From: Halorhabdus utahensis DSM 12940
Lineage (GTDB): Archaea > Halobacteriota > Halobacteria > Halobacteriales > Haloarculaceae
Reading direction: 5' to 3'
Assembly (NCBI RefSeq): GCF_000023945.1
Contig: NC_013158.1
Coordinates: forward strand, 1,674,001 to 1,738,000
DNA length: 64,000 bases
Shown here: positions 1 to 64,000 of the stretch, piece by piece
How the letters are laid out: each line of letters begins with the position of its first letter
Position numbering within the stretch: the first letter of the stretch is position 1
Made by a program: the position numbers and the translations under genes
Notes under the pieces: model-generated
What the model was told of the DNA's origin: nothing
Databases searched by the model: none
Seen by the model: the letters and a program-made list of their open reading frames with translations, nothing else

Positions 1-1
1 C

Positions 2-934
2 ACCCACCCGACGGAGACGGTCACGGTCGAGGACGACCGCCGCGTCGTCGTGGAGGACCTCCAGGTCACCGGGAAGCGCGCCGAATACCCGGACGGGAGC
101 GGTGCGCTCGCGGTGACGGCGAACCGGCCCTGGCTGGGATACAGCACGAGCCAGGGGAACGTAACGGGGACCTGGCGACTCTACTCGGCCCGCGATCCGT
201 CGTGGGACACCCTCGTTTACGCACAGCAGAACAACACCACGCAACGGCACTCGCCGCTGCACCCACTGCAGGTCAACGCGTTCCCGATGGCGATGGGCGC
301 GTCGGCCGCGGAGCCGACGACTCGCGTTCTCGCCACGGACGGCCAGCGTTACGAGGCGCCGACGCTTCCCGAGAACGTCGAGTTGGGTGTCCCGAACGGC
401 ACCTACACGGGCAGCCGAACCATCGTCACACGCTTTCCCGAACAGGTATCGGCGATCCGCGCCCGGGGATTCGTTCGCGGGCGTTCGACCACGGTCGATA
501 CCGGGGACTTCGACACCGTCCCGATTCACCGGAGCAATCTGACGCTCGCGGTCCGCAACGACTCCGACTCGACGACCAGGATCGAGGTCCGCCTGCGTGA
601 CGCGGCGACGGGCGACCCCATCGACACCGTCGATCGTGACGGCTTCGTCGTGATCGACGGCGAACGGGTCAACACCACCGACGACGGCACCGCGCTGGTC
701 ACGCTCGACGATGCTGGAACGTTCGTCTCGGCACGATACGAACCCGGCGACTGGTGGCACCACGACCGGGGCTACGTCGAGGATAGCGTGACGGTCAGCC
801 TCGACGGGCCATCCCTGCAGGTGCTCGCGGCCGTCTTCCGGTTCGCGGTCCCGGTGGGCCTGCTCCTGCTGGCGGCATACCTGATCGACCGGATCACGAC
901 CTGGCAACTCTGGCCGCCGTGGAGGGGACTGTGA
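2..934 (+). CDS. Membrane-anchored surface protein of a conjugation operon (5' end outside window)
   Basis: The reading frame is open to the left edge of the window, so the true start lies upstream and this is a C-terminal fragment of about 310 residues. The visible part is acidic and rich in beta-type segments and N-x-S/T sequons, as expected for an extracellular haloarchaeal protein. It ends in one hydrophobic segment (about the last 35 residues, LAAVFRFAVPVGLLLLAAYL) followed by a short basic tail, which suggests a C-terminal membrane anchor. Its stop overlaps the likely GTG start of the VirB6-like gene, so it is the first visible member of a translationally coupled operon. I recognise no named family. 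A role as an outward-facing component of the transfer apparatus is inferred from position only. Confidence 0.7.
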   Translation, partial: THPTETVTVEDDRRVVVEDLQVTGKRAEYPDGSGALAVTANRPWLGYSTSQGNVTGTWRLYSARDPSWDTLVYAQQNNTTQRHSPLHPLQVNAFPMAMGASAAEPTTRVLATDGQRYEAPTLPENVELGVPNGTYTGSRTIVTRFPEQVSAIRARGFVRGRSTTVDTGDFDTVPIHRSNLTLAVRNDSDSTTRIEVRLRDAATGDPIDTVDRDGFVVIDGERVNTTDDGTALVTLDDAGTFVSARYEPGDWWHHDRGYVEDSVTVSLDGPSLQVLAAVFRFAVPVGLLLLAAYLIDRITTWQLWPPWRGL

Positions 935-2514
935 CCCGGACGCGTACCGACGCCAGTGGTCGCGACCGAACGGTGGACCTGCGGCCCGCCCTCGGTATCC
1001 TGGCGCTGATCGCCACCCTCGGCGGGTCCGGTCGCCAGGCTGGCGTCCGTCGCATGGGCCTGCTCGACGGTCTCGGCGACATCATCGTCGGCGCGCTCCA
1101 AGAACTCCTGCGAATCCTGTTCAGCCCGATCGAGGCCGCGATCCAGAGCCACGGCGACGCGCTGCTGGAGGTCGTGGTGCAGACGCCCCATCCCGACGCG
1201 GTGTTCGCTGCCCCGACGAACGGTCCGTGGCCGGCGGTCCATGGCTACTACTGGGAGACCATCGTGCCGCTCTCGCTGTCGCTGTGGGGCCTCGCGATCG
1301 GCGTGGTGATCCTGCTGGAATCGACGAGCCACCTGTTCAGCAACTACCACCGCTCGAAGCTCAAGAAGCGGGCCTTCTCGGGACTGATCGGCATTCTCTC
1401 GTGGTGGTGGCTCGCCGCGTTTTCCCTGCGGTTCATGGACGCACTGGCGAAGTTCCTGCTGCCCTCGCTGGAGGAGATCGCGCTGTTCGAGACCATGTCC
1501 TTCGCGGCCATCGGTGTGATCGGCCTGGTCATCTCGCTGACGGTCGATCTCGCCCTCTTCGTCATCATCGGGCTGATCTACCTGATTCGCCAGTTGGTGC
1601 TGTACCTGTTCGTCCTGCTGATGCCGATCCTGATCGTGCTCTGGATCCCCGGCGTCGGGCCGTTCACGCTGGTCTCGCGGTTCATGAAGAAACTCGCCGG
1701 GTTCTACGTGCCGTTCCTGTTCATGTCGGTCCCGGTCGCGCTGCTCTTTCGCGTCGGGGGCCTGCTCGGCCAGAGCGCGGGTCTCTCGGCCGGCGGGATC
1801 GGCACCTGGCTGACCGCACTGGTCGTCCCGTTTGCGGCGGTGCTCTCGCCGTTCGTGCTGTTCTGGCAGGCCGGCGCGATCATGTTCATGGCCGATCGGG
1901 CGGCCCGCCACGTCTCGGCACAGCGGGCCCGTCGGCGGACGACGACCGGCAAGGAGCAGGTCCAGCGCGCGGGCCACGCCGGCCGTAACTTCGCCCGTGG
2001 CGTCCGTGACAAACCGGCAGTCCGGAGCGACGGCCAGACCGTCTTCGGTTCGGGTGACTCGACGGCCAACGCGGCCGGTCGGCGGGTGAATCGTACTGGT
2101 TCGCGACTCGGCGATCGGTTCCGCCGTGGCGGTGACGACGGCGGTGGCGGCGGATCCGGCGGATCGGACCGGCAGGGCAACGGCGGATCTGATCGACGGA
2201 GCAACGGCGGGACCCGCGAGTCGCGGACCGACGAGTCCGCCGGACGCAGTGACGCTGGTTCTGGCGGAAGCGACGCCGGTCGCTCGACGACCACGGACTC
2301 CGATCGAAGCGACCGAAGCGATCGGAGCGGCGATCGGTCCAGTCGTAGTTCCGACGACGGTGGCAGGAGCGATTCCAGCGACGAGACGAGTCGAGACGCC
2401 GATTCGGGTCGGACCGAAACGAGTCGCGACAATCTGCGCGACAGCGACACCACGAGCGAATCGAACGACGACGCGAGCGACGACAGCAGTTCTGCAGGTG
2501 AGGGCAATGAGTAA
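931..2514 (+). CDS. VirB6/TrbL-like polytopic membrane protein
   Basis: About 527 residues. The first two thirds hold several hydrophobic segments (for example around LSLSLWGLAIGVVILLE, the double segment near VIGLVISLTVDLALFVIIGL, and LYLFVLLMPILIVLW). They are followed by a long, low-complexity hydrophilic tail of Ser, Gly, Asp and Arg from about residue 330 to the end. This layout is typical of VirB6/TrbL channel components of type IV secretion systems. I prefer the GTG at 931 because it overlaps the preceding stop and follows a GGAGGGG ribosome-binding site; another GTG at 919 is possible. The stop overlaps the next gene. The role in a DNA-transfer channel is inferred from topology and from the adjacent VirB4 and VirD4 ATPases. 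The Ser/Gly-rich tail is probably cytoplasmic or disordered. Confidence 0.7.
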   Translation: MTRTRTDASGRDRTVDLRPALGILALIATLGGSGRQAGVRRMGLLDGLGDIIVGALQELLRILFSPIEAAIQSHGDALLEVVVQTPHPDAVFAAPTNGPWPAVHGYYWETIVPLSLSLWGLAIGVVILLESTSHLFSNYHRSKLKKRAFSGLIGILSWWWLAAFSLRFMDALAKFLLPSLEEIALFETMSFAAIGVIGLVISLTVDLALFVIIGLIYLIRQLVLYLFVLLMPILIVLWIPGVGPFTLVSRFMKKLAGFYVPFLFMSVPVALLFRVGGLLGQSAGLSAGGIGTWLTALVVPFAAVLSPFVLFWQAGAIMFMADRAARHVSAQRARRRTTTGKEQVQRAGHAGRNFARGVRDKPAVRSDGQTVFGSGDSTANAAGRRVNRTGSRLGDRFRRGGDDGGGGGSGGSDRQGNGGSDRRSNGGTRESRTDESAGRSDAGSGGSDAGRSTTTDSDRSDRSDRSGDRSSRSSDDGGRSDSSDETSRDADSGRTETSRDNLRDSDTTSESNDDASDDSSSAGEGNE

Positions 2515-3526
2515 CGGAACGGATCCATCCAAACGCATTCCGAAGTCACTCGGTACCGACACGCAACTCCTCGGGCAGTACTCGCTGACCGACCTCATCG
2601 TCGCCGGCATGCCCGGCGTGATCGTCATCCTGCTGACGCAGGTCGTCCTGCCGTCGGATCTCGCGGTCGCCGGCGTCTCGGTGACGGTGCTCACGATCCC
2701 GCTCGCAGTCCTCGGGATCGCCGTCGGCGCGACGTTCGTCTACCTGACGCCCGGCTACACCAACAGTCTCGACTGGCTGGAGCAGTTCGTCGGGTTCCAC
2801 CAGGGCGAGTCGAACCTTGATCACGAGCAGGCGAAAGAGTACACGCGCGTCGAGCGCGTGCTACCCGAGCACGACGCCGTCGTGCGGACCGACGGCGCGC
2901 TCGTGGGCGCAGTCCACGTCGAACCGGCGACGATGGCGCTGGCGACCGACGACCAGTGGCAGGCCAAGGCCGAGGCGTTCCAGGACTTCGTCAACACGAC
3001 CGTCGAGTTCCCGGTGCAGTTCTACTCGACGACCCAATCGTTCCCGGCCGAGGAGTACCTCGAGGCCTACGAGTCCCGACTCGGTGATCCGGACGTCGAG
3101 GCGAACCCCGAGCTGGAGGCGCTGATCGAGCACTACGTCGCGTGGTACGAGGACGAACTCGTCCGCCGGCAGATGACGATCCGGGATCACTACGTCGTCG
3201 TGCCGGTGACGCCGGCGGAGGTCCGCTTCGAGCGTGACGGTCTCGTCCAGAAGATTGCCGACCTGCGCGTGATCGGGACGCTCGTCCGGGCGGCGACCTC
3301 GCCGCCAAAGGCCGCTGAGCGTGCCGCGATGGCGGAGGAACTCGACGAGCGACTCCGGCGCGTCGAGCGTGGCCTCCGTGGAATCGAGGACGTGAACGCC
3401 AGCCGGATCGACGCGACGGAGTTCACCCGCGTTATCGGCGAGTTCTGGGCAGGTCGCGACCTCGAACACGGCGATCTGGCCCACCGTATTCGAACCACGC
3501 CCCTCGTCGGAGGGTCCGATGCATGA
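2507..3526 (+). CDS. Two-helix membrane protein with VirB4 N-terminal-like domain (PrgI-like fusion)
   Basis: 339 residues. Two hydrophobic helices lie close together at about residues 22-80 (YSLTDLIVAGMPGVIVILLT, then TVLTIPLAVLGIAVGATFVY), like PrgI/VirB3-type proteins. The remaining soluble part (about 100-339) begins with RTDGALVGAVHVEP and contains HYVVVPVTPAEV and a helical tail with repeated Leu-Arg-Val. That is the pattern of the N-terminal domain that normally sits inside VirB4/TraC ATPases. The gene overlaps the upstream gene by 8 nt and the VirB4 ATPase gene by 4 nt (ATGA). I infer that VirB4 is split here, with this protein supplying the membrane anchor and the N-terminal domain. 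No catalytic motif is expected or seen. Confidence 0.65.
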   Translation: MSNGTDPSKRIPKSLGTDTQLLGQYSLTDLIVAGMPGVIVILLTQVVLPSDLAVAGVSVTVLTIPLAVLGIAVGATFVYLTPGYTNSLDWLEQFVGFHQGESNLDHEQAKEYTRVERVLPEHDAVVRTDGALVGAVHVEPATMALATDDQWQAKAEAFQDFVNTTVEFPVQFYSTTQSFPAEEYLEAYESRLGDPDVEANPELEALIEHYVAWYEDELVRRQMTIRDHYVVVPVTPAEVRFERDGLVQKIADLRVIGTLVRAATSPPKAAERAAMAEELDERLRRVERGLRGIEDVNASRIDATEFTRVIGEFWAGRDLEHGDLAHRIRTTPLVGGSDA

Positions 3527-5514
3527 TTCGCGAAAAACTCCCATTCCCACAAACTGACGACGAACAGTCAAACGAGAACGATCACAGTGCCCCTGCCAGC
3601 GGCGACGAAGACAGCGAGACGCGAGAGGTCACCGTCGAGTACGACCAGTCGCACGAAGCGGTCGGCACCGTCCCGGAAATCCACCAGTCGCTGGTCGCAC
3701 CCTCGGCCATCGAGCGGACGCCCGCCGCGATCCGGACCGGCGACCGGTGGGCGAAGACGCTGTGGGCCGGCGAGTATCCCGACGCGCCGATGGACGGCTT
3801 CCTCGAGGAGGTCTACGCCGCGGCCGAAACGCGCACCACCGACGTGAGCATTCACCTCGATCCGCGCGACACGCAGGCGACGCTGGACACGCTCGAAAAC
3901 CGGATCGAGGACCTCCAGGCCGACCTCGAGTATCTGACCGAGAAGCACCGCGCGAGTTCCCGCGGCGTCGAGAAAGACCTCGCCGACCACGAAGAGATGT
4001 ACGACGTCCTCCGGAACACGCCGATGGAGGCCTTCGACGTCTCGACGTATCTCGCCGTTCGGGGCGAGGACCGCGACGACTCCGACGCCAGCGACGTGAT
4101 CACGACTGCGCGGCGAGCGCCGGCGAATCTGACGCCAGTCGCACCGCGCTGGTCACAACTGGACGCGCTCACTGCAGCCAGTCCGATCGCGACCGACGAG
4201 TTCGACGAGACGCTGGACGCGACGACGCCCATGCTCGGCGGCGCGGTCGGTGCGATGTTCCCCTTCGTTTCCGGTGCGTTCGCCGAGCCAGGGATCGAAT
4301 ACGGCACCTACGCGCTCAACGAGAGCCCGCTGATCCTCGATCGCTTCGCACGGGAGACCGGCTACTGTACCATGATTATCGGCCGCCTCGGCGCGGGCAA
4401 ATCCTTCGCCACGAAGTTGCGCCTTGTTCGGCGGGCGATGTACGACGAGGATACGATCGTCGTCATGCTCGACCCGATGCGGGGGTTCGCGGGCGTCAGC
4501 GAGGCCCTCGGCGGGGAGCAGATCACCGTCGGCGGGACGCGCGGGCTGAACCCGCTGGAGATCAAGCCGACGCCCGAGCACGTCCTCGACGCGGTGGAGG
4601 ACCTCGACCCGTGGGGCGAGCAGATTACGTGGGTGATGACCTTCTTCGGGACGTTCTTCGAGCACGTCGCCGACAATCCGCTCGGCGAGCGCAGCCAGAC
4701 GCTCCGCCGGGCCACGCAGGCGGCCTATCGCCAGCAGGGGATCACGCGCGATCCGGCGACCCACGCGAAAGCGTCGCCGACGATTCGGGACGTGATCGCC
4801 GTGCTGGAGGACTTCGCCGCCGATCCCGGCGAGTTCGGCTACGAGACCGACGGCGAGCAGCAGGCCGTCCGCAGGGACGCCGAGTCGCTACTGAAGGATC
4901 TGCGGCCCTCGTTTCGCGATGAGGGGGCGCTGGCCAACCTCGCGAAGCCCACCGAGTTCGACCTGGATTCGAAGGTCATCTACCTGGATCTCCACCAGGA
5001 GGAGGGCGCGCAGGGGCGTGCGGAGACGACGCTGACGATGCAGGTGCTGTTCAACAGCGTCTACGAGCGCGTCAAGCAGACCGAGAAGAAGGTCGTGTTC
5101 ACTATCGACGAGGCCCACTACCTGATGAACGACGCCTCCTCGCTGGATTTCCTGGAGACGGCCGTCCGGCACAGTCGGCACTTCGATCTGAGTCTCGAGT
5201 TCGTCACGCAGACCGGCGGCGAGTTCGCGCTCACGCCGGAGGCCCGGACCATCGCCAATCTCTGTTCGATCACGCTGCTCCACCGTGTGAACGAGGAGGA
5301 CGACAAGATCGCACAGTGGTTCGACCTGAACGATCGGCAGGTGAGTTGGGTCACCTCGGCGAAAGCTGGCGAGGACGAGGACGGCTACTCCGAGGCGTTG
5401 ATCGGGATCGATCAGGAGGGCTGGTTCCCGCTGCGGATCCGCGCGAGCGACTACGAGGCGAGCGTGATCGACGGCGGCGGGGATTTCGACGGAGGTGCCG
5501 ACGCGGGGACATGA
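3523..5514 (+). CDS. VirB4-like type IV secretion ATPase
   Basis: 663 residues. It carries a HerA/FtsK-type ATPase core with Walker A GRLGAGKSFATK at about residues 286-297 and Walker B VVFTIDEAHYLM at about residue 524. The segment LEFVTQTGGEF matches the Gln-containing sensor region of VirB4/TraC proteins. A coiled-coil stretch lies at about 115-150. VirB4 ATPases power assembly of the channel and substrate transfer at the cytoplasmic membrane. The usual VirB4 N-terminal domain is missing from the front of this protein and appears to be in the preceding gene. The gene starts in a 4-nt ATGA overlap and ends in another one with the VirD4-like gene, so the three are translationally coupled. 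Confidence in the family is high; that the system actually moves DNA between cells is inference. Confidence 0.85.
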   Translation: MIREKLPFPQTDDEQSNENDHSAPASGDEDSETREVTVEYDQSHEAVGTVPEIHQSLVAPSAIERTPAAIRTGDRWAKTLWAGEYPDAPMDGFLEEVYAAAETRTTDVSIHLDPRDTQATLDTLENRIEDLQADLEYLTEKHRASSRGVEKDLADHEEMYDVLRNTPMEAFDVSTYLAVRGEDRDDSDASDVITTARRAPANLTPVAPRWSQLDALTAASPIATDEFDETLDATTPMLGGAVGAMFPFVSGAFAEPGIEYGTYALNESPLILDRFARETGYCTMIIGRLGAGKSFATKLRLVRRAMYDEDTIVVMLDPMRGFAGVSEALGGEQITVGGTRGLNPLEIKPTPEHVLDAVEDLDPWGEQITWVMTFFGTFFEHVADNPLGERSQTLRRATQAAYRQQGITRDPATHAKASPTIRDVIAVLEDFAADPGEFGYETDGEQQAVRRDAESLLKDLRPSFRDEGALANLAKPTEFDLDSKVIYLDLHQEEGAQGRAETTLTMQVLFNSVYERVKQTEKKVVFTIDEAHYLMNDASSLDFLETAVRHSRHFDLSLEFVTQTGGEFALTPEARTIANLCSITLLHRVNEEDDKIAQWFDLNDRQVSWVTSAKAGEDEDGYSEALIGIDQEGWFPLRIRASDYEASVIDGGGDFDGGADAGT

Positions 5515-8500
5515 CGCGGGAGTACGTCCAAGTCACGCCCTCCCGGAGCGACCTCGCGCCCGGGACGGTCGTCGAACAACTCGGCGCGCTGCATGCGCTC
5601 GATTCGAATGGTGGCGGTTTCCTTGCCGGTCTCGACTCGCTCGGAGAGGGCGGGCCGCCGACCTTCGAGTTTCTCGCGATCAGCGCTGGCAGCGACGAGC
5701 CGGTCGAGTTCTACTACGGCGCCGACCGGCGCCTCGACGCGTTCGAGGAACGTCTCCGGACGCTGTATCCCTCGACGTTCGTCGTCGAGCGCGCGCAGAT
5801 CGATCCGGTGGCCCGTCTCGTTCCAGAGGAGAGGATCGAGGACTGCGAGAGCGACGTGATCGACGAATTCGAGCCACGGGGCGTCCGGTGGGTCGGCGAC
5901 GCGATACGCACGCGGGACTGGATGACCACGATTCCGGCGTTCACCGACACGGTCGGGCAGGGCGACGACCACTCCCGTGCTCCGCTGGCGCCGTTGATCG
6001 ATCGACTCACCGCCGCCGACCATCCGGTCGCGTTCCAGGTGCTCTTCGAGCGCAAGCCCGACTGGACGGCAGACGCCCGGGCCCGCGAACGACGCCTGCG
6101 CGACGGCGAAGACCGTCTCCTGGATCGTGCCCTGAGCGAACTCTTCGTCGGGGCCGGCGGCGACCGCAATGCGGTCGATGCGGACGAGTTTCAGGACCCC
6201 GGTGGTCGCGAGCGCGTGACTTCGATCGAGAACAAACGGCCTGGCCGGACGTTCACCGCGAACTTGCGAGCGCTTGCCCTCGTTCGTGAGGAGAGGGATG
6301 AAGACGAGGACGACGACGAAGCACTTGATCGGTTGCTCGACGACCTCGTGCCCACCTTCGATCACCTTTCGGGAACGCACTACGGTGTTTCGGGACGGCG
6401 ACTTCGCAACGGGTGGCTGGAGGACCGTCGCGCCACCCGCGCGTTCGCTCGCTTTCGTGAGCGCGAGATCACCACCAGTCGATGGGGATCGATCCGACCC
6501 GACCTCGTGCTCAACGCCGACGAACTCGCGAACGTGACCGTCGTCCCGCCCGCGACGCAACTCACGACCGAGGGTGGCCGTGGCGCCGAGGCGAACCCCG
6601 AGAGTCGGTCGCCGCTACCGCGGCCGACGGCCGACCACATGGACCAGTTCCGCGAGGGGATGGCGATCGGGTACGCCCTCGACGAGAACGGCGAACCCGA
6701 AGATGAGCCCACGCGCGTCCCGGCGGACTTGCTGACGACGCACTACCTCCGGGCGGCGACAACCGGCGCCGGCAAGTCCAAGGCCCTGGTCAACGACGCG
6801 CTTTCGCTGTACGAGGCAACGGACGGCCCGGTCGTGCTGATCGACCCGAAGGGCGACGGCATGAGCGAGAACTACATGCGCGCCCACGCCGCCCGCTTCG
6901 GGACCGACGACCTCGCGGAGAACGTCCTGCACTTTCCCGTGCCAGACGTGTTGCCGGGCTTTTCGTTTTTCAACGTCGAGCGAGACCTCGCTGCCGGCCG
7001 AGCGCGGGTGGATGCCGTCCAGAACGTCGCCGATCACTACGAGGAGATCCTGAAACTCGCGATGGGTGAAGATCGCTACGAGCAGGCCATCGTCGCGCCG
7101 AACCTGATCAAGTACCTCGTCAAGGCGCTGTTCGACGAGGAGTACGGCCGCGAGAACGGTCTCTACCGCGAGTCCGTCGATTACTTCGCCCACACGCAAC
7201 TCGAACACGTCCTCGATCAACTGTGGGCTGCCGGCCCGCCGGACGGCGACATCAGCGAGGCCCCGCAAGCCAGCCAGAACGAGGTCCAGCGGAAGATCAA
7301 TCGCCAACTCGAACTCGATTCGAACACCTTCGCGACCGTGATGGGCGGGGTGAGCAACCGCCTCGATTACGTCACGCAGGACGCCCACCTCCGGCGGATT
7401 TTCGACAACACCGAGCCCCGGTTCGACTTCCGGGACGTCCTCGACGAGAACACGGTCGTCCTCTTCGACCTCGGCGACCTCCGCGACGAGGCTGCCCGAC
7501 TGATGACCGGCGTGATCCTGACGAACCTAGAGGACGCCCTGGAGACCCGCGATCGGACCGTCGATGAACTGCCAGAGGACTACGTCGTGAACCTGCTCGT
7601 CGATGAGGCAGCGTCGGTCGTCGTCTCGGACGTGATGAACGACCTGCTGGAGAAAGGCCGGAGTTTCGGACTCTCGGTCGGCCTCTCGCTGCAGTTCCCC
7701 GAGCAGATCGAGGCCGAGGGCGACCACCAGGTGTATCTCAACGTGCTCAACGACGTGGCGACGACGCTCGTCGGCAAGATCGCCGTCGATCGCGAGATCG
7801 CGCGGGCGATGGCCCACGAGGAGATGGACCCCGCGGCGTTCGCCAACCGGATCCGGTCGCTGCCACGTGGCGAGTGGATCGCGCAACTCCCGAGTCCGAC
7901 CTTCGGCGAGACCGGGCCGGAACCGTTCAGTCTCGAACCACTGCCGATTCCGGATGGTCATCCCGAGAGCGACGACCCGCTCGACCGCCGCCAGGAGCGG
8001 CAGTTCGCGGACGCCCTCGAACGGGTTCACGAGCGAACGGCGGCCGAGTACGGCGTGCCCGAAGACGGCGATCTGCCGGTCGATCGAACGCCCGACGCCG
8101 TTCGGGAGATCCTCGGCGCGGACGATGGCGAGCTTGATCGAGCGCTTGCGAGTGCGATCCGGATCGTCCAGATCCGGACTGGCGAGCACGAGACCAACGG
8201 CTGGGTGCCGGTCGCCGACGTGGACGACGAACTCCGGGCCTGTTACGACGCGGCCAACGTCGAGGAGCCACCGCCCGAGTACGAAACGCTCGCCGACGTG
8301 CGTGAGCGCTCGCGACTCATCGACGTGGATCTCGACGATTCGGGCGAGACAGTCGTCGCCCGGTTGACCGACGCGGGCGAGGACGCCGTTGCCATCGACA
8401 CAGGCGACGTTCGAGCGGCCGGCGGGGATCGCCACGACACCATGCTCGCCGAGACCGAGCAGGCACTGACGCCACTCGGATTCACCGTCACGATCGAGGA

Positions 8501-9539
8501 GCAGGACGGCGCCGATCGCCCCGACGGGACGGCGTTCCACCCAGACCTGGACGTCGAGTTCTACGTCGAGGCCGAGACGACCACGCCCGACAAGCCAGCG
8601 AAAGTCCTCCGGAACTTCCGCCGAGCGCAGGACGACGGGTATGTCCCGCTGTTCGTCGTCGAGACTGGCGTCGAGTCGGTGACCCACTGGGCCGAGCGCC
8701 TCGACGGCATTCTGAATCCACCCGTCAAGCGACGGGCGGACGGCGAGACGCATTTCTACATCACCGACGAGTCGGTCACGTTCGGGGGCGGTGCCCGCGC
8801 GGAGGGTGGCGCCACCGCCGTCCGGCCGGTGACCGATGGGTCTCGACGGACCGTCTGGGTCGAAGATAGTGACGAGTTCGTGCTCCGCGACGGCGACGGA
8901 ACCGACCACGCTCGCGTTGACGATCCATCCGACCCGTCGAAGGACCGATTCCCCGCGCTCTACAGCTACGACCCCGGATCGGGCGAGTTCACCGTTCGCG
9001 AGCACGGCGAGACACACGTCTACGACTCCCGGGACGCCTTCGAGGCGGACTGGGTTCGCGTGCGTCGGCCCTTCGTTCCCACAATCGAGTTGGGCGACTC
9101 GGCGTTCGGGCCCGAGGCGTACGCGACCGTGATCGTTCCGGGCGACGGCGGGGGCTTGGACGAACCAGTCGTCTATGAGGACGGGGCGATCCGATCGCTC
9201 GACACCTTGACCGAGTTCGAGACTGAAACGGCGGACTCCGCCGAGGAGGGTGATCGATGGGCCGACCTCGCGGACGATCCGGACGCGGCGATCGGCGTGT
9301 TCGCGGCCGAGCGTCTCCGGGAGGACGGTGACGCCATAGTCATGACGGCCGCCGTCTACGACGCCTACTGCGAGTGGGCGGAGGACCGTGGCTTGCCCGT
9401 CGAGTCGAAGAACTGGTTCGCCCGGCGATTGAGCAATCACGTCAGCTTCGAGCGGACTGCAGAGAATCGCGACGGCACGACTGTCCGGTGTTACGCGGGG
9501 ATCGACCTGCAGGAGGGATCCGGCAATGCCAGTGCCTAA
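5511..9539 (+). CDS. VirD4/HerA-type coupling ATPase with extra C-terminal domains
   Basis: 1,342 residues, about twice the usual VirD4 size. The start is the ATG at 5511 in an ATGA overlap with the VirB4 stop. The N-terminal 380 residues are unrecognised. The P-loop TTGAGKSKALVND sits near residue 416, VVLIDPKGDGMS about 25 residues on, and a Walker B-like NLLVDEAASVVVSD near 693. The FGLSVGLSLQFPEQ sensor region follows, as in TraG/VirD4 coupling proteins. From about residue 860 there is a helical region with winged-helix-like segments. Near residue 1010 the segment HPDLDVEFYVEAETTT resembles the core of a PD-(D/E)XK fold, though the lysine is replaced by Glu. The extreme C terminus (about 1250-1342) looks like the winged-helix end of plasmid primases (ENWFARRLSNH-type). 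The protein probably recruits DNA to the channel. Confidence 0.8.
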   Translation: MTREYVQVTPSRSDLAPGTVVEQLGALHALDSNGGGFLAGLDSLGEGGPPTFEFLAISAGSDEPVEFYYGADRRLDAFEERLRTLYPSTFVVERAQIDPVARLVPEERIEDCESDVIDEFEPRGVRWVGDAIRTRDWMTTIPAFTDTVGQGDDHSRAPLAPLIDRLTAADHPVAFQVLFERKPDWTADARARERRLRDGEDRLLDRALSELFVGAGGDRNAVDADEFQDPGGRERVTSIENKRPGRTFTANLRALALVREERDEDEDDDEALDRLLDDLVPTFDHLSGTHYGVSGRRLRNGWLEDRRATRAFARFREREITTSRWGSIRPDLVLNADELANVTVVPPATQLTTEGGRGAEANPESRSPLPRPTADHMDQFREGMAIGYALDENGEPEDEPTRVPADLLTTHYLRAATTGAGKSKALVNDALSLYEATDGPVVLIDPKGDGMSENYMRAHAARFGTDDLAENVLHFPVPDVLPGFSFFNVERDLAAGRARVDAVQNVADHYEEILKLAMGEDRYEQAIVAPNLIKYLVKALFDEEYGRENGLYRESVDYFAHTQLEHVLDQLWAAGPPDGDISEAPQASQNEVQRKINRQLELDSNTFATVMGGVSNRLDYVTQDAHLRRIFDNTEPRFDFRDVLDENTVVLFDLGDLRDEAARLMTGVILTNLEDALETRDRTVDELPEDYVVNLLVDEAASVVVSDVMNDLLEKGRSFGLSVGLSLQFPEQIEAEGDHQVYLNVLNDVATTLVGKIAVDREIARAMAHEEMDPAAFANRIRSLPRGEWIAQLPSPTFGETGPEPFSLEPLPIPDGHPESDDPLDRRQERQFADALERVHERTAAEYGVPEDGDLPVDRTPDAVREILGADDGELDRALASAIRIVQIRTGEHETNGWVPVADVDDELRACYDAANVEEPPPEYETLADVRERSRLIDVDLDDSGETVVARLTDAGEDAVAIDTGDVRAAGGDRHDTMLAETEQALTPLGFTVTIEEQDGADRPDGTAFHPDLDVEFYVEAETTTPDKPAKVLRNFRRAQDDGYVPLFVVETGVESVTHWAERLDGILNPPVKRRADGETHFYITDESVTFGGGARAEGGATAVRPVTDGSRRTVWVEDSDEFVLRDGDGTDHARVDDPSDPSKDRFPALYSYDPGSGEFTVREHGETHVYDSRDAFEADWVRVRRPFVPTIELGDSAFGPEAYATVIVPGDGGGLDEPVVYEDGAIRSLDTLTEFETETADSAEEGDRWADLADDPDAAIGVFAAERLREDGDAIVMTAAVYDAYCEWAEDRGLPVESKNWFARRLSNHVSFERTAENRDGTTVRCYAGIDLQEGSGNASA

Positions 9540-9857
9540 GGCGTCGGATTCTCTGAGGTTACAGTATCGAACCGCAGCTTGGGGTGCTAACCGGCGGCTC
9601 TACGCCCTGGATCGCTCGATAGCGAGGGGTTACAGCATTTCCTCGAATGCCGAAACACGACCACCTAGGTCGCCCCATCGCGTAATGCCGTCAAGTCTTG
9701 CGATTATCCCCGTCTCGTTTCGCCAGTTACGCCAGAAACCGACCAATAATAGGTGGGGCAAGAGCGTCGGAACGGAGGGAAGTATCCAGAGAAGTAGGAG
9801 AGCGAACGATCGAGCGCGGAGGCGAGTGTCTATCTTGGCAGCCGAGGGGTGGCTGCC
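9540..9857 (+). other. Intergenic region, no supported gene
   Basis: About 320 bases separate the VirD4-like gene from the primase-like gene. On the minus strand, about 9630-9820 reads as a hydrophobic peptide (LLLLWILPSVPTLLPHLLL) with a Trp/Arg-rich continuation. It has no start codon of its own before it runs antisense into the primase gene. It may be the remnant of a small membrane protein. I see no clear promoter or terminator. Confidence 0.3.
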
Positions 9858-10970
9858 ATGAGTGAGCGTAGTGAACCAGCGATCGAACCGGCGGCGATTC
9901 CCGAGAGATTGCGGGATCGAGACCAGTGGATCTGCTGGCGGGAAGAGACGCGCGACGGGAAAGCGACAAAGGTGCCGATCGAGCCTGGATCGGACGAGTT
10001 CGCCTCGACTACTGACGCGGAGACGTGGACGGACTTCGAGACGGCGCGGCGGGAAATCGATCGCGAAGACATCGATGGAGTCGGGTTCGTCTTCAGCGAA
10101 GCGGGGCCGTTCGTCGGTGTCGATCTCGACGACTGTCGCGATCCGGGCGGGAAACTCGACGAAACGGCGCGGGATATCGTCCAGCGACTCGACTCCTACA
10201 CGGAGGTCTCTCCGTCGGGGACCGGAGTGCACGTCATCGTCAAAGGGGAGTTGCCGGACGGTCGGAACAGGCGTAGAAGCGTCGAACTCTACGATACGGC
10301 CCGGTTCTTCACCGTCACTGGCGAGCGCATCGACGAGACGCCGACTCGAGTGGCCCATCGACAGGACGCACTCGCAGCGGTTCATCGTGAGTACGTGCGA
10401 GAGGAGGACTCGAATTCAAACGGGGCAAACGCTCCGGGCTCTGTATCGCCATCACAGCGACGATCGTCGGGGAGCGAGGCACAGTTGGACGACGCGGAGG
10501 TTTTGGAGAAGGCCCGCAGCGCCGAGAATAGTGGAAAGTTCGATGATCTCTGGAACGGGCGGAAAGCTGGCTACGAGAGCCACTCCGAGGCCGACATGGC
10601 GCTCTGCTGTCTGCTGGCGTTCTGGACGGGTGGCGACCGCTCGCAGATCGATCGTCTCTTCCGCCAGTCGGGGTTGATGCGCGAGAAGTGGGACGCGGTC
10701 CACTACGCTGACGGCAGCACCTACGGCGAGAAGACGATCGAACGAGCGATCGGGACCGTCGATGAGTTCTACGACCCGACTGGCGGAGGGGACGCTGGCG
10801 CGTCACCGACTGACCTCGAGGGCCAGCGTCGCCGGACACATCTCGTCGAACAGAATCGCCTGCTGAAGGAGCGGATCGCCAACCTGGAGACACGACTGGC
10901 GGAGAAGAACGAACGGATCGAGCAATTGGAGGGGAAACTCGAACGGATCGGCCACAATGTCGGCGGCTAA
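9858..10970 (+). CDS. NrS-1-type primase-polymerase-like protein
   Basis: 370 residues from the ATG at 9858 (a GTG three codons earlier is less likely). The N-terminal half fits the archaeo-eukaryotic primase fold used by plasmid and phage primase-polymerases. It has an acidic metal-binding motif VGVDLDDC near residue 85, SGTGVHVIVKG with its histidine, and VELYDTARFFTVTG. Residues about 210-305 (SGKFDDLWNG... LLAFWTGGDRSQIDRLFRQS ... EKTIERAI) match the helical domain that follows the primase domain in NrS-1 polymerase relatives. The last 45 residues form a coiled coil. No helicase domain is present, so it is shorter than complete NrS-1-type enzymes. It probably primes replication or complementary-strand synthesis of the element. 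Its place after the transfer operon fits that role but does not prove it. Confidence 0.75.
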   Translation: MSERSEPAIEPAAIPERLRDRDQWICWREETRDGKATKVPIEPGSDEFASTTDAETWTDFETARREIDREDIDGVGFVFSEAGPFVGVDLDDCRDPGGKLDETARDIVQRLDSYTEVSPSGTGVHVIVKGELPDGRNRRRSVELYDTARFFTVTGERIDETPTRVAHRQDALAAVHREYVREEDSNSNGANAPGSVSPSQRRSSGSEAQLDDAEVLEKARSAENSGKFDDLWNGRKAGYESHSEADMALCCLLAFWTGGDRSQIDRLFRQSGLMREKWDAVHYADGSTYGEKTIERAIGTVDEFYDPTGGGDAGASPTDLEGQRRRTHLVEQNRLLKERIANLETRLAEKNERIEQLEGKLERIGHNVGG

Positions 10971-11061
10971 CGCCTCTCTTCTCGATCGACGCTACTGTGT
11001 GACGACCTCTCGGAAGCGACTGCCGAGTTCAGCCAACCCCCGATTTCCCACCGTTACCGCG

Positions 11062-11523
11062 TCAGTCCTCTAGCCGGTCGATTCTCTGTCTGATGTCGTC
11101 TGCCGTGAAGGCATCCATTGCTTCGAGATAGTCATCGACAGCATCAACTCCCTCAAAGGAAGTGATCTCCTCAAGTCGTTGTTCGGCTGCCTGGTCGAAC
11201 CTGGTCAGCCGGTCGGGGCGGTACTGGTGGGGATCCACGTAGAAGACGAACAGGACGTTGTAGTGCTTGTCACCGTGCGGTATCCCCATCACGAGACGGC
11301 AGTAGATCCGCTGGTCGCCACCGACGCGGATCACCTGGAGTTCGCTGCATCCTTCCACGGTTTCGTAGATGTAGTGTTGCGGGGTGGTGCTATCGAGAAG
11401 TTCGTGGAGGCGCTTCAGCACGGCCAGCTGGCGTGTTTTGTCTCCGATATCCGAAAGGCCCTCTGTGAACGTCTCTGCGAGAATGGCGACGTTTTCTTCG
11501 TCGGAAAGTTCGACGACGCTCAC
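11062..11523 (-). CDS. RelE/ParE-like toxin candidate
   Basis: 153 residues, GTG start at 11523. A helical N terminus is followed by a run of beta-strand segments (ELQVIRVGGDQRIYCRLVMG, YNVLFVFYVDPHQY) and a helical tail. The order resembles RelE/ParE-fold toxins, in which an arginine-containing strand (here RVGGDQRIYCR) lies in the core. It is longer than most RelE toxins (about 90 residues), with extra helices at both ends. A 46-residue acidic gene lies 48 nt upstream on the same strand, which is the usual antitoxin-toxin order. Family assignment rests on pattern only. A stand-alone stress-related protein is the alternative. Confidence 0.5.
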   Translation of the reverse strand: MSVVELSDEENVAILAETFTEGLSDIGDKTRQLAVLKRLHELLDSTTPQHYIYETVEGCSELQVIRVGGDQRIYCRLVMGIPHGDKHYNVLFVFYVDPHQYRPDRLTRFDQAAEQRLEEITSFEGVDAVDDYLEAMDAFTADDIRQRIDRLED

Positions 11524-11571
11524 GCTATCCGTAGTTGCACATCCAACGCATAAAATCCCTATCGAACCGCG

Positions 11572-11712
11572 TTACAGGTCGAGTGCCTCGTCGAGGTCAT
11601 CCCCGTCGGCGGTTCGACCCTCGGCGATGTCCTCGATTCCCTCGAGGACATCCGCCGGGACCGTCGGCTCCTCCTCGGATTCGTCCTCGTCGGAACGGGG
11701 AGTCGAGGCCAT
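11572..11712 (-). CDS. Small acidic antitoxin candidate
   Basis: 46 residues, ATG at 11712 and TAA at 11572-11574. It starts with a disordered acidic stretch (DEDESEEEP) followed by VPADVLEGIEDIAEG and a short helix DLDEALDL. The pattern of hydrophobic helix, Gly, then acidic helix is common in short antitoxins that wrap around RelE-fold toxins. It lies directly upstream of the toxin candidate, so the two are probably one transcript. I see no separate DNA-binding domain, so autoregulation, if any, would need the complex or another factor. Confidence 0.6.
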   Translation of the reverse strand: MASTPRSDEDESEEEPTVPADVLEGIEDIAEGRTADGDDLDEALDL

Positions 11713-12238
11713 GAGTACGTACAAATTGGCAGTGCACTCGGTTAAACCTTTTCCGCTCCCGTCCTCCTGTCGATTCTCGCGGACGGAGTTTGACAGTCCG
11801 TCATACCCCTACCTTCCTGTTTCGGACAGCGTACCGATTATGTGATTGGTGCTGTTCAGAGAAGAATATGACACGGGTGGGACGACTCTGAAAGCCCTCG
11901 CCAGTTCCGGTCCCGCGACTCGCTGTGCGCTTCGAGCCTTGCAGGCTCTGTAGTGCTTATTCCGGGAGAGCAAGCTCTCCCGACGTTCGCCTCACTACGC
12001 TCGGCTCACCTTCGCCGGGGTTCCCGAAACTGGCTCGCCCTTTCGATCCTCCAGGATTCAAATGGTTTGTCGGCTAAATCCAGCCACTGATGAGTAATTC
12101 TAAACATCGTCGCGCTGGGGGAGACTCGTTTCATTTAGACTCCGGTGGATAGCTCTCGGCAGCGAATCTCAAGAATCCCTGTCGCTCGGCTTGTTGACTG
12201 ACGGCGTTTCAGTAACGTTCTAACCACTCTTGGATAAA
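11713..12238. other. Long noncoding stretch with hairpins
   Basis: I find no convincing gene in these roughly 520 bases. Two short perfect inverted repeats stand out: GAGCC/GGCTC at 11934-11948 and GGGAGAG/CTCTCCC at 11964-11981, separated by only 15 bases. The surrounding sequence is GC-rich, unlike the AT-rich segments on either side. It could be a structured RNA, a decayed non-autonomous mobile element or a terminator region; the sequence alone does not decide. Confidence 0.35.
11964..11981. repeat. Perfect hairpin, 7-bp stem with 4-nt loop
   Basis: The arms GGGAGAG and CTCTCCC pair perfectly around CAAG. A second hairpin (5-bp stem, 5-nt loop) lies just upstream at 11934-11948. There is no T-tract directly after, so a simple intrinsic terminator is not supported. 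Confidence 0.5.
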
Positions 12239-12721
12239 ATGACTCTTATGTGGGTAGACATTCTCGTGGTTGCAGTCAGTTTAATCGGCTCGTTCCTGAT
12301 CTCGATGTATACGGTCAACAGTAGAATCGACAAGGAACGGGGGCGTGAGATCGAGCGGTGGTATGTGGATGCAGGTGTGCAAGTGGACCTGGCCACGAAG
12401 GAATATTCGAATGAGATCCTCAGCGAGAACTCGACCGGGAACGACACGGTTGAGGTTCTCAGATCGCGGGCTGACGAACTCCAGCAACACGCAGCCGAGG
12501 GTCGACATCTGGGGGTGGATGAGTCGATCTGGTCCGCTCTCAGGGATATCGGGATGAACTATCGCTGGATGGCCTCCGAAATAGAGGCTGACGGAGCAAC
12601 GGACTGGTCGGAGTTGACGGACCTCGAAGACGAAATGTGGGCGTTGACTGCGAAAGTGTCTGAGAGTATCCCGTCGGAAACGGAGTATTCGGCGCAAAAC
12701 GGTTGGTGGCCGTTTTGGTAG
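12239..12721 (+). CDS. Single-pass membrane protein of unknown function
   Basis: 160 residues from the ATG at 12239. One hydrophobic helix at the N terminus (about residues 4-26, VDILVVAVSLIGSFLISMYT) is followed by an acidic, largely helical domain with many Trp near the end (NGWWPFW). A first helix of this kind anchors the protein with the rest in the cytoplasm or outside. No family is recognised. An AT-rich stretch and TAA-rich leader precede it. It stands alone, between two noncoding stretches. Confidence 0.6.
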   Translation: MTLMWVDILVVAVSLIGSFLISMYTVNSRIDKERGREIERWYVDAGVQVDLATKEYSNEILSENSTGNDTVEVLRSRADELQQHAAEGRHLGVDESIWSALRDIGMNYRWMASEIEADGATDWSELTDLEDEMWALTAKVSESIPSETEYSAQNGWWPFW

Positions 12722-13187
12722 CCACGAGGGCGGAGGAGAACAGTATCCTAGATCGAGTCTGCAGCCGGTTATTGAGTCGGCATTAACTCCTATCGGCTGG
12801 CTGGTGTGGTGCGATACGGCCCGCCACGCTCGCCGCTTTCCGCCCTCCGCGTCGCTCGGCACCGACCGTTCCGGGCTGCCTGCCTGCAGTAGCGGGCGGG
12901 CTGCCGGGCGTCCGGTTTGCCGCCAGCGGGTAAGCGCGGGGGATTGCGCTCCAGTCGGTGCTCATCCCGCCACGCTTACTCCGCTGGACGTTCGCTCCGG
13001 GCGGGTCGCCGCGCGTGGCTGGTTGTGGCACGTCCCTCGGGCGCTCTCGCTCGCGCCCAAAGGGGCGCTCGCGAAGGCGCGAGCGAGAGCGCAGAGACGG
13101 TTCTGTCGATCGTCATCGTGGAAAACCGCGATGTAAGGGCATCGCGGTGGTGGCGCGTGAGCGCCTTCGGAATCTAGAGTGATTCCA
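12722..13187. other. GC-rich intergenic region with a long inverted repeat
   Basis: About 465 bases without a supported gene. The sequence is strikingly GC-rich, with repeated CGCTCG/GCGAGC-type words and a 17-bp perfect inverted repeat near its right end. Reading frames here show no protein-like composition. Regions like this next to OB-fold genes are common on haloarchaeal plasmids, but I cannot assign a role. Confidence 0.4.
13041..13092. repeat. Perfect 17-bp inverted repeat
   Basis: The left arm 13041-13057 (GCGCTCTCGCTCGCGCC) is the exact reverse complement of the right arm 13076-13092, with an 18-nt loop that is itself GC-rich. It lies about 95 bases before the OB-fold gene. It could form a stable hairpin or cruciform; possible uses are a terminator, a protein-binding site or an origin element. 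Confidence 0.75.
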
Positions 13188-14036
13188 ATGTCAGGTAAAC
13201 AGCTATCGACTAATGAAGTTTCGGTCGATGCACAGGCACTCGAACCAACGCGCGAGCGGAGCGGGAGTGATGAAGTCGGTGAAGTCGTCGAGGACACGCC
13301 GGAGTTCAGGCCGTCGGTCCAACAGGAGACGCAGGCCAAGGTGGATTCGAATCATCCGGACGGGATGGTGCAGGACGTTTCGCACCTTACGCTGGAACAG
13401 GAAGAGCGGATCCGGGCCAGGGAGGCCGAACTCGATCACATTAGCGCGCAGGCGGAACTCACGTCTCAGGACGGGCGAGCACGACGGACGCGTGAGGTCG
13501 TCGTCGAAGATCGGCGGGAGTTGCGGCGCGAGCGACGACGGTTGGACCCACGAGAGCGACTGTCGCAGGAGGAACTGGCATCGGTGAATCGCGAGGCTGA
13601 TCGGATCGCGAAGCGGTTCGACGGTGGGCCACGTCGAGCGGCCATCGCTCGAGTGTTGGCCGAGCGGGTGGTCCGTGGACAGGATCTCACGGAGGCGGTC
13701 TTCGAGACGATTGACGAGTGGAAAGCCGAACCAGGTGTGATTTGCCCGATCGCGGACGTGCCGGACGTGCAGTCAAACGAGGTAGATATCGAGGGAAAGA
13801 TTCAGACGCTCTGGGAACCGAGCAATCCGGCCATTCAACAGGTCGGGCTCATCGCGGACGGAACGGACAAGATCAAGTTCACGAGTTGGAAGAAGTCGGA
13901 TCCGAAGATCGTCCAGGAGGGTGAAACCGTGCGGATGTACGGTGTCAAGAAGAACTGGTACGATGGACGGTGCTCGCTCGCCGTGACTTACCACAGTCGG
14001 ATCGAGTTCCCCGAACGGGGCTGTTGGTGGGAGTAG
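13188..14036 (+). CDS. OB-fold (RPA-like) single-strand DNA-binding protein
   Basis: 282 residues from the ATG at 13188 (GTG three codons upstream is possible). The first 45 residues are disordered. Residues 60-200 are strongly charged and helical, rich in Arg and Glu. The C-terminal about 85 residues form an OB fold: VDIEGKIQTLWEPSNPAIQQ, VGLIADGTDKIKFTSWKKS and VRMYGVKKNWYDGR, ending in a beta strand. This matches the RPA-type DNA-binding proteins found on haloarchaeal plasmids and proviruses. Its job is probably binding single-stranded DNA during replication or transfer of the element. A T-tract about 25 bases after the stop may terminate transcription. Confidence 0.8.
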   Translation: MSGKQLSTNEVSVDAQALEPTRERSGSDEVGEVVEDTPEFRPSVQQETQAKVDSNHPDGMVQDVSHLTLEQEERIRAREAELDHISAQAELTSQDGRARRTREVVVEDRRELRRERRRLDPRERLSQEELASVNREADRIAKRFDGGPRRAAIARVLAERVVRGQDLTEAVFETIDEWKAEPGVICPIADVPDVQSNEVDIEGKIQTLWEPSNPAIQQVGLIADGTDKIKFTSWKKSDPKIVQEGETVRMYGVKKNWYDGRCSLAVTYHSRIEFPERGCWWE

Positions 14037-14056
14037 CGGCTTTAGGCAACAGGCGA

Positions 14057-14063
14057 ATCTTTT
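14057..14063 (+). terminator. T-tract terminator candidate
   Basis: A run of T residues (CTTTTTG) about 20 bases after the OB-fold gene stop. Archaeal terminators are often simple T-tracts without a hairpin. Low confidence because it is short. Confidence 0.3.
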
Positions 14064-14173
14064 TGTCGTACTTTCCCCCTGCCATAGTTGTTGACCGCTA
14101 TCGCCTGCAGAAGTGTTTGTTTGCTCCTGAAAGGGGTGCGGGAGCCACGACCCGATGTGGCCCGCACCGAACG

Positions 14174-14308
14174 ATGTGTTCGACGAACCAATGCCCCGAA
14201 TGTGGCAGTACCGACGTCAATCACCTTCGAATGCGCGTTGACGGCATGGATCCATCGATCACGGTCTGTGTCATGATGTCCTGTACCAACTGTCAACACG
14301 AGTGGTGA
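14174..14308 (+). CDS. Small zinc-ribbon protein
   Basis: 44 residues. Two Cys pairs, CPECGS near the N terminus and CTNC near the C terminus, frame a short beta-rich core. This is a classic four-cysteine zinc ribbon, similar to the zinc ribbons of TFIIS and RNA polymerase small subunits. Such tiny zinc-finger proteins are abundant in haloarchaea and mostly uncharacterised. The ATG at 14174 gives a compact domain with no surplus residues. It could bind nucleic acid or be a protein-protein adaptor. Confidence 0.7.
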   Translation: MCSTNQCPECGSTDVNHLRMRVDGMDPSITVCVMMSCTNCQHEW

Positions 14309-14591
14309 AAACGACCAGATAAGCCAGAACTGAGACTCGTCACCTTCCACTTCTGTGCCGCCTCACCACGGCCCACCTCCCCACCCTCCGCTCCGTGCTC
14401 GCTCCCTCCGGTCGCTGCGCGCGCAGCCACAACCTCGGGTACACCATTTCTCCGGTAAACCCCTGAATCGTTTCGCGAGCGGGGGGCTTCACAGAAGGCA
14501 CAGAGCAGCGACCAAGAGAGCACGAGGCAGCCGATCAGGAGTCTCATGAACCGAACGATTATGACTATGACTCCCCCACGGAGGAGTAAGC
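14309..14591. other. Intergenic region, nothing clear
   Basis: About 280 bases. A GC-rich block near 14390-14440 with CGCTCC/GGTCGC words gives way to AT-richer sequence before the next small gene. No supported gene or RNA. Confidence 0.3.
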
Positions 14592-14729
14592 ATGGCCGCT
14601 GAAAGTGATCGGCCCGAGATCCCCGATGAGATGTCCCCCGAGGAGGCGCGACAGTATCTCATCCGGTTTCTCGGCCGTCAGGACCTCGACGAACACGAGG
14701 AGATCTACGACGAACTCGCGACCGAATAA
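14592..14729 (+). CDS. Small acidic protein
   Basis: 45 residues starting at the ATG at 14592 behind GGAGGAG, a strong ribosome-binding site at a good distance. The protein is acidic and helical: PEIPDEMSPEEARQYLIRFL then DLDEHEEIYDELATE. The strong ribosome-binding site, clean start and haloarchaeal composition support it as real. Function unknown; a short antitoxin or regulator is possible, but no partner toxin is seen next to it. Confidence 0.6.
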   Translation: MAAESDRPEIPDEMSPEEARQYLIRFLGRQDLDEHEEIYDELATE

Positions 14730-14886
14730 GACGTAGTTGTCGGTTGTCAATATTCTCTTCTTTAGATTGTGGCGGCTTTATTGACAGAGGGAGCCTTACC
14801 CTTACTATGATACACAGAACAGTCATTCATGGAAGATTGCTTCCTGGTAAACTCTCGAAACACCGCTGGCTCAATTGGTGGACTGA

Positions 14887-16263
14887 ATGACCGCGGAGAG
14901 TAATAATCTCGAGGCACGTCTGGAACGGCTCGAGCAGACGTGGAATTCGATCACGGAAACGCCAGAGAAACCGCAGTCCACGATGTTCGTGATCGAGTAC
15001 GGACTGGGAAAACAGCAGCGTGCAGAGGTCTACGTCAATCGCCTGCTCTGCTATCTCCTGGATCCCGGAAATCCCCACGGGATGGGAACCGAATTCCTCA
15101 ACGTGTTCCTCCGCAACCTTCCAGACGCGCTTGCATTCGACGAAGACACTTACGATCTCTCAAACGTCCGCGTCGACGAACAGGTGACCGCCGAGCATGG
15201 CGACGAACGGAAATACCCCGATCTCGTCATCGATAGCCCCGGCGAATGGATACTCGTGATCGAACTGAAATTCTCCGCCGACGAGACCGGAACAGAATTT
15301 TACGCTCAGGCGTCTCGGATCGGCGATCAACAGATCGCGGACTACGAGTCGGGCCAGTACTACGTCTATCTTCATCAGCACGATGAACCGACTGCCACCA
15401 GTGATGCCTTTGTCAACTGGTCGTGGCAGTCTTTCGTGGCTGACGTTCTCGATGAAGTCATCACGGAGTCCGCTCCCCGCTATCCCCAGCGAACTGCCGC
15501 ACAACTACACGAACTCAGGGACGACCTCAGGAATATTACCAGCATGAGTGACGAGCAAACCGCCGACCAGGAGAAGATCGAACTGTTCATCGAACACGCG
15601 GACGCGATCGAGGACGTCAGATCGACGTTCGACGATGCCTGGGAAGCCTACAGTGAACGATGGGGTCGGCGCCTCGCCAGTCAACTCGACCGATCAGAGG
15701 CGATCGACGTTCACGGCCAGTTCGAAAACGAGTATCCGGAAGTCGTCATTCCCCGATCAGAGACCGAGGACGAGCGCTGGATCCTCCGGAACAGTGGTGG
15801 TGATGACTGGCAGCACCTTCACAAATACGGCTGGTACAGACACGCAGAGACCCAGGAGCGACTGACGAGCCGGGCAGAGGATCGCAACGATCTTCGAATC
15901 GGATTCTATCATCGGATGGGGAAGCACCGCGATGCGGCCGTCCAAGACCATCAGCTCCAGTTCAAGTTTCGAAACATGGGCTCGAATCCTGGTGAGTTCA
16001 AGGACATCTATTCGGCGACATTCGATGCAAACGAGGATCGTATCGAAACGCTACTCTCCGGTACCAACGGCACCCTGACGGGAAACAAGCTGACGAAGAT
16101 CACCGCCACGTACGATATCCCGGTCAGCACCTCGGATGGCTTCTTTGCTGCCTATACGACGGCCCTCAACGAGGCGTTTGTCGATCTCGTCGTCGAAGCG
16201 CCCGAATTGATTCAGCTCCTCGACGAGACGTTCGACGACGCCGTCGAGGAGTTCCACCAGTAA
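14887..16263 (+). CDS. PD-(D/E)XK nuclease-superfamily protein
   Basis: 458 residues. The N-terminal 200 residues contain the hallmark pattern: RKYPDLVIDSPGEWILVIELK, with Asp near residue 111 and Glu-Leu-Lys near 125-127, preceded by FVIEYG and AEVYVNRLLCYLLDP. It matches the PDDEXK_4-type family often found in accessory and defence regions. The C-terminal half (260-450) is a second domain with Trp-rich strands (WILRNSGGDDWQHL) that I do not recognise. An AT-rich leader precedes the gene and no partner gene is coupled to it. It probably cuts or binds DNA, perhaps as stand-alone restriction, but target and activity are unknown. Confidence 0.7.
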   Translation: MTAESNNLEARLERLEQTWNSITETPEKPQSTMFVIEYGLGKQQRAEVYVNRLLCYLLDPGNPHGMGTEFLNVFLRNLPDALAFDEDTYDLSNVRVDEQVTAEHGDERKYPDLVIDSPGEWILVIELKFSADETGTEFYAQASRIGDQQIADYESGQYYVYLHQHDEPTATSDAFVNWSWQSFVADVLDEVITESAPRYPQRTAAQLHELRDDLRNITSMSDEQTADQEKIELFIEHADAIEDVRSTFDDAWEAYSERWGRRLASQLDRSEAIDVHGQFENEYPEVVIPRSETEDERWILRNSGGDDWQHLHKYGWYRHAETQERLTSRAEDRNDLRIGFYHRMGKHRDAAVQDHQLQFKFRNMGSNPGEFKDIYSATFDANEDRIETLLSGTNGTLTGNKLTKITATYDIPVSTSDGFFAAYTTALNEAFVDLVVEAPELIQLLDETFDDAVEEFHQ

Positions 16264-16475
16264 CGAAACCACGGAATGGCACAGTGATAGAAACCCGTCG
16301 AGTTTTCCGTAGCTGAGGTCAGCTTGTTTCTCTTCCCGTGACGATATATACTGATGAGTATGGTCTGAGTCGAGTACCCCTTGGTGTGCCTGTGACGCAC
16401 GGTATCAGTTTTTCTGCCCCTGCGATGGGCGAGGGGCTCGAGACACACTGAGTCCCTCGTAATTCGGTGATTCGA

Positions 16476-17399
16476 ATGGCGACCAGCGATAGCTACGACC
16501 ATCGATTCGACGAAGACGTACCGAGCGGATCAACCACCGGCTGCCCGGACTGTGGTGGTCGGGTTCGAACGAATTCGATCGAGACGGTCTGTGAGGACTG
16601 TGGTCTGATTCTCCACGAAGAACCGATCGATCACGGACCGGAATGGCGGTCGTTCGAGGACGATCGGACGAACCCGGAACGAACAGGGGCTCCACTCACG
16701 CCGACGAGACACGACCGAGGGATTTCGACGGAGATCGGCCGGAAAACAGACGGAAAGGGCAACGATCTCTCGGGTTCGAAGCGCAGGCAACTCGGCCGAT
16801 TCCGACGGGAGCACAGTCGGGCACGATTCCGTTCGAAGAGCGAGCGGAATCTGGCCCACGGCCTCTCCGAAGTCAGTCGCATCGTGAGTGCACTCGACGC
16901 GTCGGACGTGATCGACGACCAGGCGTGTGACCTCTTCCGGAGCGCACAGGGCGAGGACCTTTTTCACGGGCGGTCGATCGAGGCGATGGCGGCCGGTAGT
17001 GTCTACGCAGCCTGTCGGTGCAATCGGCTTCCGTGGACGTTCGACGAAGTGAGCGCGGTCTCCCGGGTGAACAAGGAGCGAGTCGAGAACGCCTATCGGG
17101 CGCTGAATCGGGAGCTGGGGCTTCCCACCGTGCCGCCGTCACCGCAGCAGTACGTGCCGCGGCTGGCTTCCGAACTGGGTGTCTCTGAGGATGTTCGTCG
17201 CATGGCAGACCGATTGACCAAACAGGCAGAGGAGCGCGGGATCGCGAACGGTCCGAATCCGGCCGGCGTGGCCGCCGGCTGTCTCTACCACGCTGTACAG
17301 AAATCTGGAGCTGACCTGACCCAGCAGGAGATCGCCGAGGTGGCTGGCGTTTCACCGGCCACCCTGCGGCAACGCTGGCGTGAGATCAAAGGGTGCTGA
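16476..17399 (+). CDS. tfb: Transcription initiation factor TFB
   Basis: 307 residues from the ATG at 16476. The N-terminal zinc ribbon is complete: Cys23, Cys26, Cys39 and Cys42 (GCPDCGGR ... VCEDCG). A B-finger region follows (PERTGAPLTPTRHDRGISTE), then two cyclin folds. The first runs about 110-205 (RSIEAMAAGSVYAACR) and the second about 210-307 (PAGVAAGCLYHAVQ ... AEVAGVSPATLRQRW). TFB recruits RNA polymerase to TATA/BRE promoters together with TBP. Haloarchaea use multiple TFBs for gene sets, and accessory copies like this one may serve plasmid genes. It stands alone and is convergent with the next minus-strand gene. Confidence 0.93.
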   Translation: MATSDSYDHRFDEDVPSGSTTGCPDCGGRVRTNSIETVCEDCGLILHEEPIDHGPEWRSFEDDRTNPERTGAPLTPTRHDRGISTEIGRKTDGKGNDLSGSKRRQLGRFRREHSRARFRSKSERNLAHGLSEVSRIVSALDASDVIDDQACDLFRSAQGEDLFHGRSIEAMAAGSVYAACRCNRLPWTFDEVSAVSRVNKERVENAYRALNRELGLPTVPPSPQQYVPRLASELGVSEDVRRMADRLTKQAEERGIANGPNPAGVAAGCLYHAVQKSGADLTQQEIAEVAGVSPATLRQRWREIKGC

Positions 17400-17499
17400 G
17401 CGGCCCTCTCGGCAAACTATCCGGGATGAAACTATGAGAGTCGTTTGTCCACGAGATCTCTGCGCGGTTCGTTCGGTTTTGTGAGTTTGAATCGATGAG

Positions 17500-18210
17500 T
17501 TAGGGTGGTTCGGTTTCGACGATCGCCGCTTCCAGTCGATCGAGGAACGACGGATCGTAGTCTTCCTCGACGTGGTTGACGTTCCAGAGGCCGGATCGTC
17601 GAATTTCCGGACTCGGACACGAGTGTCCCAGCCAGTCTTCGTCTCGTGGATCAATCGACTGCCGATCGAAATTGCTCACGAGCGCGATCGCGTTGCGTTC
17701 GATGGTGGCCCGATCACTGTCGCGCCCGGGCTCGTCGTTCACCTTGATCCAGAGGAAGGGTAGATTCCGGATGTACTCGCTCACGCTGCGCTCGTGATCG
17801 AGTTCGTCGAGTCGGCGCTCACGCCCCGCAGTCGATCCGTCGCCCCAGTGGGGGTACTCTTCGGAGAGACCTTCGCGTTCGATCAGCGCCTCGCCGACGC
17901 GTTCCCGAAACACAGACCCGCGATGATTGCCACCTCCTTCGTACGTTCCACTGGTCGCTCCGCGGTGGGTCCGGAGACGATTCCAGAGGGACGTGCCCGA
18001 TCCGGCCGATACGGCATGCGTGCCGACCCTGGTGAGTCGTCGGTGATCGGTCTCGGCGCGCCGCTCGTCGTCGGCGAAAAAGAAGTAGACGCCGCGCTCG
18101 GGCCAGTCCATGTAGCCGGTACAGTCTTGCAGGCGCTGCATTCCGTTCACGCGGTCGTCGAGGCGATCCATTAGCTCGTAGAATCGATCGAGATCATCGC
18201 GTCTGGACAT
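17500..18210 (-). CDS. GIY-YIG-like protein
   Basis: 236 residues from the ATG at 18210 (a TTG five codons upstream is less likely). The order of motifs resembles a GIY-YIG nuclease: ERGVYFFFADDE (the GIY strand), RLTRVGTHAVS (the YIG strand), then SLWNRLRTHRG (the Arg helix) and a conserved GNHRGSVFRERVGEAL. The remainder contains LPFLWIKVNDEPG and a C-terminal Trp/Cys-rich part. I do not see a clear metal-binding Glu and cannot claim activity. The gene is divergent from the DUF6884-like gene at 18246, a protein type often found with nucleic-acid-modifying accessory genes. Confidence 0.5.
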   Translation of the reverse strand: MSRRDDLDRFYELMDRLDDRVNGMQRLQDCTGYMDWPERGVYFFFADDERRAETDHRRLTRVGTHAVSAGSGTSLWNRLRTHRGATSGTYEGGGNHRGSVFRERVGEALIEREGLSEEYPHWGDGSTAGRERRLDELDHERSVSEYIRNLPFLWIKVNDEPGRDSDRATIERNAIALVSNFDRQSIDPRDEDWLGHSCPSPEIRRSGLWNVNHVEEDYDPSFLDRLEAAIVETEPP

Positions 18211-18245
18211 TGTAGGGGAGTTCAAAATCCAGCACCAAGGTTTTC

Positions 18246-19001
18246 GTGGTACACGTTGAGTGGGATCGTATTCCCCCGTCGATTCTCATCCTGTCTGCGT
18301 GTTCCGGAGACAAAGCATTCGACCCGATCGTGGACTGTTCCGAAATTGACCGGTCGTCTCACGACGATCTCGTTGCAAAGTAGCCCGACAGGACGTTGCC
18401 AGCCCGAGAACTGTACACTGGCGACGAACACGAGTATGTGACCGAGGCCGTCAACCGATTTGCGAGGATCGCCGACGTCGACTGGCGGATCGTTTCCGCC
18501 GGGTTCGGTCTCGTTCGTCCCAAGACGGCGTTGCCTGCGTACGAGTGTACCTTCCGGGACATGGATTCCGTTCGGCGACGCCTCGAAGGCCGGAGGATCG
18601 ATCCGGAGCAGTTCACGAACCCCGAGAAAATTCAGCACTTGGGAACGGAGTTGGGAATCCCGGATGCGATCGAACGCGCACTCGAGACAGACCCAGACAT
18701 CGTCTTCGTAGTTCTCGGGGAGGATTATCTGCATGCAGCCGGATCGGCGCTCGAATCGTTCCCGGATGACACGACGGCGTTCGCGATCGCTCCAGAAAGC
18801 ACTCGCGACGCGATCGGTGACTGTCAGTGGGTGCCCTCGACAGAAACCGAACGCGAGGCACTGGGGACGATCTGGACGCGGCTGAAAGGTATTCAGCTGA
18901 AGAACGTTGCTGCTGCCGTGGATTCAGCTGACGACCTCCGAGATATTGAGCAGAGTGACAGGCTCCGAGAGATGAGTCTGCCCAGTCCGAGTCGGGAGTA
19001 G
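18246..19001 (+). pseudogene. DUF6884-like gene interrupted by an in-frame TAG
   Basis: Read from GTG 18246, the frame gives a protein-like start SILILSACSGDKAFDP up to LVAK, then TAG at 18381-18383. It then continues in the same frame as PARELYTGDEHEYV and on to 19001. DUF6884-type proteins have exactly this order: a strand with an S-C-S motif near the N terminus, then A-x-x-LY. The two halves therefore belong to one gene broken by a single amber codon. The remainder (WRIVSAGFGLVRP, then IVFVVLGEDYL) is intact. It could be a pseudogene, a sequencing error, or a shorter protein starting at TTG 18396. Upstream it is divergent from the GIY-YIG-like gene. Confidence 0.6.
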
Positions 19002-19248
19002 GTTTTGCGTTTCCAGCGGATCGGGCCGGAATTTGCTTCTGGGAAGCCAGGTCGTCAACCTAAATCCAGCATCACTTTTGTGGGATTGGCGTTTTGAGTT
19101 GCGTCTCTACTGACGCCATAGCCGCCACCAGATCTCGCTTCGAACTCGGATCTTCCGCACGGTGGCGTTTGTTGTGCCCTCGAGAAGGGTGCAGGGCGCG
19201 CGAGATGAGCTGGCCGACGACGAGCATCCTTCGCGAGGTGACTACGAG
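19002..19248. other. Intergenic region, nothing clear
   Basis: About 245 bases before the DUF932-like gene. A purine-rich GAGGTGA ribosome-binding-like motif occurs near 19235, close to the preferred ATG at 19249. I find no additional gene or RNA. Confidence 0.3.
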
Positions 19249-20406
19249 ATGAAAGACCCAGAAACCCGTACCGTGTTCGCGGGTCTCGACGGCCGATCGG
19301 ATGCACAGCTTCCAAACTGGTACGCGGAACAGAAACCCGTGGACGAGCCGGTGACGTTCACCGAAGCGATTCGTGAACTGCCCCAGGCGATCGAGACGAC
19401 GGTGGCCTACCAGAATCCCTACAGTGACGAGTGGGTCGAAACCGAGCGCTTCAACGCGGTCGTCGAGCCGTCGCGGCTTCGAGAGCAGGGGCGTGGTGAG
19501 GACGATGTCGAGCCCCTGTTCCACATTCCGACGGACAGTTACGCGATCATCAATCCCGTCGACGTGTACGGCCCCCTGGAGGAGGTGCTGCGCGAGGAGA
19601 CCATCGACGGGCAGGCGCTCGGCGACGTGATGTTCGGCGAGATTCGTCGGTATCGGGGTGGTGGCGAGGTCCACATGGACGTCATGTTTGACGGTCTTGA
19701 AGTGACGCTCCCGGATCGCTCCGATCCGATCACGATGGGCATGACGTCGGGGTACGACTTCTTCGGCGAACATGCGGTGTACGTGGAGGGATTCGCCCAG
19801 GACGGCTACTGTTCGAACACGATGCGCTCGCTCACCGACAAGGAGGTCGTCAAGCACGTCGGCGACGTCGGAAACTTCCGGACCTGGTGGGAGGGCATTC
19901 TCGAGCAGGTCGAACTCGTCGCGAACGACCTCTTCGAGTTCATCCGGGACGCTCAAGAGATCGATCTCGATTTCTCGGATCTCCCGTTCACCACGACGGA
20001 GTTCTACACACTCCTCGGCTTCCCGGAGTATCTCGCGGAACGGGCAGCGGGCGATGCCAAAGCCAATGCTCCAAGTCCGTTCGAGATCGACATGTGGACG
20101 CTCCACTCTGGAGCGACGTACGCACTCACTCATTTCTTCAAGGGGAAAGAAGGCGGCTCTCTCGATCAGTACGTCCGCATTGCGAACGACATTCTGTTCA
20201 ATCCCGAGCGGACGGTTGAGCGTGTCCACAAGGAGTACGAGGATCAGTTGGAAACCGAGAGTGGCGGAGAGTCACAGACATCACTCGACGGTGAGCGTGC
20301 ACTTGCGAGTATCGAACACGTCAGCGAGGATCTGCAGGATGATGTTGAACAATTCGAAGAGCGGGAAGAAGTACTTCGGGACCGGTTCCAGGCGGCTTCG
20401 GATTGA
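19249..20406 (+). CDS. DUF932-like plasmid/phage protein
   Basis: 385 residues from the ATG at 19249, chosen because a GAGGTGA motif lies just upstream; a GTG at 19162 would add 29 residues. The sequence has the DUF932 pattern: SYAIINPVDVYGPLEEVL early, GGEVHMDVMFDGLEV in the middle, then EGFAQDGYCSNTMRSL with the Cys-x-Asn-Thr element typical of the family. The C-terminal 60 residues are a coiled coil. DUF932 proteins are widespread on phages and plasmids and their function is unknown; a replication or recombination role has been proposed. It is monocistronic and convergent with the next gene. Confidence 0.65.
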   Translation: MKDPETRTVFAGLDGRSDAQLPNWYAEQKPVDEPVTFTEAIRELPQAIETTVAYQNPYSDEWVETERFNAVVEPSRLREQGRGEDDVEPLFHIPTDSYAIINPVDVYGPLEEVLREETIDGQALGDVMFGEIRRYRGGGEVHMDVMFDGLEVTLPDRSDPITMGMTSGYDFFGEHAVYVEGFAQDGYCSNTMRSLTDKEVVKHVGDVGNFRTWWEGILEQVELVANDLFEFIRDAQEIDLDFSDLPFTTTEFYTLLGFPEYLAERAAGDAKANAPSPFEIDMWTLHSGATYALTHFFKGKEGGSLDQYVRIANDILFNPERTVERVHKEYEDQLETESGGESQTSLDGERALASIEHVSEDLQDDVEQFEEREEVLRDRFQAASD

Positions 20407-20448
20407 GAGAGGGAATCGGATAGGAAAATACCGACCTTTAGGAGGAGT

Positions 20449-21051
20449 TCAATTGACGCGACTTGATAGAAGGCGATACACTCGACGAATAGTTGGCCAT
20501 CCAATATCGTCGTTTTCGACCAGTAATGAGGTTTGGAGAGCAATATAGAAGATAACCCCGAACAACACGAGCGCAAGTGCTGGCATTACTCCTGGATTTA
20601 TCGATGCTTCGAAAGCTCCGTCAGTCACCTCAAGCGAACTCACCCAATCAAGAATATAGAATACGACGAAAATACCTCCAAAGAAAATCGTAACCGTGGC
20701 TAGTCGATTGATTTTAGTCACAGTTTCCTTTCTCGAATTCGTGTTTCCTGATGGAACGCTGGCTAAATCGTCCGGAACAGGCCACCGTGACTCAGGGTGG
20801 TTCAGCCAGTAGATCTTTGTCTGTTTCCCAGCATCCGCATACAATAACACTCCTCGGTTAACGAGGGAATTGAGCCGTTTCCGAGCTGCTTCATCGCTGA
20901 GATCGGTCATATCGGCCACAGCTGATTTGCTTAGGAACGGTTTGTTCGCCTGCACGAAGCACCGAAGTATTGCTTCATCTGGTACAGTTACCGAGGAGAT
21001 ATCGCGGAGGACATCCCGTTCAATGAAATCCGGAAGTTCGGATTCAGTCAT
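20449..21051 (-). CDS. Winged-helix protein with two membrane segments
   Basis: 200 residues. Residues about 20-90 form a helix-turn-helix of the MarR/winged type (DEAILRCFVQANKPFLSKSA, LSDEAARKRLNSLVNRGVLL). Two hydrophobic helices follow (LATVTIFFGGIFVVFYILDW and PALALVLFGVIFYIALQTSL). A membrane-tethered DNA-binding protein of this shape is common in haloarchaea; it may sense an envelope signal. The function is unknown. It is convergent with the DUF932-like gene, with 42 bases between the stops. Confidence 0.6.
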   Translation of the reverse strand: MTESELPDFIERDVLRDISSVTVPDEAILRCFVQANKPFLSKSAVADMTDLSDEAARKRLNSLVNRGVLLYADAGKQTKIYWLNHPESRWPVPDDLASVPSGNTNSRKETVTKINRLATVTIFFGGIFVVFYILDWVSSLEVTDGAFEASINPGVMPALALVLFGVIFYIALQTSLLVENDDIGWPTIRRVYRLLSSRVN

Positions 21052-21425
21052 GATTCGTTCGATGTCTTAGTCCATGGTCCCCTTGAAGATCGCCATGAAT
21101 TATCGGATGGCAACCAGCAATTGGTGGTCGCCAACTGGCCACTTGACGGGCTGTATATTATCCGAGAGCAGGAATGACGATCTGTGTTCCAAAAACTCAG
21201 CGATCGATCCAAATCAACCCCATCCGAGTCAGGAGAAGGGGTGAAATTCGGATCCCAGTTTAGAAAATACAGTGACCGTGAGGGGCTACTGAAAGCAAAA
21301 CCGACAGGATTCACTTCTCAGAGGAGATCGGTCACTCCAACCAGTCACCTTCAGATGGATCCTTATGAGGCCCTGCGTATGGCCAGTCTCGGACCAAATA
21401 ATCCCGTCGATACCCAGACAGACAC
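21052..21425. other. Intergenic region
   Basis: About 370 bases. A weak 83-codon frame crosses 21184-21435 on the plus strand, but it has no good start and its composition is not convincing. I do not call a gene. Confidence 0.3.
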
Positions 21426-21941
21426 ATGGAACTAATCGATATACATCGTCGGGTTAAAGCGAGTGATTGCAAATCATGGCAGATATATTTCCTAGGGATA
21501 TCTGTCCTGGCTGCTGTCAGCCTCTACTTCGACATCGGAATGATTCACTCATTCCTCTGGAATCTCGAGTCCTATCTCTCACCGTTGGACTGGTTAGCTA
21601 TTTTGGGGATTCAAGGCATTCTTATCGGATTTGTCGCAGAATTCTTTTACGAGCAAGGAGACGGGTATGCCAAGGTCCTCAGCGATCTGTTCGGGTCCAA
21701 AGACCGGACACTTCTGTTCCGAGTCGGGATAATGACCGTCATATCTGGTATCATAACGATGGTCGTTCCGACCGTGCTTAGAGCGGTAACTGAATTCCTT
21801 ATTATTCAGACAACAGGGGCAGTGATCGTGCTTGGGATTTTGCTAATTCACCTGGAGATCCGTAATTGGAACGCAAAGACTGAATGGCCCGCAATCGTGG
21901 CAGGAGGATTATTTGCAATCGCACCAAGTGTGTTAATTTGA
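21426..21941 (+). CDS. Small polytopic membrane protein
   Basis: 171 residues with about five hydrophobic segments (IYFLGISVLAAVSLYFDIGM, LDWLAILGIQGILIGFVAEF, IMTVISGIITMVVPTVLRAV, IQTTGAVIVLGILLIHLEI and the last IVAGGLFAIAPSVLI). The gene is AT-richer than the conjugation region. There is no recognised family. Nothing nearby indicates a function; transport or envelope roles are possible. Confidence 0.55.
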   Translation: MELIDIHRRVKASDCKSWQIYFLGISVLAAVSLYFDIGMIHSFLWNLESYLSPLDWLAILGIQGILIGFVAEFFYEQGDGYAKVLSDLFGSKDRTLLFRVGIMTVISGIITMVVPTVLRAVTEFLIIQTTGAVIVLGILLIHLEIRNWNAKTEWPAIVAGGLFAIAPSVLI

Positions 21942-22247
21942 TTGGATTATAACTACTATGTATGAGTGATATATGCTAATGATTGTGGCGCCAGATACGG
22001 TTTCTGTGGCGAAAGTGAATTTTGGATATGATTTATATATTGGACTACCTGCAGAAGCCAATCTAATCGCTGACAGACAAAGGCCCACTCCGCACGGACG
22101 GCCCTGGTTAGCTGTTCAATCCCGAGTCAATAGTATGACGGATCAATGAAGGGTATGTGTAGCAGAATTAAGCCAGGGACACCAGAGACCAACGAAGGCT
22201 CGATAAAGAGCAGTTTCTCTCTGGATTGATGATGTCAGAATAGATTA
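21942..22247. other. AT-rich intergenic region
   Basis: About 305 bases between the membrane protein and the end of mcrC. AT-rich with scattered TATA-like words near 21985-22045. No supported gene, RNA or repeat. Confidence 0.35.
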
Positions 22248-23513
22248 CTAATCCACCATTCCAAAAATTGCATCCGCCGTTTCGGACTCAAAAGCTGAGA
22301 CGAAATCTTCGTAGGAATTCACTTGGACAGCAGTAGGTAGTTCAGATAGCCAAAGGGGGAATCCACCAGTGACAGTCGAACGTGACTCATTGAGTCCACC
22401 ACAATCGGGGTAAAATAGTATTCCCGGTACGTTGTTGGCGAGCATGTATGACGTCATCTGGTAAAAGTCGGCGTTTTTCGGCCTCTCATTCTTCCATTTC
22501 GCATCAGCAACGAGTGATACCGTATTTTCCGGGTCATATATCGTAATATCGGGCTGAAGTGTCACTGTGTGTTTTCCGCCAGTGATTAAGTTCTGTGACG
22601 TATCCTGGAATTTCACTTCCCAATCTTCGCGCTCTGACAGAACTTCTTTACAGGCACGCTCAACTGCGTTCTCGAATATCGTATTCATATTTACTAACAT
22701 CGCAAACGCCGCACTCGAGCCGGCTTGGAGTTCCGACACGAATGAGTTCCTAATCACCAATTTAGTAAGTCGGAGAATGTCCTCGTAGTGGTCAGCAAGA
22801 CGATTGAGTTCAATACGCTCTATGTCCTGTATCGTCACAGGCGTAAGGGAAACCTGACGGCGAAGCAACTGTTGATGTTGACGAAGCGACTGGGTTATTG
22901 AACGGTCTGAGACCGCCCCTAGCAAGACAGTGGTAGCATGTAGGATGGCTCGATTCGCCAGAATATCATGAGTCAATTCGTCGTAAGTACATTCAAACGC
23001 AGTAGGAACTGGTGGTTGTCGCTGTAGCTGGCGATGGATATCGAGTCGTCCGCGAAGATGAGACTCGGTAGCGTCGGTTCTTCGGTAGTCCGTGTAGAGT
23101 CCTCGATCTACAATTCTCCGCAATTCCGCTTCGTAGAGTGCACCAAATGCATCGAGAAAAGTGTGACCTGCTTGATACGGAGCCTGTGATTCGAACGTGG
23201 TCGCAGTCGTGTCATGAGCGTATTGGAGAAGATACAGGAGGTTTGTGCCGGCCGCTTTCGGGCGGACTTCAATAGTGGGTCCATCTCTCAACGAAACGAC
23301 TCCAACGTACTGGGTCGAAGTGAGTATTGCTTCCCCATCTCGGTTGTAATGCAACTTGATACGGTCGCCCTCTTTTTCCTCTCCGCTATTCACTTCGTTT
23401 TCCAGCATCGATACGGCCATCTCTGAGAGTTCAATTGGTTCGCTGGATTCGTATTCTCCCAACTGGATGTCGGCTTCAAACTCCTCCTGGTTACGATTGA
23501 AAGAGAGGGACAT
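22248..23513 (-). CDS. mcrC: McrC, nuclease subunit of a McrBC restriction system
   Basis: 421 residues. The start at 23513 is set by GAGGAG four bases upstream, although an in-frame ATG exists at 23525. It contains the McrC N-terminal beta domain (YVGVVSLRDGPTIEVRPKA) and helical middle. The PD-(D/E)XK nuclease core is QPDITIYDPENTVSLVADAK, with Asp in TLQPDI and Asp-Ala-Lys in VADAKWK. McrC is the nuclease partner recruited by the McrB GTPase to cut modified DNA. It lies directly downstream of mcrB, whose stop overlaps the start region, so the pair is one operon. The system protects against modified foreign DNA. Confidence 0.9.
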   Translation of the reverse strand: MSLSFNRNQEEFEADIQLGEYESSEPIELSEMAVSMLENEVNSGEEKEGDRIKLHYNRDGEAILTSTQYVGVVSLRDGPTIEVRPKAAGTNLLYLLQYAHDTTATTFESQAPYQAGHTFLDAFGALYEAELRRIVDRGLYTDYRRTDATESHLRGRLDIHRQLQRQPPVPTAFECTYDELTHDILANRAILHATTVLLGAVSDRSITQSLRQHQQLLRRQVSLTPVTIQDIERIELNRLADHYEDILRLTKLVIRNSFVSELQAGSSAAFAMLVNMNTIFENAVERACKEVLSEREDWEVKFQDTSQNLITGGKHTVTLQPDITIYDPENTVSLVADAKWKNERPKNADFYQMTSYMLANNVPGILFYPDCGGLNESRSTVTGGFPLWLSELPTAVQVNSYEDFVSAFESETADAIFGMVD

Positions 23514-23514
23514 A

Positions 23515-26046
23515 TTACTCCTCATCAGGAGCTGTTTCAGGTTCGAACTCCTCTACAAATACGGCTAGCGTATCGCTGAGCTCTTGAGATGAGAAGGGCT
23601 TGATCTCTTCTCGATCCCAGTCGAAGAGCAAGTCACCTTCGCCTTGGAAAAGTGATTCTCGAATGCGCTCATATTGGCCGAAGAGATACTCTTCGAGTAA
23701 GGGGAGAATCTCAAAGCGCCAAACGTCAACGATCTCTTGCTCGTCTTCAGCACCAAATAGGAACGAGTGACCAATCTGCTTACCACGGCCAAGATCCGGT
23801 TCATTCCGGATCCGTTTGTTGAGAACGCGAATTGCGATTATCGACTGGGCAATCAGCTGGGAATCGGAGGTGTCGGTGGTGGCGTGGTGCTTCACACTCT
23901 CCCAGTCACCCAGGTCAAAGTGCGCTCGAAGCAGCTCGAGTTGGGGAGGGAATGAGAGAAATCGGAAGCGTCGTCGAAGCGCAGCATCGACCAACGCGAT
24001 CGACCGGTCGGCAGTGTTCATGGTCCCGATTACATAGAGGTTTGGCGGGATCGTGAATGACTCTCCAGAATGCGCCAGGGATAATTTTGTCTCATTCTCA
24101 CCACCGAGACGCTTGTCTTTCTCGAGGCCAGTGATGGTCTCGCCGAAAATCTGGGCTAAGTTTCCTCGGTTGATCTCATCGATGATGAGGACGTATCGTC
24201 TTGGCTCCTCATCATCGGCCGCTGAATGGAAATCCTGCTGGGCACGAGTTGCAACTTCGAGGAACACGCCGGACTCCTCATCATACTTTACGCTGCCGTC
24301 ATCAGTAGTCTCGGCGCTCAATCCTTCAATGAAGTCCTCATACGTGAACGACGGGTGGAATGTGACTGTTTCTAACTGTCCGGTGTGGGGGTCAACCGAA
24401 TCCTGTTGGTGGAGCCACCACCGGGCGAACCGCTGGGCTGTATAGGTCTTCCCCGTCCCAGGCGGCCCATAGAAAACCATTTGCCCGGTTGCCGTGAGCT
24501 GACGTGCGATATCGTCCGCTTGATCCGGCTTTTCAGCTTTTTCGAGTGGCCCTCGTCCTTCCTCGGGCGGTCTCTGAATATCAGCGACTTCGATTTCATA
24601 GTTCTCGTTGAGAATCGTCCGGGCCTTTACCTGGCTCATATTAGTCGAGAAACCGAAATCTGCCTGTAATTCCCGAAATAGGACGAAAAAGAGCGTCTCT
24701 GCTTCACTCGCTTGGTTCGTCTGACCCACTCCTAACTCCTCAGCCGCGTTCTCGAACTTCTGTTCCTGATCAGTATACAGTCGCCTGATCAGCTCGCAAT
24801 GGGTTGCCTCGGTTTCGGTGAGTTCCGCATTAGGTTGGACGCTCGAAAGCGACTCGGTAAATGCTTCCAAAATTGTTCGCGTCAAAATGTTCCGGAACCA
24901 CTCTCTACCCGTATCACTAAACGGAAGCCGCGTCCGGACATCCACTACTGCTTCGCTGACCGAATCATAGCTATCAGACGCTGACGGTATGGGGACGGAC
25001 CAGTGCGCCTGGCTAGCCACGCTCATAATAGCGGGCTCTTCCGCGATGAACAAGTAGAGGAGATCAAGCGGGCATTCGGTAAAATAGGCTCCGTGGGCCA
25101 GCTCGAAATTTTGGTCGTAGAACAAACCACTGTGTGTTTCCAGAATGTCGGTTAATCGCTCTCGGTAATCGTCATTCTGAAGGAGGTCGTTATCTATGTC
25201 GGCCGGGTCGGCAAATTCTCGGTAGTCTCCGAGTGGGAGATAGTATCCGTCTCCTCGGGCTCCATCATCCCACGAGTCGTCTGGCGGCCCCTCGAAATCT
25301 GTTTGAAGGGTCGAGGTAACGGTCGAAATTCCTCGAATTTGGCGTTTGTCTTTCAGAACATGAAATACGAGATCGCCTACTTCGGGCTCCCGGAGGGTTC
25401 CATAGATATCCCTCCCATCTCTCGATTCGCTCCTCGAGAAGACAGCAGTGCCGAGCGAATATTCACCATCCTGCTGCTTGTAAGGTTTGTCCTCGACAGA
25501 TGTGACTTCGATGTAGAGCGCAGGATCCTCACGGGCCGACCGGATCATCTGATCGACTCCGCCATATTCGTCAACTACGTTCGCGACACTGGAATCGTCG
25601 GGAATGATCGTCCGCGTCAATGCATCTTGATCGATATTGAGGTGGTCGTGAAGCCGATAGCTCTCGATTTCGATCGGAACCGGAATGTGCAATAGGAGAA
25701 TATCGTCACTGAACTCCTCTCGGGGCTGGATATCTCCAGTCTCTCGATCAGTTACGTACGAGGCAAACCGTTCGGCCATCTTCGGGTCGGAAATGATGTC
25801 CCGAACTTCTGCTGCCCAAGAATATCGGTTGCTCCCGCGGTAGAAGAGTACGTGATCCCCCGGACGAATATCTGATACGTCAACGTGGTCGGCTTCGGGG
25901 ACAGGCCACGCATGGACAGTTTGATCGAATTCTCCAGGAAAGTGTGGGTCGAGATGAGTGTCTTCGATCCCACGGTGGACGAGATCGTCGAATACTGCCT
26001 GCTCGGTTGGGCTAGTCGCCGAAGCGAGAACGATTCCTGGTTTCAT
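23515..26046 (-). CDS. mcrB: McrB, GTPase subunit with duplicated EVE-like N-terminal domains
   Basis: 843 residues. The C-terminal AAA+ GTPase is clear: Walker A VFYGPPGTGKTYTAQRF near 525, RRYVLIIDEINRGNLAQIF near 615, and the McrB signature GTMNTADRSIALVDAALRR near 675. The first 320 residues hold two PUA/EVE-like beta domains: one at about 1-150 (RPGDHVLFYRGSNRYSWAAE) and another at about 176-300 (GDLVFHVLKDKRQIRGIST). EVE domains read modified bases, so the tandem could widen or sharpen target recognition. A helical linker follows. The gene heads a minus-strand operon with mcrC and is divergent from the SNF2 gene at 26172. Confidence 0.9.
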   Translation of the reverse strand: MKPGIVLASATSPTEQAVFDDLVHRGIEDTHLDPHFPGEFDQTVHAWPVPEADHVDVSDIRPGDHVLFYRGSNRYSWAAEVRDIISDPKMAERFASYVTDRETGDIQPREEFSDDILLLHIPVPIEIESYRLHDHLNIDQDALTRTIIPDDSSVANVVDEYGGVDQMIRSAREDPALYIEVTSVEDKPYKQQDGEYSLGTAVFSRSESRDGRDIYGTLREPEVGDLVFHVLKDKRQIRGISTVTSTLQTDFEGPPDDSWDDGARGDGYYLPLGDYREFADPADIDNDLLQNDDYRERLTDILETHSGLFYDQNFELAHGAYFTECPLDLLYLFIAEEPAIMSVASQAHWSVPIPSASDSYDSVSEAVVDVRTRLPFSDTGREWFRNILTRTILEAFTESLSSVQPNAELTETEATHCELIRRLYTDQEQKFENAAEELGVGQTNQASEAETLFFVLFRELQADFGFSTNMSQVKARTILNENYEIEVADIQRPPEEGRGPLEKAEKPDQADDIARQLTATGQMVFYGPPGTGKTYTAQRFARWWLHQQDSVDPHTGQLETVTFHPSFTYEDFIEGLSAETTDDGSVKYDEESGVFLEVATRAQQDFHSAADDEEPRRYVLIIDEINRGNLAQIFGETITGLEKDKRLGGENETKLSLAHSGESFTIPPNLYVIGTMNTADRSIALVDAALRRRFRFLSFPPQLELLRAHFDLGDWESVKHHATTDTSDSQLIAQSIIAIRVLNKRIRNEPDLGRGKQIGHSFLFGAEDEQEIVDVWRFEILPLLEEYLFGQYERIRESLFQGEGDLLFDWDREEIKPFSSQELSDTLAVFVEEFEPETAPDEE

Positions 26047-26076
26047 TTAGCATAAAAGGCATAGGCCAGTCACATA

Positions 26077-26084
26077 AACCCACT
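26077..26084 (-). promoter_or_regulatory. Candidate TATA element for mcrB
   Basis: On the minus strand the sequence GGGTTTATGTG lies about 30-37 bases before the mcrB ATG, as expected for an archaeal TATA box. The 125-bp divergent region between mcrB and the SNF2 helicase also carries GTATAAGGG near 26130, a candidate for the plus-strand operon. The position and sequence are suggestive only. Confidence 0.35.
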
Positions 26085-26171
26085 CGTCGTCTCGTCCTGC
26101 GTAAATGAACAGAAGGTGCCGTGGGGAAGGTATAAGGGGCATTCTTGTCTTTACTGAGTAACTCTAGATCA

Positions 26172-29030
26172 ATGAGTGCCGAGCCCAGCCAATTACTGCC
26201 AGGCACCGTCATTCGTAACAGAAATCGACTCTGGCGGGTCGACGCAGTCGACGGGAAGAAAATCACTGCGACCGCGCTCGACGGGCCGACGACGACTCAT
26301 CGTTTCTACGCACCAATCGAGAACATTACGGAGGGGAGTCTGCCGGAACCGGACGCGGAGAACATGGGCAACCCACAGTTTCAGGACCTCCTGATTCAGG
26401 CAAACCGGTTGTCGATGCTCCACGGAACGGCGCCGCTCATGAGCCTCCAACGGTCGCGCGTGATCCCCACTGAGTACCAACTAACTCCAGTGGTCATGGG
26501 TCTCGATATGCCCGCTGTCCGATTACTCCTCGCTGATGACGTCGGGCTCGGGAAAACTATAGAGGCAGGGCTAATCACGAGCGAACTTCTGGCCAGAAAT
26601 AGGGCGGAGCGTATTCTGATCGTTACACCCGCCAACTTGCGTGATCAGTGGCGAGAGGCGTTCGAACACTTCTTCCACATCGACGCTCAGATCACTGATC
26701 GGCGAAATCGAAGGGCAATGGAGAAAGAGGTGCCGCCGGGAACCAGCGTGTGGGAATACTACTCCAAACATATCGTCTCGATTGACTACGCGAAGCAGGC
26801 GCACATTCATAACCAAATACGAAGCCAAGATTGGGATATGGTCATTATCGATGAAGCCCACCAGGCCGCTCGGCCGCACACTGCGTCGGCTGGGCAAGCT
26901 CCTTCGAAGCTGCGATGGGAGTTTGCGAAAGCGATTACTGAGGACGCCACGCACGCGCTTCTTCTCACTGCGACGCCGCATAACGGATACACGGATAGTT
27001 TCGCCAGCCTGCTTCGGATGGTCAATTCCGATATCGTTGCTGGTGACGCCCATAATCCATCCATCAACCAAGAGCTCGCTAAACGACACGTCGTACAACG
27101 TCGTCGGAAAGACGTCGAAGAATGGTTCGGTGACGACAATGAGAACCCGTTCCCAGAGCGTGACCAGGCAACAGTAGACGTAACGCCGACTGAATACGAG
27201 AAAACAGCATATGATGCAGTCAGAGACTATGGCGACACCCTCGTCGAGGCTGCAAAAGAGGCTGAGAACAGGAACGTAGCCCAGTGGACTGTCGTCCATT
27301 TCCTCAAGCGTGCGCTTTCCAGTCCTGAGGCCCTACGACGTTCGCTCGAGAACAGGCAGGACAAACTCGATGAACGCCTGGAGGAACTCGACGACGACGG
27401 TGTCAGTGAGGGTGAGAACGCCGGCGTTTCGGAAGAACTAGCGAAGGCCAATGCCCTGGACAGTGACCCAGGGGAAGACTATTCGGAAGCGGAACTCGGG
27501 GAACGCGTCGAGCGAGTCGTCTCTGGAGATCGGGCCGCGATCGAAATGGAGCTCGACGCACTCGAGGAGACGTTGGCGGCCGCAGACAAGGTCACACCAA
27601 CAAGGGACAGCAAACTCCAGAAACTGCTCGATCAAACGCTGCCTGCCAGGTTCAACAGCGGTGGGACGATCATCTTCACCAAATACATCGATACGCTGGA
27701 ATACCTCGAAGAGGGGATCGAGGAGTTCCTAGAGGAGAACCATCCGGATGTCGAACTCTACACCCTGCATGGCAAGCTGAACACGGCCGAACGGGACGAG
27801 CGATTTGAGCAGTTTGCGGACGCCGACCGAGGCGTCCTGGTCTCAACAGACGTGATCAGCGAGGGGATGAACCTCCAGTATGCCGCGAACCAGGTAATCC
27901 ACTACGAACTTCCGTGGAACCCCAATCGGCTCGAGCAGCGGAACGGACGGGTCGACCGGTATGGCCAGAAACGAGACAAGGTCTTCATCCGGACGATGGT
28001 CGTCGACGATCCGATGGATCGGACTGTTCTCACCAAACTCATCAAAAAGGCCCAGGAGATTCGGTCTCAGTATGGCTTTTCACCGCCGTATCTCGGCGAT
28101 GACGAAGGAATCATGCAACTCCTCGATGCCGATGATCTCCAGACGGTGATGCCCCAACAGACGCTTGGCGATTTCAGTGACGGAAAATCCACTGATGAGC
28201 AAGAGAGTGCTTTCGATCAAGAGGTCCTCGAACGAATCGAGGACGAGTCATTCTACGACCACAGCGAAGTAGATCTCAAGGAGGTCCAAGAGCGCCAGAA
28301 GGAAACCCAAGAGCTCCTCGGCGGCCCGGACGCTCTGGAGAACTTCGTCAAGAGTGGGCTCGATCTGTTCGGTTGTGTCTTTGAACCGAAGGTCGACGGG
28401 ACCTACGAAATCCGCGTCACTTCAGATGAGCTCCGAGGCCAGGATATCCAGGAGGCATACGAGCGGGTGACATTCAACCCCAAACGCGCCGCCGAAGACG
28501 CGGACATCGAGATGCTGGACATTGCGCACCCGCTCGTCCAGCGGTTGATCGAGTCTGTCAAGGAGGTCGCCTTGACGAGCGATGATCGGTATGGTCGGAC
28601 GGCGATGCGTGGTACCGAGGTCGTCGACGAGACCGTCGCGCTGTATACCTGGAAGGTACGGTACTTCGCTCACACCGGTGACAATCCAACGGTCATGGAG
28701 GAACTGCTACAAACCGCGCTTCCACTCTATGGTGACGGCGCCTTGTCTGCGGACGAGCTCAATCGACTGCGGGAGGCGGAGGCAACGGCAGCGAATCGAA
28801 CTGAACAGGAGTGGAAGCGCGACCTCGAGAACGCCATCGATCACGAGGACAAAGAGCACGTGATAACGCGTCGGGCAGATGATAGACGCGAACAGATAGA
28901 GGAGGAACGCAGTCGGATGCGAGAGAAACTGGAGGACGCCGGATACGGCAAATCGATGGGTGGCATCGATAACCTCTCCGTCGCGAGCAAAGATCTGCTG
29001 ACTGTCGGCCTATACTACCCATACCAATGA
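26172..29030 (+). CDS. SNF2-family helicase, DISARM DrmD-like
   Basis: 952 residues from the ATG at 26172. It has a SNF2/superfamily 2 core: ADDVGLGKTIEAG (Walker A near 120-130), VIIDEAHQAAR near 225, LLLTATPHNGY near 265, and QRNGRVDRYGQKR (motif VI) near 590. A small beta domain precedes the core, and the C terminus (about 650-950) is a charged helical region. This size and order match DrmD of class 1 DISARM and related helicases of phage-defence loci. The stop overlaps the methyltransferase start in ATGA, so translation is coupled. An ATP-driven DNA translocation role is standard for the family. Confidence 0.8.
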   Translation: MSAEPSQLLPGTVIRNRNRLWRVDAVDGKKITATALDGPTTTHRFYAPIENITEGSLPEPDAENMGNPQFQDLLIQANRLSMLHGTAPLMSLQRSRVIPTEYQLTPVVMGLDMPAVRLLLADDVGLGKTIEAGLITSELLARNRAERILIVTPANLRDQWREAFEHFFHIDAQITDRRNRRAMEKEVPPGTSVWEYYSKHIVSIDYAKQAHIHNQIRSQDWDMVIIDEAHQAARPHTASAGQAPSKLRWEFAKAITEDATHALLLTATPHNGYTDSFASLLRMVNSDIVAGDAHNPSINQELAKRHVVQRRRKDVEEWFGDDNENPFPERDQATVDVTPTEYEKTAYDAVRDYGDTLVEAAKEAENRNVAQWTVVHFLKRALSSPEALRRSLENRQDKLDERLEELDDDGVSEGENAGVSEELAKANALDSDPGEDYSEAELGERVERVVSGDRAAIEMELDALEETLAAADKVTPTRDSKLQKLLDQTLPARFNSGGTIIFTKYIDTLEYLEEGIEEFLEENHPDVELYTLHGKLNTAERDERFEQFADADRGVLVSTDVISEGMNLQYAANQVIHYELPWNPNRLEQRNGRVDRYGQKRDKVFIRTMVVDDPMDRTVLTKLIKKAQEIRSQYGFSPPYLGDDEGIMQLLDADDLQTVMPQQTLGDFSDGKSTDEQESAFDQEVLERIEDESFYDHSEVDLKEVQERQKETQELLGGPDALENFVKSGLDLFGCVFEPKVDGTYEIRVTSDELRGQDIQEAYERVTFNPKRAAEDADIEMLDIAHPLVQRLIESVKEVALTSDDRYGRTAMRGTEVVDETVALYTWKVRYFAHTGDNPTVMEELLQTALPLYGDGALSADELNRLREAEATAANRTEQEWKRDLENAIDHEDKEHVITRRADDRREQIEEERSRMREKLEDAGYGKSMGGIDNLSVASKDLLTVGLYYPYQ

Positions 29031-32000
29031 GTTCGGATACGTCGGATTCGATTCAGCGTCGCCTGGAAGAGACCACGTTCATCGAGCCCAACGGTGGGCT
29101 CCTCACCGAGCAGTTGATCCAGAAACTTCGTAACGAGAAGTGCTCGGAGGATGCTGTTCAGCCCAAGACGTTCCAGTATCCCGGCGATCCACCATCGACG
29201 ACGTCTGCACTCGAGGGTCACATTTCGGAGGCCTGGGACGACCTCGAAGAGCGCTGGGACGAGGTCACGCGAGATAACGAGCTGTATGGGATGGACGTTT
29301 CCGATGCACGGCGTCGATGGATTCTGAAACTGTTCGAGGAGCTCGGCTTCGACCCGGAGTACCAGCAGGCAAATCTCTCAGCGGGTGAACTCGAAGCGAA
29401 TCTCTCCCACTTTGGGTGGCCTCGGAGGGATTCCGTGACTGCAAATTCCGAAACTCCCGACACCATTCCGCCTGTCCTGCATACGATCAAACCCGACAAG
29501 GATCGCCCGCTCGATGATGGAGATCACCAAGGGGCTGTCGGTCGGCAGCAGAGTCCCCACGACGAGCTTCAGCGATATCTCAACGCGACTGAGGATGTCC
29601 AATGGAGTATCGTCACGGATGGCCTGAAGCTACGCGTGCTGCGTGATTACTATCACACCTACACCCGAGGGTACGTCGAGTTTGACCTCGAGAACATCTT
29701 CACCAATCGGAACTACGACGACTTCCGAGCTCTCTATCGGATCTGTCACGCCTCAAGATTCATTCCAAGAGGAAGCGGGAACGAAGCAGAAACTCCCATC
29801 GAATCGCTGTATCAGGTTGCGCTCGCTACTGGCGTCAAAGTCGGCGAGGATTTGCAGTCGAACGTCGTGGAGGCTCTGGAAACGCTTGGGAACGGTTTTC
29901 TGAATCAGGAAATTCGCGAGGCCCTCGAGGAAGGTGGTCAGGAGGCGGCGCAAGCGTATTATCAGGACCTCCTGCGAATCGTCTACCGGCTTCTGTTCCT
30001 CTTGTTTGCGGAGCAACGGGGAATGATGGCGGATCGGGGAGATCTATATACGAAGGAATACAGCATTAGTGCGCTTCGTGAGCGGGCAGAGCGGAAACAG
30101 TCCCAAGATCACCAAACTGACCTTTGGGAAGGGTTGAAAGTCACCTTCCACTTGGTTGGTCAAGGGGTTACAGAAGAAGACCTGAACGTGTCTGGGTATA
30201 ATGGGGGACTCTTCGATGACGAGAAACTGGAATTCGTACAGGACGCGACGTGCGATAACGATGCAATCCTCAGCGCGATTCACAACCTCACCCACGTAGA
30301 GCAACAGGGCTACCAGCAACGCATTTCGTATGCGGATTTGGGTGTTGACGAGATCGGTGCGGTATACGAAAGTCTGCTGGAATTCACACCGCAACTAGCT
30401 GAAACCGCTCTGGAGCTTGATGATCGCTCGATTTCTCGGGGTCAATTCTATCTCGACGATCGAGGGATGGAGCGAAAGGAGACGGGGAGTTACTATACCA
30501 AACCAGAGCTGGTCGATGAGCTGATTGAAAGTGCTCTGAAGCCGGTCGTCAATGACCGGCTGGAAGACGCTGATACAAAGGAAGAGAAAGAAGAGGCGTT
30601 GCTGGATATCGATGTCTGCGATCCGGCTGTAGGGAGCGGCGCGTTCCTCATTGCCGCCAATAATTTCCTCGGGAAGCGCTTGGCAGAGATTCGGAGCGAC
30701 TCTGCATATCCCGATGAAGAAACTGTCCGACAGGCACGGAGATCGGTCGTGCAGCACTGTCTATATGGAGTGGATCTGAACCCGATGGCAGTTGAGCTTG
30801 CTAAGGTCAGTCTATGGATCAACTCTGCTGTTGAGGATCAACCGTTGAGCTTCTTAGACCACCGAATCAAACAGGGAAATTCTCTCCTCGGAACCACTCC
30901 TGAACTGATCGCCGAGGGGCTCCCGGTCGATGCTTACGAAACTTCTGGAGGTCGTGAGTGGCACGAAGGGAACGAAGTTCGCAAAATGGTTCGGAGTGAA
31001 AATCGGGACCTGTCTAAAGATTCTCAGCTTCAAACGGGTTTGAATTGGAGCTGGGACGATCACGACGAACACGTTGAACTAGCCAACGAAATCGAGGGAA
31101 TAGACGAAGAAGACATCACGGACATTGAAGAGAAAGCGGAATTGTTTGACGAGCTGGAGTCGTCGGAGAGCCTTCGACGAGATCGATTAGCCCATGACGT
31201 CTGGACTGCGGCATTTTATTGGCCCTTGGATGGGTCTGCCGACGAGTATCCTTCCCCCAGGAGTATTGAACGGGTTCGTCGGAATCCGCCGGAGAATCTC
31301 GAGAGGTCGTTTGACGAGCTGGATGGCTTCGAGTCGATGTGCAAGCGGGCTGTGGAAATAGCTGAGCGCCAATCGTTTTTCCATTGGAAATTGGAATTCC
31401 CTGCTGTCTATTCGTCAAATGGTGGATTCGACTGTATAATAGGGAATCCGCCCTGGGAAAAAATGGACTTCGAGGAACAGGAATTCTTCGCTGTCCGCAA
31501 ACCCGAAATTGCCAATGCACCGACTTCGGCGAAACGGAGTGAGATGATTGAGAATCTTCAGGATACAGATCCTGAATTATATGAAGAATATCAGCAAGCT
31601 GCCGAAGCGGCAGAGGATACGATGAACTTCATGCGGGAAAGTGGTCGGTATCCACTCACTGGGCGCGGTATTATGAATACTTACGCTCTATTTGCTGAAC
31701 TGGCTCTAAGTAACATACAACCCGATAGTCTCACGGGAATGGTAGTACCCACGGGCATCGCTACTGATGCGAACACTCAATATTTCTTCAGAGAAATTGT
31801 TGAAGAACGACGACTGAAGTCCCTCTTTGATTTCGAAAACAAAAAGGGTCTCTTTCCAGGTGTTGACAGCAGGTACAAATTCTCTTTATTAACACTATCT
31901 GGCTCGGATCGAAAGCAATCGTCTTTTGAACTGGCATTTTATCTAATAGAACCTGATCAGCTTCAGGATTCAGAGAGGAGGTTTAAGTTGAGTCGGGAAG

Positions 32001-33058
32001 ACATAGAACTCATCAATCCCAATACGAAAAACTGCCCCACATTCGAAAGTAAGGCTGATGCGGAACTCACTTTAGAACTCTATAACTCTGTCGGCGTCTT
32101 TAAGAACACTGCTGAGGAACGTAACCCCTGGTCTATAGAGATTAGCCGAATGTTCAATACGTCTGATGATTCTAACCTCTTCAAAACGGAAACCGAGCTG
32201 GAGCAGAACAGTTGGAATCTTACTGGAAATAAGTTCGAAAAGGGCTCAGACCTATATATTCCGCTGTATGAGGCAAAACTAGTCAATCAGTTTAATCACC
32301 GGTATTCTACTTTTGAGGGGGTTCCTCAGGCAGAAGCGGATAAGGGGAATGCAGTCCGGCTGGGTGCAGAAGAACTTGATAAACCAAATCGATTGGCACT
32401 ACCCCGGTATTGGCTCTCAGAATCTGAATATCAGGACAAGAATGGGGATGACTGGCACCTAGCAGTTCGAGACATTACGAACGCAACGAATGAACGCACA
32501 GTGATCGCCTCGATTATCCCTGGCGTTGCGACCGGCGAAACTTTGAAACAAATATCTGGACAATCTGCGGAGGAGAGTCTACTGTTGCTAGCGTGTCTGA
32601 ATTCATTCACGCTTGATTTTGCGGCTCGACAGAAGGTCGGAGGAACTCACCTGAGTCACTTCATCCTACGACAGCTCCCAATCCCCTCACCAAACAGGTT
32701 TGAGCGCGTGAAACTAGATGGAGAGCCTATTCGAGATGCTATCCTAGAACGGTCAATTCGGTTGATGTACACTGCTCATGATCTGGATCCATTTGCGGAA
32801 GAAGTAGGGGAGGGCAGAGGGCCCTTTACCTTCACAGGCGACACGCAACCGAGGAAAGAGCTCAGGATGGAGCTAGAAGCCCTCATTTGTCACGTCTATG
32901 ATTTAAGCAGTGACGACTTTGAACAACTGTTTGACTCGTTTGAGCAGATTCGAGACCGTGAGATGGAGGAGCACGGGCGGTACCAGACCAGAGAGACAAT
33001 CAAACAGAAATATGAGGAATTCGCACCGCGGATTTCCATGAACCAAGACGATTCATAA
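29027..33058 (+). CDS. Large adenine-specific DNA methyltransferase, DrmMI/PglX-like
   Basis: 1,343 residues. The Eco57I-type methylase core has motif I DPAVGSGAFLIAAN at 532 and the catalytic NPPWEK at 807; the NPPW motif marks N6-adenine methylation. The N-terminal 400 residues are a helical domain with QRGMMADRGDLYTKE. The C-terminal 350 residues should be the target-recognition part. GC content falls noticeably from about 31,400 on, in the NPPW and target-recognition half. This protein type appears as DrmMI in DISARM and PglX in BREX; since no BREX genes are present, the DISARM-like reading is preferred. It overlaps the helicase gene and lies 16 bases before the next gene. It likely marks self DNA. 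Confidence 0.85.
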   Translation: MSSDTSDSIQRRLEETTFIEPNGGLLTEQLIQKLRNEKCSEDAVQPKTFQYPGDPPSTTSALEGHISEAWDDLEERWDEVTRDNELYGMDVSDARRRWILKLFEELGFDPEYQQANLSAGELEANLSHFGWPRRDSVTANSETPDTIPPVLHTIKPDKDRPLDDGDHQGAVGRQQSPHDELQRYLNATEDVQWSIVTDGLKLRVLRDYYHTYTRGYVEFDLENIFTNRNYDDFRALYRICHASRFIPRGSGNEAETPIESLYQVALATGVKVGEDLQSNVVEALETLGNGFLNQEIREALEEGGQEAAQAYYQDLLRIVYRLLFLLFAEQRGMMADRGDLYTKEYSISALRERAERKQSQDHQTDLWEGLKVTFHLVGQGVTEEDLNVSGYNGGLFDDEKLEFVQDATCDNDAILSAIHNLTHVEQQGYQQRISYADLGVDEIGAVYESLLEFTPQLAETALELDDRSISRGQFYLDDRGMERKETGSYYTKPELVDELIESALKPVVNDRLEDADTKEEKEEALLDIDVCDPAVGSGAFLIAANNFLGKRLAEIRSDSAYPDEETVRQARRSVVQHCLYGVDLNPMAVELAKVSLWINSAVEDQPLSFLDHRIKQGNSLLGTTPELIAEGLPVDAYETSGGREWHEGNEVRKMVRSENRDLSKDSQLQTGLNWSWDDHDEHVELANEIEGIDEEDITDIEEKAELFDELESSESLRRDRLAHDVWTAAFYWPLDGSADEYPSPRSIERVRRNPPENLERSFDELDGFESMCKRAVEIAERQSFFHWKLEFPAVYSSNGGFDCIIGNPPWEKMDFEEQEFFAVRKPEIANAPTSAKRSEMIENLQDTDPELYEEYQQAAEAAEDTMNFMRESGRYPLTGRGIMNTYALFAELALSNIQPDSLTGMVVPTGIATDANTQYFFREIVEERRLKSLFDFENKKGLFPGVDSRYKFSLLTLSGSDRKQSSFELAFYLIEPDQLQDSERRFKLSREDIELINPNTKNCPTFESKADAELTLELYNSVGVFKNTAEERNPWSIEISRMFNTSDDSNLFKTETELEQNSWNLTGNKFEKGSDLYIPLYEAKLVNQFNHRYSTFEGVPQAEADKGNAVRLGAEELDKPNRLALPRYWLSESEYQDKNGDDWHLAVRDITNATNERTVIASIIPGVATGETLKQISGQSAEESLLLLACLNSFTLDFAARQKVGGTHLSHFILRQLPIPSPNRFERVKLDGEPIRDAILERSIRLMYTAHDLDPFAEEVGEGRGPFTFTGDTQPRKELRMELEALICHVYDLSSDDFEQLFDSFEQIRDREMEEHGRYQTRETIKQKYEEFAPRISMNQDDS

Positions 33059-33074
33059 TGGAAGGGCAAACAAA

Positions 33075-34121
33075 ATGATTGGGCTGTATTTGATTCCTGT
33101 TGGCGATGATTGGATGGACGAGTTCCGAAGGACCGTTGAAAACGGTCTTGATATCGATGAGTCAGCACCCTCTGCTCTCCAGGATTATGAGCGAGTGAGA
33201 ATATGGGGAACGGAATCGAGTCAGGCTACGCAAGGCGGGGGAGGCATTAAACGAACCGCGTTTCGAAACATGGAGTCTGATGACATTCTTCTCTTCTACT
33301 CCGAGGGCGAATTCTTTGCATCTGCCCGGGTAGAGCAGAAATTTGAGAATCCCGATATCGGAGAGTGGGCTTGGAACTCACCGGAAAGCGATTGGACCTA
33401 CACGCTCCAGGATTTCGACTCGATCAGTGTTCCCAAAGAAGAGGTTTGGGATCTCCTTGGCTATAGCCAAAACTATCGACTCCAAGGACTTACTCAGGTC
33501 TCTGAAGACGCGATTGATACGCTCCTTACAAAGTATAATTCTGTCGAGGAAGCGTATCAAGACTTGATCGATGGGTCCCAAACCGATCGTGGTGACGAAG
33601 AAGTTATTGAGGAAGGCACCTCTAGCAGCCGTGACCATCTCGAAATCCAATGGAAACTAATCCAGCTCGGGCGTGATCACGGGTATGAGGTCTATGTCGC
33701 CAAGAACGACCGGAATAGAGAATTCGAGGGAGAGGTTCTCGGGAATGATTGTGTCAATTCGCTCTCCCTCACTGGCTTTAGCGAAGCGGCGCAGAATATC
33801 ATCGAGTATGTAGATGTGATATGGCTCGAGGACAACCATATCGTATCGATGTTCGAGGTGGAGAGCACGACGAGTATCTATAGCGGCATCTTAAGAATGA
33901 CTGACTTCGTCGCAAAAGTACCCAATCTCGCTGTCGATATGTATATCGTCGCTTCACAAGAGGACGAAGATTTGGTTCGGAAGCAAATTCAACGACCAAC
34001 TTTCCAACAGGTGTTAACGCCCGCAGACTACTCGGACGTACGGTTTGTCTCGTTTGAAAAGGTCCGGGAGAAGTACGATCTTGTTCAAAATGCTGGTCCG
34101 CTACAAAGAGTATTCCCCTAA
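33075..34121 (+). CDS. EVE/PUA-like domain fused to a nuclease-like domain
   Basis: 348 residues. The N-terminal 160 residues look like an EVE/PUA-type reader: DDILLFYSEGEFFASARVEQ with strand-loop-strand order, then YSQNYRLQGLTQVSEDAI, the usual closing segment. After an acidic linker (about 170-190), the C-terminal half contains VDVIWLEDNHIVSMFEVEST near 245-264, which has the D...ExE arrangement of a PD-(D/E)XK-type core; the lysine is replaced, so activity is uncertain. The fusion resembles stand-alone type IV restriction proteins, which cut modified DNA. It sits 16 bases after the methyltransferase, in the same operon. Confidence 0.55.
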   Translation: MIGLYLIPVGDDWMDEFRRTVENGLDIDESAPSALQDYERVRIWGTESSQATQGGGGIKRTAFRNMESDDILLFYSEGEFFASARVEQKFENPDIGEWAWNSPESDWTYTLQDFDSISVPKEEVWDLLGYSQNYRLQGLTQVSEDAIDTLLTKYNSVEEAYQDLIDGSQTDRGDEEVIEEGTSSSRDHLEIQWKLIQLGRDHGYEVYVAKNDRNREFEGEVLGNDCVNSLSLTGFSEAAQNIIEYVDVIWLEDNHIVSMFEVESTTSIYSGILRMTDFVAKVPNLAVDMYIVASQEDEDLVRKQIQRPTFQQVLTPADYSDVRFVSFEKVREKYDLVQNAGPLQRVFP

Positions 34122-34198
34122 ACTTACTACGTAAACCTGGGACATCATCCTTACAATGCCAGGATTCCGCGATTGGAATGTAGTGTGAATCAGGAGCA

Positions 34199-34205
34199 GT
34201 TTTAT
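34199..34205 (+). promoter_or_regulatory. Candidate TATA element for the OLD gene
   Basis: GTTTTATT lies about 33 bases before the ATG, in the 116-bp gap after the EVE-like gene. It suggests internal transcription start in addition to readthrough from upstream. Confidence 0.3.
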
Positions 34206-34237
34206 TGTTCCACCCTGACTTTCTTTGGACATCATCA

Positions 34238-35992
34238 ATGCAGGTCACCGAAATTGACATCGAGAATTTTCGTAGTATTCCCGAAACATCTATTGGGCTT
34301 GGAGACTTCAATTTATTGATTGGTAAAAATAACGCAGGGAAATCAAATATCGTTAAGGCAATCTATCGGTATCGGGATTTAGTGGCTGGGAATGTGGATA
34401 TATCTGATTTTTATGAATCAGCTGTAACTCGGGGAAAGCAACCTGAGCCAATCAAGTTTAGCATATCATATCAGATTGAAGAGGGGACTAGAGAGAATCT
34501 AATTGAGAGTTTGTCGGAAAACCATGAGGTGTCTGCATCGGTCTATGATACTCTCATGGACAGTGAGTCATTTCAAAAGTACAATCATGAAATATCGATT
34601 CGCGAAACTGGCGTCTCACACAATACAATTAACACTTGTCTAAATGGTTCTAAAGTGGAATTGGGGACGCTTGATGTGTCTGACGAGTCTGTTGAATTGC
34701 TCGACTTAGATGAATTGATGGACAAGAACCGATCTCGACACCAACTATCTGACAAACCATCAAACCAAATAAATGATGTTATTCCATCTTCGATTCAGGG
34801 AGGTATTCTTGGAGAATTTTCTGAGTGGAAGATAATCGCACCATTCCGTAGAACCGAGGAGAGGGGAGTATTTGGGGCGGATCCTGATTTAGATCCCACT
34901 GGCGAAAATCTCACAACCTTTCTGCAATCGATTCGAGAAGACGGTACTGGTAGATATAGTAAGATATGCAAACAATATGAAGATATAATGGAGGGCGTAG
35001 ATGAGGTTCGTATTGAAACACGCGAGGACGGGGATGGTAATGCAGTGCCAACAATTCGGATTGATGAACAGCAATCTGATGATATCGGATTAGATGAGTT
35101 ATCCTCTGGTGCCAAAGAGATTTTAATATTGGTTACACAAATAATCGTATCTCGATCCGATAACAGTCCCCTCTATATTGAAGAACCGGAACTTCATCTC
35201 CATCCCGCTGCTGAACGAGAAATATATTCTATGATCACTCGAGTGGCACAAGATTACAATACACAAGTCATCGTCACCACCCATTCTGATGTCTTTGTAG
35301 ATGAAGTAAACGTAGAGGATATTTTCTCTGTCAAGCGCGGTGATTACACTTATATCGATACCGTCAACCAAGGTGAGTTAGGCGAAATTCTTACTGACAT
35401 TGGTTATCCAACAAGCGAGTTTCTTCAAGCAGATCGTATCGTCTTTGTGGAAGGCCGAAGTGATCGTGTTGTACTTAGCAATTGGGCTAAGAAGCTCGAT
35501 TTGTCGTTTTCGATAAATGGGGTTGAACCTGTCAAGTTTGGAGGAGATGAAATATTTGAAGACGGGAATCCATATACTAACGAGATTCCAGATCTCTTGG
35601 GTCAAATGGGAATACCTTATAAGTACGTATTCGATTCGGATGGGGAAGATCCAGACAAGAAGGAATCAGAAATCGCGAGTGAACTGGGCCTCTCGGCCGC
35701 AAAAATTTGTGTGATTGACGGCTACTGTATCGAGTCATACTTGGCGAAACCGCCGAGAGCCTTGGCGGAGACGTTGGTTGTAGAACAGGAAGAGATAGAA
35801 GAAGACCTACCGGATGACCCCTATGGAGTAAATATGAAATCGAAGTTTGATTCCTTATTTAAAAAACACTTAGGGACTGGGTATAGTGAGGAAAAGCATG
35901 GGGCCGCAGTTGCTAAGAAGATGCAGCCAAACGAAATCTCTGAAGAGATGAAAGCGATGATCGAAGATATCGTAACAATGGAGCGAAGATAA
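34238..35992 (+). CDS. OLD-family ATPase with TOPRIM nuclease
   Basis: 584 residues from the ATG at 34238. The ABC-type ATPase domain has Walker A GKNNAGKSN near 29, the signature LSSGAKEILILV, and Walker B SPLYIEEPELHLHP followed by QVIVTTHSDVF. The C-terminal TOPRIM domain has VEGRSD near 405 and DSDGEDPD near 466, the metal-binding acidic motifs. OLD proteins are DNA nucleases used against phage, alone (OLD class 1) or with a helicase (Gabija). The gene is AT-rich (about 40% GC) unlike its neighbours. A TTTTATT element about 35 bases before the ATG may give it a promoter of its own. Confidence 0.85.
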   Translation: MQVTEIDIENFRSIPETSIGLGDFNLLIGKNNAGKSNIVKAIYRYRDLVAGNVDISDFYESAVTRGKQPEPIKFSISYQIEEGTRENLIESLSENHEVSASVYDTLMDSESFQKYNHEISIRETGVSHNTINTCLNGSKVELGTLDVSDESVELLDLDELMDKNRSRHQLSDKPSNQINDVIPSSIQGGILGEFSEWKIIAPFRRTEERGVFGADPDLDPTGENLTTFLQSIREDGTGRYSKICKQYEDIMEGVDEVRIETREDGDGNAVPTIRIDEQQSDDIGLDELSSGAKEILILVTQIIVSRSDNSPLYIEEPELHLHPAAEREIYSMITRVAQDYNTQVIVTTHSDVFVDEVNVEDIFSVKRGDYTYIDTVNQGELGEILTDIGYPTSEFLQADRIVFVEGRSDRVVLSNWAKKLDLSFSINGVEPVKFGGDEIFEDGNPYTNEIPDLLGQMGIPYKYVFDSDGEDPDKKESEIASELGLSAAKICVIDGYCIESYLAKPPRALAETLVVEQEEIEEDLPDDPYGVNMKSKFDSLFKKHLGTGYSEEKHGAAVAKKMQPNEISEEMKAMIEDIVTMERR

Positions 35993-36032
35993 TGAATGTG
36001 GTTTGCGTGAGTTTACATGGGGTGATTAAATA

Positions 36033-38318
36033 ATGAGTCAAAAGCATGCCGATAGTCTTCTAAAGGCAGGGACGGAGTCGGAAGTTCATCAAATCCTCAA
36101 CGGCAAATATTTTGAAGAAAGTAATTGGGTGCCCCTCGGTGATCAGGAGAATAACTACGGGATTGTCGAAAACCAGGCAGCATCTCCGTTAGCAGCTCTC
36201 ACGGAGATCATTGTGAATTCTATTGACGCAATATTACTTAAAAATTATAATCATAGATACGGAGATGAAGATCTTGAGGATACAAAGTTTGAAACTATGC
36301 AGCAGGCGGCAGAAAAGCTCATTGAGCCGTCCAAGGAGGACCTGGTCTTAGCGGCCGAAGGAGAAAAAGGAGGGCCACTGAGTCTGGTTGTTGAAGACAC
36401 AGGAGAAGGAAAACTGAATGGAAGATTTGAAGAAACCTTTCTTGGGCTTCTTTCGCCGGGAAAGCTGAAACAGGAATATGAGTTTTTGCAAGGTCAATAT
36501 GGAATGGGTAGTTCTGGTGTTTTACCATTTTGTGGGCAAAAGGGATATAAATTGATTCTATCAGCTTCTCATGAGGATCCGGGTCAATGGGCCTGGAGCA
36601 TCATTCGAAAGAATGAACAAAAAACCCGATATGAATATTTCACAGTTGACGGAGATATTCCGACTTTTGGAGGCAAAGTGAATGGCAGGAAGTATGGGTC
36701 AGTGGTTAAACTTTATAATTATCAAGTCAATCAGCAAAGCCAAATATCTTCAGACAGGAATATCCGTCGCTTTTTGGAAAGGTATCTACTCAAATCGCCA
36801 ATTTCGATTAATTTGGAGGAACGTCGAGACTATTCCTCCTTCCAAATGGAAGATGAAACAGATGGGATGCTTCCCCATATTGAAGAGAAATATTCAGAAC
36901 TTCTCAAAAGCAATCATCGAATACAATATTCTTTTGATAATTCTGCAATTGGAACTAGAGAAATTCAAGTAATTCTTTTTAAGCAAGATAAGAATTTGGA
37001 TGAAAAACAGCAGGAGAAAAAACGACTCTTTATAGGCGGCCGAAAGCATCGTCGTCAAGCAATATTCTTCGTTGTAAATGGGCAAACCCACGGTGATCAA
37101 GGAAAGAGTTTCTTGAAAAACAGATGTGGACGGCCACGAACAGCCGACGACACTCTCGTATTCGTTGACTTCTCAGACATTTCTGGGACTGATCTTGTTA
37201 ATTTATTCAAGCCAGCCCGAGATAGATTGACAGATAAGGAAATTGCCCGTGATCTAATATCAGGCCTACAAGAAGCGATCGAAGAGGATGATGTCTTGTC
37301 GAATGAAGAGAGACTCCGCCGGGAAGAGGTTATTGAAGAACAAGACGAAAGTCTTGAGGAATACTTCAATACTGTAGTAGATGATAATCCCATCTTACAC
37401 TCATATTTCACAGATGAGGGGAGTGCATCTTTGGATGATGAAGAAAGTTCTGAGGAAACGAATGTCTCTGTAAATCTTGATGATCTGGAATTTGATCCAC
37501 CACATATCCCGGACAAACTATCTCCAATTGAAATATTCCGATCACATGGTTCTTATGACCTTTGGAATTCAGAGGCAGGTATCTTTGAGTTAGAAGTGCC
37601 CATTAATGGAACCCGTCGTCTGAGATTTTATTTAAATGCGCCAGATAATTACTTTTACCGAGACCAATCAAGGGGATCGCTTTCAATAACTCCATCTGAA
37701 GCAGTTAAGTCCTGGCAACTTAGCACCGGTATCCTTTCGCTCACCGTCGAACCACTAAAGGGATCGAGGGAAGGTACTGAAACACCGATAACTGTCGAAG
37801 TTACACGTCCGACTAAACAACCCTTGACCTCGACGGTTCGGATACAGTGTGTTGAACCGAAAACTGAAGAGAAGGAGCCTAATGACGAGGAAATCGAATT
37901 CCGGTTACCCAGTGTCACGGAAGTAGAGGAGGATAGTTGGGAAGATCACAATTTCGATGAAAATGAAGTAGTAAGGATTGATGATTACAGTGATGAGCAA
38001 GGAGATATTGCTGTTTTTGTAAATATGGACTGTGTACAATTGCAAAGCTTCATTGATCGCCACTCTTTGGAGAGTTCTGAAAAGGCAGAAATAAGAATGG
38101 CATTTAAACAAGGTGTTGCACTGTACAGTATATCTCAGTACATTGAATTTTTAGAGACGCTCCGGGAACAAGAAGAAATAGATGAAATAGATGATGATAC
38201 GGCCCCATCGGAGATATTCACTGAAGAAAACGACATAACGCAAATTGTATCCCGGTCAATGAGGGGAATCGCTTGGACATTGCCTGATCAGTATTATAAA
38301 GCCAAAGAGATTGGATAG
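36033..38318 (+). CDS. GHKL-type ATPase protein (MutL/Hsp90-like)
   Basis: 761 residues. The N-terminal 250 residues form a GHKL ATP-binding fold: N-box LTEIIVNSIDA near 56-66, G1 box VVEDTGEG near 119-126, and the GQYGMGSSGV lid glycine box near 155. The middle holds a transducer-like domain (FIGGRKHRRQAIFFVVNGQT). The C-terminal 300 residues include an Ig-like beta domain and an acidic helical tail. GHKL proteins of this size are known in several defence clusters as ATP-driven conformational switches. The gene is AT-rich (about 42% GC), follows the OLD gene by 40 bases, and has a good GGGGTGATT ribosome-binding site. Its substrate is unknown. Confidence 0.8.
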   Translation: MSQKHADSLLKAGTESEVHQILNGKYFEESNWVPLGDQENNYGIVENQAASPLAALTEIIVNSIDAILLKNYNHRYGDEDLEDTKFETMQQAAEKLIEPSKEDLVLAAEGEKGGPLSLVVEDTGEGKLNGRFEETFLGLLSPGKLKQEYEFLQGQYGMGSSGVLPFCGQKGYKLILSASHEDPGQWAWSIIRKNEQKTRYEYFTVDGDIPTFGGKVNGRKYGSVVKLYNYQVNQQSQISSDRNIRRFLERYLLKSPISINLEERRDYSSFQMEDETDGMLPHIEEKYSELLKSNHRIQYSFDNSAIGTREIQVILFKQDKNLDEKQQEKKRLFIGGRKHRRQAIFFVVNGQTHGDQGKSFLKNRCGRPRTADDTLVFVDFSDISGTDLVNLFKPARDRLTDKEIARDLISGLQEAIEEDDVLSNEERLRREEVIEEQDESLEEYFNTVVDDNPILHSYFTDEGSASLDDEESSEETNVSVNLDDLEFDPPHIPDKLSPIEIFRSHGSYDLWNSEAGIFELEVPINGTRRLRFYLNAPDNYFYRDQSRGSLSITPSEAVKSWQLSTGILSLTVEPLKGSREGTETPITVEVTRPTKQPLTSTVRIQCVEPKTEEKEPNDEEIEFRLPSVTEVEEDSWEDHNFDENEVVRIDDYSDEQGDIAVFVNMDCVQLQSFIDRHSLESSEKAEIRMAFKQGVALYSISQYIEFLETLREQEEIDEIDDDTAPSEIFTEENDITQIVSRSMRGIAWTLPDQYYKAKEIG

Positions 38319-38342
38319 CTTATAACTGTTCCTATGGTGAAA

Positions 38343-38357
38343 ACTAGCAGCGCTAGT
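38343..38357. repeat. Short hairpin after the GHKL gene
   Basis: ACTAGC and GCTAGT pair around AGC. It lies 25 bases after the GHKL stop. It may be part of a transcription end before the separate helicase promoter; no T-tract follows directly. Confidence 0.3.
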
Positions 38358-38381
38358 CCCATTTGAATTCTACTCAATCAG

Positions 38382-38391
38382 TATTTTTAAT
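38382..38391 (+). promoter_or_regulatory. TATA element for the DUF1998 helicase
   Basis: TATTTTTAAT is centred about 25 bases before the ATG at 38412, the right place for an archaeal promoter giving a leaderless mRNA. It implies the big helicase can be transcribed apart from the rest of the operon. Confidence 0.5.
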
Positions 38392-38411
38392 CAGTGGTCT
38401 CATGAAAGAGT

Positions 38412-41400
38412 ATGGCCACCCGTCTCAATCCTTTCGACGCACTCGACGAAGTCCAAACCTCGTATCGGGATTACGTCGAGACGTTCCAGAACGTCGACGA
38501 CGATACGATTGAAGCCTGGATCGACGAGCGGATCAACACTGGCAAGGTTCTCTGGAAGGAGCCGTTCGTCCAGCTGAACGAGCGATTCCAGACGGGTCGA
38601 TCCCTACACGAATTCGTCGATGAAGGATCGCTCCACTCCGGCGTCCTCGATGTCTTCGATGACGAGAGCGGTGAACCGATCGAACCGTACAAGCACCAGT
38701 CAGAAGCGATCGAATCGATTCGCGAGGGGAACACGATCGTCTCAACTGGCACGGGGTCGGGGAAGAGCTTCGCGTTCGGCATCCCGATCGTCAGCCACTG
38801 CCTCGAGGCTATCGACCGAGGCGAGGAGGGGATCAAGGCCGTCATCGTCTATCCGATGAACGCCCTGGCGAACTCGCAGTACGAGGAGTTCGCCGAACGA
38901 CTCGATGGGTCTGGTCTCAAGCTCGGTCTCTACACGGGGGACACACCCACGGATCCCGACAGCGAGGCGGAGTTCCTCAATCAATTCGGTCGTGACGAGC
39001 CGTACGACTGTGAGGTCGTCTCCCGGGAGGAACTCCGCGAGGATCCGCCGGACATCCTGATGACCAACTACGTGATGCTGGACTACATTCTGACTCGTCA
39101 TCAGGATAAGGAACTCTTCCCGCCTGAGCACGACGGTGCCCTCGAGTTCCTTGTCCTCGACGAGATCCACACCTACACCGGCCATCAGGGGGCCGACGTC
39201 GCGGCCCTCATCCGGCGACTGCGTGAGCACACTGGCGCGGGCGAAGGGCTGACCTGCATCGGGACCTCAGCGACCGTCCAGAGCGAGGAGGGCCTGGACG
39301 CCGACGAGGAGATTGCCGAGTTCTCCGAACGGATCTTCGGATCGCCCGTCGATCCGGACCGAGTCATTGGCGAGTCTCACTATACTCTCGAGCTGACCGG
39401 GGATGCGAATCTCCCCGAACGCGTCGAAGTAACTCAGGCGGACATCCAGCGGTTCGATGGATCTGCGGATGAGGCGACCAAACTTGCAGAACGGATCACC
39501 GAGCGATCGCTCCGAAAGGAAGAAACGAAATCCGCCAAAGCCATTGGAGAGGTTCTCCTCGATCACCCCACCGTTGCCTTCCTCGACGAACAGCTTAGCA
39601 CCCAGAGTCAACAGATCCAACCGTCCGGGGAAGCCGCCGAACAAGCGGAAGAATCGCTCGTTGAGGAATACCGCGAGAACTTCCGGCCTGCTGCGACAGC
39701 TGATGAAGCTCGTCGAGAACTCCAAGCTGCCTTACTTGCGGGCACCGTCGGAACGACGGAGGTCCAAGGCGACCAACAACCGATCTTCGTGCCGAAACTC
39801 CACTCGTTCTTTAGCCAGGGCTCTGGGTTGGTCGCGTGTCTCACCGAGGAAACGCTCGAGGACGAAGAGCCCCATTTAAGCGACGCTGGAGACCTTCAGT
39901 GTCGTCATTGTGCTCGGGAATACGACCGGGATATCAAGGCCTTCCCGCTGTCCTTCTGCCGCGCCTGTGGCCAGGAATACTACACTGTAGTCCGTGACGA
40001 CCATGGCCACCTGGCGCCACGTGAGGTGAGCGATCTCAGTGTCGAAGACGACGAGACAGCAGGATACGTCATGCGAGGGGAGTGGGACCGGGAAGAGACA
40101 CCGCTCCCGGCCGATTGGTTCGATGACGACGATGTCCTCAGGGACACCTGGGTCGATGCAGTTCCTGAACCAGCTACCTACTGTCCCCAACATAATCGCC
40201 TGACTGACGGCCACCTCGAGAGCGGACAGCTCGATTGTGGTTGTTTCGCCACGCAAGGAATTCAGGTAATGTGGACGGAGGCGGAGTTCCTCTTCTGTGG
40301 CAACTGCGGGGTAAGTCACACGCGAATGGGTCGTGCGATGGAGCTCTCGAAGATGTTCAAGTTCGGGACAGTCGGTCGATCGACCGCGACTGACGTCCTC
40401 ATCGGCTCGACGATGCAGGAATTGCCCGACCCTCAACAGAAGACGATCGCCTTCAGCGACAATCGACAGGACACCGCATTGCAGGCTGCCCACCTCAATA
40501 ATCTCTATCAGCGGGTGAAGTTCCGCCGTGCGCTCTACGGTGCGTTGCAGGAAAACGGTCGTGTGAGCCTCGCTGATATCGGAAACCGTACCTTCGACGT
40601 CTTAGATAGCAATGATGCACTACCTGATGGCCTCCAAACTACCCGGTTCGGCGTTCCTGACGACGAGAAGGGGAGATATAGCCGATATCTGGAGTTCCAT
40701 ACGCTGCTCGAACTCAGGAAAAGCCAGCAACGTGGTCAGCAGAGCCTCGAAGACGTCGGTCTCATCGATGTTGAGTATGAGCACCTCGAGGATCTCGCGG
40801 AAATCGACGAAGCCTGGGAAGACGTGCCGGAATTAGCTGACGCCGACCCGGCTGTCAGACACGAATATTGTAAGGCATTCCTCGACTTGTTCCGGCGAAC
40901 TGCGGCGCTCAATCACAACATTTTCACCAACTTCGGTGATTTCCGGAGGGACGTCATCAACAATCTCGATGACGATGCGCAGTTTCACAAGCAGCAATTC
41001 TTCAGGTTCCCTGAAGGATTCAGTGACTCAGCAGACACAAGTGGCACTGAACAAATTCACCGGTTTACCCACTGGCGATCTCGCCACGTCAAGTGGACGA
41101 CTAGGGCACTAGATGTCGATTCGGATCGAGCTGTCGAGGTCATTAAAGGAGTTCGAGATCTCCTAAGCAATCCCGATGAGCTTCCCCTTCTGGTGGAAGC
41201 GCCCATCTATCGCGGGCGCAAAGCCTACATGCTCAACTCCGGGCTCGTTAAGTTGGTTCCGCACGATCCGAGTGATGTTTCGGTTTGTCCGAAGTGTAAG
41301 ACCGTCGTTACTCGAGATCGTCTCGAGATGTGCCTCAACAGTAGCTGTGGAAACGTAACGCCCGAGCAGACCGACCTCCGCGATTCGTACTTTCACGAGC

Positions 41401-43706
41401 TGTATACCCTCTCCTTCGACGAAGCGGTGGACATCTTCGCAGCCGAACACAGTGGCCAGATCGAAGGAGAGCTTCGGAAGGAATTAGAGACCCAGTTCCG
41501 CGAGGACGGGAACCTGAACACGATTGTATGCACTCCGACTATGGAGCTGGGGATCGATATCGGAGATCTTTCGAACGTCTTTATGCGTAACGTGCCGCCG
41601 AATCCCAGCAATTACGCCCAACGCTCGGGTCGAGCAGGTCGTCAGGACCAACCGTCGCTTGTGACCACATTCTGTGGAAGTGGCTTCGGTCGTGCTTCGC
41701 ATGATCAGTATTTCTACCAACGTCCGGAGCGGATCATCGCTGGTGAAATCTCACCACCGACGTTTCTCCTCAACAACCGAGATCTCCTGAAAGCACATAT
41801 CAACGCCCTCGTGCTCGAAGTCATCGACTTCAAGCTACAGGGAAAGATCAAACAGATCTTGGATATCAAAGCAACCGAAAACAGTTACGAGCTATATGGG
41901 AGTTATCGTGACGACTTGGAATCTGCGGTAGAATCGAACCGTGACGAAATCATCCAGGCCGTCAAACAAGCCTTCAGCAGAGAGCGTCAACACACGGAGT
42001 ACACTGACTGGTTCACCGACGAATTTATCGAGGAACGTGTCGATGAGTTCGTTGGCAATTTTGACGAAGCCTTCGATCCGTGGCGAATTGAATACAGTCG
42101 GCTGACCAGAGAACTTCGTCGGTTGAACAAGAAACTCGGTGCCGAAGGCGGGGAATACCTTGAACGGCAGGAGCGGGACGCGATCGAACGTCGCCTGGAA
42201 AACATGCGGGATGGAGGGAAGCGATTCTACTCCTACCAGTATCTTCGCTCACAGGGTTTCCTACCGAATTATGGCTTCCCTCGATCGAACTGCACACTTG
42301 GATTCACGACGCTCGAAGACGATATTCAGCGGGACGAGGCACAGGCGATCCGCGAATTCGCTCCCGGAAATCACGTGTACTACCGCGGGGAACGACATGG
42401 CGTCAAGTACGCCAGGCCGAAGACTCGCGATGCCGAACCGGTTACGCGCCATAAGATCGTTTGTCCTGCTTGTGAGACGATTCTGATGGGTGATGATGCA
42501 CAAGAGGCGGCTGGCTGCCCGGCCTGTGGAGAGACGTTCGACGGAGTTCACACGAACCCGAACGCAATGGAACTCCCGGACCAGCGGGCCCGCCCGGAGG
42601 AAAACATCACCAGTGATGACGAGGAGAGACAGAGGGAAGGCTATGACATCGAACAATACTATGAACGCCGGAATGCGACCGAGTACGAACTTGCGGGCGA
42701 TGGGGTTTCAGCCCATGTGACTTATGAATCGAATGCGCGGATAGTCACGGTCAATTCCGGAATCCGGGGCAGAGACGACGACGAGCTTCAGGGCTTTGCC
42801 CTGTGTACGGAGTGTAACCGATGGCTCACGAGTTATAATCAGATCGAAGGCCACGTTGACGACGGCTGCTATGCGAATGCAGACGAGGACGCAGTTCGCG
42901 AGGGTATCGAACTCTACACAGAGGGCGGACATGATACCGTGACCGTGACGACGCCCTTACCCGGCCAGGTGGATGAAAACCGGTCGGAATCCTTCTTCCA
43001 CACACTTAAAGAAGCTCTTTATCAGGGAATTCTCGTCGAATTCGATCTTGATGAACAAGAGCTTTCGACCTTCATTAAGCCAGCGCCAGGCGATCATGGC
43101 GACCTTACTATCGTAATTCACGAGACAAGTGAAGGCGGTGCTGGTGCGCTACACGATCTAACTGATCCAACGAAGAATCGCTTTGCTCGGGCAATTCGAG
43201 AGGCACTTGATGTACTTCACGCCAATGATCCCGATGGATGCGAGCGGGCCTGTTACGAGTGCTTGATGTCCTACTATAATCAGCGTGAACATCCACTGTT
43301 CGATAGAGAGTTAGTCATGCCATGGCTTCGAGGAGCACAGTCGTTGACCCTGAATCCGATTGATCGCACTTATGACGAGGAGAGATACCAGGATCTCAGG
43401 AGTACTTGTGAATCTAGCTTAGAACTCGATGTCCTCGAACGTGTCCGAGACGAAGGCTATCCCCTTCCTGATGAGGCACAAAAGACGATATATGACGGGG
43501 AAGAACCAGTAGTTGAAGCCGACTTTTTCTATGAGTCTGCAGGACGACCACAACCCATTGCAGTATTCGTCGATGGCCCGGACCATCAGAAAGAACACGT
43601 CCGAGCAGGCGACGAGGAAAAGCGCCAGAGGTTGCTACAGATGAATTATCGATATTTTAGCGTCTCATCACCAAGCGAAGTCCCCGATCTCTGGGAGCAG
43701 ATATAG
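38412..43706 (+). CDS. Giant DUF1998 DEAD/DEAH-box helicase with nuclease-like C terminus
   Basis: 1,764 residues. Helicase motifs are STGTGSGKSFA (Lys118), LVLDEIHTYTG (D250), CTPTMELGIDIGDL and QRSGRAGRQ near 1070. Two Cys-rich zinc-like inserts occur (CRHCAREY with CRACGQEYY, and CPKCKTVVT with CLNSSCGN), and later CPACETIL with CPACGETF. The DUF1998/MZB end has HETSEGGAGALHDL near 1570 and CERACYECLMSYYNQ near 1610. The last 65 residues resemble the Vsr/DUF559 nuclease fold (EADFFYES ... IAVFVDGPDHQKEH). Such proteins are the DruE/MrfA-like helicases; DISARM normally splits this function into DrmA and DrmB. It is the last gene of the run and has its own promoter. Confidence 0.85.
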   Translation: MATRLNPFDALDEVQTSYRDYVETFQNVDDDTIEAWIDERINTGKVLWKEPFVQLNERFQTGRSLHEFVDEGSLHSGVLDVFDDESGEPIEPYKHQSEAIESIREGNTIVSTGTGSGKSFAFGIPIVSHCLEAIDRGEEGIKAVIVYPMNALANSQYEEFAERLDGSGLKLGLYTGDTPTDPDSEAEFLNQFGRDEPYDCEVVSREELREDPPDILMTNYVMLDYILTRHQDKELFPPEHDGALEFLVLDEIHTYTGHQGADVAALIRRLREHTGAGEGLTCIGTSATVQSEEGLDADEEIAEFSERIFGSPVDPDRVIGESHYTLELTGDANLPERVEVTQADIQRFDGSADEATKLAERITERSLRKEETKSAKAIGEVLLDHPTVAFLDEQLSTQSQQIQPSGEAAEQAEESLVEEYRENFRPAATADEARRELQAALLAGTVGTTEVQGDQQPIFVPKLHSFFSQGSGLVACLTEETLEDEEPHLSDAGDLQCRHCAREYDRDIKAFPLSFCRACGQEYYTVVRDDHGHLAPREVSDLSVEDDETAGYVMRGEWDREETPLPADWFDDDDVLRDTWVDAVPEPATYCPQHNRLTDGHLESGQLDCGCFATQGIQVMWTEAEFLFCGNCGVSHTRMGRAMELSKMFKFGTVGRSTATDVLIGSTMQELPDPQQKTIAFSDNRQDTALQAAHLNNLYQRVKFRRALYGALQENGRVSLADIGNRTFDVLDSNDALPDGLQTTRFGVPDDEKGRYSRYLEFHTLLELRKSQQRGQQSLEDVGLIDVEYEHLEDLAEIDEAWEDVPELADADPAVRHEYCKAFLDLFRRTAALNHNIFTNFGDFRRDVINNLDDDAQFHKQQFFRFPEGFSDSADTSGTEQIHRFTHWRSRHVKWTTRALDVDSDRAVEVIKGVRDLLSNPDELPLLVEAPIYRGRKAYMLNSGLVKLVPHDPSDVSVCPKCKTVVTRDRLEMCLNSSCGNVTPEQTDLRDSYFHELYTLSFDEAVDIFAAEHSGQIEGELRKELETQFREDGNLNTIVCTPTMELGIDIGDLSNVFMRNVPPNPSNYAQRSGRAGRQDQPSLVTTFCGSGFGRASHDQYFYQRPERIIAGEISPPTFLLNNRDLLKAHINALVLEVIDFKLQGKIKQILDIKATENSYELYGSYRDDLESAVESNRDEIIQAVKQAFSRERQHTEYTDWFTDEFIEERVDEFVGNFDEAFDPWRIEYSRLTRELRRLNKKLGAEGGEYLERQERDAIERRLENMRDGGKRFYSYQYLRSQGFLPNYGFPRSNCTLGFTTLEDDIQRDEAQAIREFAPGNHVYYRGERHGVKYARPKTRDAEPVTRHKIVCPACETILMGDDAQEAAGCPACGETFDGVHTNPNAMELPDQRARPEENITSDDEERQREGYDIEQYYERRNATEYELAGDGVSAHVTYESNARIVTVNSGIRGRDDDELQGFALCTECNRWLTSYNQIEGHVDDGCYANADEDAVREGIELYTEGGHDTVTVTTPLPGQVDENRSESFFHTLKEALYQGILVEFDLDEQELSTFIKPAPGDHGDLTIVIHETSEGGAGALHDLTDPTKNRFARAIREALDVLHANDPDGCERACYECLMSYYNQREHPLFDRELVMPWLRGAQSLTLNPIDRTYDEERYQDLRSTCESSLELDVLERVRDEGYPLPDEAQKTIYDGEEPVVEADFFYESAGRPQPIAVFVDGPDHQKEHVRAGDEEKRQRLLQMNYRYFSVSSPSEVPDLWEQI

Positions 43707-43728
43707 CGGGCAATACCGCCCACACGGT

Positions 43729-44859
43729 CTAAATCCCGTCATGCCGTCCAACTTCTCGTGGGAACCCATCCAGAATTTCTCGCCCCGTCAGTCTGTCAGT
43801 CGTAGTTCCGGTTCGTACGAAGAACGTCCCGTCAACGTCAACCGGAACTTCAATTGCTCGGTCCACGTTGATGATAAGGATATCTGTTCCATCGACGCGA
43901 GCTTTCTCAATGTCTCGGATGACGTTTGAGAGATCGTTGCTCAGAACATTCGCTACCGTTTCTTCCACCTGATCGATAGAATCAAGACCAACTGGGGTTC
44001 CGGAATCATCAACACCGATCAGAATGGTCCCACCTTCATTATTTGCGAGCGCGGCTACTTCTTGAGCGACTTTATCACGGTGATTCGGCAGCTGTTCTTT
44101 GAATTCGAGAACTTCGCTTTCTTGCCGTGAAAGGACTGTTTTCACGCTGTCTGGGGAGACTCGGAATTCCCCCTGGAATCGTTGCTCAAGCGCTGCGGAA
44201 AGTAGATCCGAAAATGAGGAGTAGTGTAACTGGTCTTCCTCCGAGAGGAGACCAGTTTCCAATTCAGCCTCTTGCGGTGCTTCCTCATCGTACCGGATCG
44301 GGATGATTGCGAGCGAATCTAAACTCTGTGCAATTGACCCATCAGCAAACTCGAACTCCCGATATCCATTGATTATCTCTTCAGGGTCCCGAGACAGATC
44401 CCCAACGTTCAATACAATAATACTCCCAGTCGCCGCAAGTGGAGCGGTATCATAGACTCCAAGATAGAAGGAGTGAATCTCTTTACCACGATTTATCCAA
44501 TTTTTGCCCACCGAAGAAACGAGCGATTCAACGTTCAGGGCAAACCAGACATCATCAACGCTTCCCGCATTTAGTTCAGCTGCGCCCGATATCTGTCGTT
44601 GTGGAGGCTCTGTTGGAGTACCAATCACGTAATCAACATCGTGATAGAAACTGTGTCCGGACGGGGAATAATTTCGTTCAGCGACTAACTCACCTTCCCG
44701 AGCTGCTTCAAGCAGGATGTCACTCCTTGATAATATGTCCCTTCCCACTGCCTCGCAGATCACGTCGGTTTGCTTGCGTCCTTGGCCGGAGTAATCTCCT
44801 TGCTGGAATAACTTCAGGACCTGTCCCGGGAGTTCACAAAAGTGGTCTGAATCAGTCAT
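43729..44859 (-). CDS. AlbA_2-domain protein with REase-like N terminus
   Basis: 376 residues. The C-terminal domain (about 245-350) is a clear AlbA_2/Schlafen-type domain: SEVLEFKEQLPNHRDKVAQE, NEGGTILIGVDDSG and FFVRTGTTTDRLT. The N-terminal 200 residues show YHDVDYVIG near 74, then WFALNVESLVSSVGKNWINR, then GSIIVLNVG. This resembles the core of restriction endonucleases, but the usual E-x-K is replaced by N-V-E, so it may be inactive. The start overlaps the stop of the methyltransferase gene by 8 nt. Together they look like a modification-plus-effector pair. The gene is convergent with the DUF1998 helicase, with 22 bases between the stops. Confidence 0.65.
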   Translation of the reverse strand: MTDSDHFCELPGQVLKLFQQGDYSGQGRKQTDVICEAVGRDILSRSDILLEAAREGELVAERNYSPSGHSFYHDVDYVIGTPTEPPQRQISGAAELNAGSVDDVWFALNVESLVSSVGKNWINRGKEIHSFYLGVYDTAPLAATGSIIVLNVGDLSRDPEEIINGYREFEFADGSIAQSLDSLAIIPIRYDEEAPQEAELETGLLSEEDQLHYSSFSDLLSAALEQRFQGEFRVSPDSVKTVLSRQESEVLEFKEQLPNHRDKVAQEVAALANNEGGTILIGVDDSGTPVGLDSIDQVEETVANVLSNDLSNVIRDIEKARVDGTDILIINVDRAIEVPVDVDGTFFVRTGTTTDRLTGREILDGFPREVGRHDGI

Positions 44860-46288
44860 CGTCCGTTTGCTCAGTTGCGTTCACCTTTGAACTGTCGGTC
44901 AAGCTGTCTGAACTAGATGATGTGAGTTCAGTTTGATGGTTACTGGAAAGGCGCTTTGGGACTGGAAGATCTTCAAGTACCTTGGATTGGAGTCGAAGGT
45001 AGCCATTGCGAGCATGATCACAGGTAGCTCGCAGCCATCGTTCGACTTTATCCGTATTTAGATATGACTGTAATTCTACTATATCAACGCTATCCTTCGG
45101 AATGAGATAATACACGGAATGGCGCGGAACAATGTCTCCTCGCTCATCTAACCAGAATCGGGGACTATCAGTGATATCTCGAAAGAGAATTTTCTCCTGC
45201 AGCATCTGATCCATCGGTGGGTTTTCATGCCATGCATACCACTCTCGCCTCCCCTTCTGAAAGCACGATCTTTCTTCTAGTCTTGACCGGTGCACGTCAT
45301 TGAGCCATTCGCCAAATGTATCAAGATCCGATTCATCGATGAGGTTACCTGAGTCATCATACGGACAAAGGAATTCTGCAGTTGGATCAACGCTTCTGGA
45401 AATCGACTGTTGCTCGAGTTCTTTTCCCGAAATAGTCGGTACACTCCACTGGTCAAACTCAGAAGGTGCTTCCCCCTGTGAAAATACAAATACAGAATCT
45501 GCTCCTGTCGCCATTCCGGGGCTAATTCGCTCCGTAATATCGCCCAATGAAACACCAGTCAAATCAAGGTCTGGATCAATATCTCGAACCAGCTGTGACC
45601 ACCGGGACCCATCAAATGGAAGGGAAACCTCACGTGTATTTCCCTGTCGAGGTACTACTTTCGTCCCATTGGAAGGCGTGTTACTAACAATGGATATTGT
45701 TGGGTATGTCGTGTGGCTCGGAAACGAGTCCTCACTCACGTGCTCTAATCGCTGTAAATGATATGAAGAAAATTGCTGCCGCAGAACGTTAGCTGTCTCC
45801 GTGTATTCGAATTTTTCTGGGGTGATAAATGCCAGCCTCCCTCCGTCATTGAGCAAATTGAGAGCTCGCTCGAAAAACAAAATATATAGATCAAACCGGC
45901 CTGCCGCAGTTTTGAAACAGTTGCGGTAGTTATCTTTCTTTGATTCGTCGATTTCTGTGATGGGAACATAAGGCGGATTTCCGATAATATAATCGAATTC
46001 CCCAATATCGCGCTCACTATCCAAGAAATCAAATACTTCAAATTGAACAGGTGCATTCTCAAACTGACTACGAGCCTTCTCAAGTCGGCCTTTGTGGGTA
46101 TCACAAGCAATCCCCTCTGGAATAGGATGCCCGTGGTCAAGACAGTAATCGCGGACCGCTTCAATAAATGGCCCTTCTCCTACGCCAGGGAAAAGAATTC
46201 TATCTCCTTTGGTAGGGGGGGACGTATCGAAAAGAAGTTCTACCATTCGCTCAGCAATCTGATCTGGCGTTTTAACGAACCCCTTCAT
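44852..46288 (-). CDS. TaqI-like adenine-specific DNA methyltransferase
   Basis: 478 residues from the ATG at 46288; a GTG eight codons upstream is less likely because a TATATA element at 46322-46328 sits 34-40 bases before the ATG. Motif X TPDQIAERMVELLF lies near residue 7, motif I RILFPGVGEGPF near 30 is unusual (GxG where most have GxGxF), and the catalytic NPPYVP (about residue 100) marks N6-adenine methylation. The C-terminal half (220-460) is the target-recognition domain, ending in YLRLQSKVLEDLPVPKR, which is typical of gamma-class enzymes such as M.TaqI. The gene is coupled to the AlbA_2 protein. No obvious restriction endonuclease is next to it. Confidence 0.85.
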   Translation of the reverse strand: MKGFVKTPDQIAERMVELLFDTSPPTKGDRILFPGVGEGPFIEAVRDYCLDHGHPIPEGIACDTHKGRLEKARSQFENAPVQFEVFDFLDSERDIGEFDYIIGNPPYVPITEIDESKKDNYRNCFKTAAGRFDLYILFFERALNLLNDGGRLAFITPEKFEYTETANVLRQQFSSYHLQRLEHVSEDSFPSHTTYPTISIVSNTPSNGTKVVPRQGNTREVSLPFDGSRWSQLVRDIDPDLDLTGVSLGDITERISPGMATGADSVFVFSQGEAPSEFDQWSVPTISGKELEQQSISRSVDPTAEFLCPYDDSGNLIDESDLDTFGEWLNDVHRSRLEERSCFQKGRREWYAWHENPPMDQMLQEKILFRDITDSPRFWLDERGDIVPRHSVYYLIPKDSVDIVELQSYLNTDKVERWLRATCDHARNGYLRLQSKVLEDLPVPKRLSSNHQTELTSSSSDSLTDSSKVNATEQTDDD

Positions 46289-46321
46289 TTGTTCTTCAAT
46301 TTGATGGCACACACTTAAAGG

Positions 46322-46328
46322 TATATAT
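46322..46328 (-). promoter_or_regulatory. TATA element for the TaqI-like methyltransferase
   Basis: Minus-strand GGATATATACC lies about 34-40 bases before the ATG at 46288. It supports the shorter start and a transcript with a leader of about 10 bases. Confidence 0.5.
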
Positions 46329-46529
46329 CCCTCGAGACAATATTGGAACCCCTTTTGATAGGAATTTTAGTTTTGTGTAATAATTTTAATGACCGCATGA
46401 TGGATTTGATTAATATTTGAAACAAGCCAGCGACCCTTGTCTTTTTGATGGAGCCCCAATCAATCTTTTTCAAGAGGGAATTTGACTTGACCCCCATTAT
46501 TTTCACAAAGTAGTTCAGACCCTCATTCG

Positions 46530-46751
46530 ATGAGTGCGTTCGATGTAGGTGACCATGTCCGTCTCGATATACCGGATCAAAATGATCCTGACTTTGAACG
46601 CTTACACGGCCAAACCGGGGAAATTACTGAGATATTAAAAGACGACGCTGGTAAGACAACTGGCGACGGGCGTGACTCGACACTTTACCGAGTTCAATTG
46701 GACAATGGAAGAATAGTTGACGTTCGGTGGCGTGATATCAGAAGACCCTGA
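46530..46751 (+). CDS. Small SH3/KOW-like protein
   Basis: 73 residues. The sequence FDVGDHVRLDIPDQNDPDFE, HGQTGEITEILKDD, then LYRVQLDNGRIVDVRWRDIR is a compact beta barrel of the SH3/KOW type, common as small haloarchaeal proteins. An ATG at 46530 follows an AT-rich region with TTATTTT about 30 bases upstream, a possible TATA box. It could bind nucleic acid or protein. It is not coupled to neighbours. Confidence 0.65.
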   Translation: MSAFDVGDHVRLDIPDQNDPDFERLHGQTGEITEILKDDAGKTTGDGRDSTLYRVQLDNGRIVDVRWRDIRRP

Positions 46752-46954
46752 TAGGTAGAGATTTTCGCAATCAGCTTTGGGAGTGATCAACGCTGCAGAC
46801 CTTTCCATAGATTTACTATATCGGAGAGGTGGAGAGTACCAGCGTGATCAACGTGTCCCTACCACTCGACGCTTGAAGACGGCGGATCCGATAGAACAAC
46901 AATATATCCGAAAGTGAGCTAATGTATCTGTGATTTTTCGCCATATTCCATGGT

Positions 46955-49801
46955 TCAATACTCTTCATTAGACGAAACCAGGCCCGAGAGTTCCCCCATC
47001 GGTCGGGGGTCAATCTCCAGCCGATCGCCTTCAGCAGTATAGAAAATCGCCGGCGACACTTCTCTATCAGGATACATATGTCGTACAACGTGATAGTAGA
47101 CGCTGAGTTGCTTCCGATATTCGTCTACGGCATCCCGTGTGAGATCGGTCTTGTAGTCGACGATCTCGACACGATCCTCAGTCACGTGCAGCAAGTCGAT
47201 CACGCCAGAGATCGTCACCTGTTGTTCTCCAACCGCTACCGGCAGGTACGCGTCCTCTTCGACGAGGAGCGTTCCGTCCAGTCCGTCAATGAAGTCTCGC
47301 ACCCGCCGTTCATCATCACTCGCAGGCTCGACAGCCTCGCCGGCAGCGTACCGCTCGGCGAACTCGTGAACTCGATTCCCGAACTCGATCCCACGGCCCT
47401 CCTCACGATCCTCGAACACGCGATCGTCCATCAAGGCGTGGGGCGACTGGCCAGCCGGCACGTCGGGCTCCGGGATCGACACCTGCAATCGCGTCTGTTC
47501 GGTACGGTCGATCCCGGACTCCTTGAGTTCCGGCTCGACGGACTCTGGCTCCAGCGGCAGGTTCTCGAACAGCGGACTCGGCTCCACGCCCGCCGAGAAC
47601 AGCAGGTGATCCTGTGCTCGCGTCATCGCGACGTAGAGCAGACGGCGTTCCTCGTCGTAGTCACGACCTAGACACGCCGACAGCACTCGATACCGCCAGT
47701 TGTCGTAGAGGTGGGGCCGACCGTGTGCCGTTGAAGACAGTTTCGTCTGGCGCAGGCCGATCGGATCCTCGAAACGAATCCGATCGTCGCCGCCGCCCGA
47801 TGGCGGGAAGCTGTACCGATTGATATTCGCGACGATCACGATCGGATGTTCGAGTCCCTTGGCCGCGTGGATCGTCTGAACGGTGATGGAGTCCCCGCCT
47901 GGGTTGTCGTCGATCTCGTGGGTGGCCTCGGCGTCCAGACTCCGCTCGATGAAACGGATCATCCCGCCGAGATTGCGTGTCGTCCCGTCCGAGACGTCCT
48001 GCAGGAGGGCGACGAGCGAACTCGCGGAGGCGTCCGCAAAGCCGTACCGCTCGAAGATCTGCCGGACGATCGCACCGATCGACTCCATCGCCGCGAGTCC
48101 CTCCTGAAACGAGACCATCGCGTCGGGATACGCTCGCTCGTCGAGAATCTGCTCGACCTCTGCGAGCGTGTAGCCCGCCCGTTCGAGGACGACCGCCCAG
48201 CCACGTCGCGAGTCCTCGTCGGCGAGAATCCGGAGCCACGCGAGCAGCAGGATCGCCTGATCGGTCTCGAAGAGCTTCACGCCGCCCTCGTAGGCGACCG
48301 GGACGCCGAACTCGTCGGCCGTGGTCTGTAACTCCCGCCCGAAGCGTCGCGTTCGGGTGAGGACCGCGATGTCGTCGTAGCTCGGCGTACGAAGGTCGCC
48401 GTTCTCGTCGTCGACGGCGTAGTCGTCGTTGCCGACGATCGTCTCGATCCGGTCGAGGATCGCCTCGCGTTCGCTCGCGCTCGTGAACGCCGCGATCGTC
48501 GAGTGCCCGCGCGCACTGTCGGCCTCGAGCCCGTCGATGTCGTCGACGGTTCGCTCGATCGACTCGCTCCCTGTCGCGGGCACCGTCAGCGCGTGCCGTG
48601 AGAGGTCCAGGATCAACTGCGTCGAGCGGTAGTTCCGCCGGAGGGGGATCGTGGTCACCTCCTCGACGGGAAAACCGACGCGTTCGTACTCGCCGTTGAG
48701 TTCGCGTTTGTACGTCCGGAGTCGTCGTTCGAAGGATCGAATGTTCTCGACGGCGGCGTACTGAAAGCCGTAGATCGACTGTTTCCAGTCGCCGACGACA
48801 CAGAGGTTGTCGGTCCCGGCGAGCAAGAGTGCGAGCTTGAACTGGATCTCGCTGGTATCCTGGAACTCGTCGACCATCACCTGCTCGAAGGCGATCGACT
48901 CCCGGAGCGCGTGATCCTCACAGAGGAGGACGAAAGCGAACAGCTGGAGGAAGCTGAAGTTGAGGTAGTTTCGCCGGAGCGCGAACTGGATGTACTCGAC
49001 GTACACGTCGTGGACGAAGTCCTTCAGCGCCTCGCGGTCCTCCACGAACGCTTCTTCGGCCCACTTCGCGTCGATCGAGGGATAGCCGTCTCGCAGCTCG
49101 CCCTCGCCGGGGGCGTCCGGCAGGAAGCAGCGATCGCGCTCGAAGCCGCTCAGGGAGTCCCGTAGATCAGACTGCGTGGCGCCGTTGGCCCCCTCGTTCG
49201 GTGCGTTCGCTTCGGCGAACAACTCCTCGAAGGCCTCAAAATCCCCGTCCAGAGCGGCCTCGCCGTCACGATACCACCCGTCCACGGTGGGAAAGACGCC
49301 CTTCGCGGCGAGTTCTCTGATCAACTCGAGTACCGATGTCGGGTCGTTGAGCACGCGGAACACGGCCTCGTGTTCGGGATGGGCGTCGACGAACTGCGAG
49401 AGGAAGGTCCGGAAGCGATCGGCCTCGATGACCTCGTTTTCGAGCAGCTTCGTCGAGCCGGTAATCTGGTCGTCGATCCCGAGGTACGACGGCGCGTCTG
49501 CCCCGTATTCGAGGAGCAGGTCGTGACAGAAGCTGTGAAACGTGCTGATCGGCGCGTCCCGGAGCGCGGACATCGAGTAGTCACACCGCGCGACGACGCG
49601 CTCTTTCATCTCGGTGGCGGCGTTGTTTGTGAAGGTGACCAGCAGCACGTCGTCGGGCTCGTAACCCTCACTCAGTAGGTTCGCATACCGGCGCGTGATG
49701 GCGAACGTCTTGCCCGTCCCCGCCCCGGCGTCGACGACGTGAATCCCCTCGGTCGCCTCGATCAGCTCGCGCTGCCGGGCATTCGGCGTCGGCTCAGTCA
49801 T
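46955..49801 (-). CDS. AddA-like UvrD helicase with C-terminal nuclease
   Basis: 948 residues. The superfamily 1 helicase motifs are Walker A AGAGTGKTFA (Lys31), DEFQDTSEIQFKL, and NYRSTQLILDLSR, then TIHAAKGLEHPIVIVAN. The C-terminal domain (about 750-940) has the RecB/AddA nuclease core GVIDLLHVTEDRVEIVDYK, with catalytic Asp and the Asp-Tyr-Lys triad, after a HEFAERYAAG helix. This pairs with the AddB-like protein in an overlapping 8-nt arrangement. AddAB resects DNA ends for recombination repair and can degrade foreign DNA. It is shorter than bacterial AddA (about 1,200 residues). GC content is high, as for core genes. The gene is part of a two-gene minus-strand operon. Confidence 0.85.
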   Translation of the reverse strand: MTEPTPNARQRELIEATEGIHVVDAGAGTGKTFAITRRYANLLSEGYEPDDVLLVTFTNNAATEMKERVVARCDYSMSALRDAPISTFHSFCHDLLLEYGADAPSYLGIDDQITGSTKLLENEVIEADRFRTFLSQFVDAHPEHEAVFRVLNDPTSVLELIRELAAKGVFPTVDGWYRDGEAALDGDFEAFEELFAEANAPNEGANGATQSDLRDSLSGFERDRCFLPDAPGEGELRDGYPSIDAKWAEEAFVEDREALKDFVHDVYVEYIQFALRRNYLNFSFLQLFAFVLLCEDHALRESIAFEQVMVDEFQDTSEIQFKLALLLAGTDNLCVVGDWKQSIYGFQYAAVENIRSFERRLRTYKRELNGEYERVGFPVEEVTTIPLRRNYRSTQLILDLSRHALTVPATGSESIERTVDDIDGLEADSARGHSTIAAFTSASEREAILDRIETIVGNDDYAVDDENGDLRTPSYDDIAVLTRTRRFGRELQTTADEFGVPVAYEGGVKLFETDQAILLLAWLRILADEDSRRGWAVVLERAGYTLAEVEQILDERAYPDAMVSFQEGLAAMESIGAIVRQIFERYGFADASASSLVALLQDVSDGTTRNLGGMIRFIERSLDAEATHEIDDNPGGDSITVQTIHAAKGLEHPIVIVANINRYSFPPSGGGDDRIRFEDPIGLRQTKLSSTAHGRPHLYDNWRYRVLSACLGRDYDEERRLLYVAMTRAQDHLLFSAGVEPSPLFENLPLEPESVEPELKESGIDRTEQTRLQVSIPEPDVPAGQSPHALMDDRVFEDREEGRGIEFGNRVHEFAERYAAGEAVEPASDDERRVRDFIDGLDGTLLVEEDAYLPVAVGEQQVTISGVIDLLHVTEDRVEIVDYKTDLTRDAVDEYRKQLSVYYHVVRHMYPDREVSPAIFYTAEGDRLEIDPRPMGELSGLVSSNEEY

Positions 49802-52376
49802 CGCGACCCTCCTCGGTCAGTAGGAGGTCGCGATGTGTCACGCGATCCAGATTGGGGTCGCCGACTGGGAACGACGACTTGCGGTAGTCGTTGATAAGGG
49901 CGATCTGTTCGTCGAGGAACGGCTCGAATGCCTCGACGTCGTCCCGGAAATAGTTCTCGCCACGCAGGTCGAGCAGCGTTTTGAGTGCGCTCTCGATCCC
50001 CGACGTGACGTACTTGTACTCGCCGACGCGGTCGCGAGCATACCTGACGAACGCGTCCGCAAACTCTGTATCGAGGAGTGCGTCCTTCTCGTCGATGTCG
50101 GGAAACGCGTGCCCGTCGAGGAACTGGGCATACGCATCATATCCCAACTTTTCGAGAGTCTTCCGTCGGTTATTGCTTTCCGCAACGCCCACACAGAGTG
50201 CGTCGAAGGCCGTCTGCGTGCCCGCCCACTCGTCGAACGTCTCAGGATAGTACGTCACGCGGACGAGCGCGTCCTCGATGTCTGCGGTCCCGGTAATGGC
50301 GTCGTCGACCAGATCCAGGAAGTGATAGAACACGAAATCGATTGGCTCGTCGCGACGAACCCGACGGTGATGGGCGAGATAGAGGAGCGCCTGGAAGTCC
50401 GGCTTGTCGTGAATCTCCTCGATCGACGAGCGATCCACGACCTGTGACGCGGATTTCGCCGACCCGCTTTTGTAATCGAGAAGTTGCGTCGGGGAGTGAA
50501 TGAGATCGACCTTGCCTTTCCCGCCGAGTTCCGGATTTTCGAACCACTGCTCGGTGATCGGTGAATCGATCGGGTGATCGAAATAGTCGGCGACGAGATT
50601 CCCAAAGGGCAACACCTCGTACTCGCTGTAGTCACGCTCGACTGGCGGGTTCTCGTCGATGAATCGTCCGATTAGTTCGAGCCCCACGTCGAATTCCGTT
50701 TCGAGGACGTCACGATCAACCTGATCGACGAACGGCCGGAGTTCGTCGAGAAAGAGATCGACGAGCTCCGCTCGATCCGCGTCGGCAATCACGTCGGGAT
50801 GATTGACGTAGAACTCGGCGAAGTCGTGATAGCAATTGCCCTTCCGGAAGTAGTCCCGATCGGGTTGCTCGACGAGCTGGTCGAAGAAGTAATCGCGCGG
50901 GCAGTTGACGAACGTGGACAGACTCGACTGGCTGATCGTCTCGATCGGCTCGGGCGCTGCGCTGACCGGGTCGTGCTCGAAACCGGTCGAGCCATCTCCT
51001 CGCCGATACGTGTGCGGGATCGTCCCGAAATCGTCGAACGTCTCGATGTCGTCGTCCAGAAGGTCGTGGAAGTACAGACACGGCCGGACTGGTTCGCCGG
51101 CGCTGGTCTCCTGAACGAGATAATACTGTTCGCGACCGTTCTGGAGGAGGAGCTGGAACTGTCGGAGGTGCTCACGGTCTTTCCGTTCGGTGTCGATCCA
51201 CGGCCGATCGATGACCTGGTGGGTCCAGTCTGCATCCAGTCCGAGATAGAAGACGGCGGGCCGGTCGACGTAGGTCGAGGTGTTCGCGTCGGCGAGCAGG
51301 ACGCCGCTGTCCTCGCGATCGATCGGCACGTCGAATGCACTGAGGTAGAATTCGAGGTCGTCGAGTCGGCCGTCCGTGACCGGTTCGTCCACCAATCCAA
51401 GCACACCGAGTTCGTCGCGAACGGCGTCCAGCGTCTGATTCGACAACTCCTCGAACTCCCGAATCGCTTCGCCGAACGTCCACTCGGGGACGTTCGCACA
51501 GAACGCCTGTATCGGTTCGGCCGCCGGACTGCCGAGTTCAGCCAGGAGTTTGTCCTCGTCGTCGACGGGGAAATCGATTCCGAGCCCGCGAGCGATCGGT
51601 CGCACGTCCCCGACGCGGGCTCTCGAATCGGCGTGCGCTAACCTGAGCAGTTCGAGGAACGTTCGCAGTCCCTCGTTGTCGGCGAACCCGGGGCCACCGT
51701 AGAAGGGAATGTCCCGCGCTTCGAGGGCCGATTCGATCAGCGCGGGGAAGGGCCCGCCGCGGTCCATGACGATCGCCACGTCGTCGGCGTTGTCGCTCGT
51801 CACGTTGTCCACGATCGCCTCGACGATCGCCGTCCGGGACGCGAAGCTGTGGAACGCCGGCAGGTCGAAGGCCTCGCTCGTGAGCGGGTCGATCGTGTCG
51901 TACTCGGCGGGCAGGATCGACCGGTCCAGCGCGCTGAACTGGGATTCGCCGATGACGGCGACGTCGCGGTCCTCGTCGATCCGGTAGGTGTCGAGATCGC
52001 GGTGTGCACTCGCGACGGACGCGATGACCTCGAGTACCTCCCGCGTCGCCGTTGTGTCGTAGCGATCGTATTCGAGGATAGCTTGGCGATCACCTGTCTC
52101 CTCCCAACAACCGAGGATCAACTCGACCAGATGGGCGGCCTGCTTCCAGGGCAGTGCCGTCTTGTCTATCACTTCGACAAAGAGCTGTCGTTGGTCCTGC
52201 GGTCGGAACTCGTCGGCCGCGAGCATCTGTGGTGTGGCCGCGAACCGGCCAAGTCGTGGGTGGTCCAGCCGTCGATTGAGCGCAAGACTGAGCGGCGCGT
52301 CGACCGTCAACACGAGATCGTAGCCCGCTACCGCCTCGAAGAGATCGTCGATAGAACGAGCCCGTTGAACTGGCAT
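49794..52376 (-). CDS. AddB-like nuclease subunit lacking the C-terminal iron-sulfur cysteines
   Basis: 860 residues. The nuclease domain is about 550-700: STFVNCPRDYFFDQLVEQPD opens it, then KVDLIHSPTQLLDYKSG with Asp and Asp-Tyr-Lys, then PDFQALLYLAHHR, as in AddB/RexB. The N-terminal helicase-like part has no P-loop (YDLVLTVDAPLSLALNRRL in its place). The bacterial AddB C terminus carries three further Cys for a 4Fe-4S cluster. Here the matching segment GDPNLDRVTHRDLLL has none, so the cluster is probably absent. It is the first gene of the addB-addA operon and is divergent from the YdjM-like gene by 40 bases. Confidence 0.8.
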   Translation of the reverse strand: MPVQRARSIDDLFEAVAGYDLVLTVDAPLSLALNRRLDHPRLGRFAATPQMLAADEFRPQDQRQLFVEVIDKTALPWKQAAHLVELILGCWEETGDRQAILEYDRYDTTATREVLEVIASVASAHRDLDTYRIDEDRDVAVIGESQFSALDRSILPAEYDTIDPLTSEAFDLPAFHSFASRTAIVEAIVDNVTSDNADDVAIVMDRGGPFPALIESALEARDIPFYGGPGFADNEGLRTFLELLRLAHADSRARVGDVRPIARGLGIDFPVDDEDKLLAELGSPAAEPIQAFCANVPEWTFGEAIREFEELSNQTLDAVRDELGVLGLVDEPVTDGRLDDLEFYLSAFDVPIDREDSGVLLADANTSTYVDRPAVFYLGLDADWTHQVIDRPWIDTERKDREHLRQFQLLLQNGREQYYLVQETSAGEPVRPCLYFHDLLDDDIETFDDFGTIPHTYRRGDGSTGFEHDPVSAAPEPIETISQSSLSTFVNCPRDYFFDQLVEQPDRDYFRKGNCYHDFAEFYVNHPDVIADADRAELVDLFLDELRPFVDQVDRDVLETEFDVGLELIGRFIDENPPVERDYSEYEVLPFGNLVADYFDHPIDSPITEQWFENPELGGKGKVDLIHSPTQLLDYKSGSAKSASQVVDRSSIEEIHDKPDFQALLYLAHHRRVRRDEPIDFVFYHFLDLVDDAITGTADIEDALVRVTYYPETFDEWAGTQTAFDALCVGVAESNNRRKTLEKLGYDAYAQFLDGHAFPDIDEKDALLDTEFADAFVRYARDRVGEYKYVTSGIESALKTLLDLRGENYFRDDVEAFEPFLDEQIALINDYRKSSFPVGDPNLDRVTHRDLLLTEEGRDD

Positions 52377-52416
52377 ACTCTGAGTCCTGCCTGACGTAAC
52401 AAAAAAGGGGTGTCCC

Positions 52417-52929
52417 GTGCCACTACCACACGTGCATCGAGAGGGCCATGTCGGGGCTGCCTTGCTCGCCTACGCGCCGGTCGGGTTCATCGTCTTCGTC
52501 GTGGGCTTCGAGGGGGCCGCAATGGCCGGAGCAGTCGGGGCCGGTCTCCTCGCCATGGTTCCGGATTACGACCAGCACGTCCCCGGTATTACCCATCGGG
52601 GGCTCACCCACACAGTCTGGTTCGCAGCCCTTGTCGGGCTCGGGCTTGGTCTCGCTGGCGTCGCAATCGGATCAAACGACGGTACCCTCACAGCCATTGG
52701 GCTCGGCGTGTTCGGATTACTGGTCGGGACGGTCACGATCCTCTCACACATCGCCGCAGACGCTCTCACGCCGATGGGTGTCGAACCATACGCCCCGGTC
52801 CGTGACGACCACTACTCCTACGATGTCGCCCGAGCGGCGAACCCGATCGCGAATTATGGATTACTGGCTTTGGGTATCGCTGCATCAGGAGTCGCATTAG
52901 TGGTAGGGAACGCCCTTACGAATATGTGA
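52417..52929 (+). CDS. DUF457/YdjM-type membrane protein
   Basis: 170 residues from GTG 52417. Four hydrophobic segments carry two histidine/aspartate clusters: VPDYDQHVPGITHRGLTHT near 48-66 and ILSHIAADALTPMGV near 108. These are the conserved polar motifs of the DUF457 inner-membrane, metal-dependent hydrolase family (YdjM). Homologues are linked to DNA damage responses in bacteria. It is divergent from the addB-addA operon, which may fit that link. Substrate unknown. Confidence 0.8.
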   Translation: MPLPHVHREGHVGAALLAYAPVGFIVFVVGFEGAAMAGAVGAGLLAMVPDYDQHVPGITHRGLTHTVWFAALVGLGLGLAGVAIGSNDGTLTAIGLGVFGLLVGTVTILSHIAADALTPMGVEPYAPVRDDHYSYDVARAANPIANYGLLALGIAASGVALVVGNALTNM

Positions 52930-52986
52930 GAGTCTGGTTCTGATCCAATTGGATCATAAGGTCTCCGAAGCAAGGATTAGTTTCAG

Positions 52987-53349
52987 CTACTCGGGCCGAG
53001 AGTCCGTTACACCCGGATCTTGCCAGTCTTCAGCGTCGTGTTCATCCCATGGGAGGAGATAGACCCCTTTCTCTGCTCGGTCTTGGCAGTCCAGATCATC
53101 CATCAGATTGTTCCAGCGGGCTTCTATCGTGTCGCCAGCTTGATCTTCGAGAGTCTCGTCAAGCCTGTCGATCAGCAGCTCCTTGTGGCGGGCCCAGCGC
53201 TCACCCCCATGTTCACCGAAGACGTCTTCGTACCCTTCGCCCCGAAGAAGACGAACCAGCGTCGTCAGCCGTAACGCACGGTCGTCACAAATATCGAACT
53301 TCTCCTTGAGTGTATCGCACATTCGGCCGGCGCAGTCTGATGCGCCCAT
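52987..53349 (-). CDS. Hypothetical protein
   Basis: 120 residues from the ATG at 53349. Mostly helical and acidic, with a helical core LTTLVRLLRGEGYEDVFG and a distinctive C-terminal part EKGVYLLPWDEHDAEDW. On the minus strand an AATATATAC element lies about 25-32 bases before the ATG, consistent with a leaderless transcript, which supports the start. The family is unknown. No coupled neighbour. Confidence 0.5.
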   Translation of the reverse strand: MGASDCAGRMCDTLKEKFDICDDRALRLTTLVRLLRGEGYEDVFGEHGGERWARHKELLIDRLDETLEDQAGDTIEARWNNLMDDLDCQDRAEKGVYLLPWDEHDAEDWQDPGVTDSRPE

Positions 53350-53370
53350 ATCAGGATCGTCTCAATTTGG

Positions 53371-53379
53371 CCGTATATA
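53371..53379 (-). promoter_or_regulatory. TATA element for the 53349 gene
   Basis: Minus-strand AATATATAC sits about 25 bases before the ATG, the usual archaeal spacing for a leaderless mRNA. Confidence 0.45.
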
Positions 53380-53431
53380 TTCTCCCCCCAGATTCTTCTC
53401 CTACGCGAAACAGCGCCACAGACAGGTCTCC

Positions 53432-54067
53432 CTACGTTTCATCGTCGATATCTCGTTGCCGTTGGCGGTCTTCATCAGTGAAGCCGTTACTCTCGCCGGT
53501 CTGCCGTGCTCGACTGATACTCTCGGAAGCAGACTCGTAGGCTTCCTTCGCCCCTTCGCCACTATGTGACATGCTGAGAGAGCTATCAGCATCCATTCCG
53601 ACTTTCTCAGCTGTTAGTGCCGCGTCCTGATTCGCACCGATGAACAAGAATTCCCAGCCCTCCTCTTGGCGGGTCTCGACTCGGTCCCGAACCGCGTCTT
53701 GTGGTGTCTCGGAAGCGTTTTCCTTGCCGTCCGTGAGTGTGACCACGATAACGTTGTCCGGTTGGTTCGCCGGGGCCATCGCTTCGATACGATCGGCAGT
53801 CTCATCGATCGCACGAGTGATGGCATCGTGGAGCGCAGTTCGACCGCCAGGTATGTAATTCTCCTCTGTCAGTTTATCCGCCTCATCAATCGCCCGATCA
53901 TGGTAGACCAGTTCGACGGTGTCGTTGAAATCGTATAGCGTGACAGTTGCTTCGCCGTCTTCGTCTCGCTGGTCTTTGAGAAATCTGTTGAAGCCGCCTC
54001 TTGTATCGTCTGCTATCTTTTCCATGGAGCCAGACGAGTCCAAGACGAACGTGATGTGAGTCAGCAT
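53432..54067 (-). CDS. VWA-domain protein
   Basis: 211 residues. It starts almost directly with the MIDAS metal motif: THITFVLDSSGSMEKIADD (Asp10, Ser12, Ser14). The other MIDAS parts follow: GGRTALHDAITRAIDETADR with its Thr and NVIVVTLTDGKENASE with its Asp. The last 60 residues are charged and helical. VWA proteins mediate protein-protein interactions through a bound divalent cation. No AAA+ partner of the MoxR type is adjacent. The role is unknown; it may be a component of a larger system. Confidence 0.8.
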   Translation of the reverse strand: MLTHITFVLDSSGSMEKIADDTRGGFNRFLKDQRDEDGEATVTLYDFNDTVELVYHDRAIDEADKLTEENYIPGGRTALHDAITRAIDETADRIEAMAPANQPDNVIVVTLTDGKENASETPQDAVRDRVETRQEEGWEFLFIGANQDAALTAEKVGMDADSSLSMSHSGEGAKEAYESASESISRARQTGESNGFTDEDRQRQRDIDDET

Positions 54068-54203
54068 ACAAATGATTGTAGATTGTTAGATGGGATAGTC
54101 GTTTGGGTAAAATATGAAAACGAGTCGTGAGTAAGCCGATTCAGGAAGTTCTACTGGGACAAATGCAACCCCATTGCTACTACTCAGACGAGAGATGATC
54201 AAC

Positions 54204-54746
54204 ATGAGAATCGAAACACCCGAACGTGGTCAAGATCTTCACCACCCGAGTGAGGGTTTCGAGAATACTGTCTTCGCGTTCGATCGCGACTACACAGTAG
54301 ATGTCAACCCGCCACGGGAACCAGACAGGGAAGCGGTCCCGCTGGAGTGGGTCGGATATCTGGCTCATCATACTAATCACATCGTCTACGCCATCGGGAA
54401 TCAGCTACTCAAACGAGAGGCCGGGATTCCTGGTATCGCAGAGATCGTCGAATCGTATTCTGAAGTGGAAGGGGCCGATAGCGAGTCGGACAAGTTTAGT
54501 GCTCGGCCGAGTCGTCGGGAACGCGTCCGAATGTTGGCGGATCTCTACCCAGCAGCGAACGAATATATTGTCGTCGATGACGTGGATCTATCCGCCCTTC
54601 CTGGGTGGACTCATTATCCGTCCTGGGAGTTCGTTCCAGCAGCTCAAGAGAAAACCATCGTGGACGACCTGCCACCGACACAGGACGCCCTCGAGAATGT
54701 TGAGGTGGAACCTGCGACAGACGGAACCGCCTCCCACTTTTCATGA
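54204..54746 (+). CDS. HAD-superfamily-like protein
   Basis: 180 residues from the ATG at 54204; the sequence GAGATGATC lies just before it and resembles the 16S anti-Shine-Dalgarno complement, whereas ATG 54195 would use up that motif. The motif FDRDYTVDVNP (Asp27, Asp29, Thr31) matches HAD motif I (DxDxT/V), and YIVVDDVDLSALPGWTHY near 125-145 matches the acidic motif IV. The cap region is small. The reaction is not predictable: phosphatase or other phosphoryl transfer is the family's range. It is divergent from the VWA gene. Confidence 0.6.
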   Translation: MRIETPERGQDLHHPSEGFENTVFAFDRDYTVDVNPPREPDREAVPLEWVGYLAHHTNHIVYAIGNQLLKREAGIPGIAEIVESYSEVEGADSESDKFSARPSRRERVRMLADLYPAANEYIVVDDVDLSALPGWTHYPSWEFVPAAQEKTIVDDLPPTQDALENVEVEPATDGTASHFS

Positions 54747-55103
54747 TCTTCAATCAATGTGGATTCGTCGTAATGCGATGGTAGATCGTCATCCGGGACA
54801 CCGACCAGACCTCTGCAGAATGTCTGCTCAACCGCACACACGGTTAAGTTATTACAAGACTATTGTCAGCACTTTATTAGGATGCAGGTAAGTTCAGTTG
54901 CGCAGGTATGAATTGCAACTTCTCCTGAAAGTGTGAACTGAACTTCGGTGGAAATTTCATTCTCAAACTAAAACGAAAAGTTGAGAAATGAGAGGGAGTC
55001 CACACAGATATACCAGGGAGCAAAATCTCGTAGCACCTCTCAGAACCCTCATGCTCAGCTACCCAGGGACAATGCCACAAACCATTTCTAACCAGGATTA
55101 TTA
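54747..55103. other. Intergenic region, nothing clear
   Basis: About 355 bases with mixed composition. AT-rich stretches occur near 54840-54890 and 54945-55000. I see no convincing gene, RNA or repeat. Confidence 0.35.
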
Positions 55104-56939
55104 ATGAGTTCTTGCACATTTTCCACAGGAGATCTGCAAGCACCAGACCACTCAAATAGTAATGTATCCTTCCCGAAAGAGTGGTCCTGTCCGCATGAGG
55201 CTGTAGAGGGGCGGGAAAAATGCATATTTCATCTAACATCGAAGGAACGGGAAAGGGACGACATCTCAGACGAATATGTAGCTAACCAAGCTCGGAAACT
55301 TGCTACAGAGAGAACTGAGAAAGCAACGCTAATTGGAGCGAATCTCCCCGAGTTAGACTTAAGTGACACGATTGTTTCGAGTGAATCAGGTGGATTGTTA
55401 GATCTTCGGTTTTCATCGATTTCTGGTGAACTCAACTTCAACGACACACTCGTCGAAATACCCGTCTCAGCAGTAGGTGCAGAACTCACGGGCGGAATAG
55501 AGCTTCGAAACACGACCTTTGAAAAAGAAGTCTCCTTCTATGGTTCACGCATCAAAAGTACAATTGAAGGGATGGCTGTGCAGTTTCAGGGGAGAGCAAT
55601 CTTTGCTCGCATTTTGGCGTCATATTCTGTGAGATTGCGTGACAGTACCATTTTCGAGAAAACAGCAACTTTTTCCCAACTTGAAATTAAAGGAAAACAA
55701 GGCTCTTTAGATCTTCGACGTGTACTGGCTAAGGGCCCGTTCTATGGACGTCAGATTGACGTTCCAAGATTTGATTGCAGCGAAACAGTGTTTGAAGGAT
55801 TTTTTGGACTACTCGGGGCACATATTCGAGGGGACGCGAATTTCAGGGATTGTCATTTCAAGTCACTAACTACTTTTGGAGATGGTGATCGAAAACAGAT
55901 TCCGGATAATACAGAAATAGAGGGGAGTGCGGACTTTACTTCGGTGCTTGCCGATCAGACACTCAGCTTTGAAAAAGTCAAATTCAAAGGGGAACTTGAC
56001 TTCACTGGTAGTTTCTTTGCTCGTATAGTGCGGCTTGAGTTAGTGACATTATATGACGGTGTCAAGTTGAACCAATCTAAGTTCAAGGGGGGCCTCGAAT
56101 TCAAACCACAGTATACGACCTCTGAGGGAGACTATTTCACCGTTACCGCAGCGGAAACGTCAATATCTTCAGGGATACTTGCCCAACCGGGACAGGCACA
56201 ATCAGTCCCGATCCGTTTCGAATTTGTCGATGCAAACCTGGGAGACGTCTCCTTCTATGAGACAGAATTAGAGGGGGAACCGTTTTTGCTTGGAAATTAT
56301 ACCTACAAACCGTCCTCACTTGATCATGTGAAGTTTGTGCGAACTCGGTTTACCGGATTTGACTTCACATCATATCGGACGGCATTTGAAGGGAACTGGA
56401 CATTGCATCGGTTTACAAATGCAAATGAAAATCGCCATCAATCAGATCTCGATCCTGTCGATTTAGAATTGACATATATGTATGGCAAGCAAGGTGCGAA
56501 CAACATTGGTGATAACCTGGCTGCTGCAAAATTCTTCCAGAAAGAGATGGAATATCGCACGAAGAGATACCATCCAGCCACGAAAAATATATATGGAAAT
56601 AGTTGGTTGAAGCACGCCGGACTTCGATTATGGGGACTAACAAACTTTTCAGAAAGTCCTACTCGAGTCTTTTCTTTGGGAGTGCTTCTAACCGTCGGCT
56701 TTGCAGCGTTGTATGGGATTCTATCATTTCTAGGGATTGCCAACGCACCGTATTCAAACGCGCCGCTTGGCACCGGATATCTAATTTTCAGTGCCGAATC
56801 TTTGATTACCTTGGTTCATGCCCCAGGGGCAATTGTCAAAGCATGGGAGATCCGTCTACTTTCCGTCTTTGAAGGGTTTCTTGGGGCCTTCCTGATAGCG
56901 CTCTTTGTATTTTCCCTAACTAGGGCGGTCCACCGATAG
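55104..56939 (+). CDS. Pentapeptide-like repeat protein with channel-like membrane tail
   Basis: 611 residues. The N terminus has CPHEAVEGREKCIFH, a possible small metal site. Residues about 75-440 form a long right-handed beta-helix-like repeat with the A/S-x-L/F-x pattern typical of pentapeptide repeats (LIGANLPELDLSDTI, LDLRFSSISGELNFNDTL, ANFRDCHFKSLTTF and so on). The last 110 residues have two hydrophobic helices around a short, Gly/Ser/Thr-rich loop (GVLLTVGFAALYGILSFLGI, then LGAFLIALFVFSLTRAVHR), similar in layout to a two-TM ion-channel pore. Such repeat-plus-channel fusions occur in archaea, sometimes near defence genes. The function is unknown. AT-richer than core genes. Confidence 0.65.
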   Translation: MSSCTFSTGDLQAPDHSNSNVSFPKEWSCPHEAVEGREKCIFHLTSKERERDDISDEYVANQARKLATERTEKATLIGANLPELDLSDTIVSSESGGLLDLRFSSISGELNFNDTLVEIPVSAVGAELTGGIELRNTTFEKEVSFYGSRIKSTIEGMAVQFQGRAIFARILASYSVRLRDSTIFEKTATFSQLEIKGKQGSLDLRRVLAKGPFYGRQIDVPRFDCSETVFEGFFGLLGAHIRGDANFRDCHFKSLTTFGDGDRKQIPDNTEIEGSADFTSVLADQTLSFEKVKFKGELDFTGSFFARIVRLELVTLYDGVKLNQSKFKGGLEFKPQYTTSEGDYFTVTAAETSISSGILAQPGQAQSVPIRFEFVDANLGDVSFYETELEGEPFLLGNYTYKPSSLDHVKFVRTRFTGFDFTSYRTAFEGNWTLHRFTNANENRHQSDLDPVDLELTYMYGKQGANNIGDNLAAAKFFQKEMEYRTKRYHPATKNIYGNSWLKHAGLRLWGLTNFSESPTRVFSLGVLLTVGFAALYGILSFLGIANAPYSNAPLGTGYLIFSAESLITLVHAPGAIVKAWEIRLLSVFEGFLGAFLIALFVFSLTRAVHR

Positions 56940-57032
56940 AATGCTTCCATCCCCTAGGGATTCCTAATGCAGGAGCGTGCACGATTGTTCGCAGATAAAA
57001 AGTGACACAGCTCAGAAACACCAGATTGAGTC

Positions 57033-57269
57033 TCAATCCATTTGTCGAAATCTGTCGATATCGACTTCCTCATCTGGGACTATCGTGGCGTTGACGTAGT
57101 GGCTGTTCAGCGATCCAGCCAAGCGCCGTTCATCAATCTCATCAAGGTCGACGATAGGGACCATTGTTTTCCCATCTTCGTTTCCGTAGTACTTCCCGTC
57201 GATAACGACACCCTGCTCAACCAGCTTGTGCGATTCCCCCTGTTCTTGCGCGCTAATGATGACCGCCAT
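57033..57269 (-). CDS. Small hypothetical protein
   Basis: 78 residues from the ATG at 57269. Beta-rich start (MAVIISAQEQ), then KLVEQGVVIDGKYYGNEDGK and an acidic C terminus. No family recognised. It is convergent with the pentapeptide-like gene and lies 84 bases from the start of the next gene's end; it is probably a stand-alone gene. Confidence 0.45.
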   Translation of the reverse strand: MAVIISAQEQGESHKLVEQGVVIDGKYYGNEDGKTMVPIVDLDEIDERRLAGSLNSHYVNATIVPDEEVDIDRFRQMD

Positions 57270-57352
57270 TGCTCTCACACCCCATATACGTACACGATAC
57301 GGAACTGAATGACCTTCAAACTTCAAGGGTCGAAATGTTTTCTACCCACGCT

Positions 57353-58588
57353 TCACCCAACTGTTGATTTATCGATATCAAAAGCCCGTAGTTCGATACC
57401 AGCTATTGGAAGCCTGTGGCCATCATTTTGACTGGTCACAAATGGGGCAGTCCCTGAAAGCCGGAATGTGACGGTCCATTCGCCATCAGTGCCGACAACA
57501 CAGAAATTCTCAGCTCCAGAGTCGACGGTGATGATATCGAACGTGCGAGTATCCGCACCGAAGTCGACAGTCATTTTGTCACCCTCAACAGCGTACATAA
57601 GCGAGATCTGTATCGGATGGACTCGGCCCAAGCCGGTCACCAGAGAGTGAAGTGAATCAGACGTTCGGCGGTCGTCCATCGTCCACCTGATTGAGGAGTT
57701 CTGCTGCACTAGAGTAAACGAGTACCCCTCATAGGGGTTCTTCGCAGTCACAGTACGAGTATCGCTGGTGCCAACGTCAATCACTTTCCCGCGGAGATGT
57801 CCTGTCCGGACGGGTGCCTTCGTCCTGATCGATATCCAGTCGCCCACCTGGAGAGAGGTAAAGTCAGCACCCCATCGAGTGACTGTGTGACGAGGGAACG
57901 TAGCTTCTCGCAGAGCATGCTGTGTGTCGATGGCAACGTCCGCGTCAGGATCTTCATGGGTTCGAAGCGTTTCGATAGCGGCTTCCGATCCGATTGCACC
58001 GAGTGCTATCGTCGCAGCTGTCCGCACCTCCGGTTCGTCGTCAGTGAGAAGAAGACATACAGTGTCAACATGACTCGAATCCAAGCCACCCACTCGTTCG
58101 AGATGAGCAAGCGCACGACAGCAATGCTTTCTAACAGACGGGTGAGGGTCCCGAAGCAGGTCAGACAACATTTCTTCCCAAATGAATATTTTACTAGACC
58201 GGCCGAATGCGACGAGTTCGGTCGTCCACGCAGCACTATGACGGACCCAGCGGTTGTCATCAAGGAGTAGCTGCTTGAGAGTGCGAAGGTCGCCATGGTC
58301 GAACCGCTCCGGGTCGGCCGCTGTCCCTTCGCTGATTGCTCGAGTGAGATCAATCCGAATCTGGTCGTCAGCATTGCTTTCCCGGAGGAATGCGAAGATA
58401 TTACCCACGATCGGCTGAACGGCTTCGCGATTTTCCTTCGACACTTCACACAGTGCTTTCGCAATCGTCCGTCGTGTCTCACTGTCACTCCCTTTCAAGA
58501 CTTTGACGAGGCGGTCGGTATCCTCGTAATCGAGTGACGATGGATGCTCCCAACAACGCTCGAGAAGATCAGTTGATACCGACATCAC
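57353..58588 (-). CDS. HEAT-repeat protein
   Basis: 411 residues. Residues about 20-230 contain at least five helical HEAT-type repeats (for example LLLDDNRWVRHSAAWTTELV, LRDPHPSVRKHCCRALAHLE, LTDDEPEVRTAATIALGAIG). The C-terminal 170 residues are beta-rich (VGDWISIRTKAPVRTGHLRG, TVTFRLSG) with unknown fold. HEAT repeats are protein-binding scaffolds, so a partner is expected. The gene is convergent to the left and 60 bases downstream of the HNH gene's end. Function unknown. Confidence 0.7.
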   Translation of the reverse strand: MMSVSTDLLERCWEHPSSLDYEDTDRLVKVLKGSDSETRRTIAKALCEVSKENREAVQPIVGNIFAFLRESNADDQIRIDLTRAISEGTAADPERFDHGDLRTLKQLLLDDNRWVRHSAAWTTELVAFGRSSKIFIWEEMLSDLLRDPHPSVRKHCCRALAHLERVGGLDSSHVDTVCLLLTDDEPEVRTAATIALGAIGSEAAIETLRTHEDPDADVAIDTQHALREATFPRHTVTRWGADFTSLQVGDWISIRTKAPVRTGHLRGKVIDVGTSDTRTVTAKNPYEGYSFTLVQQNSSIRWTMDDRRTSDSLHSLVTGLGRVHPIQISLMYAVEGDKMTVDFGADTRTFDIITVDSGAENFCVVGTDGEWTVTFRLSGTAPFVTSQNDGHRLPIAGIELRAFDIDKSTVG

Positions 58589-58648
58589 AACCCCCCATTA
58601 TATTGCTATAGATTTGGCCGCCACTATCCATTTTTGGGATTAAATTAT

Positions 58649-59872
58649 TCAGCGGGTGACTTCGGAGATCCGTTGACTATGGTAGCTTAATTTCTCAGGG
58701 TCCAAATCGTGTTCCCCATCGACAGTCAGAGTACTACCGTGAACAGTATCATCATATTCATGATGTATCTCATAAGTCCCGGGATCAATCTCTATCAAAC
58801 CGTAATCAAAGTCTGCATGATGATTCGGACATAGAACCAAGATATTACTTGGCGTGTCTGGTCCGTTATGCGGCTCACCCAGCGGCTTGATATGATGTCC
58901 CTCTGCGTAGCGTTTATCTGGACCCTGATACCGGGGACTATCGCAGACCTGACACTCGTAATCGTATGCTCCTTTTAATTCTTTGACGAGTGTCGTGTTG
59001 CGGACTGTCCGACTAATAGTCGTTTCGACTGAATCCGGGGTAATCACGTCGTCTACGAACTCTTCAGAGTCAATATTCGAAGAATTAGCGGCATCTAGTA
59101 TAGCCTGCGAATCGCTAACCTGCTCATCCTCGTCTGTCAATATTGAGTCAAATATTTGCATTTCGTCGATCAACAATTCATCCGAAGAATGAGAACAAGC
59201 CCGTTTGATATGCTTTTCAACGGTCGCTTCTGATCTTTCGATCTCCGATGCAACTTTTTCGAGTGTCATTTCGGGATCCTGAGCCCATAGTTCTCGAACG
59301 TTCTGGCAATCCTCTTTGGTTAGATTACCTCCCCGTTCCTCAGTTGATCGAGAGCTCGTAGTAATATCGTGAGAACAGTTTCCGTTGACGTGTTGAACAA
59401 CGGCCTCATAGCTCCACCGAACATCCCGTGCAACATCCATAATGCTTCGTTCTTCGTCGTCGAAGAACCGCTCGCGGAGCACGGCACAGTCAGTTTCCGA
59501 AATCGGCTCCCGATCACTGATTTCGCTCCGAGCCACCGTGGGCGCATCGTTATTATGTGAGCACTCACCGGTGAGATGACGAGCAATTGGCCGCCATCGT
59601 GTCTCGAACCGTTGCTCTAAGGTCTCCGTATCGAAACCATCTGCGAATAGGTTTCGGATCTCCTGGCACTGATCAGCATCTAATTGATGACTGACCGGCG
59701 GGTCGATTGGTTCAATTGCGATATCGTGACTACAGTCTCCGTATAGGTGGTGGCGGAGTTCCTGTTTCTCGATATCTAGCTCCTCCACCAATGGATCAAA
59801 CCCGGTTTGCTGAGAGTATTCACGTCGGATTGTCGCACAACGCTCCGGCGAGACCACAGATTCTTCCATCAT
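58649..59872 (-). CDS. HNH endonuclease with four C...H-x4-C-x-H repeats
   Basis: 407 residues (two Met codons at the start). The C-terminal HNH domain is intact: YECQVCDSPRY, YAEGHHIKPLG and ILVLCPNHHADFDYG (about 305-357). The N-terminal 230 residues hold four tandem repeats of 55-60 residues. Each has an opening Cys (12, 69, 129, 189) and a closing His-x4-Cys-x-His: H42-C47-H49, H99-C104-H106, H161-C166-H168, H221-C226-H228. Between them lies a helix-turn-helix-like stretch (EKVASEIERSEATVEKHI). The repeats probably bind zinc and DNA, giving target choice to the nuclease. The gene follows the TFB-like gene by 6 bases, so they are one operon. Confidence 0.75.
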   Translation of the reverse strand: MMEESVVSPERCATIRREYSQQTGFDPLVEELDIEKQELRHHLYGDCSHDIAIEPIDPPVSHQLDADQCQEIRNLFADGFDTETLEQRFETRWRPIARHLTGECSHNNDAPTVARSEISDREPISETDCAVLRERFFDDEERSIMDVARDVRWSYEAVVQHVNGNCSHDITTSSRSTEERGGNLTKEDCQNVRELWAQDPEMTLEKVASEIERSEATVEKHIKRACSHSSDELLIDEMQIFDSILTDEDEQVSDSQAILDAANSSNIDSEEFVDDVITPDSVETTISRTVRNTTLVKELKGAYDYECQVCDSPRYQGPDKRYAEGHHIKPLGEPHNGPDTPSNILVLCPNHHADFDYGLIEIDPGTYEIHHEYDDTVHGSTLTVDGEHDLDPEKLSYHSQRISEVTR

Positions 59873-59878
59873 GTTTGT

Positions 59879-60757
59879 TCACCTCAGAACCTCTCGATAT
59901 TCATTGATTGTATGGTTGGTCACAGAGATTATATCTGTCAGGTCATCACGTGTCAGGTCAGGATGGTTATCATCCACTCGTTGGTTCGCTTCCAACACAG
60001 CGGCACAGACTCCAGCCTCCGTACTACTGTTTTCGTCGACCAATTCGGAATGTCCTTCAAGAACCGATTTTGCTTCTGCCACGACTGCAGGTGAAAGGTC
60101 GAACTCAGATTTGAGCACGGCAATTCCGTGTTCGGCATCTTCGAATCGGTGGTTCTCTATTGTGTATTCTGTCTCGTGGTATATGTGTCTAAGTATTTTT
60201 GTGTACTCGGTTCGGATCGTCACTTCGCTCGGGCCCACAACGTCAGACACCTTGCTCTGTGTGAGTTCATAAGAACAATCGTTTAGATATTGACCCGCAA
60301 AAATTGTACTCGCTGCAATTGTTGTCGGAGCGAGGTTCTCTAATCGACCAGATAAGGAATCCACAATATCAAGAAGGATATCCATCTCCTCATCAATCGG
60401 AAGCTCTTCAGCTGTCCTTTTGAGCGTAATCTCAGGCCGCGGTGGTGGCAACGGAACGCCAGCTTCGTTTAGAATTCGCGTTGACACCGTTTGTAATCGC
60501 TTATCTTTGATTCGAGCTTCACCCGCGACATCTCGGAACGTTGCTCCGCAGTCCTGATGTAATCGCACCGTGGCGTACACACATGTGGCACTGAGATCAT
60601 CAAGTCGACTGTATGTGATATCCTCTTCAATTATTTGATGATATATGCGAAGAGCTTGTTTGACAACGGATTCGGAAAGACTGAGACTATCGCCCATTCG
60701 TTCTATTTCACTCGCAACATATCGAACGCCAGCGGTCTGGAAATCACTTTGACTCAT
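59879..60757 (-). CDS. TFB-like protein with three cyclin folds and no zinc ribbon
   Basis: 292 residues. The zinc ribbon and B-finger of normal TFB are missing. Three cyclin-type helical domains follow one another. Domain 1 is at about 8-100 (VVKQALRIYHQIIEE, LDDLSATCVYATVRLH) and domain 2 at about 108-195 (APTTIAASTIFAGQYL, VSDVVGPSEVTIRTEY). Domain 3 is at about 203-292 (VVAEAKSVLEGHS, EAGVCAAVLEANQR, LTDIISVTNHTINEYR). Domains 1-2 resemble the TFB core that contacts TBP and BRE DNA; domain 3 is extra. Without the ribbon it should not recruit polymerase normally, so it may be a repressor, competitor or DNA-binding adaptor. It is first in an operon with the HNH gene. Confidence 0.7.
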   Translation of the reverse strand: MSQSDFQTAGVRYVASEIERMGDSLSLSESVVKQALRIYHQIIEEDITYSRLDDLSATCVYATVRLHQDCGATFRDVAGEARIKDKRLQTVSTRILNEAGVPLPPPRPEITLKRTAEELPIDEEMDILLDIVDSLSGRLENLAPTTIAASTIFAGQYLNDCSYELTQSKVSDVVGPSEVTIRTEYTKILRHIYHETEYTIENHRFEDAEHGIAVLKSEFDLSPAVVAEAKSVLEGHSELVDENSSTEAGVCAAVLEANQRVDDNHPDLTRDDLTDIISVTNHTINEYREVLR

Positions 60758-61300
60758 TGAATCATGGTTTGCAGAGATGTCGTAAGTAGCTTATCGTGCT
60801 AAAATCAGCCGCTGTGGGGGTTGTGTATGCACTTACCAAGACACTATTGACCCGGAAAATATACGTAACGGAGTCCTCACTCTCCTCAATATAGTTTTAC
60901 AGTGCTGTGATCGACGAGTTCAACCTTCGGTAGTTTCCATCGATATTGATCGGAATGTCCGTTCATCACATACTCGACTCTATCTAGATCTTCAAAAGGT
61001 ACTGACTGCGATTGCAGTAATAGGAATATGACACTTATCCTGGGAGTTACCATCCCATCCTCACTACTGGCCAACGGCCAAGATCAGACTAATTCCATGT
61101 AATTGAGCCTTGTTAAAATATTTGATATCTGATCTTATAGCGATCGAGAACAAATTTGGCGTTTCTGACGATACATTTCGGGATGAGTTCGCGACCTGAC
61201 CAAGCCAGGACCTCATTCGAACCAGTAGCATGGTACTCTTTCTGGAAATTCCGGAATTGCCCCTCCGCCATTTAATATGTCGGCTGATTAACGAACGAAT
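60758..61300. promoter_or_regulatory. AT-rich intergenic region, candidate replication origin
   Basis: About 540 bases separate the TFB-like gene from orc1/cdc6. Haloarchaeal origins usually lie next to orc1/cdc6 genes and contain an AT-rich unwinding stretch with repeated initiator sites. AT-rich stretches are visible at about 60,850-60,900 and 61,090-61,140, but I cannot find clear repeated origin boxes. A short palindrome GGAAATTCC occurs near 61,243. A small minus-strand frame (60886-61074) could encode a 62-residue protein, but its start is weak. TTTAATAT at 61271-61278 lies 25 bases before the initiator ATG as a TATA box. Confidence 0.35.
61271..61278 (+). promoter_or_regulatory. TATA element for orc1/cdc6
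   Basis: TTTAATAT is centred about 26 bases before the ATG at 61301, the standard spacing for a leaderless haloarchaeal mRNA. Confidence 0.5.
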
Positions 61301-62320
61301 ATGCTCAGAGACGCCCGCTTCCTCCGGGAGGAGTTCGTTCCCCGAGAGGTGGTCCACCGCGATCCGGAGATCAACCACTTATCAAGTGTCCTCCAGCCAC
61401 TCGCAGACGGTCGCCCCGCCGACACGGCGTTCATCAGTGGCCCCTCGGGGTCAGGCAAGACGTGCATTTCGAAGTACACCGTCGAACAGCTGAAAGAAGA
61501 AAATCTCGATGTCGAATCCATCTACGTCAACTGCTGGAACGACCACTCGCGTTTCCAGGTACTCTTCCGAATCCTCGACGAAGTCACGAGTACCGTCGAT
61601 ATCCATCGCCAGTCAACGCCGCGTGACGTACTGTTCGACCGTCTTCGCGATCACGACGGCCCACCCTGTGTCGTCATCCTCGACGAGGTCGACCAGCTCG
61701 CGGACCGGAAGGTCCTCTACGAACTGCTTGGCTTGCAGTCGTTCTCGCTGGTCCTGATCGTGAACGACGTCGAGGAACTCCTCGCCGAGGTGGACGAACG
61801 CCTGGCGAGCCGCCTTCGCAGTGCCGAGCGTATCCGCTTTCACGCGTACACGACCGACGAACTCGTCGACATCCTCCGCGAGCGGGCCGACCGGGCGCTC
61901 ACGCACGACGCGATTTCACAGGAGCAACTCGAGGCGATCGCCGACGAGGCTGGCGGGGACGCCCGCGTCGCGATCGCGACGCTCAAACTTGCCGCGCGAC
62001 AGGCCGATCGAGACGGTGCCGAGCAGATCACGACCGACCACGTGAAGCAGGCTGTCCCCGACGCCCGCGAGGAACTCCGCCAGAAGAATCTGGACGCGCT
62101 ATCGGAGCATCAGCAGGTGATCTACGAGATCATCGAGGAGCACGAGTCGATCGCCCCCGGCGATCTGTATCCGGAGTACCGGTCTCGCGTCGACAATCCG
62201 AAATCCGATCGAACCGTTCGGAGCTATCTCAAGAAGATGGTGCGGTACAACCTGGTCGCGGCCGAAGGATCGACGCAGGACCGCCGCTATCGGAGTCTGG
62301 CACCGCCGAGTCCGTCGTGA
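61301..62320 (+). CDS. orc1/cdc6: Orc1/Cdc6-type replication initiator
   Basis: 339 residues. AAA+ motifs: Walker A GPSGSGKT (Gly47-Thr54, Lys53), Walker B VVILDEVDQL near 125, sensor 1 LVLIVNDVEELL, and arginine/sensor 2 region ARVAIATLKLAARQ near 225. The C-terminal 80 residues form a winged helix (SEHQQVIYEIIEEHESIAPG, RTVRSYLKKMVRYNLVAAEG). Orc1/Cdc6 binds origin DNA and starts replication in archaea; extra copies often mark plasmid or integrated-element origins. It is shorter than the usual 400 residues. The gene lies after an AT-rich region suited to an origin and is followed by the toxin-antitoxin pair. Confidence 0.9.
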   Translation: MLRDARFLREEFVPREVVHRDPEINHLSSVLQPLADGRPADTAFISGPSGSGKTCISKYTVEQLKEENLDVESIYVNCWNDHSRFQVLFRILDEVTSTVDIHRQSTPRDVLFDRLRDHDGPPCVVILDEVDQLADRKVLYELLGLQSFSLVLIVNDVEELLAEVDERLASRLRSAERIRFHAYTTDELVDILRERADRALTHDAISQEQLEAIADEAGGDARVAIATLKLAARQADRDGAEQITTDHVKQAVPDAREELRQKNLDALSEHQQVIYEIIEEHESIAPGDLYPEYRSRVDNPKSDRTVRSYLKKMVRYNLVAAEGSTQDRRYRSLAPPSPS

Positions 62321-62395
62321 TTGCTATAACCAGCAGGCGAAGCCTGGATCCGAGCATGACGGCCAATCACGGCCCGACGATAAGATACTTTACTC

Positions 62396-62413
62396 TTGCA
62401 CATCTATGTGCAA
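62396..62413. promoter_or_regulatory. 18-bp perfect palindrome, likely operator of the AbiE-like pair
   Basis: TTGCACAT-CT-ATGTGCAA is a perfect inverted repeat ending 14 bases before the ATG at 62428. A TATA-like AAGATACTTTA lies just upstream (about 62382-62392), so the palindrome covers the expected transcription start. Winged-helix antitoxins of this type commonly repress their own operon by binding such sites. Confidence 0.65.
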
Positions 62414-62427
62414 CCATAAGAAGACAG

Positions 62428-63093
62428 ATGTATACTGCATGCGGCGAAAAGGAGCTGAAGACGTTGCTCGCGATCGATCCGGGCGATACGATCGTCGGCG
62501 TCGCACGGAAGATCGACGAGAACCGCGAGACGATCCGCCGGACCGTCGATCGTCTGGAAGCCGAGGGCTACGTTGAATACGACGACGGACTCACTGTCCT
62601 CGACGACGGGGTCCGAGACGCTGGACTGCAACTGCTCGCGGCCTCGGCAGGCGTCTCACCACCGTCAATTTCCGAGGCCTACGTCCTCCCGCAGTTCGCC
62701 AATATGGACTTCGCGTTCACCGGGATCGACGCGGTGTACGTCTGGACGCGTGGCGGTTACCAGGTCGCGCGCGAACCAGACGATTATCCCCTCTTCATCG
62801 CCGTCGAGGAATCCGACTTCGAAGGCTGGGAGCGATTTTTCGACCAGTTCGATATCCCCGTCTCCCGCGAGCGACAACCGCGCGAGAATATCGACGGCCC
62901 ACTCCAGGTCGTCGTCGAATCTCGTGACTCGATCGACGCGGAATCGGTCGACGGCCGTCCGGTCATCACGCTGGACGAGACGGTCGAATTCGCCCGGGAA
63001 TACTACGCCACGTTCCAGTCGGCCTTATCCATGCTCGATCGCATGTACGACGAGGTCGACAGCGACGCGGACTACCGGATGGAGCCAGCATGA
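62428..63093 (+). CDS. Winged-helix regulator, AbiEi-like antitoxin
   Basis: 221 residues from the ATG at 62428, the first after the promoter and operator; in-frame codons upstream would run through the palindrome. The N-terminal 70 residues are a winged helix: LKTLLAIDPGDTIVGVARKI, ENRETIRRTVDRLEAEGYVE. The C-terminal part (about 85-220) is the companion domain of nucleotidyltransferase toxins' antitoxins (PLFIAVEESDFEGWERFF). It overlaps the next gene by 4 bases (ATGA), so the pair is a classic antitoxin-toxin operon. It probably represses the operon through the palindrome. Confidence 0.75.
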   Translation: MYTACGEKELKTLLAIDPGDTIVGVARKIDENRETIRRTVDRLEAEGYVEYDDGLTVLDDGVRDAGLQLLAASAGVSPPSISEAYVLPQFANMDFAFTGIDAVYVWTRGGYQVAREPDDYPLFIAVEESDFEGWERFFDQFDIPVSRERQPRENIDGPLQVVVESRDSIDAESVDGRPVITLDETVEFAREYYATFQSALSMLDRMYDEVDSDADYRMEPA

Positions 63094-63785
63094 GCCAGGA
63101 AGAACGCAGCGAGGCCCTGATCGAGGTGCTTGAGGACCTCCAGGAGTCGGACATCGACTTCGTGCTCGTCGGCGGGTATGCCGTCAGCCAGTTCGAAACG
63201 CGCTTCTCGACTGATCTGGATCTCGTCATCGCTCCCGACGAATACGACGATGTCGTCGCGTTTCTCGAAGCCCATCACTTCGAGCGCCAGGACGCCCTCG
63301 AAGTCCCGCCCGAGGAGACCATCTACGATCGAGAAATCGAACTGTTCGAGCGCTCCGAGGACCTCGTCCATCCCGTCGGCGTCGACGTGCTGGTGAACGG
63401 CCTTGGCTGTCGGCAGACCGACGCGGAGTGGTCGCTCGCGTATCTCCGCGATCACAGCACCGAGCGAGCGATCTCCGGTGGGTCGAAATCGACGACGGCG
63501 CGCACGGCAGATGGCGAGATTCTGGTCGCCGCGAAACTACACAGCGCACGCCCGACGGATCTCGCAGACGTACTGGCTGCCGTTCCGGAAATCGACCTCG
63601 ATATCGTCGAAACGCACATCCACCGTGGCGACCCGGGCGCCTTGCAGGCGCAACTCGAAGACGCACGGGAGTTCATCGCGGAGGGCGGTCTCGACCACCG
63701 GTTCAAGAGTCTATTCGGCCAGTCTGCGGCGTCGAGTGACGATATCGACGCGTTACTCGAATTTCTCGAAGGACAAATCTCCTGA
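63090..63785 (+). CDS. Nucleotidyltransferase-fold toxin, AbiEii-like
   Basis: 231 residues. The nucleotidyltransferase signature is clear: FVLVGGYAVSQFETRFSTDL, with Gly28-Gly29, then STDLDLVI (Asp42, Asp44). A third acidic residue is expected in DVLVNGLG or nearby (VGVDVLV, about residue 90). The remainder is helical (DGEILVAAKLHSARPTDLAD), as in AbiEii-type toxins, which modify tRNA or other acceptors by transferring nucleotides. Coupled to the winged-helix gene, it forms a type IV-like or AbiE-like toxin-antitoxin module. Substrate and toxicity are not testable from sequence. Confidence 0.75.
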   Translation: MSQEERSEALIEVLEDLQESDIDFVLVGGYAVSQFETRFSTDLDLVIAPDEYDDVVAFLEAHHFERQDALEVPPEETIYDREIELFERSEDLVHPVGVDVLVNGLGCRQTDAEWSLAYLRDHSTERAISGGSKSTTARTADGEILVAAKLHSARPTDLADVLAAVPEIDLDIVETHIHRGDPGALQAQLEDAREFIAEGGLDHRFKSLFGQSAASSDDIDALLEFLEGQIS

Positions 63786-64000
63786 TAACCCATCATAGAA
63801 ACGTTCCCTACCCGATATCGAGTGTAAGAGTGTGAGAAATATAGAAAGGATGTCTTGATATTCCGATATCTAGCCGATTTCTATTATGACCCGCGTGGCC
63901 GATAAAGAGGATGTATCTCCCATAGAAAAGCTCTATAACGGCCTGCTCAGCGTTCTCATATTATAATACCCGTCGCATCGCCGTAGTTAATCTTCCAAAT
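63786..64000. other. Intergenic region at the window edge
   Basis: About 215 AT-rich bases. CGATATC-type words recur (63,813 and 63,866) in different contexts. No gene starts clearly within the window, and the region is cut by the window edge. Confidence 0.35.

Follow-up and report, generated by a model that had tools for sequence, protein, structure and literature searches.

We analysed a 64,000-nt stretch of the Halorhabdus utahensis genome (3,116,795 bases), referred to here as the window, in which six open reading frames follow one another on the + strand at 26172–43706, with intact motifs according to the open reading frame list and profile searches. The first, armA-like gene (26172–29030, +) encodes a RapA/BrxHII-type SNF2 helicase of 952 amino acids with a Walker A motif (GLGKT) and DEAH; the length is counted from the ATG at 26172, residue 10 of the frame that the open reading frame tool starts at a TTG at 26145, as alignments to most relatives start there. 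The armB-like gene (29027–33058, +), encoding a PglX/DrmMI-type N6-adenine methyltransferase of 1343 amino acids with the motifs DPAVGSGAFL and NPPW, overlaps it by the ATGA at 29027–29030. Three genes that we call cargo follow: EVEnuc (33075–34121, +), with an EVE-like N-terminal and a restriction-endonuclease-like C-terminal domain; an OLD-family ATPase with TOPRIM (start approximate, ~34238, to 35992, +; Walker A GKNNAGKS, VEG motif); and a predicted paraMORC-like GHKL-S5 ATPase of 761 amino acids (36033–38318, +). The last, armC-like gene (38412–43706, +) encodes a YprA-family helicase of 1764 amino acids with a DUF1998/MZB module and a putative Vsr-like C-terminal domain. From armB through the cargo to armC the intergenic gaps are 16, about 115, 40 and 93 bp. 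A preliminary description of this DNA had listed six genes in this order on one strand, the first two overlapping by ATGA, and the reading frames agree with it on each point.

An McrB-like GTPase gene (23515–26046, −) lies divergent from armA, with mcrC (22248–23525, −; PF10117, 2.9e-59) next to it. Downstream, at 43729–46312 on the − strand, are genes for an SLFN/AlbA_2 protein and an Eco57I-type methyltransferase; relatives of both are also found 3′ of armC in two comparison loci (L093 and L051; comparison loci carry L numbers throughout). Elsewhere in the window, at 14887–17399 and 58649–60757, PD-(D/E)XK and HNH nuclease genes adjoin TFIIB-like genes.

The encoded proteins

The domain calls first made for genes 1, 2, 4 and 6 were upheld by Pfam and PADLOC profiles. 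Gene 1 has Helicase_C and SNF2 domains, and its best PADLOC match is DrmD (6.6e-119), followed by BrxHII (1.6e-96); against the NCBIfam DrmD model it reaches 432 bits, under the 610-bit cut-off. Gene 2 is an Eco57I/N6_Mtase protein whose best PADLOC match is DrmMI (3.2e-106), and gene 4 combines AAA_15 with an OLD-like TOPRIM, both the Walker A ATPase and the TOPRIM being present. Gene 6 is made up of DEAD, Helicase_C and MZB/DUF1998 (MZB 2.1e-9, Pfam) and carries eight CxxC motifs; PADLOC DruE models match it to 1e-123, versus 9e-13 for DrmA. The D, DG.xH and D..KR motifs of its C-terminal stretch are kept in 14 ArmC loci, and we assign this putative Vsr-like domain by motif rather than by profile match.

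Two further calls stood in part. The nuclease-like C-terminal half of EVEnuc matches type II restriction endonucleases, while the label EVE-like comes from reading the sequence, the protein having no Pfam match; the N-terminal half, for its part, finds matches in the N-terminal region of HNH endonucleases from haloarchaea. The residues D247...E261-V-E263 are kept in all seven aligned sequences. A structure model of EVEnuc was dropped (mean pLDDT 38.5). For gene 5 the HATPase profile match is sub-threshold, but motifs N, G1 and G2 have conserved residues, and its structure model (mean pLDDT 74) can be aligned to the ATPase modules of Hsp90, MutL, GyrB and MORC (MORC2, MORC3); searching PDB sequences with a GHKL profile returned nothing useful. 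Conserved motifs and modelled fold point to a paraMORC-type GHKL ATPase with an S5 domain.

A three-gene core and a variable interval

The core formed by genes 1, 2 and 6 (SNF2-MTase-YprA) is collinear in 15 other haloarchaeal loci (L047–L057, L060, L093, L098, L106) and on plasmids of Thermus and Allomeiothermus (Thermaceae) and of the cyanobacteria Chroococcidiopsis, Nostoc and Euhalothece. On D. radiodurans pMP1 the core order is C-A-B, with McrBC nearby. McrBC stands divergent beside the core in half of the 16 haloarchaeal loci (the window, L047–L051, L093 and L106). In a recent preprint (Bell et al. 2025, September; PMC12458937) the defining parts of ARMADA are a helicase of the BrxHII kind, a PglX-like methyltransferase and a YprA helicase with a C-terminal Vsr domain, and the A-B-C order is reported for ARMADA type I in many archaea and cyanobacteria. 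Zinc-binding modules and a BrxA-like insert after RecA1 also characterise the ARMADA type I helicase. Because gene families and gene order match this published description, we consider it likely that the core is an archaeal-order ARMADA type I (armA-armB-armC), divergent from McrBC, in which both the C-terminal half of armB and a cargo slot separating armB from armC vary; the assignment is made from the description and the architecture rather than from aligned ARMADA I reference sequences.

The armB–armC interval differs strongly between loci. It is empty or a short gap in 7 of the 15 other haloarchaeal loci (L048, L050, L051, L052, L056, L057, L098) and holds a TBP-like gene in five (L049, L053–L055, L060), a PLD-type nuclease gene in L093, a reversed MTase-like gene in L047 and a second armB in L106, where tandem methyltransferases of 1339 and 1328 amino acids lie between armA and armC (L106:7489–15491). 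Annotated bacterial slots contain small hypothetical genes (Thermus), none (Allomeiothermus), DUF2513, Rpn and PIN/AbrB genes (Chroococcidiopsis), AAA and radical-SAM genes (Nostoc) or small genes including UPF0175 and DUF3368 (Euhalothece). EVEnuc-OLD-GHKL occupies the slot in the window alone among the 16 haloarchaeal ARMADA loci compared, and this cargo set is a single case. With the slots of relatives empty or otherwise filled, the earlier suggestion that three extra proteins had been inserted is borne out. Taken jointly with the ARMADA type I assignment and the reading of armB given below, the interval is likely to be a variable cargo slot, here with three inserted defence-type genes. In the literature we found no direct match for a cargo slot of this sort within comparable operons; the preprint passages do not describe one, and neither OLD nor GHKL genes came up when its main text was searched by word (PMC12458937).

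The nearest locus, L093 in genome G366, shares ~84% DNA identity with the window at positions 22286–30885 and 38412–45187, and not between. The block at 30886–38411 (+), comprising the armB 3′ half and the three cargo genes, is missing from it and is replaced by a different armB 3′ half and the PLD-type nuclease gene. ArmA and ArmC are 92 and 94% identical between the two loci, respectively. ArmB is 91% identical over residues 1–620 and 20–65% per 100-residue bin beyond (bins in order: 90, 85, 91, 89, 97, 95, 65, 42, 44, 57, 37, 26, 26 and 20%). The nearest relative of the window's C-terminal half is that of L047 (86%); for that of L093 the nearest is at 41%. The armB genes of L052–L055 behave similarly, with N-terminal halves 92–95% and C-terminal halves 46–62% identical. 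G+C falls across 30886–38411; GC3 is 0.61–0.66 in armA, the armB N-terminal half and armC, 0.49 in the armB C-terminal half and 0.36–0.53 in the cargo. Thus ArmB residues 621–1343, which include the NPPW at residue 807, behave as an exchangeable half, probably the specificity half of the methyltransferase. L047 has a window-like C-terminal half but a different slot gene; C-half and slot can therefore change separately.

Origin and standing of the cargo genes

We searched for the six-gene set elsewhere. It was not seen again in 294 Halobacteria genomes with four of the proteins as queries, nor, via the helicase, in the whole family (148 genomes) or a wider draw from the class (394 genomes). None of 16 GHKL loci from a wider contig scan had an EVEnuc, OLD or ArmC relative (blastp 1e-5). 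The genome searches scored few candidates per genome and the contig scan used two peptide patterns; the blastp threshold of 1e-5 used for the neighbourhood comparison may have passed over diverged relatives. Among the 294 Halobacteria, ArmC matches occur in 15 genomes and GHKL matches in 16, both only in the window's genome. Leaving that genome out (14 ArmC and 15 GHKL genomes), chance predicts an overlap of 0.7 and none was seen, so ArmC and GHKL show neither association nor avoidance. The proposal of a hybrid or undescribed six-gene anti-phage system is thus not sustained, since the core is of the ARMADA type I kind and close relatives of all six genes come together only in the window; nor is the six-gene order conserved across the haloarchaea searched, the nearest ARMADA locus lacking all three extra genes.

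The cargo proteins have relatives that adjoin further defence systems linked to modification (DISARM, Ssp, BREX and type I RM). EVEnuc has full-length relatives in six other genomes of the 294, and a seventh (G291) has two separate pieces; they adjoin a BrxC gene (L065), type I RM (L063) and IIG-like methyltransferases (L061, L064). OLD relatives at 30–39% identity occur in nine of the 294 genomes. None of the genomes with EVEnuc or OLD relatives is among the ArmC genomes of this set, and viral contigs had no EVEnuc or GHKL relatives. In six haloarchaeal genomes (L039–L044) GHKL relatives, of 905–941 amino acids where intact, stand directly upstream of drmA-drmB-drmC, drmC or drmB of L041 and L042 lying past the end of the retrieved stretch; the GHKL family therefore recurs next to a YprA-type helicase system. 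Others stand beside N4/N6 methyltransferases (L032, L033, L036), and a distant one (about 25% identity) lies in L092 with SspC and a PAPS-reductase-domain gene. Gene order in L086–L088 and L091 is similar to that in L092, the locus covered by the SspC profile check. Members of this GHKL ATPase family are thus repeatedly found as neighbours of defence systems tied to modification, namely DISARM, Ssp, MTase pairs and ARMADA.

The three cargo genes might be an independent defence system that landed in an ARMADA operon. Their low G+C, and promoter-like AT stretches that look plausible by eye before gene 4 and before armC, would fit this; however, the trio as a set did not turn up at any other locus examined, and relatives of each are alone or with different partners, so the cargo is unlike one mobile three-gene system, and we regard this origin as unlikely. 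It is improbable, too, that the trio acts as a split topoisomerase or MutL-like clamp-nuclease in physical partnership with the ARMADA core, the armB–armC interval being a general docking slot for new effectors. Slightly less probable still is the fuller version, in which all six proteins are one machine whose ARMADA helicases feed a clamp-nuclease, topoisomerase- or MutL-like, made up of the GHKL, OLD/TOPRIM and EVE-like nuclease proteins. Close spacing on one strand would also suit such an integrated six-gene operon, and the GHKL relatives upstream of drmA-drmB-drmC speak for it; against it, no second locus with the set was found in the 294 Halobacteria or the 16 GHKL loci, the closest ARMADA locus (94% ArmC) does without the trio, the composition breaks across the cargo, and the window GHKL is closer to the stand-alone or MTase-linked branch (37–43% identity) than to the DISARM-linked one (31–34%). 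A class 1 DISARM with drmA and drmB fused and drmC lost, suggested by the best PADLOC matches of genes 1 and 2 (DrmD, DrmMI), has virtually no chance of being correct, given the DruE over DrmA scores of gene 6, the sub-cut-off NCBIfam DrmD score of gene 1, the lack of DrmB and DrmC among the matches listed, and genuine haloarchaeal DISARM loci, which look different.

We favour an ARMADA type I core with exchangeable parts. In this modular picture archaeal ARMADA I has a fixed helicase core, an exchangeable methyltransferase half and a gene-collecting slot; as the source organism is a cultured and sequenced type strain, its predictions can be tested.

Possible mode of action and relation to known systems

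ARMADA II, according to the preprint, needs all four of its genes and is non-abortive (Bell et al. 2025, PMC12458937); DruE of Druantia III is a helicase-nuclease acting on ssDNA-containing DNA. From homology to these tested systems we infer an anti-phage function for the locus. ArmB would put an adenine mark and/or recognise a sequence, and ArmA would remodel incoming DNA or translocate along it. ArmC, which joins a YprA-type helicase to a putative Vsr-like nuclease domain, might load on exposed ssDNA and degrade the invading DNA, the cell surviving. Judged by their families, the cargo proteins could be further DNA-directed effectors that broaden coverage: the EVE-like/nuclease protein may target DNA that is modified, OLD may be an ATP-gated TOPRIM nuclease, and the GHKL protein may clamp DNA in the manner of MORC or MutL.

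The likeness to class 1 DISARM noted at the outset is real, in that the SNF2 helicase and adenine methyltransferase are of related families and the DUF1998 module is shared. The window, however, lacks separate drmA, drmB and drmC, and its helicase is Druantia/ARMADA-like. DrmC had been reported missing, correctly: among the 25 PADLOC families listed per protein, the six genes gave no DrmB or DrmC match and only a weak DrmA match, on gene 6. DrmA/DrmB-like functions are fused in the last helicase, as proposed, but its derivation from DISARM does not hold, DruE models fitting far better than DrmA. On profile scores and the missing drmB and drmC, DISARM membership was rejected. Druantia shares the DruE-type helicase but is built with different partner proteins, DruH in the case of type III, in contrast to the SNF2 helicase and PglX-like methyltransferase here; no other Dru protein was among the best PADLOC matches of the other five genes (25 families listed per protein). 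BRIGADE was also rejected: it usually has two YprA helicases per system, and the window's genome has one other MZB protein, a 797-aa frame ~600 kb away.

Among single proteins, the OLD nucleases GajA and retron Eco8 OLD have the same ABC-type ATPase and TOPRIM; the window OLD is 30–39% identical to its nearest haloarchaeal relatives, and GajB, AriB or a retron partner was not seen among the operon genes. Restriction-modification operons can include MORC and paraMORC GHKL ATPases (Iyer et al. 2008, PMC2292703); there, as here, a GHKL+S5 protein stands beside methyltransferase, helicase and nuclease genes. The window GHKL is assigned to none of the five named paraMORC families and stays under the Pfam, PADLOC and NCBIfam cut-offs. 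From ARMADA type II the locus differs at the end of armC, where a GajB-like helicase (ArmD) was not found in the window and SLFN/AlbA_2 and methyltransferase genes stand on the other strand instead. Leaving aside the cargo trio in the armB–armC interval and the swapped armB C-terminal half, the likeness is closest to ARMADA type I, which has a BrxHII-like helicase, a PglX-like methyltransferase, a YprA helicase ending in a Vsr-like domain, the A-B-C order and adjacent McrBC.
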